DNA of 64,000 bases from NCBI GenBank assembly GCA_950022655.1, contig OX465584.1, positions 62,064,841 through 62,128,840 on the forward strand, in the 5' to 3' direction. The notes beneath the pieces are model-generated. The model worked only from the letters and a program-made list of their open reading frames with translations, was not told the origin of the DNA and ran no database searches. A program made the position numbers and the translations under genes. This document shows, one piece after another, positions 1 to 64,000 of this stretch (position 1 is the stretch's first letter; each line of letters starts with the position of its first letter). This DNA is from Alentia gelatinosa. Lineage: Eukaryota > Annelida > Polychaeta > Phyllodocida > Polynoidae.

Positions 1-1349
1 CAGGCGACAAGAGTTTTGTTTGTACCCTTGCCGGAAGAGAGGACATGTACTGCAGCCTGATTATCACAGTGAATGCGGATGTGAGAACCTTTGTGTGCAT
101 GGGAGACAAATGTATTCAGTGCTATGACAACATTGACCGCCTCTAACTCAGCTATATTCACGACAGGATCTGCTATACTGCATACCTATCCTGCGTATGC
201 CCGAAACCCGTCTGATGCGCCAATGCCTGACAGGCATGCATCGACCACCATGTCAAGGTTAGGGGACGCAAGAGGTATCAATGACTTTCCGTTCCAGGCC
301 CTGCCGAAGGTGACAAACCATCTGAAATCTAGCCTCATTTCTTTCGAGATGTTACAGTAGTTACTTTTGCATTCTCGAAGTGCATCGAAAAGACGTGCAG
401 TGAAGAGTCTAGCTGGCTTCACGCATTTGGCGATGTGAATTAGGCACCCAATAACAGACTGTAGACCTTTCTTGGTGATTGTACACTTTTTAGCTACGTC
501 GGACACTACCTTGATAGTCTCTGTAAGCTTGTCATCCGGGATGGACAAGGACATATCTTCAGAGTTGATGTTGATGCCCAACCACTGGATGAGAGTAGCG
601 GGGGGCTGCACCTTTGCCTCCGCCTCGGGAAGGCCAAGTTCGCGTATAAGGTCCCTCGCTGCCTGGAAGCCTCTGGCTGCCTCGGACCTGGTGGGTGCAA
701 TCAAAATCAGATCATCCAAGTACATTTCACAAGTGATGTTCATATTATTTAGCATTTCAACGACGGCATTGGCAATTTGCTGCATAGAAGCGCTACTAGC
801 CCTACTACCAAATGGAATGCTAGTGTCGAGGTATACCTTGTCTCTCCACCTAAGAGCCATTAATGGGTAATCTAAAGGGCTCACCGGGAAATTCTTGTAT
901 GCCCTGCTGATGTCAATAGAAGCCATGTATGCCCCTGGGCCGATTGTGGTTAGGTGGTCTACAAATTTATCCACTGTGGGTAACGAGTGGTCCCGTGTCT
1001 TACCCATAATAGTGTTCTTTAGTATGAAGGCATTGATGGAGTTTTCCCTAGGGAAGGTCATATCAGTTATGACCCTCCTTTCTTGTGTATCACGCTTCTC
1101 TCGACTCATGAGTGGGGATATATGACACCAGCTGTCAAACGGGGTGCCGTCAAAAGGACCGATGAGACCACCCAAGCCTAATTCTTTGTCGACAAACTTA
1201 TCAATTTGTTTAGGGAACTGTACGGCACTGGGGTGATTGTCATTTTTGACTGTGTCGGATACTGGGCCCATATACCTAGCGGGAAACCATAACACAGTGA
1301 GTTTTATAGTTCTAGGCCACCAGTACAGTTGGATAGGTGAACCTTCCAT
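1..1349 (-). pseudogene. DIRS-like reverse transcriptase-RNase H, interrupted
   Basis: Pol fragment of a tyrosine-recombinase-type (DIRS-like) retrotransposon; it would copy element RNA into DNA. The 387-residue frame from 1349 to 186 holds the RT. An N-terminal segment ends GLIGPFDGTPFDSWCHISPL, then come VITDMTFP, the palm motif MASIDISRAYKNFPV, the PFGSRASSAS block and the catalytic MYLDDLILIA. RNase H starts at VDACLSGIG. An in-frame TAG at 186-188 interrupts it, but the same frame reads on to the window edge with NIAELEAV and IHCDNQAAVHVLSSGKG, the second and third acidic blocks of RNase H. The RT style (D-I-x-x-A-Y-x-x-x-P-V, YLDD) fits DIRS1-type rather than LTR elements. The recombinase that would confirm this lies beyond base 1. 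The stop and upstream frameshifts make it inactive. Confidence 0.75.
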
Positions 1350-1657
1350 GCAGGCAGGTTTAGGTTTGAGGGTACAGGTACACGGGCTGCCATGACGTTT
1401 GGTAACCCGGAGTCACGAACAGCTTGATATATTTTAACATGGTAACTGAATGCCTGACTTGGAAGCATATTAGGCCAGTGTTGCTGCCTGTGAGCTGCAA
1501 ATGCATCTGGTGAAACATCTACATCACCAGGGATACGATCGTTCTCACAGATAATCCATACACCGTGAGTGTGTTTGCTCCGGCAGGCCAACGTTGGATA
1601 TAGGGGCGACCTGTGTGATCGCCTGTTTGTTGTGACGTCCGTTATCCACCCCGCCAC
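1304..1657 (-). pseudogene. N-terminal part of DIRS-like pol in a shifted frame
   Basis: This 117-residue frame contains VPVPSNLNLPAW, a block normally just upstream of the DIRS-type RT. It is followed about one codon later, in the frame of the RT segment, by the sequence that leads into HPSAVQFPKQID. The two frames differ by one base near 1330-1350, so this is one coding region split by a frameshift. The upstream part (PDAFAAHRQQHWPNML) has no motif I recognise. Assignment rests on position and the short PVPSNLNLPAW block. Confidence 0.5.
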
Positions 1658-1794
1658 AATTGGAGCTCACGCCGGTGTTGAAGGCATCGCCACTCCATTC
1701 CCCAACACACTGGGGAGGTGGCTTGTAGAGAGCGGGCGTGGGTGGTTCGGCTGCAAGGGGGGTGTGCCGGGTGCACAGGGTGGCACACCCCGTC

Positions 1795-2990
1795 CTAGTT
1801 TTTTGTTGACAGTAGGTTTGCTCCCGAGGCCCTGGCGGCTGCGAGGAGGCCGGCGTGCCGATGCCCGTGATGCCCGTCTTGTCGGTGACCATGGTGTGTT
1901 TCGTGTTGTGTAAAGCTGCCCTGTCCGAGTCTGCGATTACACACTGACACTGCATGAGCACAAGTTCTGCCCTTACTATCACAATATGAGCACGTATGGG
2001 TCCATCTGATGTGTGTGTCGTCGTGGTTTGAGCGGTGTCTGCCGCCGCTGTCGGAGTTGAGGTGCCTGCAGGGTGCTGTTGGCTTGTTTTGACTTTGTGT
2101 GAAGGTGGCTGAGAGGTGGAGCTGCTTACTTGCACTATCAAAACTGTATGCGCCACCCGTCATAGCGATGCGTACACACTCGTGCTGTATACGCGTTGCA
2201 TCAGACCAATTGAAAGCTTCGACGTCAAAAATAAAATTTGACCATGCCCGAACAGCCTCCCACGGTCGGCATAGAGAGTCACTGAGAACTTCGTGCAGGT
2301 GTTGGAACATGGGTTGAAAGTCATTGGTTTGTACCGCTCGTGAATCCCTGAGGAGTGCAGTGAACGCTGCACAGTACTTGGCAACACCGAGCTGGTTACG
2401 CAATTCCAGCTTGGTACTGACACCGTCTCTGTCTATATAAATATATGGCTTTGCAGTAAGTTTCTGAGCGAAGACATCATTCGTGAACATACTCTCACCG
2501 CTGGTCTTGTAGAGCTGTATCTCCTCCTTTGCGAGTTGGCGATCCACAAACTCGTCCAGTGAGTGTGTGATGTTTGTGTAACCTCGGTTGGCCTGGCGAC
2601 TGGCGTCGTGTCGAGCGTGCTGTCATGGCGTGCCCTGTTTGACGTATGGTCACTCGTGCGTCGTGGTGAACTTTTATCATTTGGGCGTTCTTTGCGAAGT
2701 GTCCAATTGACTAACATATCCAATTTTTCATTGACTGCTGCCATGTTCGACTGTAGGTTGTTTACGTGTGACTGGAGTACGGTCACACGGCATCGCCCAC
2801 TGCTGGTGGTCGAACTGATGGTGGATTCTAGACTGCTGGCTTCCCCCGCCGAGACGTCGGCGTTAATGATATCCCCGTCATCGTTGGACGATGCCTGGGA
2901 GTATTCTGGAGTAAAATCCTCCTCCTGGAGATGCCTAGCATTGTCTTTACTGGTCTTACAGGTTGCGGCGGCCCGTGACCTAGTTGTCAT
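1795..2990 (-). pseudogene. gag-like ORF of the DIRS-like element, frameshifted
   Basis: Two overlapping frames read as one protein. The first (2990 to about 2560) starts MTTRSRAAATCKTSK, is Ser/Thr/Asp-rich and has a short coiled-coil-like stretch (VTVLQSHVNNLQSNMAAVNEKLDML). The second (about 2580 to 1795) begins with a helical segment EEIQLYKTSGESMF and includes a Trp-rich part (PWEAVRAWSNFIF) and a Cys/His-rich tail (CSYCDSKGRTCAHAVSVC) that may be a degenerate zinc knuckle. The frame changes by one base near 2560-2590. By position it is the nucleic-acid-binding structural protein of the element, directly upstream of pol on the same strand. No family was recognised from sequence alone, so gag is a positional inference. 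Confidence 0.45.
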
Positions 2991-3351
2991 CCTGCCTGGC
3001 TGCTTGGTAGAGCGGGGCCAAATGTTGTGTACACACGGCCAGCCGGCGTCTTTGCCACAAAAAGAGAGCTACAGTGACAAATTCAGCCGGAAAAACACTC
3101 TGCTGCTGCTATGAGTTTGTATGCGTACCGTTCACAAGACTTGACCTGGGTAAATCCGTTTTGTAGATGATAAGAGGCTGTAAGGTGGCCGTAAAATATG
3201 TGGAGAGGTTGTGTGTGGTACGGGCAGCGGTGCGAGAGTGACCGGTGGACGGGTGAAGTGGTGGGACTGCGTGAGGCGCAGTGTATTGGTGTATATTTTC
3301 GCACCGCAGAGCTCAATGACCTGCCAGAGGCCAAGACCTCTGCCGAACCAA
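2991..3351. other. Leader or flank of the DIRS-like element
   Basis: About 360 bases upstream of the gag-like start on its own strand. No ORF with recognisable content was found. A terminal repeat of the element would be expected near here, but its partner would lie outside the window, so the element's end cannot be placed. Confidence 0.3.
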
Positions 3352-6300
3352 TTTTATCCTATCCCGTCTCCTCGATTTTGGAATATTAAGTGATAACAAT
3401 TCTGTATGCCACTAGTGGCATGCAAAACTCTGTATGCCAGTCACTGATGCTAGTACTGGTTAAATGAATATGAAGGATCGTCTGGCTTTGGAAAATAAAA
3501 TTGAATTTATTAAATCAATTTTGCAAGATATATGTATAATATCAAAAGTAGTTGAGGATAATAGAGTATTGAATATTTTACATTGGATAAAATATATACC
3601 CTACGAAGGTAGGGTTTGTTGATAAAATACACAGTATGGTAGAAAAGTAAAAGAAAAAAGGATGTTGGTGGTTTGGAAAAAATAATGGTGTGTTGAGTGG
3701 GTTGAAGAATGGTGATTGGAATCGTGAGGACGGAAGCAGAGTGTGTGGGTATGTATATGTGGTGTTGAGAAATTACACCAGGTGGCCTCAGTGAGCCAGC
3801 CTAGATGCCTACGCATCGATGCTGCACCCATCGTGGCATACGGAAACTCAATTTTAAGCCTTTGGGATTTTAGACGTACAGGATAATACATGCAGTAATT
3901 GGGCTTCCTGTGTCACCTAATACATATTTGCGTGATCAACAAGCTTTTTGTTAGGCATTTCCTTAATATTTATTGGTCTTCATCTATCAAAAGTTCCTAT
4001 ATAAAGTAGCCTATCGTTATATTTCTTTGATTTTGAGCATTATTTTTATTTTCGTATTCTGTTGTGTGTTACTTACAAAACTTGTAATATCATTTACATA
4101 TATCACTCTTCAGTCAAAAATCATCATTAATAAGTGAACACTTCTTCTGAGAAACCATGGTTTTATTGACATATGTCAACAGTCATGCAATAAGGAAACA
4201 CTGATCTGTCATATTTCGCCACACAAGTTCAAATTTAGAACTTCCTAGAGATACTTAGGAGAAACCGAACAAGAGTTAGCCTTGTCAATGTTTATGCCAC
4301 GATGGGCAGGTTGTGTATTACTACACGTGGCGTTAGCCGAGTTTAGTGAGTAGCAGACCTGACCTGAGTGGTATGAACATTGACAAGGCTAACTCGAGTT
4401 CAGTTTCGTATTTATCCTACCCCATCTCACCGATATACAGAGAATATTTGTAATTATCCATGTTAGTAGTTATCAATGCTGCCGGATCTACTTTCATTAT
4501 CTCGTCCCTGATTGGTCCGTTTTTTTATTCACCTCGGTGCATAAATAACTGTTTATCCAACACTCCGTCAAATACATTGAGTCAATGTTAAACCTATGGC
4601 GTTTTTTATTAGGGGTAGGATAAAGACTCATACATTTGAAATTCTAACCAGATCTTTGAAAAGTAATGTCCAACATTAATTTTCTGCCTTCCTTCACGTA
4701 GTTGCAAAACATAAATAGTTTTTCTATTCATTGATAAATTTGTTCCAAAGAGAAAGAAGGTGATCTATGTATGTGCTAAAATACCAAAGACATTATTGTT
4801 TCATGTTTCCAAAAATACAATAATTTCCATGTCAGACTTTATGCCTTCAAAGCTTCTAGGAAGTGGTTAACTTGTAGCTAATTGTTATATATGTCTTAGC
4901 ACCAGCAAAGGTCAGGCAGTTAAAACCAGCTGACTCAAATACTACCTGATGCAAATGGTCATTTTATTGACGCTGTATGGATAAACCTTGTCATATTTGA
5001 AAGTTGCAAAACTGTACTAACTGTGGTCAATAAAGAAATGATTTTGAATTTTAAAAAAATAAATTTTTTTGTATATCATCATTTTTCCTTGACAACCTTC
5101 CAAAATGATTTGCTATGATTTTTCCCCGCAAGCTAAACATAGTTTCTGCCATCAAGACAGCGGTTCAACACATTTTATGTACCTTTGAAAACACTTTTGA
5201 ATAATCTCTGACAAGGAAATCTATGCTACTTCCCTAACCATCGCCTTGTGTGTCTATTTGTCAATATAAGCTACCCGACATGCATACAGAAAGAAAGTGG
5301 GTAACTTCCTTTTCTCGTCGGATGGAGGTTCAATGTGACCACTCTAAACTCTAGATGATGTATTTAGCGCGTGCAAGCACATTCTAAAAACCAGACACAT
5401 GATAACATTAGATGGTGATGGTCTTCCTCTTCAACGAAAAAGAATGATCATTGCCCAGGTAGCTGAAAACCAAAGGACTGTCACTTGATAGTCACAGTAG
5501 CTGCCCTGCTAAGACCCAAAATTCCATTTATTAGAGCATGCTTGCACATGCTAAATACAGCAACTAGAGATTAGAGTCAGGGTTAGAGTGGTCACATTGA
5601 ACTTTCAGTGTGCTTCCAGAAAACTATCCCTTTACTATCTGCATGCTGTTCACTGTGATAGTGAGAACAGATCAGGCAGCCAGTGTCTCAGGGTCTTAGA
5701 GGTGTATCCAGCTGACCATGACCAATCACTCAAGACCGAAATACCTCATTGACCCACTGTTGCTTGATATGTTTTGATCCTAGACTCAGGCACTTGACTG
5801 GGTGAGAAATTGACTGGGTGCAAGTGGTTGCAGAAAACAGCCCATAGACTGAATGTACCCCAAACCTTTTAGTTGTTATTCATTTATAATTGCACGCTCA
5901 TTCATCAATGATGAACATTCTTTTTGCTCCTAGTTGTTGTTGGGTACCTAAACCTGAACCCATTGTATAAGAACATCCATATCATATTTGTGTAATATTT
6001 ATGCAGGGCACAGACATTGCACACCAGCAGATCACAATGAAGTTTAATTGATGTCACAGATGCCAGTTTGTTGGTTTGTTTGTTTGATTTAATGTTCAGT
6101 CAAAGATTATAGGCCATGTTCAGACTTTCCCAATATTCTTTTCCACCACAAGCCCGGAAGTAAGGAAATTAGGTACATATATTGAGTTTAAACTAAAGAT
6201 AAAGGAACTATCCCTGGCTGCTCTAATGAAATTATAGAGTTTGAGATATGTATGAAAATGTTTGATTACCTGTGCAATGTCTTACACAATATGAATGTAT

Positions 6301-6590
6301 GATGGAATACCTCACATTATCCTTGACTTACTGATGTTTTCCATTAAGTTTATATAAAATAATGCACTGCATCTAAACCACTATTTTACAGATATATATA
6401 CGCCATCCCGATAACACACGTATCGGCTGTATCGTGCCTTGTTTACATTTGTATACGCCTCTTATCCGCGTCTGCGTTTCGGGCGTCTACGAGGTTGTTT
6501 CCATATGTAGACGGGCGCGACTTGGCTGTATTTCACGCCTGGCGTATCCAAGATAAAACATGCTCTGTGCGATATATATATGCCAGGCGA
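3352..6590 (+). repeat. Segmental duplication, copy 1 (partner 52823-56456)
   Basis: This 3.2 kb non-coding block recurs at 52823-56456 in the same orientation with only scattered substitutions and small indels. Shared landmarks include the stretch around 3601-3900, the inverted repeat at 4258-4410, the run around 5281-5600 and the start of the TATACGCC-type element. The partner copy carries a 0.4 kb nested insertion (about 52903-53310) and breaks off at 56456. The homology resumes around 10,850-12,640 against 56,500-64,000, so the unit extends through the transporter gene. From 4625 to 6361 I see no gene, only AT-rich unique-looking sequence shared by both copies. Confidence 0.85.
4258..4624. 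mobile_element. Foldback MITE with TTTATCCTACCCC ends
   Basis: Two nested inverted repeats. The outer pair is GAGTTAGCCTTGTCAATGTT (about 4272) and its complement AACATTGACAAGGCTAACTC (about 4377). Directly after it, a second unit starts TTTATCCTACCCC (4411) and ends GGGGTAGGATAAA (4624). The same termini bound sequences at 15748-15879, 48180-48387, 52825-53156 and 54287-54500. No transposase is visible, so this is a non-autonomous family. Confidence 0.65.
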
Positions 6591-6619
6591 AAATCTGATA
6601 CCAAAAAAACAAAAAAAAG

Positions 6620-6990
6620 GCGACCCGCCACCCGCGACCTCCCAACCCCACCCCCTACCGCCCCCCGGACACCCCACCACCCCACCACCCTACACTCACT
6701 CTACCCACAGTGAAGCCCTGGTACACGACCCCCGCCTCCCTACAGTGTGTGTGGACGGATTAGCGGCCGCTCGGGGTGTGTGAGATGCCCACCCACCACC
6801 CCCCGTCACCCCCCGACTCCCCCCCACCACCCAACGCCACCCCCAGCCAGCCTCAGTGAGAAGCCCCCCGCTGCCCACTGCCCACCGTCCACCGCCCGCC
6901 GCCAGCCGCGTTTGTACAGGTTGACTCAGTGGTAAACCCTCCCCCACCCCCCACCGCCCGCCCATGCCCGCCGCTGCCCGCCGCCCGTTC
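6620..6990. repeat. C-rich low-complexity tract
   Basis: Runs of CCCCACC, CCCCCGAC and CCGCCCGCC dominate this stretch. It generates several long but meaningless proline- or glycine-rich frames on both strands. No motif or gene. Confidence 0.8.
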
Positions 6991-7278
6991 TTATAGGTGT
7001 TTGTGTTACCGCCTGTTACTCGGCTGTGGTGTAGACTAAATGGTATAGGCTTATATATGGGAATACAGTACAGAAGAGTGGTGTTTTCAAGGTAAAATAT
7101 ATTAAAAAAACGTTTAAGAAAACCAAAGAATGCAGGGTTTATTATGTGTAATTAATTAATTTATATTCAATCAGGTTTTATAAAGGTTTTATAAAATAAA
7201 TTGGTAATATAAGATTGTATTTTTTATATAATACAGACTTGGATGATTAAAGGAAAATGAAATATGCTACCAGTAGTG

Positions 7279-7882
7279 TATGTGTTGACGACGTGCGATC
7301 GGCGAGCGACTGCTGGTATGTGACGGCGTTCTCTAGGCCGGCGGGCGGCGTGTGAGTTAATTTATTCCAGTCAGCTTCAAAGAAAGGTATCCACTGGTCA
7401 ATGCTAGTCACATGCTGTCTAATTAGGTCACTGATTGGTGTTAATTGAGACAAAGAGAGGCGGGAAACGTTCTAAACCAATCTGAATGTCTGGCTTAGCA
7501 TTGTTTGGGTGCCTGTGGAGGGGAACCAGTGTAGACTGTGTGACAGTGGTGTCCTCTGGTGTGATTTTATGGCATTGATATTAGAGAGAGCCTGTGGTGG
7601 CGCTCCCTATAGTGTTTTGTGTGGAAGTGTGTAAATGGTTTGTTCAGGTTAATGTTAACTGTCTGAACCATACCAGCAGTTTCAAATGCGTACATTCTCG
7701 TCAGGCTATAATGGCTGATCACATGAATATCGTCCTCTCGATTTGGAGGATTATTCTTGGTTTTAGAAGTGATTTAGAGGAATAAATTCTAGAAATTTTT
7801 CTGCTACGCTTGAATCCGTCCCCCACACCCCACCGGGAACGAGGAGACGGCTGAACCACAGCGAAATCTTTTTTATCACACA
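7279..7882. mobile_element. Pseudo-LTR-like insertion with 13 bp target duplication
   Basis: Flanked by GCTACCAGTAGTG (7266-7278) and GCTACCACTAGTG (7883-7895), a 13 bp duplication with one mismatch. The interior begins with GCGACTGCTGGTATGTGAC (about 7307) and later has CATACCAGCAGTTTC (about 7670) and GGCTATAATGGCTGATCA. All match the pseudo-LTRs of the Penelope-like element at 29862-30369 and 34801-35353. The paralogous stretch near 50385-50410 runs straight through without this insert. It reads as a solo or truncated Penelope-family copy. Confidence 0.6.
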
Positions 7883-8117
7883 TGCTACCACTAGTGTCCC
7901 CAAGTTGCAAAGATCGGAACTATTGGATGGTGGTGTATATACAACAGAATCAGGCATATATATGACGTATATGAGACCGCACCATGGACATGTATATACG
8001 CCACTAGATAAGGCGTCTATGAGACGGATAACAGGTCAAACTTCTAGACGCAAAATCCTACTGTTAGAAGCATTTCGGATACATATGTATAGCCGTAAGT
8101 TTCATGCAGTGATGCTT

Positions 8118-8911
8118 AAGACCAACACGTTTATTGGCTGAGAGTAATAGTACTGCCCTTGTATAGACTTGAATAGACTTGTAAATTAGCCATTTCCAAA
8201 GTTAATCTATTACTGCTACAGGTGAGACACTCATAATGACGATTAAATGATTTAATCACTGTATCATTTAACAGGAACAAAACAAGGGCTGGCAGTGCTA
8301 ACAGCCTGCACCCAACCAGTGACCTTTTGGTCACAGACTTTACTCAGAGACGATGATAAAATTCGATTTTTACAGTAATTGTAACTAGTTTAAGACTTCC
8401 CATTATATGTGAAAATTTGTATGTGCTGTGAGGACACTCAAACAGGCTGGTTAAGCCTAAGTCCTTGCAGGATAAATCGCAATAAAAAAATTGATAAAAA
8501 TAAAAACAATTTAGGAGTAATGCATATGCAAAAATTCCACAGAGGTATAGCCCAATGGAACCTGTTACCAGTCCACATGCAAAAACGGAGGATAAAAAGG
8601 TTTTCCAGAAAGAGCTGAAACGATAGAGGCAGTCTCTTGCCGACTAATTTGGAAACTTCTAACCCCCATCCAACTTTCATCTGTTATAACATTTATTTAT
8701 GAAGTAGAACCTCGATGTACAACACCATTATCTTCATTGGAAGAACTGTTATCACAACAGAAGTGAATTTTTTTTATTTTCTTTATTCAGGTACAAAGCA
8801 TACATTCACCAAAATAGGCGTTCTTACATTCAGCTAATACAACAACTGTATAATTATTTGCTCAATAGGCAAAATAAATAGGACAAGACAGGATAATACA
8901 TGGACAGTACA
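8118..8911. other. Intergenic sequence without recognised genes
   Basis: Short frames on both strands have no family signature and lack support. Simple A- and T-rich runs only. Confidence 0.4.
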
Positions 8912-8960
8912 GGGAGCTGTTTCAAAAGTCCAGTGAAGTCTATGGTTTTGAAACAGCTCC
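8912..8960. mobile_element. Minimal copy of GGAGCTGTTTCAAAA inverted-repeat element
   Basis: GGGAGCTGTTTCAAAAGTC and its inverse TTTTGAAACAGCTCC are separated by under 20 bases. The same ends bound a ~230 bp element at 49113-49344 and an enlarged one at 20791-23352. This 49 bp form is nearly all terminus. Confidence 0.6.
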
Positions 8961-9283
8961 AAGGACGATACAGGACAAAGGTGAAAGTTCTCATGTGTAA
9001 TTCTGGGAGACTGGCTGGGCCCGTTGGTTAACCTACAATTCATTTATGGTATTGAGGAGACCTTCTGTATTTTTCTGTATTCAGGGGATCTTTTTCAAAT
9101 ACTATTTTCTCAGATATTCTCGTGTTCCTATAAGCACACTTGTGATGCGTTGGGTCATATGACCACCAATAGATGTGCATCATCAAGTGTAGCCATCTGC
9201 AATATTTAAGTGATCGAATTTTACATTCGTTATACAATTCGGAGACTGATTTATAACAAGTCACACCTAGATTAGCACGCATA

Positions 9284-9590
9284 AGGCCCGTTTCCATTGG
9301 CCGACGAAGATTGCTTGGACTTTTTGAGTTACACAGAAAGTCTGCGGTGGTGCCACTGACAGTGTGTCGGTATAGAAAAATCGCTGAGGGTAGTAGATTT
9401 CACTCAGTGACCAAGCTTTCACTCAGTAGTGGGTGGTGCCACATTGCATAATCTAAGCAGAAAAAGTCGTGGGGCATTTCACAACCTCGGTTGTTTCCAT
9501 TGACGGATATTGAGTCCACAATGCCAAAAGTCTGTCGGTGGTCCCTGACTGTAGATCGGTGATGGGAAATCGGCCAATGGAAACAGGCCT
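9284..9590. mobile_element. MITE with AGGCCYGTTTCCATTGGCC ends
   Basis: The left end AGGCCCGTTTCCATTGGCC (9284) is mirrored by GGCCAATGGAAACAGGCCT (ending 9590). The element is flanked on each side by ATA, a possible 3 bp target duplication. 307 bp, no coding capacity. A 3 bp duplication would fit a PIF/Harbinger-like origin, which is inference. Confidence 0.65.
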
Positions 9591-9681
9591 ATACAATGAT
9601 AAAAAACAATATCAATTGCGGACTGATCAGTTTGGGTGCATCCTGTATAGATGAAATCTGCATAATCGATAATCGGAAAGA

Positions 9682-10917
9682 TTAAAGTTTCAATATAGTG
9701 ATTTGCATATCAGTGGGCATCAGACTTCTGATTAGTCTTAATTTAGGCATTTTGTAACTGGCTTCATTTATGATTTTCTGTGCTTGGAGCTTATATGTTA
9801 AGTTACTGTCGATTATGATTCCCAGATAATTAAAATTAAATACCCTTTGTAACTTCTCATTATGAATTTTACTCATTTGTAAATGAATCTTATCAAGGTT
9901 TCGCCCTACCCACATTTGTTTGGTCTTCTTGGTATTTATCACCAGTTTGTGAGATTACTAGACAGATGGCACCACGGACCGATGGCACCTGGACTGATGG
10001 CACCTCTTCGAACTGATGGCAACATTTTTCCTAGACCGATGGCACCACTACCTAGACTGATGGCACCACTCACTCAGACTAATGGTTATTACCATATCAT
10101 ATTGTCTACACCACTTTTGAACTACCGAGTATATTAAATTAACAAAAAAAAGATGAATTTACGTGATGGTTTTAAACAAAAATTAAACAAAAACCGGCTC
10201 CGGGCCCCTCGGCATCGGCAGCCAGGGGTCCCAGCCGGCCACCCGTGGTCCCGGCAGGCAGCCACCTCGGTACCGTGGGGCCGCCTCAGTACCGGTCGCG
10301 GTAGCAGCGGTGGTCTCCTGAAATCAATGATCCTTTTTCAGAAACCAGAAAAAAAACCCTGAAAATTAAACTGGAAACAATGTTATTACAGGTCTACTGC
10401 ACATTATTACTATATCTATCAAGTGGTTCCCATGTCCAGGTTAAAAAAAATGAGGTGGTGCCATCAGTCTAGGCAAGTGGTGCCATCAGTCCAGGCACGG
10501 GTGCCATCAGTCCAGGTAAAACTGAAAAGAGGTGCAATCAGTCCAGGTGCCATCGGTCCGTGGTGCCATCGGTCCAGTTACTGTTTGTGATTGGTTATCC
10601 ATGTAGTCAAATTTCCCAAATCTTTGTCCATATCGACCATAGCTTTCAGGGGAGCATTACTGCTAGCAATCAAGACTAAATCATCTGCATACTTTAATGC
10701 ATCACACTCCGTTATTTCTCTATAGAAATCATTTATGAATATTATGAACAAAGTTGGTCCAATTATTGATCCTCGGGGGACCCCGCATGTTACATATCGT
10801 GTATCTGATCATATTTTGGTTAGTTTTACTGTATATTTTCGGTTAGTTAAATACAATTTTATCAGCGCCAAGAAGTCTGTGTCAAGTATATTCTCTGACT
10901 GGGCATACACTGTCTAG
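9682..10917 (-). pseudogene. LINE reverse transcriptase fragment (CR1/jockey-like), disrupted
   Basis: Read on the minus strand, 10870-10590 encodes LTNRKYTVKLTK, then GVPRGSIIGPTLFIIFINDF and KYADDLVLIAS, the RT palm with its YADD catalytic pair. After a 630 bp insertion (9953-10582) the frame resumes as INTKKTKQMWVG and NYLGIIIDSNLTYK, the conserved block after the palm of CR1/jockey-type RTs. The GVPRGS in place of GVPQGS and in-frame stops show decay. The copy in the paralogous segment (56458-56597) has lost almost all of this region. No endonuclease part is present. Confidence 0.75.
9953..10582. mobile_element. Inverted-repeat element of GATGGCACC units, 8 bp target duplication
   Basis: Both ends are arrays of the units GACCGATGGCACC and GGACTGATGGCACC in mirror orientation (9961-10083 and 10452-10575). 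The flanks carry GTTTGTGA (9945-9952 and 10583-10590), an exact 8 bp duplication, which points to a hAT-type insertion. The centre (10190-10320) is GC-rich with no recognisable protein. It interrupts the older LINE RT fragment between two consecutive conserved blocks. Confidence 0.7.
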
Positions 10918-11330
10918 TAATTTATAGATATGATTTTCTAAATGAGCATATAAAAGCTTATACACAAACAAAAAATAGAATAAAAATGATTGGCCTATGA
11001 TATACCTATAATATACCAATGCTGGGGTTAATGATAGCAGTCAAGAACAAACTATCAGTCCACGAATGGCGACCATTGTTGACATAAAGACTGTTGATCA
11101 ACACAGAATGTATTCCCATTATCATCCCATTTCTCATACACTTTTCACCTTGTGATATCTTGATGTACCTGAACTTATATGTAGTATCTAGTGTATGTAG
11201 TCATACACCTCATCGGATGTAAACTTATTTGTGATCTTGTTGTAATTGTGTTCAACAGCACTTTTGGTGGAAGAACAGAACCAGAAGGAATAAACAAAAA
11301 AACAAAACAAAAAATGAAGAAAAGTGGCTG
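10918..11330 (+). other. 5' flank of transporter copy 1 and LINE empty site
   Basis: 10918-11034 is nearly identical to two separated pieces of copy 3 (56575-56597 and 63060-63155). Between them copy 3 has the 6.46 kb LINE, so 10930-10941 is its pre-insertion site. 11035-11315 is absent from copy 3 (insertion here or deletion there). No gene seen. Confidence 0.7.
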
Positions 11331-11408
11331 CAACGGGCCTTGAACCGCCAAGGTGGCACAATTTGGGATTATATGTCCAGTATTCTTGACCACTAAGCTC
11401 ACTCCCAA
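11331..11408 (-). repeat. tRNA-like pol III sequence (SINE head)
   Basis: On the minus strand, GTGAGCTTAGTGGTCAAGA resembles a tRNA A box and GGTTCAAGGCC a B box, about 45 bases apart. The acceptor ends do not pair, so it is not a functional tRNA. The same sequence lies at 63165-63245 before transporter copy 3. Likely a tRNA-derived SINE remnant. Confidence 0.45.
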
Positions 11409-11615
11409 CCGCTCAGTTGTCAGCAGACAATATGAACAAAACACTGAAATGCTGAGATGAAAACCTGAAAAAACTCTAAAGTTTGTCCTGTGATAATGTA
11501 TGTAACTGATGAACTATGTGTTATTGGAAATTTCTTTTCAGTTTAATGAACCGCTATTCTATAGTTTCTGTTGATCACTCTGATTATTCACACATTTCAG
11601 AGAAGTCCTATCAAG

Positions 11616-12641
11616 ATGATGTGTGGAAGGAAGGCCCTCATTGGCTATGGCTATATAGCTATTATTATTGTCTTCTGGGTCAGTTCAAGTACTGCTGTGC
11701 AACTTCTTCAGAGGGAAGTGCCCGACTTCCAATTGAGCCTCTTCAGGTATCTAGGAGGAATGATTCTGGCTGCAGCTTTCCTTTGCTTCTACAGCAAGGA
11801 AAACCTTGCAATATCCAAGGACCTATATCGCTATATTCTTCTGATGTCTATATGTACTCTGTTATGCAATATCTTCTACTTTTATGCAAACTCCATCCTT
11901 CCACTGACCCATGTGGCAGGATTAACGCTAGCCTCTCGAGCCATAGTAATCTGCATTGCCTCAAAAATATTTCTGAAGGAAGAGCAGAAGAGTATAACTA
12001 TTCTATCCATCTTCGGATGTTCACTTGGGATATTGTTTCTAGTGCAGCCATGGCTTGAGTTCACAAATGGATTTAAACCAGGATTTCTTGAACTGCATAC
12101 AGGATCTCTGAACATGTCAATGGATTTGAGTAATGTTTCAGTTGATCATACCACTCAAACAGTTTTCTCAAATTATCCTTGGCTCCTACCATGTGGTTAT
12201 CTAGCTGTTCTTTTGGCTGCCATTGCTGGCATCCCGTATATGTTGTCTGCAGGTGTTTACCTGAAGAATGTGAATCCTGCATTATTGATGTTTCTTACAT
12301 CTACATTGTGTGTTCCATCCAGTCTGGTTCTTTCTTTGTATTTGGAACAACCTGTTTTGGTCACAAATTCATATTCTATCATGTTGGTGTCAATCCATGT
12401 GATCGGTACTGCAGTAACAATTCTTGTAGAAGTAAAGGCTTGTCAACTGATCAATCCAACACAAGTGACTGTATTTCAAAGTCTTATAACCATAGGGAAT
12501 CTATTGCCTCAGTACACCATCCTTAGTGCACATTTGTATGGTAGAAGGAATGCCTTAGAAGTAATTGGCTGCATAATCCTGACTGCATCAGTGTGTTTGA
12601 ATGGGATTCTATCCACAGATAATGAAACACGTTTAGTTTGA
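11616..12641 (+). CDS. EamA/DMT-superfamily transporter, SLC35G-like, copy 1
   Basis: 341-residue intronless ORF. I start at the first of two ATGs (MMCGRKALIG), because homology with copies 2 and 3 begins just upstream at TCCTATCAAG or the like. The protein is a polytopic membrane protein with about ten hydrophobic segments in two halves, e.g. FRYLGGMILAAAFLCFY, YILLMSICTLLCNIFYFYA, VAGLTLASRAIVICIASKIF, SLGILFLVQPW and a second half from PCGYLAVLLAAIAG. A loop with NMS and NVS sequons separates the halves. This two-repeat layout fits drug/metabolite transporters of the EamA family, and the length fits SLC35G proteins; the substrate is unknown. A polypyrimidine tract and CAG (about 11597) precede the start, so a 5' untranslated exon may be spliced on. 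The frame has no disruptions. Family call is by eye. Confidence 0.75.
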   Translation: MMCGRKALIGYGYIAIIIVFWVSSSTAVQLLQREVPDFQLSLFRYLGGMILAAAFLCFYSKENLAISKDLYRYILLMSICTLLCNIFYFYANSILPLTHVAGLTLASRAIVICIASKIFLKEEQKSITILSIFGCSLGILFLVQPWLEFTNGFKPGFLELHTGSLNMSMDLSNVSVDHTTQTVFSNYPWLLPCGYLAVLLAAIAGIPYMLSAGVYLKNVNPALLMFLTSTLCVPSSLVLSLYLEQPVLVTNSYSIMLVSIHVIGTAVTILVEVKACQLINPTQVTVFQSLITIGNLLPQYTILSAHLYGRRNALEVIGCIILTASVCLNGILSTDNETRLV

Positions 12642-12651
12642 CAATGACAAT

Positions 12652-12657
12652 AATAAA
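12652..12657 (+). terminator. Polyadenylation signal AATAAA for transporter copy 1
   Basis: AATAAA lies 11 bases after the stop codon of the transporter ORF. The position is unusually close. Copy 2 has AGTAAA at the equivalent place, so its use is uncertain. Confidence 0.35.
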
Positions 12658-12729
12658 CCCTCACACCCAGCTTGGTTTAGAAAAGAGAGAGACAATGGTT
12701 TTAGAATATCTTCAACTGTCTGAGTCAGT

Positions 12730-14350
12730 GTGTGTGTTGCATAATGAAATCACTTGGCTACCATACCTTGGAGGTTTTTGAATATGTGGCAAAACCAAAG
12801 GGGAGTGTCTGGAAGCACTCGCTATGCTCAATGAACTATTGGGAAAATTGGGCTTTGCAGTGAAGTGCAGCAAGGTAGTAATGCAAACCACATGCCACAT
12901 TCCTTGAAATAGGCACTGAACAACATATGTACAGGCTGCCAAGGGGGGAAGGTGAGGCCCTGCAGATAGCGTGAATGCCATGCTAAGTAACAGAGCAGTA
13001 TCTTGCAAGTCTTTGGATTCTCTTGTAGGGAAATTCAGCTTGGCCTCTAGCCAGTGTACCCGGCCCTGTTTGGGACAAGGCTGGGTTCCTTAGCCATAGA
13101 GCCCTCCATCGGGTAGTTATTTCTCACTGGCCGCCATCTGACATGTATAAAAACAAAATTGAATCTACAAATATGTACCCATTTGTCTTCGCCAACCTTC
13201 AAAATAGCCGTATCTTACTTTGCAACTGTGTATTTAGACATAGTTTTCCAGTGGAGCTTTGCTGGTTCTCACATCCAGCCATTTAGTTCAGTTTTTCTCG
13301 CTGGTTCCCTAACTGCATAGTGCCTCGCCTAATGATATAGAACAGCTTTTCACCCCTGAATGGAGATCAAGGGTGAATACTTTACCTACTTGGCCTCATG
13401 CAATGTTCATGGAGGTAGATTGTTCACTAGATAGCTATTGGACAGGCTGGTTCCTTGAGGAGCCCCATCTCACCACACACACATTACAATATCAATGCTT
13501 GCCGACCTCAAGTGGTGGTCAGATTTCCTGGTCGTATTCAATGGCCAGGTCCCCATATTAGAGAAGCGTGTATATATATTACCTGACACTGCCAGCTGTA
13601 TCAAGGAGGATGGGCTAGATCCACTCTACTTGGCCTTGGCTTATGTTTGCAGTGTTGGTCATGGATATTAACCAACTCGACCTTAGGGCAAAAGCCCTAA
13701 CAGACAATGCCTTTGCTTACAATACCAGCAAAGCCTACTTATCACATAGCAAGAAGTACCTAGACTTTTGGAGTAGTATGTTTGTTTGTTTGTTTGTGGT
13801 TTAATGTCCCAGGGGACCTTTCCTGTATGTAATCAAACATTAATTAGGTATGTGGCTTATACATCAACATGCTTAAAGTTTTGTTTTTAAAGCAATACCT
13901 GGAAGCGGTCACATGACACACACGTGACGGCTGGACCAATCAGAAGCACGGAACGGGTATGCAGCTGAGGCCTCGGGAACTTCCGCGGCCCGCTTCCCCT
14001 TTCTCTCTATCAGTGGTCGCATAGCAGTGGGAGAGGACTCATTCAGTTACGCCACGTCGAATCGAATCAATACCTGGAAGTCATTTCACCCTTTCAGAAA
14101 GAGAGGCATTTACATGACATGCTCAAAGATAATTATCAGCTACACCTGATACTAAGAGGGGCAAGGAGAATGACCAAGTGCCAAACCAAGCCTTATCCTA
14201 ACTCCCTACTCCTCACACAGGATGGCCTGGCCTGGCTTTGGTCTTAACCAACATACCCTTCAGCCCCCCTCACAGCATTGTCTGTTTCATGGCAATTTGT
14301 GAGAAAAAGGTTGAGACACCAGCCTTTGGCTCCCACAGCTTCAGGAGAGG
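12730..14350 (+). pseudogene. Decayed DIRS-like RT, RNase H and tyrosine recombinase
   Basis: Fragments in several plus-strand frames follow the DIRS order. About 12800-12910 gives CLEALAMLNELLGKLGFAVK, then CSKVVMQTTCH, the segment after the YLDD motif of DIRS RTs. About 13010-13075 gives LDSLVGKFSLASSQ, the region linking to RNase H. About 13500-13560 gives ADLKWWSDFLVVFNGQ, typical of the DIRS RNase H. About 13690-13780 gives ALTDNAFAYNTSKAYLSHSK and KYLDFW, like the N-terminal core-binding part of a tyrosine recombinase. About 14130-14210 gives QLHLILRGARR, a recombinase block. Many stops and shifts; a 162 bp insertion (13906-14067) lies inside. Orientation is opposite to the element at 1-2990, and the sequences do not look like close copies. 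Confidence 0.55.
13906..14067. mobile_element. 162 bp insertion with exact 13 bp target duplication
   Basis: CAATACCTGGAAG occurs at 13893-13905 and again at 14068-14080 directly around this segment. The insert is GC-rich (CGTGACGGC, CCGCGGCCCGCTTCCCC) and unlike its AT-rich surroundings. It has no ORF and no obvious poly(A). A 13 bp duplication suggests retroposition (SINE or Penelope-type). Family not recognised. Confidence 0.6.
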
Positions 14351-14403
14351 AAGGACTAGCTTCTTGTGAGGGGCAGGATTTCCAGAAGCTCACATCAGGA
14401 ACC

Positions 14404-15071
14404 TGGGCCCCGTTGAATAAAAATGTATCGTCCGTGAGGCTGGACGATAAGATATGTTGAAGGATGGACAAGAAATAAACGAGAATTTATTTTCAGTGTA
14501 GCATAAAACTGCTCGTCCATGTGAGCACTCTCGTCCGTGATAATATCGTTTAATTATCGTAGAATGATTGTATGATTGACCTATATCCACGGGGACCACT
14601 AAACATGTATAATTCTGTGGGCAAAGAGTTTGGGCGTTGGTCTACAAACCTGAAGGTTGAGTTCTAACCCCATCAAAGGCAAACTTTTTTTCTCAGTAAT
14701 TTTCAAATATTTCACAAGAAAATGATTCAATCGTTAATAAATGTCGAAATTTGGTTTAAATGTATCAAATATGAATAGAAATCTCTGTTGAAAATATCTT
14801 TTAATTTTAAATGGATTTAGTGCATGAAAAACGAGTTTGACATCGGCTACAACGCCGAAAACGTGGTTGTCCGCTAGGAAACTTGAACAATAAATAAACA
14901 ATATTTTCAAAATAAACGATTTTTTATTCAACACCACTCACGATCGTTCATTTTATAGTCTCGTCTAATGCTCGTCCACCTCCACAATAGTTTTTTATAC
15001 AACAGTTTGCCACCGACGAGACTTGTAAGATGCTTTTTTTATCGTTCAATTTTTTATTCAACAGGGCCCTG
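14404..15071. mobile_element. MITE, GGGCCCYGTTGAATAAAAA family, copy 1
   Basis: Ends GGGCCCCGTTGAATAAAAA and TTTTTTATTCAACAGGGCCC are inverted. The interior contains paired sequences such as GTCCGTGAGGCTGGACGATA. The second copy at 16990-17625 is the same element in the opposite orientation. Both carry an interior GGGTTAGAACTC-type stretch that resembles a tRNA B box weakly. No transposase. Confidence 0.7.
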
Positions 15072-15517
15072 GGTGACTGGGCCTCCAACTCCTCCATATT
15101 CTACACCATCAGTCCCCCACTGTCACTGGCCCAATTAACTACAGGTATACATATATCAACCTATTCTTATACCTTGTATACATGTGTTTATTCAGTGGGG
15201 TATAGATGAAATAAAAATGAATGCTTCATGCAGTAGTTTTTGGCTTTGTTATATAATCTGTAAAAGTCTATTACACACCAAAATGACTCATATTTTGATA
15301 TCATTACATTAAGGATTATTGTGAATTGCATCATTTTCAAGCAGCTGTTCAACCAAACAGGCGTTCAGCAGGCATGATGTAGCCCTCCCGACTCCTCGGC
15401 CAGCTGGTCCCCTGTTAATCTGCAAATTCTCAAACTCTTCCAACAACTGGCCTATTTCCAGCTGGCCGACAACCACTTGGGACACACAAGGCTGCCTGCA
15501 CGCCTCATCTACCATCC
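15072..15517. other. Intergenic sequence without recognised genes
   Basis: The minus-strand frame at 15309-15515 (68 residues) has no family signature. Nothing else seen. Confidence 0.35.
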
Positions 15518-15747
15518 CAGGGTCCGTTTAATATCGGACGAACAATGATAAAAAAGCTTGTATGGGTGTCCTAGGGCAGGTCTCATTTAATAATATCAAG
15601 AGACGTCACGAGTTTGAGTCTGAGTTTATATATGCCACACATTTTTGTTTGGCTCCATAATTTCACGAGTCGAAGACGAGTGACATTACTGAGTCAACAA
15701 AATAAGTGGCATGAATAAGCTCAAACTCAAACGAGTGGCGTCTACAT

Positions 15748-15879
15748 TCTATCCTACCCTGTTTCCATATTTTTTCAGTATCAGAAAGTACTGGCATAAA
15801 CAACACTTTATGTCACTACCCGTGACATAAACAAAGCCCATGTTAAGCCTATGGCATTTTTTATTAGGGGTAGGATAAA
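15748..15879. mobile_element. Nested TATCCTACCC MITE
   Basis: TCTATCCTACCC at the left and AGGGGTAGGATAAA at the right, with the family's CCTATGGCATTTTTTATTA block just inside the right end. Shorter than the copies at 4411 and 54287. Confidence 0.55.
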
Positions 15880-16130
15880 GCTAGGAATCGTTCATCAAAG
15901 GCCTCTGGACGATACGAGAGTAAGTACATGCCTAAGTAGCTTTTAATAACAGCCAAGACACCTCGTTGGTAGGCTTGTAACACATTAAAAAGTGCCTTAA
16001 TAGACAACACCTCTATAAGGGGTGTCGTTGGTGCCATTTTTTAATTTACCCATGAATAAAAACATATCAACCCTGTTAGAATCACATTGAATTGCGAAAG
16101 TCTGTGAAGTACTGAAACAATGTTGGGAAC

Positions 16131-16190
16131 TCCTTCGAAGAAATCGGGGCGCCGATTTCTGTAAATCGGGCCCCGATTTCTTCGAAAACA
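16131..16190. repeat. Near-perfect palindrome
   Basis: TTCGAAGAAATCGGGGC is followed by GCCGATTT, a short loop and AAATCGGGC, then by CCCCGATTTCTTCGAA. The whole about 55 bases folds into one long hairpin. Function unknown; could be two abutting termini of a small element. Confidence 0.7.
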
Positions 16191-16989
16191 ATACTCAGGA
16201 CTCTTTTACAAGGAATCGGTACCTTAAGAGAGTATGCTATCAGGCCTGTTTGATAAGGAAGGAACGATGATAATTTCTGGAAGATTATTATAGGGTGGCA
16301 CCACCTGTGGTAGTTGTTGGTACTATTTTCTCCCACCCTTCAACATAAAGGTGTCATGACCTATCTATACAAACGATGTATGTCAAATGTATGACCCTTT
16401 CCACGAGGGATCCAACAGCATACCCACGATCAGCCTTATTGAACGATATTTGGCTTGAATCGTCCCTGAGGTCCCCCCTCGCTTCATAGATCGTATCGCC
16501 CAGGCTGACTATCATTCATCCGATATTAAAGGAACCCCTGATTCATCTGGCTGGTGAGCAAGATTGACAACTCACTGGTACCATGTTCATTTGATAGGGG
16601 GTGGTGTGAACTCGCCTCCATACACTAAACACACCCACACCACAAAACCCAGGTATCGAGCGAGGCAGTGTGCCACTGTGTACTGGAACGATGGGTGCTA
16701 GTCAATTTTCTTTTGAATACAGCATTAAACTAAATAATGCAGGTAAATACCTGTATCAATTGATGTTATGAATGTGTATCACAGAAGTCCAGCTTGTGTG
16801 ATACATATCGGCTTAAGGAATAACATAGGGACTTGGTTCCTCCTTTGGGGCAACATGAACGGCGGGTAATCGGGTGATGTGGTTGGGGCTTCGATGTCAC
16901 TGTGCACAGACACATGCCGTCAGACTTCTTGTAAGGTGAGGGTCTTGTACTGCCCAGTGTGCTTCATGTTCTTGCCTCACCTGGGACCT

Positions 16990-17625
16990 GGGCCCTGTTG
17001 AATAAAAAATGAACGATAAAAAAAATATCTTACAAGTCTCGTCGGTGGCAAACTGTAGTATAAAAAAGGTATCGTGGAGGTGGACGAGCATTGGACGAGA
17101 GGATAAAATGAACGATCGTCAGTGGTGTTGAACAAAAAATTGTTCATTTTTAAAATATTGTTTATTTATCGTTCAAGTCTCCTCGCGGACGACCATGTTT
17201 TAGGCGTCGTAGCCGATGTCAAACTCGTTTTTCATGCACTAAATCTATTCCAAATTAAAAGATATTTTCAACAGTGATTTCTATTCATATTTGATACATG
17301 TACACCAAATTTCAACATTTATTAACAATTGAATCATTCTTTTGTAAAATGTTTGAAAATTACTGGAAAAAAAAAGTTTGCCTTGGATGGGGTTAGAACT
17401 CTCAACCTTCAGGTTGAGAGACAAGTCTAGTGGTCCCCGTGGATATAGGTCAATTATACGATCATTCTAGGATAATTGAACGATATTATCACAGACGACA
17501 GTGCTCACATGAACGAGCAGTTTTATGCTACACTGAAAATAAATTATTCTTTATTTCTCGTCCATCCTTCACTATGTCTTATCGTCCAGCCTCACGGACG
17601 ACAATTTTGTATTCAACGGGGCCCT
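16990..17625. mobile_element. MITE, GGGCCCYGTTGAATAAAAA family, copy 2 (inverted)
   Basis: Same element as 14404-15071 read on the other strand, a little shorter. Its right end GTATTCAACGGGGCCC runs directly into the left end of the next MITE at about 17621, the two sharing GGGCCC. Confidence 0.7.
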
Positions 17626-17927
17626 GTTTCACTAGTTTCCTGACATGTCTAGATGGCATCTAGATGGTGTGTCCAGTTTCACAAGAACTAGCCATTAGAC
17701 TTTGTTTTGTCCATTCTTGCTTGCAGTGTTGGTGCCGCTTTTTATGTCTGTCTAACGCTTTTGTCACTAAACTAGTGAAACAGGTCCATGATTGGTAGAT
17801 TTGTATAATTCATTTGTTTGGGGTCTGTCTTTTCCTAAGGGCAGCTACTTGTGGTGTCACAAAACTAGACAACCCCAATGTCTGTATAGTGTCACAGACA
17901 TGTCACAAAACTAGTGAAACAGGTCCC
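17621..17927. mobile_element. MITE with CTGTTTCACTAGTTT ends
   Basis: CCCTGTTTCACTAGTTT at the left and AAACTAGTGAAACAGGTCCC at the right. An extra internal copy of the terminus lies at about 17768-17786. A truncated relative in the opposite orientation lies at 41381-41537 and stops exactly where a Penelope-like element begins. No coding potential. Confidence 0.65.
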
Positions 17928-18231
17928 AGATCATGATCAAGAGGTAGGTGTCGTTCACCTGCACATCACCTCTGGTCCTGTGATTGGCTGGATTGAAGGC
18001 TTTAATTATTGGGGTCTGACCTTGGACTGTTGTAGGGCTGCATAATACAGCAGTAGAAATGCTGCCTGAACGAAAGTGTCAAGTGGCACATTGGTCAGGA
18101 TCAGTCTGCGCACTGCACGAAAACAACCATTTATGGTTGTAAACCAATGTATCATTGTTTATATTATTAATGGCAGAGGGAGATGTCTGTACCCATGCCC
18201 ATGTTCCACACCAGGGGGCGTGTACCACCTA

Positions 18232-18253
18232 TTCTCGCGAGTCTCGCGAGACG
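18232..18253. promoter_or_regulatory. Tandem TCTCGCGAG palindromes, possible promoter
   Basis: TTCTCGCGAGTCTCGCGAGA contains two copies of TCTCGCGAG(A), a palindrome known from CpG-rich animal core promoters. It lies 73 bases before an ATG at 18326 that opens a small ORF. Promoter function is inferred from the motif alone. Confidence 0.35.
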
Positions 18254-18325
18254 TTCCATTTCTCTGCCATGCTCACTCATGTAAGCACATTCTCTGGTCT
18301 GGTGGTGTTTGTAATTTTTTTTACA

Positions 18326-18637
18326 ATGGCGACGGGTGGACAACCTAGCAACTTAGACACGGCAAAGTTGATGAACTGCAAGGCTTGTCAAGGTCGCCAT
18401 TTGGACGATACTGTAAATTCGTTCAGGAAGACGTGGAGTACTCTGTATTTCAATGTGGTCGCCGGGAACTTTCCGACAAGCTGGAGCTGGTTTCTTGTTT
18501 ATCTTTCGATGACGTATGTAGTACAGCGGATCCGCTGGCAACCAGCGAAAGCAGTTCAAGTTCTATGGACAGTTTGTTGTACAAAAACATGTTTTGTGAT
18601 AATATTTGCTCATTTTCGAGCTTCACAGAATTATTGA
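18326..18637 (+). CDS. Unrecognised 103-residue ORF, possible first exon
   Basis: Starts MATGGQPSNLDTAKLMNCKAC with good Kozak context (ACAATGG) shortly after the TCTCGCGAG motif. A hydrophobic middle (WSWFLVYLSMTYVV) could be a membrane segment. A longer frame in another phase (18349-18963, Ser-rich, no ATG at its start) covers the same DNA, so which frame is used, or whether a splice joins them, is unclear. No family recognised. It may be the first exon of a host gene whose remainder was displaced by the repeats downstream, or chance. Confidence 0.25.
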   Translation: MATGGQPSNLDTAKLMNCKACQGRHLDDTVNSFRKTWSTLYFNVVAGNFPTSWSWFLVYLSMTYVVQRIRWQPAKAVQVLWTVCCTKTCFVIIFAHFRASQNY

Positions 18638-18714
18638 ACGCTTATTCTGGTTATCTGTCACTCTGGGATTCAAAGACTCCTCATTTTTTAACAGATGTGA
18701 GGTCGCAAATGAAT

Positions 18715-18965
18715 TTATCGGGTTGGCGATATATACGTCCAGGCCTTATATACGGACTGTATTTCGAGCTGTATTTCACACTGGCCAAATTGAGAGGAAA
18801 TACCCTCTGCCCCCTCCGCTTCCCACCCCTTTGTGTTGGTAGAAGTACAGGTGTCCTCCGTAGGAATCCCTCCCCCAGCCCCCACACCACCCCCTGCCAC
18901 CTCCCCCTGCCACCGCTCAGTGAAGCCCTGTTCACTGGACGTTATATATACGCCTACAGATGAGG
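18715..18965. mobile_element. Fragment of TATACGCC-type element
   Basis: GCGATATATACGTCCAGGC at the left and GTTATATATACGCC at the right bracket a C-rich interior (CCCCCTGCCACC), as in the larger element at 6362-8117 and the piece at 45490-45720. Confidence 0.4.
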
Positions 18966-19280
18966 TGTATACATACAGGGAATAGGACGACCTTGTATAT
19001 GCAAAATAACTACTTAACCTTTTAAGGACGGCCTCCTATGGCAGACCTAAACACTTGGGGACGGCTACTAGAGACTATGTACAGTTCTAGGGCACGGGGG
19101 CATTGTCATCTGTACTCAAAATTCGAAGGTTTATAACGTGATATAGTCTATTATTCTTGATATTTTTATTTCTATCATTTAGAATTCGAAAATATGAGGG
19201 TACACCTACATTCTGTAAAAATGTCAAGTTTATTGTTAAGATATGTCATTTTCAAAAACAATTTCATAAATATCCAGCAA
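18966..19280. other. Intergenic, no gene seen
   Basis: AT-rich flank of the palindromic tandem repeat that follows. Confidence 0.35.
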
Positions 19281-19385
19281 ATGATGCCTTAAGGCATCAT
19301 CTGCCCTCGGCTGGTTGATGCCTTAAGGCATCATCCGCCCCCAACCAGGTGATGCCTTAAGGCATCATCCGCCCTTAAAGGGTTA
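19281..19385. repeat. Three 34 bp tandem repeats built on an 18 bp palindrome
   Basis: ATGATGCCTTAAGGCATCAT (perfect palindrome) occurs at about 19282, 19316 and 19350, spaced by a GCCCYC-rich linker. Period 34 bases by count. The last unit is followed by CCCTTAAAGGG, another palindrome. Confidence 0.8.
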
Positions 19386-19750
19386 AATACACCGGGCACA
19401 TTCATATGTAAACTGATGGTGTTCGTGTAGTGAAGGTTGTGCATGGGGATTGCCTTGTGTTGTCTTGGTTTGTAGTCTTTGTTGTGTTTTATCCTCCAGT
19501 GCCCACTGGATGTGCATGTGTCACACATTCAGCACTGGGTTTCCTGTCAGTGTGATGTAGGTCTTACCTTGTGACAGGTGGTTTGCAATACTGCCCAAGG
19601 TCACACAGTGTAGGCAGAGGTACTCCACATATGACACATGTCTTCACTGCATGAAACTAACCAGTTTATTTCAATATACGCCATCGTGTAAATGCTTGAA
19701 TAGGATGTTTATTGACATGTTTTCATATATGTACATCCATATTTCATGCC

Positions 19751-20306
19751 AGCATATTAGGCGTATACAAGACTGTTTCCTTTTGTACATGGACACGTCT
19801 TGGCTGTACTTCACACCAGGCGTATGCAAAAGGAAATATCCTCTGCGCTACATGTATATGCCAGTCATATACATGTTATATATGGCTGGGGCATATTAGG
19901 CATATAAAAGACTGTTTCCTTTTGTACATGGACACGTCTTGGATGTATTTCACACCAGGCGTATGCAAAAGGAAATATCCTCTGAGCTACATGTATATGC
20001 CAGTCGTATACATGTTATATATGGCTGGGGCATATTAGGCAAATAAAAGACTGTTTCCTTTTGTACATGGACGCGTCTTGGCTGTATTTCACACCAGGCG
20101 TATACAAAAGGAAATATCCTCTGCGCTACATGTATATGCAAGTCGTATACATGTTGTATATGGCTGGTGCATATTAGGCGTATAAAAGACTGTTTCCTTT
20201 TGTACATGGACATGTCTTGGCTGTATTTCACACCAGGCGTATACAAAAGGAAATATCCTCTGCGCGACATGTATATGCCAGTCGTATACATGTTATATAT
20301 GGCTGG
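19751..20306 (+). repeat. 139 bp tandem repeat, four copies
   Basis: GACTGTTTCCTTTTGTACAT recurs at 19771, 19910, 20049 and 20188, an exact 139-base spacing. The units are almost identical. Each has inverted halves (GGAAATATCC, GTATATGCC and GGCGTATAC) related to the TATACGCC element family, so the array probably grew inside such an element. Frames through it (e.g. 19712-20038) are repeat-derived. Confidence 0.85.
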
Positions 20307-20790
20307 CACAAATGTGTACGGATGAAAAATAAAAAAGGTTTGGCCCCCGCCACCTCCCACTGGTTTATGTTGGTAGAGTGGTCTTAGTGGGAAACCCTAT
20401 CCACCACCTAACCCCCACCTAACCCTCACCTAACCACTGCCTAACCCCCGCAAAACCCCAACCACAACCTCTACCACAACAGGTGGGAGGACTAGGACTT
20501 CTCCTGCTATAATCCATGTAATACATCAGAGGGGATGGCCGGGGGCCTACCTCCCGTCGCCTCCCATGTTCTCAGTGGTATGTAGACATGATAATTTGAT
20601 TATTTGTAATTAATCAAATTATATACAATCAGATTTTACAAAAGTTCTATAATTATGATGGAGAATATAGGATTTTCCATAAAACACAGACTTGGAGGAT
20701 TGATGGCAAATAGAATACAAACAACTTTGCTGTCCATAGGCGCAGATATTCGGACAGTGGCATAAATAAAACTCCAACTGACCTAGAGCA
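20307..20790. other. CCTAACCCCCAC-rich stretch and AT-rich flank
   Basis: 20395-20470 has repeated CCTAACC and CCCCACC, resembling but not matching a telomere repeat. From 20583 the sequence is paralogous to 48900-49110. Confidence 0.5.
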
Positions 20791-21886
20791 GGGAGCTGTT
20801 TCAAAAGTCGGGAGGGTGCTAAACGAGAGTACTCACAGCCAAAGCGAGAGCTAACAATGGAACTTGAAGCGTCGCTGTCGAGGTGAAGGTGTCGCCCTCA
20901 CTGCACGAAAAGCACTATTTTACATATGTATGCGAAACGCGTCTAAAAGTAGGATTTTGCGTCTAGAAGTTCGACTTGTCATTGTCTCGTATACGCCTTA
21001 TCTAGTGGCGTATTTCTATTCGCGCTTTGCGCTTGTACAAACATAAAGGTGTGAACCAGGCCGTGACAGATTATATTATGTATACGCCCACTACATGTCT
21101 AGAAGGTTTCCGTTCAAGTACAACTATTAGTTTGTATAAGGATTTTTCCCAATGCGACCGGGTAGACTAAATATATATTATCCGATTCACATATGTTAGT
21201 CTAACCCTTATATGAAATGTGGCCCAGACAGCTGCTTTTCAGACAATAAAAATTGTCACTTTAATAAGGGAATTTCTTAGCATACCAAGGAAGAAACTCA
21301 TATACATTTCAGGTACATACTAAATTTGTATTTACACGAATTTCTGTTTTTCCCCATCCTTCCCTTTTTGTCCAATAAATAAAAATGGCTTAACAAATTT
21401 GGATTACAAATATGGTGATGCTGCTCACACCTTTAGACCTTTTCACTAAAATGACATTTTCATTATGAGAAATATAAATACAAAATATAACGAATATCTA
21501 TTAATGACGATTGGTTATTATTGATTATCACAGTTAGCATCTGCCTGCACCTTTGTCTAATTTGACGTTCCACTATATTACTGCAATCACAATATTATAA
21601 TCATTACAGATCAGACATTAAAATCACCTATCTCAATAAACATAATTCTAATCACAGTATCCATCTACACACTCATTGTAATAAAAGAAATTGTCATTCT
21701 ATTATACTATTCTAATCACAGCGTCCTAGCACAAACATGATACTGGGTATATCAATAAAATTGAGATTCTACTATACTATACCAATGACAATATACTCTA
21801 ATCATTATACATTGAAATCATCGTTTTCAGTAGCACCATTAAGCAGGTACAGCGAAATATAAGCAAACAAAAAATCTATAGATAGT

Positions 21887-21957
21887 TTAGTATGGAAACT
21901 CTGTATTAGGTGGATAATAAACTGCTTTATTACCCACCTTATACGCAGCCTCCACAC
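21887..21957. mobile_element. 71 bp hairpin derivative of the GTATTAGGTGGGT MITE
   Basis: TGGAAACTCTGTATTAGGTG and its inverse (CACCTTATACGCAGCCTCCA) almost abut. The flank ATCCCATGTAGCCAACAGAT follows, as it also does after the larger copy at 22038-22343, so this is a deletion derivative within a local duplication. Confidence 0.6.
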
Positions 21958-22037
21958 CAATCCCATGTAGCCAACAGATCATGACTTACTCAGTAGATTC
22001 TGGCAAGCTTGAAAAATAATCTATAGACTCCATAGGT

Positions 22038-22343
22038 TTAGTATGGAGACTCTGTATTAGGTGGGTTATAAACTGCTAATTATTATATACGTGTTCAGTC
22101 TGAGCAGTGCCATACATGCCATTCAATAAAGATTTTTGTATGGCACTCCCGGAACTATTTCTGTCCAACATGACAGGAGAGATCGGCTGCCATTTTGTTT
22201 TTCTTCGATTAACTGAATTCAAAGTACTGAATCCCAGTAGAATTATGGGGTAAATTACTGAAAATAAATGAAATATTTATTTTTTCCAAATTGAAAACGG
22301 TTGAATAGGAATTACCCACCTAATACGGAGTCTCCACACTAAT
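22038..22343. mobile_element. MITE with TATGGAGACTCTGTATTAGG ends
   Basis: Inverted ends TATGGAGACTCTGTATTAGG and CCTAATACGGAGTCTCCACA, about 300 bases apart. No ORF. Same right flank as the 71 bp derivative about 385 bases upstream. Confidence 0.65.
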
Positions 22344-23352
22344 CCCATGTAGCCAACAGATCATGACTGACTGAGTAGATTCTGGCAAGCCGGAATCTAC
22401 TCAGTAGAATAAGTCTTTTTTCAGCCGTTGACCAGGCTAGAACACGACTGACGAGCAAGTTTTTCCCATGGTATGAAGCCGAACCAACACACTAGCACAT
22501 AGCTTAGGTTCCTTGATCCATTCGACGGCAGAATTTATAACAAGAATATGGCTTTTTTTCATATTACAGGCATAACTACAATCTCAGAAAAATATGCACA
22601 GTCCATGCGTGACATTTGTCAGACCCTTGAAAATGTTGTCCAAATATTTCGGCCAAAGGTGTGTAATAAATACTACATAATTTCTTGTAAGAAGGTGGCA
22701 GCCCTGCGACCTGCATAGTAGCAATACCCACATATTAAATAATCATTCATGATCATATCATTCTAACTATAGATTGGACTATACTATACCAATGACAATA
22801 TACTATAATCATTATACATTGAAATCACCGTTTTGAACAGCACCATTCTCAACATCACATTATTCAACATAATTATAATCACAGTACCCGTCATGCCACT
22901 CTTTGTATCAAAAGAAATAGAGATTATACTATACTATTCTAATCACAGTACACTCGAATCATCTTACATTGAAATCACCATGTTAATTATCACAGTTTTC
23001 ACCATCGTATTTTTCATCAAAAATCCAATCATGGTATCAATCAAAACACTGATTGTACTAAAATAATGTGCCATTCTACTATGCCATTTTAATCAAAATA
23101 CACTCTAATCATCCTACATTCAACCCACCCGCCATCCACCCCAGAAGCCACACAGTGGAATGATAAAAACACTCTAAGTATCTTAAATTAAAATCACCTG
23201 CCATCCACCCAAGAAGCCTCAGAGATCTCTATTGGGTATTGATAGTGGTTTTGCTGCCACTTTGATTCAAAGTGCCGCTCGCTATTGCGACCTCTTGCTT
23301 TGAATGTGACGTACCACAGGGGAGACTTCACTCAACATTTGAAACAGCTCCC

Positions 23353-25214
23353 AGGACTTGTACAGAACCAGGCATACACACTAGATGACTAAAATGTGCT
23401 GACTATGGATTGTCTAGCCAATAGTCGTCATGTTGTGCTCAACAATACAACATTGTCTACAATGGACATCAACCAAAAGATTTTCTGAAGTGTTTACACT
23501 TTTTATCTGCACCAATGTCTAGCAAGTGACAGCTGAGTGTCGTCAGGTGGTACAAAATTCAAGAATTGCTGCCTATAATTGGTGACTCATGGCCTTTGGT
23601 CAGGGGTGGTCATTGCCCCCCCCCCCTGGTGACGCACTTCACCACTCAGCGCACCCGTGCGCCACCTGTCGCTTTCTCTCTGCACCGCTCGTCAACCTCC
23701 GAAACCAGCGCACTCAGCTCTGCCTCATACTTCGCTCTGCACACGCACCGTACAGACGTACCCTTTTTTCTACCCACCCACCCTCACCACTTTCTCCTAC
23801 TCACTTCACTCGTAGGGCAATTATATTATTATTATTACTTTATTACACACTTATGTAATAACTCATAATAACTATACTTATTATGTCATATTCATTATAA
23901 TTGACATCAAACATATATATATGTTAATTATCTATTATCATTGTTATTATTAATATTCATGGTAATAATGTATTATCACTTATTCACATTAATAAGACCT
24001 TATAAAATTAAATAAAATTTTATTAGCCCACTCCGGCTTTCTCTTTGTTCATCCAGGGATATGGGGTAATGGTCCCGTGTAAATGCTAGGTAACATATAT
24101 GATTCCAAATAGAATAATTTTACGCAGTCCTGAGGAGACTTATATACAAGGAGATTAGACTTATGTAAACTGAATTGTTCATGCTCTTCAAAGTCCGAGT
24201 GAGGGACGTTTGTAAAAGATCTGCAGTCGTTACTACTGGTTTTAGGCCTTTTTGTGTGTAGACAATCAGCATTGATATTAATAATAAATATATTGGAGAA
24301 ATTCTAAAGACGCCCCTAACCAAGATGGCTGCCAGTGACCCGTATCTACTCCTCCCCTAAATTTAGAACTTATTCATCCTCTGTGCGGCTTTGGACCCAG
24401 TAGTAATTAATAAAAACTTCCTCCTGGAGGGAAGGTTGGCGTTGGGAGCAAGTGACACTGAATGAACCACCTTACTGGCACATCAGTCCAAATATTTTGT
24501 TGTATTCTTGTTTGTCCACACTAAACCTAAACTGTATGCGACATAAGTAGGCAGGTGATGTAGTTCTAGTACAATGCCCAAATCTAGTTTTATATGAAAT
24601 ATACCTGCTCTGAACTGAATTCATACAAAATCAATAAAAAAACATTACTTTTATTCTGTGTCATAGATACCTAGTGTAAAGTGGGATTCACACAATGGAA
24701 TTGGGGTGTCCTACAGTCTCAGGGTAACATGGCAGATTCATTTCACATGGGATGACTTAACAGGTACATAGTCCCACCCCTACACCCCTACACAGGGTAC
24801 ACAGGGTACACAGTCTCCGACACAGGGTACTTCCCCATGTGAATAGGTGTTTTTTCTGACCACTGAGACTTATAGATTGGGAAGAATGTGTGAAATACAT
24901 TTGTCTCACCAAAGTGCCCCTCTAAATTTTAAACCTATTAATAGTCAAAATCTCATGAGATTCTGTTCCTTGTTAGGAGTGATTGTCGCCGACAATTGCA
25001 AGGGGAAAAAGTTGTCTCAGCAAAATGGAACCCTGTCATTGACACGAGGAGATTGTGTTCCAGTACCGAATCTCAACAAGATTTGTCTCAGACAAACGCT
25101 CTGTGAGGTACGTGAATCCCACTGTGTGAATCTCACTTAAAGGTCTGTGTTGTATACATTCGTAGTAATTAGTTTTTAGAAAGGACCTGCCACTGAGTTT
25201 ATATATTATACCCT
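23353..25214. other. Paralogous intergenic region (matches parts of 49344-50690)
   Basis: Blocks around 23380-23570, 24075-24200 and 25140-25212 match 49370-49560, 49755-49870 and 50622-50690. Between them lie a C-run and AT-rich simple repeats (23620-24020). I see no gene; ORFs here are short and unsupported. Confidence 0.55.
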
Positions 25215-25722
25215 GGGCCTGTTTTTCAGCCAAGATAACCGATCTGTAAGACATCTCACAGCTGTCAGTGTACTATAGAGAAGACATCTTAGGGGATCGG
25301 CCAGTGATTGTCGCTCAATGACACCTAAACTGCAGCCAGGGCTGCTAGTCACGACAGTCTTAGGGTCATGTGTTTCAAAATGTCTTAGACCTAAGACATC
25401 TATAGACATGTCGTACCAAATGCGGAAATTCTCCTCGCGTAGGAATTAAGCAATCAAATTTTACCATGAGTAAGGGATACATATAACCTATAATCGTACT
25501 AAATATGAAAAAGCCCCGATCGACACTGGCTTTCCACTCCAAGTTACAAGCTACCCTGAAGCTGGTGCTGGTACAGTTCTATACCTGTCTTAGGTTAGGA
25601 CATTTTTCGCGGCAAATTTCTAAAGGATGGCGGCCATTTTCTATCCTCCAAACTGTCTTCCACTTGCAGAGACATCTTAGGTTATCGTTGGGCGATTATG
25701 TCTTGACTGAAAAACAGGGCCC
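25215..25722. mobile_element. MITE with GGGCCTGTTTTTCAG ends
   Basis: GGGCCTGTTTTTCAG and CTGAAAAACAGGGCCC are inverted. The paralogous locus at about 50690 lacks it and reads through CCTGGTCTC, giving a likely CCTGG duplication. The interior (ACATCTTAGG, TAAGACATCT) is shared with the larger element at 46809-47754. Confidence 0.7.
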
Positions 25723-26082
25723 TGGTCTCATTTGTTTGTAAAGCTTCAGTACAGGTGGTATGTTCTGAATACTACAATAGCCTTACTAACAGTGCAATAC
25801 AATATTTAAAATATTAAAAATATTTAACTACTAGTCTTCTGCGTTGGTTACCTCTCACCCACACATAGTGGTATGATATACTACCCTCTGTAGGTGTATA
25901 ATTCTTATACGCCCTGTGGAGGCCCTCTTTATTCAATTCGGCTGAGTAATAACTTAATATATCATACTCTAAATCTAATTCATAGCACCGGTAGGCAGAC
26001 TGACCTACTGCTGTTAGTTAGACTACTGGGTTAACCCACTAGTCTAAAATAATCTTTCCTATCACCTTCGCCCTATCTCACA

Positions 26083-29000
26083 ATGAATGTTAAACTAGAT
26101 AAAGGATTAAAAATAATGCATTATAATATTAGAAGTCTTTTTCCTAACCTAAATGAGTTTCACATGCTTTTTAGAGCTTTTGATATTGTAGGGATAACCG
26201 AAACATGGCTCGATGATCGATTTCTTGATAGCATGGTTGCTGTTCCTGATTTCAAATTATTTAGAGAAGACCGACTGAATAGGGTTGGAGGAGGTATTTG
26301 ATGCTACATATCTAATAAGTTGGCACCTTATGCTCGTAAACTTGTGAATATGTCGGGAATTTCTGACACACTGGAATATCTCTCTATCAGTATAACTAAA
26401 CCCGGTAACCGCAATATGACTATCATTACTGCACATAGGTTACCCCATGCTAATATGAATGTAGTCATTAGACAACTAAAAGAGATCTTAGGTGATGATT
26501 CCATTAAGGATTCAGAGAAATGGCTGATAGGTGATTTTAATTGTGATTTCTCGTTAAGAGGTAACAACGATGCTTATATCTTAATGGAAATGGCCAAGGA
26601 ATATAACCTAAAACAGCTGATAGATAAGATAACCAGACCCAATGACAATAACCATAGTGGAGGTACCGTTATTGATCTTATTTTTACAGATTGTGTATTT
26701 GTATCTAGTTCTGGGGTTTTAGGAAACATGATTAGTGACCATCTGCCAACCTTCGCGATACGAAAGAAAGTTAAAGAAAAAAATCCACACCAAAGAGTTA
26801 GATTTAAAGGTCGATCCTACAGAAATTACGATCGGGAGGAATTTGAGTCGTTCCTTTCCGACCAGAATTGGGTCGAGTTCTGGTGCACAAACGATGTGGA
26901 TCTATTGTGGAGCATTGTATTGGGGTATATTCATAAATATTTAGATGACCGTTGTCCTATAATAACTTATAGAAGTGTGAAGAAAAGAGATGAGTGGGTA
27001 TCCGATGAAATTTACTCAATGATTGAGGATAGGACTCGTCTGATTCAAGAATATAAGCGGAGACCAACCAAAATGTTATTATCTAGAGCTAAAGAATTAA
27101 GTAAAAAAATCCGATATGGACTAAAAGAGGCAAAGAACAGTTACTGCATAGAGCAAATGGAAAATGTAAAAAACCATCCAAAGGATTTTTGGAGATATAT
27201 TAGATCTCTCTGGGGTAATAATGGGGGTGATGCAGCATGTTCCTTAGTTGATCAAAATAGTGACCAAAGAGTGCCACATGAAAAAACACCGGATCATATT
27301 AATGACTATTTTTGTAACATAGGTCAAACACTATTCGAAGAAAGAGACTCCACCGATTATTATGATTTATTAACATTTCTTAAGGGTATCCCAAAAAGAT
27401 CATATAATATCCTATCTGAAATAACTCCTGATGTTATTGTTAAACTAGCTAAGGGTGTCTCTAAATCGAAAAGCTCAGGCATCGATGACATATCTGGTAG
27501 GGTTATCAAGGACGTCTTGCTGATTTTAGCTTCTGAGTTTGCTCATTTGTTTAATAGCTCTATATCTACCGGTAAAGTACCCAAGTTATGGAAGCAAGGT
27601 ACAGTTATCCCCATCCCTAAAGGTGGCAACTTAAACGATATTGCAAATTGGAGGCCTATTACTTTAACTCCGGTTCCATCTAAATTATTAGAAAAATGTA
27701 TTTGTGAAGTTCTAGAATCATATATCGAAGAAAATAATTTACTTAACCCCTGTCAGTACGGTTTTCGGCGAGGACTTGGTACTACAGATGCTATCCTCAG
27801 GTACACTAACGATTTATATTTAGCAAGGAACCGTAGTTAGGGGGTGCGTCCACCAACCACGACAAGGCTACGACAAGTGCCGACATGAAAGTTCCAATCG
27901 CAGCCTTGTCGCAGCCTTGTCGTGAGAAGAGCATTGTCGGGACAGCGGTATCGGGGCGCGTCGTAGACGTTACCGGTTTCCGTAAAAAAGGCGCCCATGG
28001 TTCCGACACACTACGACAATGATATAGAGGAAACCACAACACTCCACGACAAAGGTCCAGCCGTAGCAAAAATCAAACATGTTCGATATTGTCGTGGCTT
28101 TGTCGGAGGGCCTCCGACAGGCCCCCGACAAGCTTCGTGTCAGAGCCTGTCGGGGCCTTGTCGTAGCCTCTTGTCGGGAACTATGTTCCACCAACCACGA
28201 CAAGGCTACGACAGGCCTTCCAATCGTAGAGCTGTCGTGGACCTTGTCGGAAAGCCATTGTCGCAGCCTTGTCGTGGTTGGTGGACGCACCCCCTAACTA
28301 TAGTGCTTCCATTTATGTGGACTTGCAGAAAGCGTTTGACGCTGTTCCTCACAAATTACTTTTAGCAAAATTGTACCATTTAATACAACTCCCAACAGAT
28401 GTTGTGAACTGGTTAAAATCATACCTCGTACAACGAGAACAACGAGTAAAGGTTAATGGTTTGGTATCGTCTCCATGCAAAAACAGCTATGGGGTTCCGC
28501 AGGGTTCTGTTGTAGGCCCTTTTTTATTCAACTTATTCGTTAATGACATGTGTTCTGATGTAAATGAGTCATCTTTCTGACAATATGCCGACGACCTCGT
28601 CCTGTATGCAAGTGGGTCCAATTATCTTAATATATGGACGGCGTTACAATCCTCATTGGCTAAGGTTAATAGATGGTGTCAAACTAATGGAATGACCATT
28701 AACTTTAAAAAAACTAAGATGGTATGGTATGCTTCACCATGTAAACTCAGGTTTGTTGAGTGTCCAGCTATTAGATGTGGTTATGAGTATATTGTTGATG
28801 CTGTAAAGTATAAATATCTGGGAGTCACTATCAATTCTAAATTGGATTTTCATGACTATATTAGAGATATTAATAAAAATGCTAATTACCGGTTATTTCA
28901 ATTGAGTAAGATTAGGAACTGTATTTCAAGAAGTACGGCAAAGCTAATTTATATCTCAATTATACGTCTGACTCTGGAATATTTTGCATTCATGATCGAT

Positions 29001-29400
29001 GGATGTACCAAAAAATATGTTGACTCCCTTCAGATCACCCAGAATAGATCGCTGCGAATAATAAGAAAAAATTGAAACAGACGACAGAGTATAATAGAAA
29101 TGCACCAATCGGTAGGGATAGACTACCTAGCAAGTAGAAGATGCATGCAGCTCCTTAACATAATGTACAAATGGTCTCAGGATGTTAATAACCTTGACCT
29201 ATCTGTGAGAAGGGCCAGAAGCGACACCAAAGTTAAGTTTTAAAAAGAGAGAATTAGTTGTTGTCATTACCAGCGTAGCCCGATTTTCAGTGGTCAAGAA
29301 CTGTGGGATAAGCTGACTCAGACAATACAGCATAGTGAATCGTATTGTGTGTTTAAAAAAGAGATAAAAATGATGTATTCAAAATTTGATTGGCGATAGA
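26083..29400 (+). pseudogene. LINE endonuclease-reverse transcriptase (CR1/L2-like), broken
   Basis: First ATG at 26083. APE endonuclease motifs: NIRSL, ITETWL, then IGDFNCDF and ISDHLPTFAI. RT motifs: NWRPITLTPVPSKL, QYGFRRGLGTTDA, YVDLQKAFDAVPH, GVPQGSVVGPFLF, YADDLVLYAS, and KYLGVTINSKLDFH after the palm. The frame continues to about 29400 with MQLLNIMYKW and FKKEIKMMYSKFDW as the C-terminal end. Damage: in-frame TGA at 26299-26301 in the endonuclease, TGA at 28578-28580 just before the YADD block, TGA about 29073 and TAA about 29240, plus a MITE at 27837-28300 in the RT. Catalytic residues are otherwise present, so decay is recent. Confidence 0.85.
27837..28300. mobile_element. MITE with GGGGGTGCGTCCACCAACCA ends inside the LINE
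   Basis: Long inverted ends: GGGGGTGCGTCCACCAACCA continuing CGACAAGGCT, mirrored at 28255-28297. The interior is itself made of repeated CGACAAGGC and TTGTCG phrases. TAG flanks it on each side (27834-27836 and 28301-28303). The LINE reading frame is continuous across the site when the MITE and one TAG are ignored, so the insertion interrupted a then-open frame. Confidence 0.8.
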
Positions 29401-29493
29401 GTATATATATAATGCATATCATATCATTATTACCAATTACTCCTGTAAAATCATTCAACTCTCCTAAACCATTTGTATCATGTGATCTCCTGT

Positions 29494-29861
29494 AGAGAAT
29501 ATCTACAATTGCTTGTAAGAAAGCAAATGCAACTGATTAATTTATGCTCATGAGTTTTCTACTTGAATGTAAATAATTGTGTTGATTTTATGCTTTCTTT
29601 ATGTTCCACATTGTAGATGGAAATCGCAAACAAAGTATTTAACAGTGTCTCAGCTTTAAATAAAACCTTTTTTTAATGTGATATGATCTCAAAGATATAA
29701 TTCTCACCGTGAGGTACACGATCCCAGTGTCTAAACTGTCTGGTATGCCTAGCCTCTCAATGTGTAAAGGGATGATTTATAATTGTTTTATCAGTTTTAT
29801 TCTAATTGTAACAAAGGAGAGCAACTGCATTTGTATTCTGCCGGGAGGTCTGCAATCATTT
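29494..29861. repeat. Non-coding block paralogous to 50775-51150
   Basis: TCCTACTTGAATGTAA-like and TGATTTATAATTGTTTTATC phrases match the other locus closely. The match stops at TTTTAA, where the Penelope-like element begins here. Confidence 0.75.
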
Positions 29862-30369
29862 TAATAAATGTCGACGTGATCGCTTCAGCGACTGCTGGTA
29901 TGTGACTAGACTCTCTTCCCTGTCAGGTTCAGACTGAGGAAAAAATGTTAATGTCTGTTGTCAACCCTTTCCTTATTGGTTGTGTGGAGTCACATGGGTC
30001 CAATCCTGCATTCTTATTGGTCAAGACCGAGACAAAGAGAGGCGGGAAAGCTTCTGATCCAATCAGAAGGTGCCTCTTTTCTGTCTGGTGGCCATTCTGG
30101 TGGTTCTGTTGTTTTCCACTAGATGGCATGACAGTGATTTTCTGTCACTTTTGTATAGCAGGTGCAAGTTTTGTCCTATAAAGTGTGTAATTCTACTGAC
30201 TTTACCATACCAGCAGTTTCGATTATCGTTAATCTCATTCAGGCTATGATTGGCTGATCAATGTCGTCTTTGTTGGCCGTTTTGTTCGGTTACAGAGGTG
30301 GTGGTTGGGACCACACCATACATGGTGTGTTTCTTTGACATTAGTGTAGTCTAGTCACATCATTTGTCA
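29862..30369 (-). repeat. Pseudo-LTR of Penelope-like element 1 (downstream copy)
   Basis: 508 bp, nearly identical to 34801-35353. Both begin TAATAAATGTCGACGTGATC and end CACATCATTTGTCA. The other copy has an extra roughly 50 bases (around 35028-35080). Penelope-like elements commonly carry such direct terminal repeats. Confidence 0.8.
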
Positions 30370-30479
30370 CTGGTGGATGATCGGTGGGTGTGTGTTAGAC
30401 TGTGGAAAAAATGAATCCCTGACCTTCAGATCTGAGCTCGCTTCCTCTTGGAGGTGTGGAGCTGTTCACTGGAGGTGGA

Positions 30480-31200
30480 AAAAATTTTTGACGTGGCGTT
30501 TTGTTACCTTTCATCCGTACCTACTATCCATTGTGTTGAGACGCAATGGTGCCTGGGATTTGAGTCGGTGGATTTTGTTGTACTCCACCTTCAGTCTCAG
30601 GTCTTTGGCCTTTTTGCTGTTGGGGTGTCGGTGTATGAAGTCCAATATTCTGAACTCCACATCGTCTGTCCCATGGTGGTCCAGGCGGTTGAAATGTTTG
30701 GGGACGTCACTTATGTTGCATTTTTGATCGTCCTCAGGTGTTCCCTTATGCGGTGTTTTATGTTCCGCTTTGTTTGGCCCACATATTGGGCTTTACAGGT
30801 CTTGCATGTTATACAGTAAACCAGATTGGAACTGTTGCATGTGACATTGTGTTTCGTGGTCACTTTCTTGCCAGTCACTTTGCTTGTGGTGTCGTCGGTC
30901 TTGATGATTCCACAATATATGCAATTTTTCTTGTTGCATGCATTGCGATTGGTATTGGTTTTCACTCGTGGATCTTGCCCCCCTTCCTTGAAGCAAGTGC
31001 GGGCTCTTACCAGAAAATCCTCCAGATTTTTTGGTCATTTGTATCCCTTCACCAGTTTGCTCTCGAAGATGTCTTTGGTGGTGGTCGATTTCCCAAGGAT
31101 TTCCCAATTTTTTCTCCACTATTTTTTGGTAGTGAGTTTCCATTGGTTGTGTAGGTACTGATCAGAAACGTTTGTTTCTGGTTGTCATTTTCTTCCTTTC
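30480..31200 (-). pseudogene. GIY-YIG endonuclease of Penelope-like element 1, frameshifted
   Basis: The clear part is the 84-residue frame 30965-30711: CNKKNCIYCGII (Cys-rich linker), then NVTCNSSNLVYCITC and KAQYVGQTKRNIKHRIREHL, the GIY-YIG-type core as diverged in Penelope elements (YC...YVGQT, R..EH). The segment before (LGNPWEIDHHQ, frame-shifted) and after (DHHGTDDVE-like, in other frames to about 30480) aligns with the equivalent ORF at 44151-44777. The enzyme would nick target DNA for priming. At least three frame changes make this copy non-functional. Confidence 0.75.
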
Positions 31201-31233
31201 CTTTTTTCTCTTTGTGTAAGAGGTTGCTCCGGG

Positions 31234-32620
31234 TTATATTTCCGAGATTCTTGTTGCAGGTGGGTGAGCTGAGTCATACCGTAGGTATGTATTGCGGTCT
31301 GTGGGTTTCATATACAGGTCGCTTTCGAGTGTGCCGGTTCTCGTTATTCGGATTTTAGTGTCCAGGAAGGCTATGCTTTCTTTCGAGTGTTCCATTGTGA
31401 ATTTTATGGTCTCGTGGTAGCTGTTGAGCCAGCTCAACCATTTCTTCAATTGATTTTCCCCATGGCTCCAAATGAAGAAAATGTCGTCAATGTATCTCAG
31501 CCAGATCTTGGGTTTGAGATGGTAGTCCTGTAGGAGTTTCTCTTCTAGGTTTTCCATGAAGAGGTTGGCATATGATGGGGCCAATCTGGTTCCCATCGCT
31601 GTACCTCCTATCTGTAGATAGTCCTCTCCATTGAACTGTATGTTGTTCTTGGTTAGGACCATATCTAGGAGTTTTACTATGCTCTCATTCTTCGGCATCT
31701 GACCGTCTGGTCGTGTCTGTTTTAGTTTTTCTCGGATTACATTTGACCCCTCTTTGTTGGGTATGTACGTATATAGGACACTTACATCTAGAGACCCTAT
31801 GATGTCCGATTTTTCTACCTTTCCTATCTCATCGATGAGCTGTAGGAAATTGTTCGTGTCCTTGATGTATGATTTGATCTTTGGGACCTCTTGTTTCAGA
31901 AAAGTACCCACAAATGTGGAGATTTTTTCTGTTGGACATCCGTTGGCTGATACTACTGGGCGTCCTGGCGGGGGAATGATTCCCTTGTGAATTTTGGGGA
32001 GGAAATATACCTGTGGTGTTCTGGGGTTCCTGGTCAGTAAGGCTTTCCCCATTTTTTCGGTTATTTCTTCGTTGTTAATCATTTCCTCAATAAAGGTATC
32101 GATCTCCTGATTGTGGGGATTTGTGAGGTCTTTGGGCATTTTTCGGTAGGTTTTCTCATCGCCTAACTGTTTCATGGTCTCTCTCACATAGTCCCTCGTG
32201 TCTTGTACCACTAAGGCACCTCCCTTGTCGGCTGGTTTGATGGTGATTTCGTTATTTCGTGACAGATTCTTTAGGACCTCGCGCTCTTTTTTAGAGATGT
32301 TGTGTTTTATCCTAGTTTTATTGAGGTTTCTCTTTGACAGCTCTGTCTCATTTACTGCTATGAACCCTTCCAAGTTGGTTGAACCTTGTGGTGCAGACCA
32401 TCCTGATTTGTCCCTCAGGTTTTTTATGACTCATGCCAGGTTTATCGATAAACTGTCTGAGTCTGAGTTTTCTATGGAATCTGTCCAATTCCGATTTCAC
32501 TTCCCCTTCTTCCACCCGAACGTTAGTCGGGCAAAACTTTAGGCCTTTATTTAGGAGTGACATTTCATGTTCATTAAGGTTTTTACTAGATAGATTAATT
32601 ACCGTCCCGGGTTGGTTCAA
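31234..32620 (-). pseudogene. Penelope-type reverse transcriptase
   Basis: N-terminal 90 residues (32620-32348: VINLSSKNLNEHEMSLLNKG, typical start of Penelope RT) are in a different frame from the main 379-residue part (32373-31234). The latter has ITIKPADKGGALVVQD, PQVYFLPKIHK, GRPVVSANGCPTEKISTFV, GSLDVSVLYTYIPN, GTAMGTRLAPSYANLFM and the catalytic YIDDIFFIW, then AFLDTKI and YMKPTDRNTYLRY. These are diagnostic of Penelope-like elements and related to telomerase-type RTs. The frame ends at HPPATRISEI, and homology with the second element continues out of frame into the endonuclease. Catalytic Asp residues are kept; the frameshifts kill it. Confidence 0.85.
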
Positions 32621-32817
32621 TATTTCATCTGTTCTAGAGTTTTTCCCTTTAGATTCACTTTCAGAGGTTTCTATGGTAGTTTTACTTGAAAATTTACCAT
32701 CAGATCGGTTTGTAATATTACATGAAGAATCAACAGAACACGGTGAGTAACAGACTTTCTCTTTATTACAAGCTTTGTAACAAGATGTAGATCGTGTTGT
32801 AATAGGTTGCTCGAAGT

Positions 32818-34686
32818 CTACAGGCTGGTGACGCAGGTTGGTCGCTGTACTCTCGGGTCTCGGCTCTGACGTTTGTCGGTGCAGCCTTGGCCCCTGCCTC
32901 CTCGGCCCCTCCCCCGCTTCTTTCCCCCAGGTGGGCCCGGGGGTGGGGGTTTGGGAAAATCTGTCTTCCCATCGGTCCCACTTTCCTCGTTGTCCGGTTT
33001 TACCACGGTAGAGGACGCCTTAGGGTTATTAAATGTTCCCCTGGCGGTGAATGGGTCGACGAGTTGGGAGTTGGGCGGGTCCCTTGTGGCCCGCCTGGCG
33101 ATTCGGTCAGAGAAGATGGCCTTCTCCTTCTTCCAATCGCGCTTCGCCGTTATGTCGGTATGTGCACGTGTGTCGGTGATCATGCGCCTGGCGGGCTCTC
33201 GGTCAATGCCTGAGCTTAGCATCATGCTGTAAATCATTCCGCTTACTTGCTCGCGGCGTGCCCTTTCCAGGTGCTGCTGCGCGCGTAGGGCTTCAGCCGC
33301 CATCTTGGTGATGCGTATAGCTGAGTCCCTGCATTCTGCTACGATACGGTCCCTTACGTCGGGGGTTATGTAGGCTGGGATGGGGGCGAGGCCCGCAGTC
33401 CAAGGTTCTACATGTTTCAGCTCGGTACATGACTCGTAGAAGACAGCCTTTGCTTCCGTCTTATGATACCTGCTATTAACCTCCCTGAGGTCGCGCCAGG
33501 CCAGGTGGGCGATCTTGGGTAGCATCTCATCGATTGCCTGTGAGGAAGAGACAAAATTTGGGTCATTAGTGATGTCTAGATTATCAGGCAACAGGGTTGA
33601 AAGATCAACATCGTCTACTTTAATGAAGTTGGTAAATTGATGTTCATTGTAAACATATTCATTGCCCCGGATATGGGGAGTGTTATAATACACCTTCCTA
33701 TCTGGGTGGGAACTCTTATTTGGGGTGTTTTTTTAAACTGGCCCCAGTTTGGTTCTGCCTACACCTTGTATCTCAGCATTCATCTACTTCTGAGTGTGTG
33801 TCGGTTCATGACTCTCGATGTTCATCGACTTTCGAGATTCAACCTGGGTGACAAGCTGGATGTTGTCGGAAGGTTCGTGTGAACTGTCCCGGCTGCATTC
33901 AGTGTCCAAACTCCACAGTAATTCCAGTGTGGAGTCACTGTGGATTTTGTTATTGGCACTTCCATGGGTATGCAATATACCCATAGATGTGTCCGGTTTG
34001 TCGGTAACTTGTTGTTCGTTGGGGTCCAAACTGGGGGCTGTGTGCAATACACGGGCCTTCAAAATAGTGTGCTGTGCACTATTGTTGACCATGTGCGCTG
34101 TGCACTGGTGCTTGCGAGTGGGACAGGTGCTACTGCTTCCTGTCTTAGTCGCGCCTCTACTGAGTACTGTACTAGTATTGGCTGTAAAGAAGTCACTGAT
34201 AAGTGACCATCTGAATCCCGTACGTGTACCCTCTCTATTATGGCATATAGTGGGTGCGCGACGGCTGCCCCCTCGGGCGCCGTCTCCTACTGCTTTGTCA
34301 CCCCTGACAATCTTGGGCTGTCCGGGTGGAAGGCAGTTAGTGTGAGAACTATGGCGGTGAATCGGTTTACTGGAGACGGCCGCCGTATGGAGCGGGTCTC
34401 TAGCGTGCGTACTGACATTGCAAGACAAACGGACACAGTGTTGAGCTTTGCTTACCTCATCGCCTGTCGGGGGACGGTCCACAGTGCCCTGCTCGCAGCA
34501 TACACCGTAGTCACTGACCGGGTCATTCGGCAAAGTATTGTTCGCCGGCAGGCCGATGTCATCGTCCGTCCGTTTGCGCTTGTTGAAGGTCAAGATGAAA
34601 CTCCCACTGGCGCTGGGGGTAGTCTCAAGATCACTGCTGGCGTCACTCGCTCTCCTGCGGCGGGGAGCCCTTTGCGGAGTGTGCAC
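32818..34686 (-). pseudogene. ORF1 of Penelope-like element 1
   Basis: One frame from 34686 to 32818, broken by two in-frame stops (33784-33786 and about 33733). The N-terminal half is Ser/Thr/Pro-rich and low in structure (starts MHTPQRAPRRRRAS). The C-terminal half has an alpha-helical domain containing LKHVEPWTAGLAPIPAYI and ends in a basic tail GGKKRGRGRGGRGQ that suits RNA binding. The same layout and the HxEPWxAG block occur in ORF1 of the second element (41801-43393), which supports a real conserved protein. Family unknown to me; role as an RNA-binding accessory protein is inferred. Confidence 0.6.
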
Positions 34687-34800
34687 ATTCTTGGCGGGGT
34701 GGTGGTCGTAGCTTGGTTGGCCATCGGGTCTCTAACAGTAGTCCTAAGGTCGGTGTACTGTGTAGAGCGTGTATGGAGTGTACAGGTAGGTACTGAGTAG

Positions 34801-35353
34801 TAATAAATGTCGACGTGATCGCTTCAGCGACTGCTGGTATGTGACTAGACTCTCTTCCCTGTTAGGTTCAGACTGAGGAAAAAATGTTAATGTCTGTTGT
34901 CAACCCTTTCCTTATTGGTTGTGTGGAGTCACATGGGTCCAATCCTGCATTCTTATTGGTCAAGACCGAGACAAAGAGAGGCGGGAAAGCTTCTGATCCA
35001 ATCAGAAGGTGCCTCTTTTCTGTCTTAGGCTTGAGGTAGCTGGTTCTTGGTGTCTTAGCACTGAATCCAGTCACCTGGTTGCCATTCTGGTGGTTCTGTT
35101 GTTTTCCACTAGATGGCATGACAGTGATTTTCTTTCACTTTTGTATACCAGGTGGAAGTTTTGTCCTATAAAGTGTGTAATTCTACTGACTTTATCATAC
35201 CAGCAGTTTCGATTATTGTTAATCTCATTCAGGCTATGATTGGCTGATCAATGTCGTCTTTGTTTGTTCGGTTACAGAGGCAGTGGTTGGGACCACACCA
35301 TACCTATGGTGTGTTTCTTTGACATTAGTGTAGTCTAGTCACATCATTTGTCA
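34801..35353 (-). repeat. Pseudo-LTR of Penelope-like element 1 (upstream copy)
   Basis: Matches 29862-30369. It ends at TTTGTCA (35353); the next bases, TCCTATCAAG, are the leader shared by all transporter copies. Because it reads toward the element on the minus strand, any promoter in it would face away from the transporter unless bidirectional. Confidence 0.8.
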
Positions 35354-35363
35354 TCCTATCAAG

Positions 35364-36389
35364 ATGATGTTTGGAAGGAAGGCCCTCCATGGCTATGGCT
35401 TTATAGCTATCATCAGTGTCTTCTTGGTCAGTTCAAGTACTGCTGTGCAACTTCTTCAGAGGGAAGTCCCTGACTTCGAATTGAGCCTCTTCAGGTACCT
35501 TGGTGGAATGATTCTGTCTGCAGCTTCCCTTTGCTTCTACAGCAAAGAAAACCTTGCAATATCAAAGGAGCAATATCCCTATATTCTTTTAATGTCTATA
35601 TCTACTTTGGGATTCAATATTTTCTTCTTTTATGCAAACTCTATTCTTCCACTGACCCATGTGGCAGGACTAACTCAAGCCTCTCGATGCATATCAATCT
35701 GCATTGCCTCAAAAATATTTCTGAAGGAAAAGCAAAAGAGTATAACTATTCTTTCCATCTTCGGAGGTTCACTTGGGAGTTTGTTTCTAGTACAGCCTTG
35801 GCTTGACTTTACGATTGGATTTACACCAGGATTTCTTGAACTGTATACCGGATCTATGAACATGTCAAATGACTTGAGTAATGTAACAGTTAATCATACC
35901 ATTCAAGTGGTATTCTCAAATTATCCTTGGCTTTTACCAAGTGGTTACCTAGCAGTGTTTATTGCTGCCATTTCTGATACTCCATATTTCTTGTCTGCAG
36001 GTGTTTATCTGAAGAATGTGAATCCTGCATTATTAATGTTTCTTACATCTACATTGTGTGTACCATCCAGTCTGGTGCTTTCAATGTATTTAGAGCAACT
36101 TGTTTTGGTCACAAATCCATATTCTATCATGTTGGTGTCAATTCATGTGTTCTGCATTGCAGTAGCAATTCTTGCAGAAGTGAAGGCTTGTCAACTGATC
36201 AATCCAACACAAGTGACCATATCTCAAAGTCTTTTAACCATAGGGAATCTATTGCCTCAGTACACCATACTAAGTGCACATTTGTATGGAAGAAGGAATG
36301 CTTTAGAAGTAATTGGCTGCATTATCCTGACTGCATCAGTGTGTTTGAATGGGCTTGTATCCACAGATAATGAAACACATTTAGGGTGA
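35364..36389 (+). CDS. EamA/DMT-superfamily transporter, SLC35G-like, copy 2
   Basis: 341 residues, the same length as copy 1 with no indels, and about 50 amino-acid differences by eye. Those changes are spread along the protein and many are conservative (FIAAISDTPYFLS against LLAAIAGIPYMLS). The start MMFGRKALHGYG aligns with copy 1. Same membrane layout: two EamA-like halves, with the sequon-bearing loop (NMS, NVT, NHT) between. Only 10 bases of the common leader precede the ATG; upstream is the pseudo-LTR, so the native promoter or 5' exon has been replaced or separated. Homology with copy 1 continues about 80 bases past the stop. The intact frame suggests constraint or recency. Confidence 0.75.
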   Translation: MMFGRKALHGYGFIAIISVFLVSSSTAVQLLQREVPDFELSLFRYLGGMILSAASLCFYSKENLAISKEQYPYILLMSISTLGFNIFFFYANSILPLTHVAGLTQASRCISICIASKIFLKEKQKSITILSIFGGSLGSLFLVQPWLDFTIGFTPGFLELYTGSMNMSNDLSNVTVNHTIQVVFSNYPWLLPSGYLAVFIAAISDTPYFLSAGVYLKNVNPALLMFLTSTLCVPSSLVLSMYLEQLVLVTNPYSIMLVSIHVFCIAVAILAEVKACQLINPTQVTISQSLLTIGNLLPQYTILSAHLYGRRNALEVIGCIILTASVCLNGLVSTDNETHLG

Positions 36390-37045
36390 CCAGGACATTA
36401 GTAAACCCTCCCTCCCCCACCTACCTATAAAAGAAGGGAGCGACACTGGTTTAGGAATATAGAGCTAATTACACAGGTATAGCAAATACATTTGGTAGTA
36501 AATTTACTTTGAATGGATTTTAATGATAAAGAGGTTAGATTATTTTATGATATCATAAAATAATAAAAAAGCATAGTGACACCAGAAATATAGAATAGGA
36601 TCAAATTTGATTATGAAAAAAGGGATCTGGTGAGTGGGGAGAATATATCAGGAAAGATTATTTGTGTTGTATAGGTATAGGTGTAGTTATTTCAGAGAAG
36701 AAGTTAGAAGTTAACACTGTGTGAAAACCACCAGTGTATTCATTTATATGCCATTGTGTAAGTGCATGTATCGGCTGTAAATTGACTTGTTTTCATATAT
36801 ATACGTCTATATTTCACGCCAGTGTAAGAGGCGTATACAAGACTGTTTCCTTTTGTATATGGTAGTGTCTTGGCTGTACTTAACTCAAGGCGTATATGAG
36901 GAAAAATATCCTGTGTGTCACATACACACTAGGCGCATATATATTTACCCAGAAAGACCAGCCGCCCCCCTGCCTCCCGCCCGTTTGTGTTGGTAGAATT
37001 ATAGGTGGTCAATGGGAAAGTAATGCTAACACAACCTTGATGATA
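36390..37045. other. Intergenic with TATACGCC-type fragment
   Basis: 36740-36960 carries ATATATACGTCTATATTTCAC, GACTGTTTCCTTTTGTATAT and GGCGCATATATA, relatives of the 139 bp satellite at 19751. No gene seen. Confidence 0.45.
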
Positions 37046-37651
37046 TTTGATCAAATCTTTTTCTTTCTACGGGATTTTGGGTTGCGGCGTCAACGCCCAC
37101 CCTTCCCGTTGTCGGAAGAAAATCGAGAAAGGACGGACACCAAAAAATACACAGCTAAATTAACCTGTGTGAAAAACATGGCTTCGGCAAAAGCCTGACG
37201 AGATATCCTTATTGAAACTACTGAGCGCGGCTCTCCCAACAGGGGGCAGCCGGCAGTCACATTCACAACAATGAGACAATTATGGAACCAGCCCCACAAC
37301 AGAACAGCCCGACAGGCAGTACTGTGGAGTTTGCAATGGCAGGAGACCAGTCTCCGGCCGTCGACACTAGATGTCAGGTCGAATCCCACTGGTACCTGAC
37401 AGTGACAGTGCGAAAAAACTCACAAACAAACACATAAACCCCTTTGCTATTGGTCAAACCGACACTCCCGCCATCATGGGCAGACGTCAAACCAATAGGC
37501 ACAAGGGTCAGGGGTCAAATACACATGTAAACCAACCAACATCAAGGTTCCATAACATGGTGATGCCTCCAGCCGCCACGGCGGGGAATCAAAGCCATCG
37601 ATCAGATCACTCACTCAGTAGTCGCTGCCGAAGCCAAGTCCACCTACCTTG
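37046..37651. mobile_element. 606 bp insertion with exact 15 bp target duplication
   Basis: ACAACCTTGATGATA lies at 37031-37045 and 37652-37666. The insert has a relatively high GC content, contains CTATTGGTCAAACCG and CAAACCAATAGGC (inverted), and lacks a tail or terminal repeats. The 93-residue ORF at 37371 has no family signature. Duplication length suggests a retroposed unit; composition recalls the Penelope pseudo-LTRs, but I could not align it. Confidence 0.6.
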
Positions 37652-37666
37652 ACAACCTTGATGATA

Positions 37667-38345
37667 CATGGTTCGCTTTATATCTAGGAATTATTAGATC
37701 AGTTGTTTATTTCTTGAGAGGCTAAGTGATAAGGAATGTAGAATTTACATTGGATGAAGGTCTCCTTTTGTCTGAAGTGCACTAGTGGTTGGTGTTGTAA
37801 CAGACTTGCTAATGCTCAGAGACTGTGAGATTATAGGGGTCCAAAAGGAATCACCCTGCCTCAGTCTCCCCTATCTACTAGGAACAAATGGTATTTTGAT
37901 GAATGAGAGTGAAATCATAAAAAGAGTAACAGTTGAAATGCTTGGGGTTTATCCATTCATGATCATTTTCTGTAGCCCACTTGGCAGCCAGCTACTTCTA
38001 CAAATGCCTGAGGCTATAAATATGACAAGCACCAGTGGATCAATAAGGTACTTCAGTCTGTAGTCATTGGTTATGGTCCAATGGCACACTGCCACACTGC
38101 CACACTCCTTTTGATTATGCTCTGATCCTCAATACATGATTTCCCATTCAGCACACCTAGTTGTCTTTCTTTTAGGTCTTTATTATCCTGGAGTTTACAG
38201 TAAGGCTACAAGGCTGCCTATCTTCCACTGGCTCCAGCTCAAGGTTCTTATAGCCATGTTGTCCAGACTTATGTATTTACAATCATGGCTTAGATCATAT
38301 TAATAGAATGCATATGGTATCACATCAAAGAACTAGGAACATCAC
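37667..38345. other. Intergenic; one unsupported 92-residue frame
   Basis: The frame at 37785-38063 has no recognisable domain and no supporting context. Nothing else seen. Confidence 0.3.
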
Positions 38346-41100
38346 TACAAATTCTTTTTTCTTTTTTTCATAAATTTCTTTATTGAGATCCTTGATATTA
38401 CAATTTTCCTTACGTCATGTACAAAATGTTCTCAACAAAGAGGCATACGACCTTAACCCACACAGGGGGCTGGTTTCCTGGTCATGTCATCCCAAATAGA
38501 AGATACATTCATTTTTCATTTCGATGGTGCCATGAAGCCATGGAAAACTAAATATTGATTTATATACCTTATTTGACATAGGCTATTCATTACTCGACTT
38601 ATACATTTTTTAACACTTTTCATAGTTTCCAGATTTCTTCTTTCATAATTGTTTTGGTGAGTATCTTAAAAATTTTTTATATCTTCTGTGGATCGCACCA
38701 AGGGTGTTTGGTAATTCCAGATTGTTCCCCCATGGTAGTGAATAGAGTTCATAAACGAATTTGAGTTCGGTTTTGCCACATATAAAACAGGACCTTCAAA
38801 CATTCTTGTCGGCCTTACAGGGTTTGTTAGATTTTCGGCCCTTTGAGCCTGTTTGAACATGAAATTTAACAGGTGAGCTCTACGTCTGTGTTTGAGCATG
38901 GGTGTTTCAGCTAATTTATGAAAGGCACTTTTAAACACAGGTGCAGGCACTTGTTCTGCAGAATTTGCAATTTGTCAAGGTATTTTTCTGCACAATTATC
39001 AAACACTTTTGACATAGAAATGATTGAAGTAAGGTCGTTTATATAAAGTAAAAATAAAAGGGGGCCTAAAATGGAGCCCTGGGGACACCGTTTACTATTT
39101 TTTCAGGTTGAGATAAAAAGGAGTTTGCTTAGACTTTTTGGGTCCATTCTTGTAGATAATTTGTAAACCACTTTAAACACTTGTCTTTAAAACCATATAC
39201 TTCTAATTTAGATAATAAGATGGGTGATTAACAGTATCAAATGCCTTCATTAGGTCAATATATATGGCGATGGTGTCTTTACCTATGTTTTTATTCAGTA
39301 AGATATCGTCAGTTAGGGTGGCTATTGGATCTATAGTGGAGCTGCCCTTCCTAAAACCGTATTGTTTTTTGTTTAAAATGTTATTTTCTTCGATAAATAT
39401 AAGAGAATGATGTTGAACAATTTTTTCCATTAACTTACTAATGATGGGTAGTAATGAAAAGGGACGGAGATTGCTTACTTGGGATGAGTCGCCACCGTTG
39501 GGATTGGGATTACCATTGAAGTCTTCCATTCGATTGGTATTTTTGCAGTATTGAAAATGTTATTAAATAAGTTTGCATATATATTGGGAATATATTGTAC
39601 CGAGTCAATAAAAACCTTTGATGTGATACCGTGTAGCATTGATTGTTTGTTCTTTTTTAACTACTTTGATAGTTTAATAACTTCGTCCGCATTAGTTATC
39701 AAGTTTACCTAAGTTTTTTCATTAGGATCATCGTAGTACTTCCAAGGCACATGCATTTTAGAGGCTAATTTGTCACCTATATTTATAAAAAACTTATTGA
39801 TATACTCTGGTGTAGCTTCGTCATCAATATACTCCTGGTTATCGTTTTTTAGTTTAATTTTGTCTGGATCCGATGAGGTATCAGTCCCTGGCAAAATTTG
39901 GTTGACTTTCCGCCAGAATTTTGGAGTATCATTTTTGTCTACTTCAAGATAATTTAGGATATAGTTTTGTCTGGCTGATTTAACTAATTTGTTTGTATCA
40001 TTACATATTTTTCTCGCATTAGCCCAGTCAGTTGCCATGCCTGACTTCTTTGCCTTCTTCAAAGCCTTGTCTTTGTCTCGAATCAACCCTAGTAGGTTAG
40101 CCGTGATCCACGGTTGGTTTGACTCTTTGACAGAAAAATGTCTAAATTTACAGTTTTTATCCAAAAAGGTTATAATTGCCTGTTTTAGTAGAGTCCACTT
40201 GTACTCACTATCATTTGACCCCAAAAATTGTGTCCATTCATAATGCAGTAGAAACTCTTTAAATTTATTTGGATCATAGTTACGGTAGGATCTACCATAA
40301 ATTTGTTTACGATTCGTCTTTAGTTGTGAGGATTTTTTAATAGCAAAGATCATCTGGTGGTCACTTAGGGCTTGCTGCAATACACCTGTTTTCTTATAGT
40401 CTTGACCATTAGCAATGATTAAATCAATAGTCGAGCTATTGTCAGAATATCTAGTATAATCTCGGATATGTTGTTTAAAGCCCATTCATTCCATATCGGT
40501 AATTAACTCAATGCAATCATGCGAGGCCACGTTGGATATATTTATGTTGAAATCCCCTAGTATTATGATATCATCAATATTGTCTTCTTGTAAAACTTGT
40601 ATTGTATCGGTCAACTGTCTGATGAATTCATGTACAATGCTCTTATTTGGTCTGTAGATATTAATGACAGCCAGTTTTTTAACAAATGGTCTTTCAATTA
40701 AACTGACTTGTAATTCTAAACATTTGTTACTGGCATTCAAGAATTTGTATTTGTTACAATCATGTGGCATTATTGATTTAATAAAAGTACACGTACCCCC
40801 ACCGGTTTTGGGTTTCACATCATTTGGATTTTCTTTCCAGCGCCTATCATTTCTATAACTTGTATAATTATCTAGCTGGTAAGAATCTAGTGCATCGTTG
40901 TCATTTAACCATAATTCTGAGATAGTAATAATATCCCATTTCTTTACTTGCGCTTCTATGATAAGATTTTCAAAATTTGATTTAAGACTTCTAGTGTTCG
41001 AGTGGATTATCGATAACCCTTTTTGTTCAGAAATCTGGTTACCATCATACATCAAAGTCATATTATTAAAATAGGTCTTGAATACACATCAATAGGGTAT
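38346..41100 (-). mobile_element. LINE (CR1/L2-like) relic with internal deletion
   Basis: A T-rich run at 38346-38390 (TTTTTTTCATAAATTTCTTT) is the complement of an A-rich 3' end. The coding pieces on the minus strand run 5' to 3' from 41061 to 38666. The 5' end is near 41100. It is about 2.75 kb, shorter than a whole element because the middle of the RT is gone. Confidence 0.7.
38666..41061 (-). pseudogene. LINE endonuclease-RT lacking the YADD region
   Basis: Pieces: 41061-40486 (endonuclease: HSNTRSL, ITISELWL, ILGDFNINI); 40485-39709, directly continuing after a stop (SSTIDLIIANGQ, SDHQMIFAI, then the linker with QPWITANLLGLIRDKD); 39529-39203 (RT: NLRPFSLLPIISKLMEKIV, QYGFRKGSSTIDPIA, YIDLMKAFDTVNH). 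Next, 39100-38950 gives GAPGLHFRP-region sequence in shifted frames that corresponds to the palm up to LLFLLYIND, then jumps to KYLDKLQILQNK, which belongs beyond the YADD motif. 38950-38666 holds the C-terminal helix region (RAHLLNFMFKQAQ). The catalytic YADD is therefore deleted. Definitely inactive. Confidence 0.8.
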
Positions 41101-41380
41101 ATAATCACATGAAAATAAATAGTCCTGATATAAAGAGTGTTCTCCATCTTAGGCATGGTCACCAAAGCACAGCAAAAGGCTAGCGCATTAGACTTTGTTT
41201 AGAATTATCCAATGTTGAAACCAGCCAATGCACTTGGCTTACCTTTCTTAATTTCTAAATAGGTCATTTAGGCGACATATAATAGAGAATTACTTACCAC
41301 TCTAACATAGGTAATTAATTACTGAAGTGCCATAATGAAGTACATGAAAACAAAGGTTTCTTACACACAACACAAGCACT

Positions 41381-41537
41381 GGGACCTGTTTCATTAGTTT
41401 TGTGACATGTCTGTGACACCATACAGACATTGGGGTTGTCTAGTTTCGTGACAACACAAGTAGCTGCCCTTAGGAAAAGACAGACCTCAGACATAAGAAT
41501 TAGACGAATCTACACATCATGGACCTATTTCACTAGT
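41381..41537. mobile_element. Truncated CTGTTTCACTAGTTT MITE
   Basis: GGGACCTGTTTCATTAGTTT through to ACCTATTTCACTAGTT matches the inner part of the element at 17621-17927 on the opposite strand. It ends at the first base of the Penelope-like element's pseudo-LTR, so that insertion or a rearrangement cut it. Confidence 0.6.
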
Positions 41538-41780
41538 TATGACCGGCCCCTGTACACACAGAGCGGCGTCAGCGAACGCAGCCGACCGCATAACGTCACA
41601 GACGTTGTCACGCGTGAGTGGGGAAAAGCGTCATTAGCAACCAATGAACGTCGAGTAAACACATACGCTCGACCAATGGGAAGAGACGGCGGATTCGCGA
41701 ACCTGACCGGGTTTAAACGCTCAGGCTGGCAGTTGTGGTTGTGTTACCATAGGGTCACATACTCCGTCTTCCACACATTG
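41538..41780 (+). repeat. Pseudo-LTR of Penelope-like element 2 (5' copy)
   Basis: 243 bp, from TATGACCGGCCCCTGTACAC to CGTCTTCCACACATTG, repeated at 45246-45488 with only a handful of differences. ORF1 starts 21 bases after it. It has no similarity I can see to the pseudo-LTRs of element 1 apart from composition. Confidence 0.85.
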
Positions 41781-41800
41781 ATTTAACTCAACATACCGGC

Positions 41801-43393
41801 ATGTCCAACGAACGTGCAAGCAGTGCGGCTAAGATAGGTTCTGTCTGGGCTGACATTGCAGTACAACAAAACCACGAAGAGAGCGAAAGTATGGATACTT
41901 CGGCTCCGCCGTGTGTACAGAACGAAGCATGCGGTGTGTCCGTAGACACTCCGATGCTCGAACTCCCGAAGGCGTCCAATGCCGCCACGGGAGACGACCG
42001 CGGCCGTGCCGTCAACACCCCGGTGGACCCGCGGACTCCGGCCGTCAACCCCCACTGCGCTCGCCCGGGCACCAGCCGAGGCAATGACGGCGACAACCCG
42101 TTCGGCGGGCCGTTGCCCCCCGTGGCGACGGGAACCGCACCAACGGGCCCCACAGGCGAACAGGTAAATGCTGCTATTTCCTCTTCACTGCCATTCAAAT
42201 CACGGCCGTTACGACAGTGTAAAATAGCTGATTTCTGCAGCCTTAGTCGTAACACTGTGAAGTTACAGACATCTGACAGTGCGAGTGACAGCACCACACG
42301 CATTCTCAGTCAGTCTGAACCCGGACCCAGTCTAGTCCAGGGCGACACTGTAAGCATTACACACTCTAATGCATGTATTTTGAACACGCCACATAAGGGT
42401 GATAACTCTACACCCGGCACAAATAGTGACATAAACCTCACTATAGGTTCTGAAAGGCATGAGCCCACACCGAATGTTGTGAGCAAATGCAAACGCAAAC
42501 GTGATCCCTCGGGAGGACGTGACAATACACTCAATATTCTCATAGACTTGTTGAATACGGATGAGGTACAACCCACCCCATCTAAAAAACGCTTTACGGG
42601 GCTAGGACCAGTATCAAAGTTAGTTTCTGAAACTACCCTCGTTTCTAAAAGCCCAGATCTAGAAGTGAGTCAGGAAACTGTCTCACAACTAGACAACAAT
42701 AAGTCGAACAGTTCCACCAACAAGGACAGTTCGCCTTGCACCAGTATAGGGAATACATGTAGCTATGATCACCATATGCTAAACACCCCTAACCCATTTG
42801 CAAACATGCACCCCCGTGGTATAGAAACTGACGATTGTTCTCTCTCTCTTCAGAGTATCGACAGCATGGTGCCCAATTCCGCGAAGGGTTTATGGAGAGC
42901 CGCCAAGTCTGAGGCAAATCGATGTGTGAAGGCACGTCTACACGCACAATGGTACGCCAGGGCTCAACAACTGTCCCACATAGAGCCTTGGTATGCGGGG
43001 ATCACCGAGCCCCCGCAATACCTTCGTGGCACCATGCTGATGACCGAAATCGAGAGAATTCGGGTAAAAGCAGCGAACGACATCATGGAGGCGACGAAAA
43101 ACTACCTCTACGATGCAAGCAGTGATGCCTATGATGCCTCAGAGGCGTATTATAATACGGTGAGGAGCTTGGTGTCCAACAACAAGCCAGCTGAGGAGAC
43201 GCTAAAGATTATGAAGATAATCCGAGAGCAGAACTCTAAGGCGAATGCCTACGAAAGTGATACCGATAAGGCTCGCCTGAAGGCCAGGATTGACACTATC
43301 GCAGAGAGACGCCCAGTTTCTCTTGATTTACAAGACCCGGCCACTGCCGCCAGAAACCAGGCAAAGCCCCAGAACGAAAAAGCCGGTTTTTAA
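41801..43393 (+). CDS. ORF1 of Penelope-like element 2
   Basis: 530 residues from an ATG (MSNERASSAAKIG). Residues 1 to about 350 are Ser/Thr/Pro-rich and probably disordered, with a basic patch KCKRKRDPSGG near 230. From about 365 a helical domain has LWRAAKSEANRCVKARLHAQ and LSHIEPWYAGITEPPQYLRG; the HIEPWYAG core matches element 1 ORF1. The frame stops at TAA 43391-43393, in a T-run (GGTTTTTAAG). Reading one base off continues into KPAAQTGQRGGRGKRRQGRN, the basic tail expected from element 1, so the stop is probably a frameshift. Likely an RNA-binding partner of the RT; function inferred. Confidence 0.65.
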   Translation: MSNERASSAAKIGSVWADIAVQQNHEESESMDTSAPPCVQNEACGVSVDTPMLELPKASNAATGDDRGRAVNTPVDPRTPAVNPHCARPGTSRGNDGDNPFGGPLPPVATGTAPTGPTGEQVNAAISSSLPFKSRPLRQCKIADFCSLSRNTVKLQTSDSASDSTTRILSQSEPGPSLVQGDTVSITHSNACILNTPHKGDNSTPGTNSDINLTIGSERHEPTPNVVSKCKRKRDPSGGRDNTLNILIDLLNTDEVQPTPSKKRFTGLGPVSKLVSETTLVSKSPDLEVSQETVSQLDNNKSNSSTNKDSSPCTSIGNTCSYDHHMLNTPNPFANMHPRGIETDDCSLSLQSIDSMVPNSAKGLWRAAKSEANRCVKARLHAQWYARAQQLSHIEPWYAGITEPPQYLRGTMLMTEIERIRVKAANDIMEATKNYLYDASSDAYDASEAYYNTVRSLVSNNKPAEETLKIMKIIREQNSKANAYESDTDKARLKARIDTIAERRPVSLDLQDPATAARNQAKPQNEKAGF

Positions 43394-43477
43394 GCCTGCA
43401 GCCCAAACCGGTCAACGGGGAGGGCGGGGAAAACGCCGCCAGGGCAGAAACCCTCCAATGACTCGGTACTAGAGTTA

Positions 43478-44146
43478 TTGGAAATGGTCCTGAAGAACAA
43501 TAACATTGTGTTCAACGGAGACCACTACATTCAAGTCAGAGGGACAGCCATGGGGACGAGACTAGCTCCGTCCTATGCCAACCTGTTCATGGAAGCTGTA
43601 GAGGAGAACCTTCTATCTAGCTACCACATCAAACCCAAAACCTGGTGGAGATATATAGATGATATATTCTTCATCTGGGAGCATGGTGATTTGGAACTCG
43701 AGAAATGGTTTAAACACCTCAACTCGGGACATCAATCCATTAAATTCACCATAAATAAATCCAAGAAGGAAGTAGCCTTCCTGGATACTTGGGTAAGGAT
43801 GAAAGATGGGGAGTTGTACACAGATCTGTACACGAAACCGACAGATGCGAACACGTATCTCAGGTATGACTCATCGCACCCACCGGCCACCAAAAGAAGT
43901 CTCCCATACTCCCAACTACTAAGGATCAAACGGATCTGCAGTAGAAAGGGAGACTTCGAAAAGCATGCAGACAAGAAGCTGGAACAGTTCCGACATAAGG
44001 GATACCCAGAGAGGATCCTGGAGGACTGTAAATGCAGAGTAGATTTACAACCCAGACGGGAACTACTCGGAAAAAAAAACCACTCCCGTAAACAGGGAGC
44101 GAGAGGAAAAACTTTTCCTCATCTCCAAATACAGACCAAACGGTAA
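43478..44146 (+). pseudogene. Penelope-type RT, C-terminal half only
   Basis: Begins abruptly at the segment LEMVLKNNNIVFNGDHYIQV, which in element 1 lies about 270 residues into the protein. It keeps GTAMGTRLAPSYANLFME, YIDDIFFIWEHG, VAFLDTWVRM and TKPTDANTYLRYDSSHPP. The N-terminal RT blocks (fingers, first catalytic Asp) are deleted. The frame ends at 44146 after a shift near 44090; homology continues in the next ORF's frame (FLISKYRPNGNKVGD). Not functional as it stands. Confidence 0.85.
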
Positions 44147-44150
44147 TAAG

Positions 44151-44777
44151 GTGGGGGATACAGTGAGCAAAAACTGGGACATACTGGGAAGGTCCATCAC
44201 GACAAAACAGATGCACCGGAAAACCCTAGTAAAGGGCTACCGGAGACCCAAGAACTTGAAGGATATTCTAGTTCGAGCAAAACTGAGTACCAATTTGGGG
44301 AATGGAAAGAAGAACCAACCATTCCCAGAGGGAGCCCAGAAAAACGAGTGTAAAAAGAGAGACTGCACATATTGCAAACTCATCAACAAAGGGGGTGAGG
44401 TCATCTCAAACACCACAAAACAGAAACATCCCACCAAGTGGAATGTAACATGCAACAGTTCAAACGTGATCTATTGCATCGAGTGCAAAAGGTGCCACAT
44501 GCAATATGTGGGCCAAAGAAAAATCAAAGAGAGGATGTATGAACACCTCAGGAACATCAAAAAGGCAAGTAACCAAAATGATGTCCCGACGCACTTCAAT
44601 GAATGCGATCACCATGGAACCGAAGATGTAGAAGTACAAATACTGGACTTCATCTTCAGGCACCCAAACAGTAAGCGGGCCGGTATCCTAAGGAACGGAA
44701 TTGAATTCAATTGGATCCACCGGCTCAAACGCCAATCCCCATGGGGATTGAACACAATGGACAACCGGTACGGTTAG
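44151..44777 (+). CDS. GIY-YIG endonuclease domain of Penelope-like element 2
   Basis: 208 residues in an open frame, originally the C-terminal part of the RT polyprotein. Order: thumb-to-linker region (NWDILGRSITTKQ, GYRRPKNLKDILVRAKL); a Cys-rich segment CKKRDCTYC with later CNSS...CIECKRC that may bind zinc; the GIY-YIG-type core NVIYCIECKRCHMQYVGQ, then ERMYEHLRNI; HFNECDHHGTEDVEVQILDF; and a C-terminal segment KRAGILRNGIEFNWIHRL with the Glu/Asn region expected of the active site. It would nick target DNA. The domain looks intact, but without its RT half the element cannot move itself. Confidence 0.8.
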   Translation: MGDTVSKNWDILGRSITTKQMHRKTLVKGYRRPKNLKDILVRAKLSTNLGNGKKNQPFPEGAQKNECKKRDCTYCKLINKGGEVISNTTKQKHPTKWNVTCNSSNVIYCIECKRCHMQYVGQRKIKERMYEHLRNIKKASNQNDVPTHFNECDHHGTEDVEVQILDFIFRHPNSKRAGILRNGIEFNWIHRLKRQSPWGLNTMDNRYG

Positions 44778-45245
44778 AGATGCCCAGAATGCCACGTCAA
44801 AAAATGTTTTCTATCGCCAACCCCGAATGGGAACGCGACGAAAAAATTGCACACTCAATAGCGCGAATTGGTAATCTCGAACCCAACCCCATTGTACCAG
44901 CCTGAGAGCGAAACATGACAGCGATGAATGCTTCACCAGCACGAAAAAAACATCCTTTTTTCTACGCAATACCATCTGCAAATATGGTTGAGATCCAACC
45001 AAATCCAGAGACGTTGAACGGCACGTCCCTATGACACCTGACGAGAATTCAGTATAGATTCGAAACCACAACCTTGTAGATCTCTCTCCTTGAATTGGAC
45101 AAGAAGGTCACGTACCACACACGGCCACAGTCAGTCTGACAGTAGCCGAAATTCCAATTCAGAAAAAATGACGAAAAAAACCCACCCAAGGGTAAAATGG
45201 TCAGTCCCTACATAATACAGGCACTGCCCCCCCTTCCCCATATGC

Positions 45246-45488
45246 TATGACCGGCCCCTGTACACACAGAGCGGCGTCAGCGAACGCAGCCGACCGCATA
45301 ACGTCACAGACGTTGTCAGGCGCGAGTGGGGAAAAGCATCATTAGCAACAAATGAACATCGAGTAAACACATACGCTCGACCAATGGGAAGAGACGGCGG
45401 ATTCGCGAACCTGACCGGGTTTAAACGCTCAGGCTGGCAGTTGTGCTTGTGTTACCATAGGGTCACATACTCCGTCTTCCACACATTG
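45246..45488 (+). repeat. Pseudo-LTR of Penelope-like element 2 (3' copy)
   Basis: Matches 41538-41780. About 470 bases of AT-rich 3' sequence separate it from the endonuclease stop. Right flank (TTTTCATTTATATGCCCAGG) is a TATACGCC-type fragment and not the rest of the MITE that flanks the left side, so no simple target duplication is visible. Confidence 0.85.
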
Positions 45489-46808
45489 TTTTCATTTATA
45501 TGCCCAGGCCTTATATACGACAGACGCGTCTTGGCTGTATTTCACACTCGGCGTATATGAGAGAAAATACCCTCTGCCCCTGCCCCCTGCTGCCCCTTTG
45601 TGTTGGTAGAAGAACAGGTGTCCTCAATAGGAAGCCCTCCCCTCCCCCGCCCAGACGCTCGAATCTGGGCCCAACAGCACAAAAATTACCTTCCACCACC
45701 CCCCCCCCCCCCCCGGGATGTGTATACTGATAGGTCCGGTATATTACCAAAGCCCCCCCCCCCCGCCCAACCTGATATGCCTTGTCCGCTCCTGCCGAGT
45801 GAACAAAGAGAGTCAGCTGACATGCCACTGTCAGCCGGTTGCAAGGTCGCACTGGGAAAAAGCGTCATTAGCAATGAAAGACGGTGGTTCTGGCCCATTA
45901 GATTTAGGTCAACTCTCAACTGTAGAACCATCCCAAGGCGCTATAAATATCATGTAAGGAGGTCAGGGTAAAGATCATGGTTCACTCCGAATGCAGTCAT
46001 TGGCTACTGGGACTACTCTATTCCTTATATGGTAGTCAATACAGGGGGACAACTCCATGAGCGGCCGTGACTTACATGGGTCATAGACTCAGGCACGCAC
46101 TTATGGTTGTGTTACCGTAGCGTACGCTTTGTCAAATCCACACAGGTATCAAATGGTAACCTGACAAAAGGGCCTATGAGGCTAGACTGGTTCCCTGCCC
46201 TAATGAAACTAGGAGCATATGTTATTTCCATTCATAATGGAAGAGCGCGGTATACCAAAATCTCATAAAATAAAAGTAAGAGAATATCAATATTTTGGTA
46301 TATTTCTTTTGAGATGTTTTTCATTTTCTGGCTAACGTTTTTGATTTTGACTTGTGCCTGGTCTAGCATACCACAGATCACATTCAACTTGTCGTGGTTG
46401 TGACTGAATTTTTCATTTAGGGTCTTGGTCAACTGCCCTATTTCTAACAGGTCAGCTATGCCACTCAGTTTGCTCTTTGATAGCCCCTTAGCGCTTGATG
46501 CACTCAAGTTTTTTTTTGCTTGAAGCTACTTCATTTGGAGTACTAGTGCCCTTGTTAGTCCTCTTACTAACATATTTGTCATCTGTTTTCCATCTACTTT
46601 TAAGAGTTATTTTGACCATCTTCAGATGGGGTATCATCTGGAACATCCATATATTTGGCACTATTATCATAGTCCATTGATATGTGATTTCTGTCCATAT
46701 GATATATGAATTGAATATACACACTTTGACATGGTCACTCAGCCATGAAAGTTTTATTTAAAGGAACCAAGTCTGTAGTGGGGCAGGGATACGGTCAGAC
46801 TGGGATAC
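45489..46808. other. TATACGCC-type fragment, C-run and degenerate pseudo-LTR-like stretch
   Basis: 45490-45720 resembles 18733-18900 (TTATATACGACAGACGCGTC, then TACCCTCTGCCCC). A C-run lies at 45703-45718 and another near 45756-45764. 45832-46150 has AAGCGTCATTAGCAA and TATGGTTGTGTTACCGTAG, which echo the 243 bp pseudo-LTR and may be an old decayed copy. The minus-strand frame 46232-46507 is unrecognised. Confidence 0.4.
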
Positions 46809-47754
46809 TGGGCCCTGTTTCTAAGTCACGATATCGTCTTTGTAAGACATCTTACAGCTGTCAGTGTGCTATAGATAAGACATCTTAGGGAATCGGCCAA
46901 CGATCGTTGCTCCAAGACACTTAGGGTGCAGCCAGGTGTGCTATAGATAAGACATCTTTAGGGTCACGTGGTTCAAAATGTCTTCCAAAGTGTCTTAGAC
47001 CTAAGACATCTATGGACATGTCGTACAGAGTGCGCAACTTCATTTCCCGTGAGAATTAAGCAATGAAATTTTTACACGAGTAAGGAATACATATAACCTA
47101 TAATCGTGCCAAAAGTGAAGAAGATCGGTCAGACCGTTCCGCTGTTTTTTGTATTTGAATTTCGTCATAGCAAATGTCTGCTCTGGTGGCCAGTGTCTAT
47201 CAAAGAGCATCAGAGCACACCTCGCTAAATTATGCGGCAACCTAGACATTGTCCCCAGGGAAATTCAATTCACTTAGTACAGTATAACAGACTTTAGACT
47301 TTACATTACACCTGATGAAGGCCAAACCATAAAGGCCAAAACGTTGTCTTTTTCAAACTACAAACAAAAGTATTAATAAACATATCTAGAAATTGTTTGT
47401 TGGTTATGTGAAATTTTCAAATTGAAATAAAAAGGAAAAAAGTTAGACATAGACAGGTATCGAACCCCCAACCTTCACTTCCTGAGGCAGGTGCTCTAAC
47501 CACTTCACCACAAGCTTTCAACTACTAGGTATAAGCTACCCTGAAGCTGGTACTGGGCAGTCTTTGCTGTATAGAACCTGAGACAGTTCTATACTTGTCT
47601 TAGACAAGGACATTTTTAGCGGCGATCGAACGTGCCGCGCTGAGACATCGCTATAGCACAGCCGCCATTTTGTGTCTTGCAGATTGTCTTCCAATCGCAG
47701 AGATGTCTCAGGGTATCGTTGGCAGATTATGTCGTGACTGAGAAACAGGGCCCT
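46809..47754. mobile_element. MITE with GGGCCCTGTTTCTAAGTCAC ends carrying a tRNA-like core
   Basis: GGGCCCTGTTTCTAAGTCAC and GTGACTGAGAAACAGGGCCC are inverted ends, 946 bp apart. Outer parts match the 508 bp MITE at 25215-25722. The longer interior contains a tRNA-like sequence (47449-47515) and CTGATGAAGGCCAAAC-type sequence. No transposase. Confidence 0.7.
47449..47515 (-). repeat. tRNA-like pol III sequence inside a MITE
   Basis: On the minus strand, TGTGGTGAAGTGGTTAGAGC fits a tRNA A box and GGTTCGATACC a B box, spaced as in a tRNA. Between them CACCTGCCTCAGGAAGTGAA does not give a convincing anticodon stem. Probably a tRNA-derived SINE or pol III promoter captured by the MITE, not a working tRNA. 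Confidence 0.5.
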
Positions 47755-48899
47755 GGACACCTTACCATTTTACCAGGCCTTTATAGTTGGTGCAGGGATA
47801 GTGAAGGGTTAGATTCTCTGCAGTAAGCTGAAAGCCTGTGTGAGCATTCTAACCTCTAGATGATATATATGATCGTGTTTTCCCACGCTCAATAAGGGGC
47901 AAGCTCATGCTCTCAAAGCAGATACCCAGGAACCAGTGTATCTGGTGGTCTGCCAATGTTGCACAATCCCACAATGCAACAGAAAAATGGAGGCGTTACC
48001 AATAATGCACCACGAAACTGGAACTCGTTACCTGGCCTATAGTCTAACTAGGCCAGGCTTCCAGGCTACTATGAGGCCACCACAACTGAGTTCTTTTCTA
48101 GGGATTTTTCTACTTGTGCCAACAATTGGACTGCACTGGGGTGGTTTGATCAGTCAGTGGTTTTAGACACCAGTCCCATGTATCCTACCCCTTAATAAAA
48201 AACTCCATAGGCTTAACATTAGCGGACTGTATTTGGTCTATGGTGCAGAAAATGAAATTTATTGCTCTAGTGGGTTACAGTTGTCAAATGACGTCATTTG
48301 AAAAGCAACTAATGATTATCACTGATTATCGGTGAGTTTTATTTTATTTCTTAATTTGCTGAAGTAATTTAGACGGGGTAGGATAAATTCTAAACCAAAC
48401 TCAAGTTAGTTGTATGTTTTTTATCGCACTCTGGCAATGTCAAATATCACTGCACTCGGCTTCGCCTCGCACAGTTGACACGACATTGCCGTCGTGCAAT
48501 AAACAACAACACGACTAACTCTCGTTTGGTTTCTCCTAAGTATCCCATTGGGAAGCCATAACACAGGTAGTCATATAGCTCCGAGCCATCATCACTAGAC
48601 ATATGCAGCCATATAACAATCACGGACATGGTCCTTAAGTTTAGCATTCATACATATAGATGTAAAATTTAAAAGGTTTGCCTACAGTTCCTTGTTCCCA
48701 CATTATCAGATATCACTCCTTATACTGACACAGCTGCTGCAACTACCTCAACACTGCCGCCACCACCACTACAACTGCCACTCCCCCCTGCTTTACCCCT
48801 CCCCCCTATTCACCATACCTGACCCCTACAACCTGTAGTTCCTATCAGTTTCACTCTTCACAGAATAAAAACTATCAAAAAAGCAGTCCAAAAACAAAA
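47755..48899. other. Intergenic with TTTATCCTACCCC-type MITE
   Basis: 48180-48387 is bounded by GTATCCTACCCC and GGGGTAGGATAAA. The adjoining 48388-48545 is an inverted-arm unit (AACTCAAGTTAGTTGT and its rough inverse ACGACTAACTCTCG), as at 4258-4410. No gene recognised. Confidence 0.5.
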
Positions 48900-51155
48900 G
48901 AATGATAATTTAATCATTTGTATTTAATCAAATTATATACAATCAGATTTTACGAAATGTTTTTTAATGATGATGGTAATATAGGATTTTCCATATAACA
49001 CAGACTTGGAGGATTGATGGCAAGTAGAATACAAACAACTTTGCTGTCTCTAGGTGCAGAGATCAGGAAATTCAGACAGTGGCATAAATAAAACTCCAAC
49101 TGACCTACAGCAGGGAGCTGTTTCAAAAGTCAGCAGGGTGCTAAACGAGAGTACTCATGGCCAAAGCGAGAGCTAACAACGGCACTTGAAGCGTCGCTTT
49201 CCAGGTGGAGGTGCTGCTTGCTATTGAGTATTGGTACCAGTTTTGCTGCCGCTTTGATTCAAAGTATGGCTTGCTGTTGCGGCCTCTTGCTTTGGAATGC
49301 GACGTGCTGCTGGAGAGACTTCACTCGACTTTTGAAACAGCGCCTAGGACTTGTACAGTACTAGGCATTCACACTAGACGACTAAAATGTGATGACTATA
49401 GATTGTCTAGCCAATAGTCGTCATGTGGTGCTCGATTACACAATATTGTCTGCAATGGTCATCAACCAAAACATTTCCTCAAGTGTTTTTATCTGCACCG
49501 ATGTCTAGCAATTGACAGCTGAAAGTCGTCAGGTGGTACAAAAATTCAAGAATTGCTTAGTCGCACACAGTGAGGACAATTAGGTATGGATGAGTATTAG
49601 ATAGTTTCATAATAAATAGAGCAACCACAAGCACCATGCATGATTGAATGTCTATGTAATGGAAATGAACTAGCATAACTATGTTGAAGTACTGTGACAT
49701 ATCGGAAATCTATGTAACATAAGGAAAAAATTTAAAAATTGCTGCCTATAATTTTCCCGTGTAAATGCTAGGTAATATATATGATTAGAACAATTTAATG
49801 TACATCTGAGGAGACTTATATACGTGGAGATTAAACATATGTAAACTGAAATGTTCATATTGTGACACTGATTGAACCATCATACTGGAACATCCCCCTA
49901 GCGGCTGTGTTAGGAGGGCGATAGGCTGGGGTAAGATGATTTCAGGTTTCAACTGTAAGTCTGAACAGGGTCATTATATAGTAGACATGACTGACCACAC
50001 ATAGAAATGGTGTTTTAAAGTAAAATCTGTTTAAAAAAACCCAACATAATGCAGGGTTTATTATGTCTAAATAGTTCGGCAAAGGTAAATTGTCCTATGC
50101 CGGGTCTTTAAGCTCTTCGGGGTGAAACTCACTACACACACACTGCACCACCCTATGACAAGCATACCAACCGTACACACATTCACTCTACTACAGCCCC
50201 TGCACCAACCCACACCCATCAAAACCTATTTTCATACTCTCTATTTTTATTTCGCGCCACATATAGTCTAATGAGTCACCTTTTACAAAGGTTTTATAAA
50301 ATAAATTGGTAATAGAGGATTGTCTTTTTCATATGATACAGACTTAATGACTAATGGTAAATGAGATATGATACAGCGGTGTCCCCTATGTGCAGAGATC
50401 GGAATTATTATATAGTGGTTCAAGGAATCAGGCGTATACATTACACAAACTAGACTGGCCTATATACGCTAATAGATAAGGTGTATACACATGGGGAATA
50501 GGGCAACCTTGTGTACGTAAAAGCATACCTACATACGCTGGGCACCTATATGTAAAATAGTGGTTCTCGTGCAGTGTCTACACTTAATCTAAATTTTATT
50601 TTTAGATATCTAGTGAAAAGGCCTGTTTTGTATACATTTGTAGCATTTTTTTTTAAACAAGGACCTTTCCATTGAGTTGATAAAAGATGTCCTGGTCTCA
50701 TTTGTTTGTAAACTTCAGTACAGGTGGTATATTCTGAATACTACAATAGCCTTATTCACAGTGCTATACAATATAGAGAATATCTGTGATTATTTGTAAG
50801 ATATCAATTGCAACTGATCCCTTTATGCTCATAAATTTCCTACTTGAATGTAAAGGTTTGTCAATTGTGTTGATTTTATACTTTCTTTATGTTAGACATT
50901 GTGGCTGGAAATCACAAAGAAAGTATGTCATCTGAAAATAAAAACCCTTTTTTTAATGCTCGAGGATACAATTTCTATGCAAGGTACACAATCTCCAAAT
51001 CTGTCCCAACAGTCACTGATACATGCAATGTCTGGCAAGCTCAGCCTCTCACTGAGTAAAGGAATGATTTATAATTGTTTTATCGTTTTTTTTTCTAATT
51101 GCAACAAAGGATAGCAACTGCATTTGTATTCTGCTGGGGAGGTTGCAATGATTTT
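48900..51155. repeat. Unexpanded paralogue of 20583-29861
   Basis: Successive blocks match 20583-20880, 23228-23560, 24075-24200, 25140-25212, 25723-25805 and 29494-29861 in order. The intervening LINE, MITE and 2.3 kb insert are absent. A further stretch, 50030-50400, resembles 7085-7260 and 7883-7920. No coding genes; it serves as the empty-site reference. Confidence 0.75.
49113..49344. mobile_element. GGAGCTGTTTCAAAA element, compact copy
   Basis: GGGAGCTGTTTCAAAAGTC and TTTTGAAACAGCGCC at 232 bp distance. Same element as the outer parts of 20791-23352. Confidence 0.65.
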
Positions 51156-52418
51156 AAGTAGAGATATGTCAGGCTGATCTTGATTTTCCTGTTAAATAGT
51201 GCATGACAGTATAGATCTGGAAAGGTTTATGAGAATCACATACATACTGGATAATCTCACTGCGTTCACTTCACCAGCATCCAGTTGAACATCTTAAAAG
51301 CACCTTTAATAGGATTACATAGGTGTTGCATTCAACGGACTAACTCATAGGTAAGTTGGTAGGATTTCATAGAAATTTACATTTCATCAAAAGATTTATT
51401 CCGCACCTATTCCAAAGCTGCATATTTCATTGGAGGATTTATCATACACATATTCCAGTGTCTGTAGCGAAAATGCATTGGTTGAAAGGCGCTATTACCT
51501 ATTGTTTGATAAAAAAAAAAGAGTTAAACGTATGTCTGACAATATTCAATGGCACCACCTGCTGATTTTCAGATACTGACAATTTTTTTAATTTTATTAT
51601 TTTATTATCATTCACTGTATCTCTCGCCAAGGCGAGTTATTCTGATACATCGAGATGGAGTCATATTACATCACTTGATCTTATACTTTACATAAGTAAT
51701 AGGTGAGAAGAGAAATAGAATTTATGGTGAATACATGACAGTACATCAAATGTGACAAGACGATAGGTATGGCTTGAATACAGTACCTTAACTCTCTGCA
51801 TTATTCTAGGTGGTGTATTTGTATATCATGGAGCATACTACAATATAAGTTCTTTCTTGAATTTCGCCAGATCTACACTTTCTTGTCAATTCTCAATTCA
51901 ATCGGGTTCCATTCCCTTAATAACAAATAAGCAAACTATGAAATATTATCGAGTTTGACCTAACCCAATATGTAAATTAAGCCATTTTACTTTTGCCTGA
52001 TTTTCATAGGAAACGTACTGAAAAAAAAAGAAATTCTGCAATTATTTCAAAAACAAGAACGGTGACCTATGATTTTTAAAATTTAAATATATAGTACTAT
52101 ATATCTACAATATTCTGTGATAGTTTGTAGAAAATGACATGGGTTTTACTGTGTGAAAGATAACTATTAAGAACTTCTCTATATTCTAGTATAATATCAT
52201 CATCCCAATCTCAGAATCAAAAACTAGCACGGTGACGCCTGTTTTTTCAAATTTATGTATATGTTCTACAACATTTTAACATCATCATATATCCGTCTTT
52301 CAGGAAAGTGACATGAGTTTCAATTTTCAAGGCTAATTGTCTGATATGTCTTAAAAATAACTATGAGATATACATAAACAGAGCATAGGTTAGTTGGAAT
52401 ATGTACACAATTATGACT
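51156..52418. other. AT-rich intergenic with a degenerate ~173 bp duplication
   Basis: ACGGTGAC with similar surroundings recurs at about 52059 and 52232, followed each time by AT-rich sequence, then TAGAAAATGACATGGGTTT or AGGAAAGTGACATGAGTTT. No gene. Confidence 0.4.
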
Positions 52419-52503
52419 AGTTTTGTATACAAGTGACTGTAATCTCTGAGTAGGATATTACATTGTCAACTACAAGGAGATTACGGTCACTCGCATTCAA
52501 AAC
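52419..52503. mobile_element. 85 bp inverted-repeat element
   Basis: AGTGACTGTAATCTC-like left arm and GAGATTACGGTCACTC right arm, with AGTTTTG and CAAAAC at the tips. Tiny MITE or hairpin. Confidence 0.5.
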
Positions 52504-52667
52504 CAGTCTTTATTGTATTTATTACCCAACTACAAGATTAATAACAAGTCTATTGCAATTAAAAAGTTTCTGCAAGACATTTAGTTCCAGACACCACGGC
52601 ACTGTGCAGCGTGGCAGTAATTCGGTGTAGACTTCCCATTGAGTCTCCGTAATCGGTGGGTAATAAA

Positions 52668-53310
52668 TACTATCGTAAAACTGGATGAGTTTTAATCCTG
52701 GCCACCGTATGCCACGGCTGGAGTTTGGCATAGTGACTTCATGAGGCGAAGCCGAGTGAAGCCCAGAGCCAAAACTCCAGGAGTGGCATTCGGTGGTCAA
52801 GATTAAAACGAATCAGGTTTTAATTTTATCCTATCCCGTCTCCTCTATTTTGGAATATTAAGTGATAACAATTCTGTATGCCACTAGTGGCATGTAAAAC
52901 TCTTTATCCTATCCCTAATATAAAATCCCATAGGCCTAACATTGACTTTCCGTATGCACCCGTATGTCGCATACAGATAGAAAATCGCTCCTAGGAGCGT
53001 AAAAATAATGGACCAATTAGAGATCAGCAGCTGAAAGTAGTTCCAAGCGCCTTCAGAGCAGCAAGGAGAGCTATATGGAGGACTTCAGGAAGTTTTAACA
53101 TGTTTTTTTGTTATTATTTTCACATAAAAATATCGTTCACAGGGGGTAGGATAAAATCAAAACCTTATTCTTTTTAATCTGGGCTCCCGTATGACTCCCG
53201 GAGTTTTGGCTCTGGATATCACTCGGCTCCGCCTCATGATATCACTACGCCAAACTCCAGTCGTTGCATACGGAAGCCCAGATTAAAACTCATCCGGTTT
53301 TACGATAGTA
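52668..53310. mobile_element. Nested foldback element with ~145 bp palindromic arms
   Basis: TACTATCGTAAAACTGGATG at the left is mirrored by CATCCGGTTTTACGATAGTA at the right. Each arm (52668-52815 and 53163-53310) is itself palindromic around CCAGAGCCAAAACTCC or its inverse. Between them sits a TTTATCCTATCCC-type unit (52825-53156). Copy 1 of the duplication (near 3430) has only a small deletion derivative here. No coding potential. Confidence 0.6.
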
Positions 53311-56300
53311 TGCAAGTCACTGATGCTAGTACTGGTTAAATGAATATGAAGGATCATCTGGCTTGGGAAAATAAAATTGAATTTATCTAATCAATTTTGT
53401 AAGATATATGTATAATATCAAAATTAGTTGAGGATAATAGAGTATTGAATATTATACATTAGATAAAATATATACCCTACGAAGGTAGGGTTTGTTGATA
53501 AAATACATAGTATGGTAGAAAAGTAAAAGAAAAAAGGATGTTGGTGGGTTGGAAAAAATAATGGTGTGTTGAGTGGGTTGAAGAATGGTGATTGGAATGG
53601 TGAGGACGGAAGCAGAGTGTGTGGGCATGTATATGTGGTGTTGAGAAATTACACCAGGTGGCCTCAGTGAGCCAGCCTAGATGCCTACTCATCGATGCTG
53701 CACCCATCGTGGCATACGGAAACTCAATGTTAAGCTTTTTGGATTTTAGACGTACAGGATAATACATGCAGTAATTGGGCTTCCTGGGTCACCTAATACA
53801 TATTTGCGTGATCAACAAGCTTTTTGTTAGGCATTTCCTTAATTTTTATTGGTCTTCATCTATCAAAAGTTCCTATATAAAGTGGACTATGGTTATATTT
53901 CTCTGATTTTGAGCATTATTTTTATTTTCTTATTCTGTTGTGTGCTACTTACAAAACTTGTAATATCATTTACATATATCACTCTTCAGTCAAAAATCAT
54001 CATTAATAAGTGAACACTTTTTCTGAGAAACCATGGTCTTTTCGACGTATGTCAACAGTCATGCAATAAGGAAACACTGATCTGTCACATTTCACCACAC
54101 AAGTTCAAATTTAGAACTTCCTAGAGATACTTAGGAGAAACCGAACGAGAGTTAGCCTTGTCAATGTTTATGCCATGATGGGCAGGTTGTGTATTACTAC
54201 ACGAGGCGTTTGCCGAGTTTAGTGAGTAGCAGACCTGACCTGAGTGGTATGAACATTGACAAGGCTAACTCAAGTTCAGTTTCGTATTTATCCTACCCCA
54301 TCTCACCGATATACAGAGAATATTTGTAATTATCCATGTTAGTAGTTATCAATGCTGCCAGATCTACTTTCATTATCTCGTCCCTGATTGGTCCGTTTTT
54401 TTATTCACCTCGGTGCATAATTAATACTTTATCCAACGCTCCGTCAAATACATTGAGTCAATGTTAAACCTATGGCATTTTTTATTAGGGCTAGGATAAA
54501 GACTCATACATTTGAAATTCTAACCAGATCTTTGAAAAGTAATGTCCAACATTAATTTTCTGCCTTCCTTCACGTAGTTGCAAAACATAAATAGTTTTCC
54601 TATTCATTGATAAATTTGTTCCAAAGAGAAAGAAGGTGATCTATGTATGTGCTAAAATACCAAAGACAATATTGTTTCATGTTTCCAAAGATACAATAAT
54701 TTCCATGTCAGACGTTATGCCTTCAAAGCTTCTAGGAAGTGGTTAACTTGTATCTAATTGTTATATGTCTTAGCACCAGCAAAGGTCAGGCAGTTAAAAC
54801 CAGCTGACTCAAATACCAGCTGATGCCAATGGTCATTTTATTGACGCTGTATGGATAAACCTTGTCATATTTGAAAGTTGCAAAACTGTACTAACTGTGG
54901 TCAATAGAGAAATGATTTTGAATTTGAAAAAAATAAAATCTTTTGTATATCATCTTTCTTGACAACCTTCCAAAATGATTTGCTATGATTTTTCCCTGCA
55001 AGTTAAACATAGTTTCTGCCATCAAGACAGTGGTTCAACACATTTTATGTACCTTTGAAAACACTCTGGGCACTTTTGAATATTCTCTGACAAGGAAATC
55101 TATGCTACTTCCCTAACCATCGCCTTGTGTGTCTATTTGTCAATATAAGCTACCCGACATGCATACAGAAAGAAAGTGGGTAACTTCCTTTTCTCGTCGG
55201 ATGAAGTTCAATGTGACCACTCTAAACTCTAGATGATGTATTTAGCGCGTGCAAGCACACTCTAAAAACCAGACACATGATAACATTAAATGGTGATGGT
55301 CTTCCTCTTCAACGAAAAAGAATGATCATTGCCCAGGTACCTGAAAACCAAAGGACTGTCACTTGATAGTCACGGTAGCTGCCCTGCTAAGACCCAAAAT
55401 TCCATTTATTAGAGCATGCTTGCACATGCTAAATACAGCAACTAGAGATTAGAGTCAGGGTTAGAGTGGTCACATTGAACTTTCAGTGTGCTTCCAGAAA
55501 ACTATCCCTTTACTATCTGCATGCTGTTCACTGTGATAGTGAGAACAGATCAGGGAGCCAGTGTCTCAGGGTCTTAGAGGTCTGCCCAGCTGACCATGAC
55601 CAATTACTCAAGACCGAAATACCTCATTGACCCACTGTTGCTTGATATGTTTTGATGCTAGACTCAGGCACTTGACTGGGTGAGTAATTGACTGGGTGCA
55701 AGTGGTTGCAGAAAACAGCCCATAGACTGAATGTACCCCAAACCTTTTAGTTGTTATTCATTTATAATTGCACGCTCATTCATCAATGATGAACATTCTT
55801 TTTGCTCCTAGTTGTTGTTGGGTACCTAAACCTGAACCCATTGTATAAGAACATCCATATCATATTTGTGTAATATTTACGCAGGGCACAGACATTGCAC
55901 ACCAGCAGATCACAATGAAGTTTAATTGATGTCACAGATGCCAGTTTTGTTGGTTTGTTTGTTTGATTTAATGTTCAGTCAAAGATTATAGGCCATGTTC
56001 AGACTTTCCCAATATTCTTTTCCACCACAAGCCCAGAAGTAAGGAAATTAGGTACATATACTGAGTTTAAACTAATGATAAAGGAACTGTCCCTGGCTGC
56101 TCTAATGAAATTATAGAGTTTGAGAAATGTATGAAGATGTTTGATTACCTGTGCGATGTCTTATATAATATGAATGTATGATGGAATACCTCACATTATC
56201 CTTGACTTACTGATGTTTTCCATGAAGTTTATATAAAATAATGCACTGCACGAAAACCACTATTTTACATATATATACGCCATCGCAATAACAAACATAT

Positions 56301-56456
56301 CGGCTGTATTGTGCCTTGTTTACATTTGTATACGCCTCTTATCCGCGTCTGCGTTTCGGGCGTCTATGAGGTAGTTTCCATATGTAGACAGGCGTAACTT
56401 GGCTGTATTTCGCGCCTGGCATATCCAAGATAAAGCATGCTCTGTGCGATATATAT
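52823..56456 (+). repeat. Segmental duplication, copy 3 (partner 3352-6590)
   Basis: Near-identical to copy 1 outside the nested insertion at 52903-53310. At 56456 the match to copy 1 stops inside the TATACGCC element (ATATATACG) and jumps to sequence equal to 9795-9860, so copy 3 lacks what corresponds to 6595-9790. Contains a TTTATCCTACCCC MITE at 54287-54500. No genes. Confidence 0.85.
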
Positions 56457-56457
56457 A

Positions 56458-56597
56458 CGAATTATGATTCCCAGATAATTAAAATGAAATACCCTTTGTA
56501 ACTTCTGATTATGAATATACAATTTTAATCAGTGCCAAGAAGTCTGTGTCAGGTACATTCTCTGACTGGGCATACACTGTCTAGTAATTTATAGATA
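56458..56597 (-). pseudogene. Residue of old LINE fragment flanking the new LINE
   Basis: Two short pieces equal to 9797-9855 and 10850-10930 joined directly, so about 990 bp of the copy 1 sequence (including its 630 bp MITE) is missing. The right end is the insertion point of the 6.46 kb LINE. Confidence 0.7.
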
Positions 56598-57328
56598 GAC
56601 TTGAGGAGAAATTGGAGGCAAAGTTGGCTACTCTCACTGATACCATTGAGGAAGTGAAAAATAGGCAACGAGATCAGAAGCCAACTGAGTTGTCTACCCC
56701 ATCGTCTCTATCTGGTAGATACCAATCGCCGCGCCGTCTCAACATCTATATTGATGGTTTGCCGGAGGGTGGTGGTGGCCAAGCAGAGGATACCTATGCA
56801 GTGGTGTTACAATTGCTAAAGGGATTAGACAGCTCAGTTACCATAGCAGATATTTCCTATGTCCAGAGGATAGTTCATAAGGTTGCCAGTACCAGACCGA
56901 ATAAGATTCTGTGTTGCTTTACGACAGTAAGAATGCGTGATAATGTTATCCGCTTAAAACAGAACATTCGCAATTTGAGGGGTTATAATGGTGTGTACAT
57001 AAACCCGGATGAGGACGCGGACACACGAAATGCGAAAATCAGGGCTAGGCTAATGGCTTCGCACTGTCGCAAAAAGAAGTATAATGTGGTGCTTAAGGGC
57101 GACAAAATCACGGTGAATGGGGTAGAGTACAGCTCTAGGGAGATGGGAAATATCCCAGATGAACTAAAACCACCTAAGTCGCTAACTCTGGGGAATGATC
57201 AGGTACAGCGGCAACGAGAGAAGGATCATGGTAATGACAAACCGGGATCAGCTTCGAATCCCCTGGATACCCTCTTTCGGGAGGATGATCCGGTGGATCA
57301 TGAGTTCATTGGTCAAAAGGGAAACTAA
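56598..57328 (+). CDS. L1-type ORF1 RNA-binding protein, N-terminally truncated
   Basis: Open from the insertion junction; the native start is missing. Residues 1-25 form a heptad-like coiled coil (LEEKLEAKLATLTDTIEEV). Next comes an RRM-like domain (RRLNIYIDGLPEGG, then ADISYVQRIVHK, NKILCCFTTVRMRDNVI). The C-terminal domain follows (GVYINPDEDADTRNAKIRAR, VVLKGDKITVNGVEYS). This is the L1 ORF1p arrangement: trimerising coil, RRM, CTD, acting as an RNA chaperone in the retrotransposition particle. A 45-residue charged tail follows. The stop (57326-57328) lies 29 nt inside the next ORF, whose ATG is at 57300 in the +1 frame, suggesting reinitiation or frameshifting. Confidence 0.75.
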
Positions 57329-57800
57329 ATCAGGAATAGTATTCCGAGGCTATAAATCACCTCTCAGCAACTTCTTTAATGTTGCTGTAGATCATGATGG
57401 TACAACGTATCAGACGGCTGAGCATCTTTATCAAGCCTGGAAGTGCAAATCTAATGAAAATGTTGAGTTGTTTAACATGGTCCTGAAGGAAACATCCCCC
57501 CTGGGAGCAAAGAAAATAGGTGATAAGTGTCGGGAGTCACAGGATTGGATAAATTCCAGGTCTGAAGTGATGGCCACGATAGTGAATCTAAAGTTCAGAC
57601 AACACCCGGCTATGTGCAGGTACCTGATATCCACGCACCCCAAACCCCTGATTGAGGCTACACGTAACCAGTTCTGGGCCGGTGGGGCTGATCCGGGATC
57701 GACGGTATATGAATCTGGCCTGTACAAGGGACAAAACGAGCTGGGCAAAATACTGTCTAGTCTGCGAGATAATCTGAGACGTGAAGACCAGTGTTCTTAA
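57300..57800 (+). CDS. NADAR (YbiA-like) domain protein encoded within a LINE
   Basis: 166 residues from the ATG at 57300. An in-frame ATG at 57195 would add 35 residues entirely within ORF1; I prefer 57300 because the domain starts at residue 13. Visible family blocks: VFRGYKSPLSNFF (13-26), YQTAEHLYQAWK (37-48), GAKKIG (69-74), DWINSRSEVM (82-91), LKFRQHP (97-103), LIEATRNQFWAGG (117-129) and GQNELGKILSSLR (144-156). The NADAR/YbiA family is about 160 residues long and includes N-glycosidases acting on riboflavin-pathway intermediates or ADP-ribosylated substrates. Here the domain is complete, and Glu41, Trp83 and Trp126 sit at conserved-looking places. Located between ORF1 and the SGNH ORF on the same transcript. 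Its role in a LINE is unknown. Confidence 0.75.
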   Translation: MSSLVKRETKSGIVFRGYKSPLSNFFNVAVDHDGTTYQTAEHLYQAWKCKSNENVELFNMVLKETSPLGAKKIGDKCRESQDWINSRSEVMATIVNLKFRQHPAMCRYLISTHPKPLIEATRNQFWAGGADPGSTVYESGLYKGQNELGKILSSLRDNLRREDQCS

Positions 57801-58296
57801 TTTCATGTGAGGTGCACCCATAGCTTTTGATTGTTGCTCATTATGTGTTTGTTTTATACTGGTGAGTGCGTTTGGATACGAGCGCAACCAATTGATACAT
57901 ATTGACCTGGTTTTGTCACCTATATTTGGCGGTTCTTTTTGGATTGCCCCTGACTGTAGTGTGTTTCGTCTGTCCGCCCCCCTTTCCGTTAATTGGATGG
58001 CTGTGCCTGGCTGTGCTTGAATGCATGCTTGACGGCGTGACTGGCGGTAGTGACCTTTCTGTTATATACGGGTGTTGCTATTCATTCTATGAATAACGTA
58101 TCTGACTAACTGCTGTGAGGATTTGTATGCTCACCTGTTTCTGGACACGCCTCTTTTTACGGATTATATCCAGACTCACCCAAGGAGTGTGGTCTACAGT
58201 ATTATTTACTGCCATATAAACTGTTACGTATGGATTGTGAACCTTGAAATTTAGTTCTGTTTTACCAGCTACTGTGTAAGCGCTGCCTTTTTGAGT
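57801..58296 (+). other. Inter-ORF spacer of the LINE
   Basis: About 500 bases between the NADAR and SGNH ORFs. A 64-residue hydrophobic frame (57902-58096) lacks an early ATG and a family signature; not annotated as a gene. Confidence 0.4.
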
Positions 58297-58935
58297 ATGT
58301 CTTATCTATGCATTGGTGATTCGAGAATAAGATACCTGGAGAGTGCTGCAGTCCAGGTGGGTGTGCTGGGCTTGACTACCATATGCTGTCTGGGAGCTAC
58401 TATAGACAGAACATTCAAGGCGTCCATGAGTGCAATCGGGTCTCATGGCTGGTCTGCAATTTATGTACTTAGTGGCATAAATGATGTGACAAGATTGGAA
58501 AAACACCCAAGACAAGTGGTCATGCCAGAGGTTGATGTTGACAGCCTTGCAGGTTTTGTGACCATGGAGTTTATAAATGTAATTGATAGAATACATGCGA
58601 TACTGCCCTCTGTGCCAGTTATCATAGCAACTCTGTATGGTGTTGATTTGGAAGCAGCAAGTGGCGGAAATGTAATGGTAGGACATCAGGATGCATTAAA
58701 TCGCACTGTCAAAATCATAAATGAAAACATTGTTGCCATAAATGCGCGCATTAATGCTCGGACACCCTATGTTGGGAGTCTAGTTCATAAGAGGAAGGGT
58801 AGGGGCAGAGGCTTGATCAATGTTTATGCTGTGCTAGCCGATGGGGTGCACCCACATGCATCTGCTTTGAGCAGGCTTGGGCGTTTGCTTCATGATGCTA
58901 TACGAGCTAATTCCGTGAATGGTGTCCACCAATAA
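58297..58935 (+). CDS. SGNH/GDSL-type hydrolase in the LINE
   Basis: 212 residues from ATG 58297. Block I is LCIGDSRIRYLE with the nucleophile Ser9; block III is LSGINDVTRL (Gly60, Asn62, Asp63); block V is DGVHPHASALSRLG with Asp182 and His185 as the catalytic pair. This is the full set expected of an SGNH esterase. Esterase domains are known in ORF1 of some CR1 and L2 elements, where they are fused to other ORF1 domains; here it is a separate ORF downstream of the RNA-binding protein. Substrate unknown; membrane or lipid interactions have been suggested for the family. Frame open throughout. Confidence 0.75.
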   Translation: MSYLCIGDSRIRYLESAAVQVGVLGLTTICCLGATIDRTFKASMSAIGSHGWSAIYVLSGINDVTRLEKHPRQVVMPEVDVDSLAGFVTMEFINVIDRIHAILPSVPVIIATLYGVDLEAASGGNVMVGHQDALNRTVKIINENIVAINARINARTPYVGSLVHKRKGRGRGLINVYAVLADGVHPHASALSRLGRLLHDAIRANSVNGVHQ

Positions 58936-58975
58936 TTTCTCTTTTTTTCTCCCCCTCGTTTACGGGAACTGATAT

Positions 58976-59105
58976 GTGTGAGCTTAGATCACAATAATAT
59001 GGTGTCATTGAGTGATGATGATTTCTTTGTGCAAATTTTGTGTGTGCGCTCAGCTCATAATAATATGGTGTCATTGAGTGATGATGATTTCTTCATGTAA
59101 ATTTC
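58976..59105 (+). repeat. Two 65 bp direct repeats in the LINE spacer
   Basis: AATAATATGGTGTCATTGAG, followed by TGATGATGATTTCTT, occurs at 58994 and 59059, an exact 65-base spacing. Lies between the SGNH ORF and the hydrophobic ORF. Could be a variable UTR repeat or a structured RNA signal. Confidence 0.7.
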
Positions 59106-59266
59106 TGTGTGCCTATGATGTATGATGTTCATTGGGTAGAGACGTGTGGACTGTCACTGTCATTTATTTTTTGCTTCTTTTTTTTCTTAATTATCGTTTT
59201 GTTTACTGAGATAACAGGTTTTTGGGCTCGCCATGCCATTTTCTTGTCTTTTTTAAATTGTTCTTG

Positions 59267-59692
59267 ATGTTTTTGTTCGTACGCAACTATGGGGTTACTC
59301 TACTTGAGTCTATGTTTGTAGACTCATGTTATGCCTCTTACCTGGATAGAATATTAACTATACAGGTCGTATGTATATCACTTTGTTTCTTTATTCCTGT
59401 GGTAACTGTGTCTTGTGAAATTGTCTGTTTTGTGTTAGAGTTTTTTTCTGGTGGTATGATGAGGGGTTTTGAGGCTCAGTCTTGGTGGAGGTCATGTTAT
59501 CCCGCCATGTTTCTACAAGTTGAGTATTTAGGTTGTCCTATGATTGATCAATATTTGCTGTTCTTGTACTGGATGTGGTTATATGATGGGTTGTGCAACA
59601 TCTCCTCCTGGTTTGTGTTGTGGTGGGGAAATGTTGTTGATTTGTATGTTATGGTAATCAGTATGTTACGTTTCTGGACGGATATTTTGTAA
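59267..59692 (+). CDS. Hydrophobic ORF ending in TAATG overlap with ORF2
   Basis: 141 residues from the first ATG (the open frame extends back to 59222). Very rich in Phe, Leu, Val, Cys, Tyr and Trp, with about four possible membrane segments (e.g. VVCISLCFFIPVVTVSC, LLFLYWMWLYDGL). Its TAA (59690-59692) shares its last A with the ATG of the endonuclease-RT (59692-59694). TAATG overlaps drive termination-reinitiation in some LINEs. The region is T-rich, which makes hydrophobic frames by chance more likely, and I recognise no family. It may be a true accessory protein or a translational relay. Confidence 0.4.
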   Translation: MFLFVRNYGVTLLESMFVDSCYASYLDRILTIQVVCISLCFFIPVVTVSCEIVCFVLEFFSGGMMRGFEAQSWWRSCYPAMFLQVEYLGCPMIDQYLLFLYWMWLYDGLCNISSWFVLWWGNVVDLYVMVISMLRFWTDIL

Positions 59693-62535
59693 TGGTGGGA
59701 TATATTTTTTCGGAAGATATAAGTAAGCAGCGGGGTCTCTCATTAGTTACTATTAATACTAGAAGTCTTTATAAAAAACTAGAACAAGTCAAATATATGT
59801 TTAAAACTGTCGATTTTTTAACTGTGACAGAGTCCTGGCTGACTGAGAAATACGACCACACCATGTTACACATAGATGGAATGAAAAATTTCCGACTTGA
59901 TAGACACAGTAAAACGGCGACAAGAGGTGGTGGCCTTATTTTATATGTTAACCAGAACCTAGCGAAGTTAACCCATAAAATTGACAATAGCTCGGTTAGT
60001 AATGAACATGTGGAGATCCTTACCTGTACTTATATTCAGCCACACCGGAGGAAGATGTTACTGGTTTCAGTTTATAGACAACCGAGAGGTAACCCACAGC
60101 TGGCATATGACATACTGGATAATATATTAAATGATCCTGCTTTTGTGGGTTTTGAGACTTGGGTGCTTTGGGATATGAATATTAATTTAAATGTATCAAT
60201 GAGTAGAAAATATAATATTATGAATGAATTCCTAGTTAAAAATAACCTGAGTATAGTTAAGACCCATGACACTTTTTTGCATAAATTTGGGAACTCCAGG
60301 ATTGATCACATTTATACCGATTCCAGACATGTTGCCAGTAGTGGAAATGTTAACTGTTATGTTCGTGATCACATACCTATCTACGTTATAAGAAAATTTC
60401 AAAAGCCAGTGGTGAGCACAAGATCATTTCAGGGTCGACGTTATCATAATGTTTCAGTTGCTGGATTGCAGGATCATATTGATGATTTTGCTTGTGATGC
60501 GAATGTTGATCTTTCAGCATTTGATCAATACAAATTGTGGGAAACTCATTTAAATGTATACTTGGATACGGTGTGTCCTAAAAAGATAACGAAGGTAAAA
60601 GAAAGGGATGGGATTGATTTGCCTATCGATGCCCAGAATCTTATATTGGAGAGGGCCTGGTTGTTGGCTCGCTGTAGGGTTAATGCTAATAATACAGATT
60701 TGCGTAGATGTAGACGGATATCGAGGAGAATAAATTTGCTAATTAGGCAGGACATGTCCCGAGTGGTACGTCAACATGTGTCGGAGAATGTGGGAAACCC
60801 AAAGAAATTTTGGAAAACAGTTAATGGACTCTGGTCTCCAAAAGATACGGACACTTGTTATCAGATTCAGGGGACAGACGGTGTGAACGTTCGGGATGTG
60901 GAACTTCCAGGTTATTTAGATAATTATTATTCAACAGCAGTGACAGACACGATGCAATCTGGGTGTCTAGCAGACTTTGATGTAAATTTGTACCCAAATG
61001 GTGAGATTGATTTATTTGAGATTGATTTGGAAAGGACCAAAGAGCTGCTAAAGAAAATAAAATGTAACAAGTCCTCGGGAATCAAGGATATGAGTACTAT
61101 GTTTTTGAAAATGTCTTTTAATCTAAGACCAGATGTACTACAAACTATAATAAATAGAGCGATTAATGATGCAGATTTCCCAAGTGAATGGACACGAGGT
61201 ACTATCTCACCGCTTCCAAAGATTCCCCATCCTGCGTTCCCAGGAGATTTACGCCCTATAACTACTTTGTCGACAATGTCGAAGATCCTGGAGTATGAGA
61301 TCCACCATCAGCTTGTTTCTGTGCTTCTTGAACGTCGCTGTTTTTGGGAAACCCAGTTTGGTTTCCTGCCGGGGAGGTCCACGGGGCAGGCTGTTTTTCG
61401 GCTGTTGGCCACGCTTTTTGCTAGTATTGATGGACGCAGTAGTGCAGTCTGTGCTTTCGTGGACCTCTCCAAGGCTTTTGATTGTGTACCACATGTGGGA
61501 CTGTTAAAGACTCTTGCGGCTATTGGTTGTACCAGGAGGGTTTTGAAACTGTTGAAATCGTATTTTATTGTCAGGTCGCATGTAACCAAGATTGGTGATA
61601 CCTTATCGGATGAAATCAGGGTGAAAACAGGGGTGCCGCAGGGGTCCGTTTTGGGCCCCGTACTTTTTGTTCTTTACCTAAACAACTGCGTTGATATATT
61701 GAAGCACTCGGGGTGTATTTTATATGCTGACGATATTGTGTTAACCATAACTGGGAGGGATGGTGATATCATGGCGGAATTATTGCAGAATGACTTATGC
61801 GAACTGAACAAATGGTTGGTCAATAGAAATTTAAAGATAAACAAAAAGAAGTCGAAAATTATGTGGTTCGCTGGATCCAGAAAGATTAACATCGAGCAAT
61901 ATAAGGTGAAACTAGATGGTATGATATTAGAGGTCGTTGATAGGTTTTCGTATCTTGGTGTTTTAATTGATGACAAACTCAACTTCACACCATTTTATAA
62001 CAGATTGAAGCGCGATTTTCAACTGAAATTGTTCAAGCTGCGTAAATTACGGTTCTTTATTGACGCCAGTACATCGATATCCATCCTAAAAACCATGATG
62101 TTAACTAAGCTCGAATATTGTAGTTTTATTTGTGTTTCACTTACTGAGACTCAAAAAGGAAAGCTCCAGATCTTATTTAACAATGCCCTTTGTGTATGTT
62201 TTCGCTGTGGTGTTGATGTACGATTGAGTATAGTATCGATGCTGCAGAGGGCAAATATCATGACTCTGGAGGCAAGACGCAATGTACAACTACTATGTTT
62301 TCTGTATTGGTGGGCCTCTGATCGGGATAATCAAATTGTTGAAAATGTGAGATTGACAAGGAGTACTGAAAAGATTAAAATTAGACTAAAACGACCGCAA
62401 ACAGAGATGTTCAGAAGATCACCGCTATATGCTGGCAAAATGTTATGGGATATGCTTCCCGTAGAAGCTCAGCGCATAGAAACTAGACACCTCTTTAAAC
62501 GATGGTTAAAACGTGACGTATTTGATGATCAATGA
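59692..62535 (+). CDS. LINE ORF2: APE endonuclease and reverse transcriptase, intact
   Basis: 947 residues, no stops. APE endonuclease at 1 to about 235: ITINTRSL-type start (LVTINTRSLYKK), VTESWLTE with the catalytic Glu, VLWDMNINL where GDFN is usual, RIDHIYTD, and VRDHIPIYVI where SDH is usual. RT at about 480-760: LRPITTLSTMSKILEYEI, QFGFLPGRSTGQAVF, AFVDLSKAFDCVPHVGLL, GVPQGSVLGPVLFVLY, YADDIVLTI, then RFSYLGVLIDDKLNF. The C-terminal part has RRNVQLLCFLYWWA and RSPLYAGKMLWDML, as in CR1/L2/jockey-group LINEs. It nicks target DNA and reverse-transcribes from the nick. Main catalytic residues are present, and the two altered endonuclease positions are odd. Starts by TAATG coupling to the upstream ORF. 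Confidence 0.9.
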   Translation: MVGYIFSEDISKQRGLSLVTINTRSLYKKLEQVKYMFKTVDFLTVTESWLTEKYDHTMLHIDGMKNFRLDRHSKTATRGGGLILYVNQNLAKLTHKIDNSSVSNEHVEILTCTYIQPHRRKMLLVSVYRQPRGNPQLAYDILDNILNDPAFVGFETWVLWDMNINLNVSMSRKYNIMNEFLVKNNLSIVKTHDTFLHKFGNSRIDHIYTDSRHVASSGNVNCYVRDHIPIYVIRKFQKPVVSTRSFQGRRYHNVSVAGLQDHIDDFACDANVDLSAFDQYKLWETHLNVYLDTVCPKKITKVKERDGIDLPIDAQNLILERAWLLARCRVNANNTDLRRCRRISRRINLLIRQDMSRVVRQHVSENVGNPKKFWKTVNGLWSPKDTDTCYQIQGTDGVNVRDVELPGYLDNYYSTAVTDTMQSGCLADFDVNLYPNGEIDLFEIDLERTKELLKKIKCNKSSGIKDMSTMFLKMSFNLRPDVLQTIINRAINDADFPSEWTRGTISPLPKIPHPAFPGDLRPITTLSTMSKILEYEIHHQLVSVLLERRCFWETQFGFLPGRSTGQAVFRLLATLFASIDGRSSAVCAFVDLSKAFDCVPHVGLLKTLAAIGCTRRVLKLLKSYFIVRSHVTKIGDTLSDEIRVKTGVPQGSVLGPVLFVLYLNNCVDILKHSGCILYADDIVLTITGRDGDIMAELLQNDLCELNKWLVNRNLKINKKKSKIMWFAGSRKINIEQYKVKLDGMILEVVDRFSYLGVLIDDKLNFTPFYNRLKRDFQLKLFKLRKLRFFIDASTSISILKTMMLTKLEYCSFICVSLTETQKGKLQILFNNALCVCFRCGVDVRLSIVSMLQRANIMTLEARRNVQLLCFLYWWASDRDNQIVENVRLTRSTEKIKIRLKRPQTEMFRRSPLYAGKMLWDMLPVEAQRIETRHLFKRWLKRDVFDDQ

Positions 62536-63060
62536 TGTATTGGATATGTGAGATAGCCTTTTGTATTAATTTTTGATCTTGAAATGAGGGATAATATGAA
62601 TAATTAAGATATGAATAATGTTTTTCGAGATACTCTCTTATTGCCACTAGTTTTTCTACTCATTTACTTTTTTTTATGTTTTTTTTTCTATTACTTACTG
62701 TGATATGTTGCCAGGTAAACATATAACATGGTATGTAAAAACTGATACTTCAATATGGAAAACTTTTTTCCGATATCTTTGAGAGTTTGCTTGTGTATCA
62801 TGTCTCAATACTGTAATTGTCTTTGTTTTGTCAGTGTGTCTAAATGGCAACTTGTTTTTCGTTGTTTCCATGTTGTACAATCTGGCCCATGTTAAAGATT
62901 TGGAATATGTATTATATATACTGGGAGGTTTAACACACATGGCCTGTCTGTTTATTTGTGGTTGTTAATTTTGTAACGGTTTGACGCTATTGGTTGAAAA
63001 TCATCTACAATTGTACATGAATCCTTAAACGTCAATAAAGAACAAATTTACAACAACAAA
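62536..63060 (+). other. 3' UTR of the LINE
   Basis: AT-rich with T-runs, ending AATAAA (63034-63039) then ACAACAACAAAAA, a short A-rich tail at the insertion border. No ORF of note. Confidence 0.65.
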
Positions 63061-63164
63061 AAATGAGCATATAAAAGCTTTTAAACAAACTAAAAATAGA
63101 ATAAAAATGATTGGCCTATGATATACCTATAATATACCAATGCTGGGGTTAATGGAGAAAAGTG

Positions 63165-63245
63165 GCTGCAACGGGCCTTGAACCGACAAGGTGGCACAAT
63201 TTGGGATTATATGTCCAGTAGTCTTGACCACTAAGCTCACTCCCA
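63165..63245 (-). repeat. tRNA-like pol III sequence, copy 3 flank
   Basis: Same sequence as 11331-11408 with few differences (B box GGTTCAAGGCC, A box GTGAGCTTAGTGGTC on the minus strand). Lies about 210 bases before the transporter start, as in copy 1. Confidence 0.45.
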
Positions 63246-63453
63246 ACTGCTCAGTTGTCAGCAGACAATATGAACAAAACACTGAAATGCTGAGAGGAAA
63301 ACCTGAAAAAACTCTAAAGTTTGTCCTGTGATAATGTATGTAACTGATGAACTATGTGTTATTGGAAATTTCTTTTCAGTTTAATGAACTGCTATTCTAT
63401 AGTTTCTGTTGATCACTATGATTATTCACACATTTCAGAGAAGTCCAATCAAG

Positions 63454-64000
63454 ATGATGTGTGGAAGGAAGGCCCTCATTGGCTATGGCTATATAGCTAT
63501 TATTATTGTCTTCTGGTGCAGTTCAAGTACTGCCGTGCAACTTCTTCAGAGGGAAGTGCCCGACTTCCAATTGAGCCTCTTCAGGTATCTCGGAGGAATG
63601 ATTCTGGCTGCAGCTTTCCTTTGCTTCTACAACAAGGAAAACCTTGCAATATCCAAGGACCTATATCTCTATATTCTTCTGATGTCTATATGTGCTCTGT
63701 TATGCAATATCTTCTACTTTTATGCAAACTCCATCCTTCCACTGACCCATGTGGCAGGATTAATGCTAGCCTCTCGAGCCATAGTAATCTGCATTGCCTC
63801 AAAAATATTTCTGAAGAAAGAGCAGAAGAGTATAACTATTCTATCCATCTTCGGATGTTCACTTGGGATATTGTTTCTAGTGCAGCCATGGCTTGAGTTC
63901 ACAAATGGATTTAAACCAGGATTTCTTGAACTGTATACAGGATCTCAGAACATGTCAACAGATTTGAGTTATGTTTCAGTTGATCATACCACTCAAACAG
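63454..64000 (+). CDS. EamA/DMT-superfamily transporter, SLC35G-like, copy 3 (partial)
   Basis: Starts MMCGRKALIGYGYIAIII at 63454 and stays open to the window edge (182 codons seen of an expected 341). Over the visible part it matches copy 1 base for base except for a small number of substitutions (e.g. WCSSSTAV for WVSSSTAV, FYNKENL for FYSKENL) and has no indels. The 5' flank (63060-63453), including the CAG before the start, is also that of copy 1. This is the youngest pair of the three copies. Same two-fold membrane layout and caveats as copy 1. Confidence 0.75.
   Translation, partial: MMCGRKALIGYGYIAIIIVFWCSSSTAVQLLQREVPDFQLSLFRYLGGMILAAAFLCFYNKENLAISKDLYLYILLMSICALLCNIFYFYANSILPLTHVAGLMLASRAIVICIASKIFLKKEQKSITILSIFGCSLGILFLVQPWLEFTNGFKPGFLELYTGSQNMSTDLSYVSVDHTTQT

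Follow-up and report, generated by a model that had tools for sequence, protein, structure and literature searches.

A YbiA-type NADAR domain predicted to end the ORF1 protein of an abundant LINE clade in the polychaete Alentia gelatinosa

A LINE retrotransposon in the window (the whole 64,000-nucleotide stretch of Alentia gelatinosa DNA analysed here) carries a NADAR domain, which raises the question of whether this domain is an integral part of the element and what it might do there. The domain itself is real: the translation of 57300-57800 (+) is a complete NADAR, matching PF08719 at E=1.7e-26 with 93.9 bits against the curated superfamily cut-off of 35.1 (Pfam). The sequence-only reading of this DNA, which had placed a complete domain here and proposed this Pfam search as its check, thus holds on this point, as does its list of NADAR blocks (LSNFF, EHLYQAWK, W...VM, KFRQHP, FWAGG, GQNELG), all present in the window translation. 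A PDB sequence search returned YbiA (2b3w, E 1.1e-11) and a NADAR (8bau, E 6.3e-8), and an AlphaFold2 model built from 50 sequences (mean pLDDT 91.9, pTM 0.87) has the YbiA fold, aligning by Foldseek to 8bau (E 1.1e-9, TM 0.82 by query length) and to 2b3w (E 8.6e-9, TM 0.74). Among viral predicted structures (BFVD), the model's matches included phage and giant-virus proteins as well as invertebrate nidovirus replicase polyproteins, and the top match was an unnamed entry. None of 2000 dinucleotide shuffles of 57329-57800 contained an open frame of NADAR length.

The LINE and its parts are laid out as follows:

56598 to 63062 (3' bound approximate), + strand: LINE insertion, 5'-truncated, about 6.46 kb, delimited by an empty paralogous site and flank identity
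56600 to 57328, + strand: C-terminal part of ORF1, with a coiled-coil and RRM-like region; the N-terminal part is lost by truncation
57300 to 57800, + strand: NADAR domain, predicted as the native C-terminal domain of ORF1p; a one-base offset separates its frame from that of ORF1 in this copy
58297 to 58935, + strand: SGNH/GDSL esterase-like ORF in its own frame, with GDS, GxND and DGVHP motifs by eye
59210 to 59692, + strand: hydrophobic 160-aa open frame whose stop overlaps the ORF2 ATG as TAATG
59285 to 59293, + strand: conserved 9-mer AACTATGGG in the spacer upstream of ORF2
59692 to 62535, + strand: ORF2, APE-type endonuclease and reverse transcriptase (EN-RT), 947 aa

That the NADAR lies inside a LINE insertion, as had been proposed from the sequence, is borne out by sharp bounds and by flanks 96-97% identical to a LINE-free paralogous stretch at 4624-12162. 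The window contains a segmental duplication, in which 54500-56457 pairs with 4624-6580 (96.2% identity), 63061-63154 with 10940-11033 (96.8%) and 63151-64000 with 11313-12162 (97.4%). The first duplicate (4624-12162) has about 10 bases where the second has the LINE, from 56598 to about 63062, and the empty paralogous site is at 10851-11033. Because the first duplicate lacks the LINE, insertion took place in only one of the paralogues, and the simplest order puts it later than the duplication; the element starts inside ORF1, and the window copy is therefore 5'-truncated. A search beside the insertion found no target-site duplication, about 10 bases of target are missing, and the 3' end is A-rich, after AATAAA. 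The first duplicate also holds an EamA-type transporter ORF (11565-12638), with DNA-similar ORFs from 63403 onwards and at 35334-36389 (87% identical). Other groups of reverse transcriptase (RT)-bearing ORFs in the window, at 31234-34731 (-), 41753-44777 (+) and 186-1412 (-), are unlike the LINE and look Penelope-like and DIRS-like by eye.

The domain recurs in the genome assembly (1,234,393,884 bases, 1.23 Gb, in 101 contigs). A first look gave 2960 NADAR candidates, of which 150 were scored, the window's included, and all 150 matched at E<=1.7e-35. For closer comparison, 23 of the 149 others were fetched, comprising 20 of the 24 best-scoring (the four others being C1 copies with nearly equal scores) and three lower-ranked copies picked for their long frames. 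An EN-RT region lies downstream of the NADAR in 20 of the 23, or 17/20 without the long-frame picks. L128 is an exception: SGNH and EN-RT sequences 98% and 96% identical to those of the window lie about 16 kb further on, which suggests that this element was interrupted. Searched from the other end, 32 EN-RT places (counted by hand) reach query residue 12 or less, and 18 of these are preceded on the same strand by a NADAR place from the best-150 list, at a distance of 16 kb in one case. Among EN-RT places that look truncated are L155 and L157, with no SGNH in 1.5 kb (upstream, for L155), and L159, with neither NADAR nor SGNH in 3.6 kb upstream; L155 and L159 have no listed NADAR upstream. NADAR and RT thus travel together in many copies, a point that the sequence-only reading had proposed to check.

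In the window, the NADAR occupies a 166-codon frame that had been taken for an ORF of its own; relatives indicate that it does not represent a native gene. The sibling L128, whose NADAR is 98% identical, has the C-terminal part of ORF1 and the NADAR in one open frame; the window differs by a single additional A, in an A-run close to the ATG at 57300. ORF1-like sequence and NADAR share a single open frame in 20/23 fetched copies (17/20 without the three chosen for long frames), the exceptions being L129, which has no detectable ORF1, L133, with a stop between the two, and L143, where the frames differ. A separate NADAR gene was rejected, the frame split being peculiar to the window copy. So was the idea that a NADAR gene had inserted secondarily into a single copy: no flanking repeat exceeds chance, and relatives have the NADAR fused. 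Five long frames of 703-902 aa carry the NADAR towards their C-terminal end (Pfam, E<=1.1e-25), and where such frames survive, the domain is the C-terminal domain of a predicted ORF1 protein of 700-900 aa. The ORF1-NADAR frame of L149 reaches 1188 aa; ahead of the NADAR in this copy (positions 1-2382, reverse complement), no sense frame has a stop over some 2.3 kb, possibly reflecting tandem repeats.

The NADAR had also been described as lying between an L1-type ORF1 and an SGNH ORF. Neighbours resembling both are there, the first with a weak family match (E 0.009) and the second with one below the cut-off (E 2e-4). The match of window ORF1 to human L1 ORF1p (E 0.009) came from a single sequence, and L1 ORF1p was not among the matches of a six-sequence ORF1 profile at E<=0.01, which were YbiA, NADAR, coiled-coil or fibrous proteins only. 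Window ORF1 aligns with that of its relatives at 33-93%, and the ORF1 structure model is poor (pLDDT 45.6). The SGNH-like ORF matched Lipase_GDSL_2 at E 2e-4, under the Pfam cut-off; its counterpart in L131 scored best with ApbA_C (E 2e-5, above that family's cut-off) and reached E 0.001 with Lipase_GDSL_2, while that in L134 matched Lipase_GDSL at E 0.005. No PDB match was found for it at E<=1. The ORF is present in 19/23 fetched copies, or 16/20 without the three long-frame picks.

Two 64-nt direct repeats, 89% identical, follow the SGNH ORF at 58975-59104. The hydrophobic frame further downstream was equalled in length in 1 of 2000 shuffles; of 17 other copies bearing the 9-mer, 13 keep it open over 155-299 aa and 4 have it broken. 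With pN/pS of 0.6-1.1, indicating weak protein constraint, it is doubtful that it encodes a further protein. The 9-mer AACTATGGG is invariant, third codon positions included, in 16/19 other spacers (among L129-L147), with a near match in L149 and none in L148 or L150, and may be an RNA signal. ORF2, for which the genome holds 52 matches, carries the TGVPQGSVLGPVLF motif and matched RVT_1 at E 4.8e-35 and Exo_endo_phos at E 0.12 only (Pfam).

The window RT reads GVPQGSVLGP where human L1 has GTRQGCPLSP, and a PQGS(V/I)LGP motif occurs in at least 89 of 120 listed relatives. We take motifs of the GVPQGSVLGP type to mark the Jockey/CR1/L2 group, and the RT signature therefore appears Jockey-like, unlike L1. 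The best PDB match of RT profile A3 was L1 ORF2p, at 183 bits including the endonuclease; R2 scored 116.

Beyond the host genome, protein and assembly searches covered few animal genomes and say little about how widely the element is spread. A single NADAR query gave two distant protein matches, and a NADAR profile gave 1929, at most 39% identical among the 120 listed. Single NADAR or RT queries found no relatives among viral contigs; the RT profile found two loci there, one of which (L001) looks like phage, and the NADAR profile found 497; the active-site count used 80 of these, taken with flanks of 600 bases. Among phage records, 565/50,697 had a NADAR match. LINE-type RT contigs were also found in bacterial and archaeal assemblies (37 loci, L003-L039, several from mussel symbionts) and are evidently eukaryotic contamination; no NADAR was detected in these 37 or in the two viral loci (best E 0.68), many of which reach little upstream of the endonuclease.

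Phylogenies of the two domains point to a shared history. In the RT tree (midpoint rooting), the 19 tips from NADAR-bearing LINEs, one of them the window's, all fall in a single clade (support 0.958), separate from 36 RT sequences of LINE-type loci in other assemblies, 60 protein relatives and a different LINE from the window; copies with fewer than 250 aligned residues in one piece, L147 and L149 among them, are omitted. All 22 LINE tips of the NADAR tree likewise form one clade (support 0.997) against 88 other NADARs, 62 from the protein database and 26 from viral contigs, in a set restricted to copies with at least 140 aligned residues, with one third of the viral loci and with no RNA-virus sequences. 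NADAR and RT distances are strongly correlated over 18 copies (Mantel r 0.95, with 0/2000 permutations as high). Overall, RT and SGNH have diverged more than the NADAR: RT is the less conserved in 150/153 pairs of these 18 copies, with mean distances of 0.43 for NADAR and 0.50 for RT, and over 17 copies NADAR compares at 0.43 with 0.58 for SGNH.

Selection was estimated from 18 pairs by the pairwise Nei-Gojobori method. In eight closer pairs, where pS is near-saturated (0.76-0.92), pN was 0.09-0.19 for NADAR and 0.19-0.29 for EN-RT. Comparisons of the window with L129, L130, L131 and L132 gave NADAR pN of 0.09, 0.11, 0.19 and 0.19 at pS of 0.83, 0.80, 0.87 and 0.92, and EN-RT pN of 0.22, 0.22, 0.28 and 0.29. 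The contrast weakened in more distant pairs: NADAR pN equalled ORF1 pN in L139-L146 (0.23), was 0.22 against 0.29 in L134-L145, and was 0.34-0.36 against 0.37-0.40 in the outer pairs L148-L150 and L148-L149. Near-identical pairs gave a NADAR dN/dS of 0.12 for window-L128 and, with few changes in each, 0.28 versus 0.20 for EN-RT in L129-L130 and 0.27 versus 0.12 in L131-L133. The simplest account would be that the NADAR was acquired once, before the families diverged, and inherited with the RT under purifying selection. Since LINEs took helicase domains from RNA viruses earlier (PMC5563155), an RNA virus is a possible source of the domain.

At the active site, Glu41, Lys48 and Glu119 of the window align with E88, K95 and D171 of the E. 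coli C7 NADAR, which are important for its removal of ADP-ribose from guanine (PMC11543638). Among scorable copies these are conserved in 20/20, 20/20 and 19/19, respectively, and the window shares with all 19 the catalytic Glu that the YbiA family has in its last strand (position 119); viral NADARs have Glu41 and Lys48 in 80/80 and Glu119 in 69/80. Position 123, three before a conserved Trp, is Asp in 118/118 protein relatives, 79/80 viral NADARs, 12/19 scorable copies and L148-L150, but Asn in the window and in 7/19 scorable copies (L128-L133, L136). The window thus lacks Asp123, a feature defined here by near-invariance among relatives and not by a published definition. Position 127 varies along with it: Gly in 118/118 protein relatives, 79/80 viral NADARs, the 12 other scorable copies and L148-L150, it is Ala, Val or Asp in the Asn123 copies, which retain Glu41, Lys48, Trp83, Glu119 and Trp126. 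Because Asn123 is present in the window and seven further copies, the Asp-to-Asn change is a property of a subfamily, not decay of the window copy. In nematode SNA-3, residues were mutated as homologues of those critical in YbiA (PMC9303266), and by its spacing to the Trp, the Asp at position 123 appears to correspond to one of them.

We conclude that the window LINE, truncated at its 5' end, belongs to an abundant clade of multi-ORF LINEs in which ORF1p ends in a YbiA-type NADAR, an integral, old and selected domain, and we regard this structural and evolutionary part of the explanation as nearly certain. The domain probably matters to the element's spread, because most copies examined keep the ORF1 fusion and conservation is stricter than in RT. 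At a probability of roughly 45%, we infer that the NADAR de-ADP-ribosylates the element's RNP or cDNA against host ADP-ribosyltransferases. ORF1p, taken to coat RNA like the ORF1p of other LINEs, would carry the enzyme in the RNP; host ADP-ribosyltransferases would put ADP-ribose on guanine of element RNA or cDNA, or on element proteins; and its removal by the NADAR would protect reverse transcription or integration. NADARs, an oomycete one included, hydrolyse guanine-ADPr, and animal guanine transferases (pierisins and clam CARP-1) make such links, on which NADAR action is unconfirmed according to the authors, though NADARs are active on the linkage type (PMC11543638). For NADARs of RNA viruses, a role in counteracting ADP-ribosylation by the host has been put forward (PMC9503650), and an anti-ADP-ribosylation role of the LINE domain is plausible. 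Counting against this mechanism are the Asn123 of the window subfamily, set against a near-invariant Asp in relatives, and the near-identical pairs L129-L130 and L131-L133, with NADAR dN/dS not below that of EN-RT; the Asp-to-Asn change may have altered the chemistry in the window's subfamily.

RNA processing is the main rival to this mechanism. The NADAR of ORF1p could serve RNA handling and not defence, acting on ADP-ribosylated, NAD-capped or repair intermediates or recruiting cap-binding or splicing factors, which its fusion to ORF1, an RNA-binding protein by type, would favour. In nematodes, SNA-3 carries three NADAR domains; it takes part in spliced-leader trans-splicing and is in contact with CBC-ARS2 (PMC9303266). 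RNA processing has been suggested for retrotransposon NADARs (PMC12477816). However, the literature consulted names no RNA substrate of a retrotransposon NADAR, and every observation is common to the de-ADP-ribosylation reading, from which the sequence does not separate it; we consider RNA handling unlikely. Quite unlikely, in our judgement, is that the NADAR of the window subfamily lost catalysis and was retained in ORF1p to bind ADP-ribose or nucleic acid: Asn123 and a non-Gly residue 127 in the window and seven copies, with low pN within the subfamily, would fit, but a mere binding module need not keep Glu41, Lys48, Trp83, Glu119 and Trp126 intact. That one LINE copy captured a NADAR gene of host or viral origin by chance, without function, might be suspected from the single NADAR in the window and from its absence in 37 LINE-type loci of other assemblies, many reaching little upstream of the endonuclease. 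It is refuted by the 150 scored genome matches, the fusion, the co-inheritance with RT and purifying selection, which leave it a negligible probability; a NADAR confined to the window copy, the outcome that the sequence-only reading had said would overturn it, is excluded by the genome copies and co-inheritance.

A bolder form of the de-ADP-ribosylation reading, which we hold to be doubtful, is that the RNA-packaging ORF1p of the clade includes, as an essential domain, a nucleic-acid de-ADP-ribosylase that undoes host guanine ADP-ribosylation of RNA or cDNA, the subfamily's active site having changed in response; if true, nucleic-acid ADP-ribosylation would be an animal anti-retrotransposon system. 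The role of NADARs in animals is described as unsettled (PMC11125620), and many of the domains added to LINE ORF1 likewise lack a settled use. A domain under stricter conservation than RT, in a parasite facing host defence, points to a strong pressure. Intact copies, the natural Asp/Asn split and published guanine-ADPr assays make the de-ADP-ribosylation hypothesis directly testable.

The sequence-only reading knew of no LINE class with a NADAR, a claim overtaken by a 2025 report of NADAR-like domains in ORF1 of several Tx1 LINE families of Crassostrea gigas, which also describes a NADAR in Pol of Ectocarpus Gypsy elements (PMC12477816). The presence of a NADAR in a LINE is thus known in brief, with that paper as the prior report; in the main texts of open-licence papers, we found no further account of NADARs in transposable elements, nor of the fusion order, copy number, selection, co-inheritance or active-site split of a LINE NADAR. 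The oyster elements share with the window's a NADAR-like domain in the ORF1 of a marine invertebrate LINE, across several families; they are filed as Tx1, which belongs to the L1 superfamily (PMC11203168), whereas the window RT has GVPQGSVLGP where L1 has GTRQGCPLSP, and the two may still belong to one clade. The Ectocarpus Gypsy elements likewise represent a retrotransposon lineage keeping a YbiA-family NADAR, but they are LTR elements of a brown alga with the domain in Pol. The window element has putative counterparts of the coiled-coil/RRM ORF1 and SGNH esterase of Jockey-superfamily LINEs, along with an APE-type endonuclease and RT as they have; their esterase is part of ORF1, whereas the window's esterase-like ORF is separate, and NADAR is not among the ORF1 types described in the relevant passages (type II, with coiled coil, RRM and CTD; esterase) (PMC4120745, PMC3905857). 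The YbiA and guanine-specific NADARs (2b3w, 8bau; PMC11543638, PMC11125620) are alike in fold and in the equivalents of Glu41, Lys48 and Glu119, and the window NADAR differs in its fusion to a retrotransposon ORF1p and in the Asn123 of its subfamily. NADARs in polyproteins of invertebrate RNA viruses (PMC9503650) are, like that of the LINE, carried by an RNA-based parasite, in their case a virus and not a retrotransposon.
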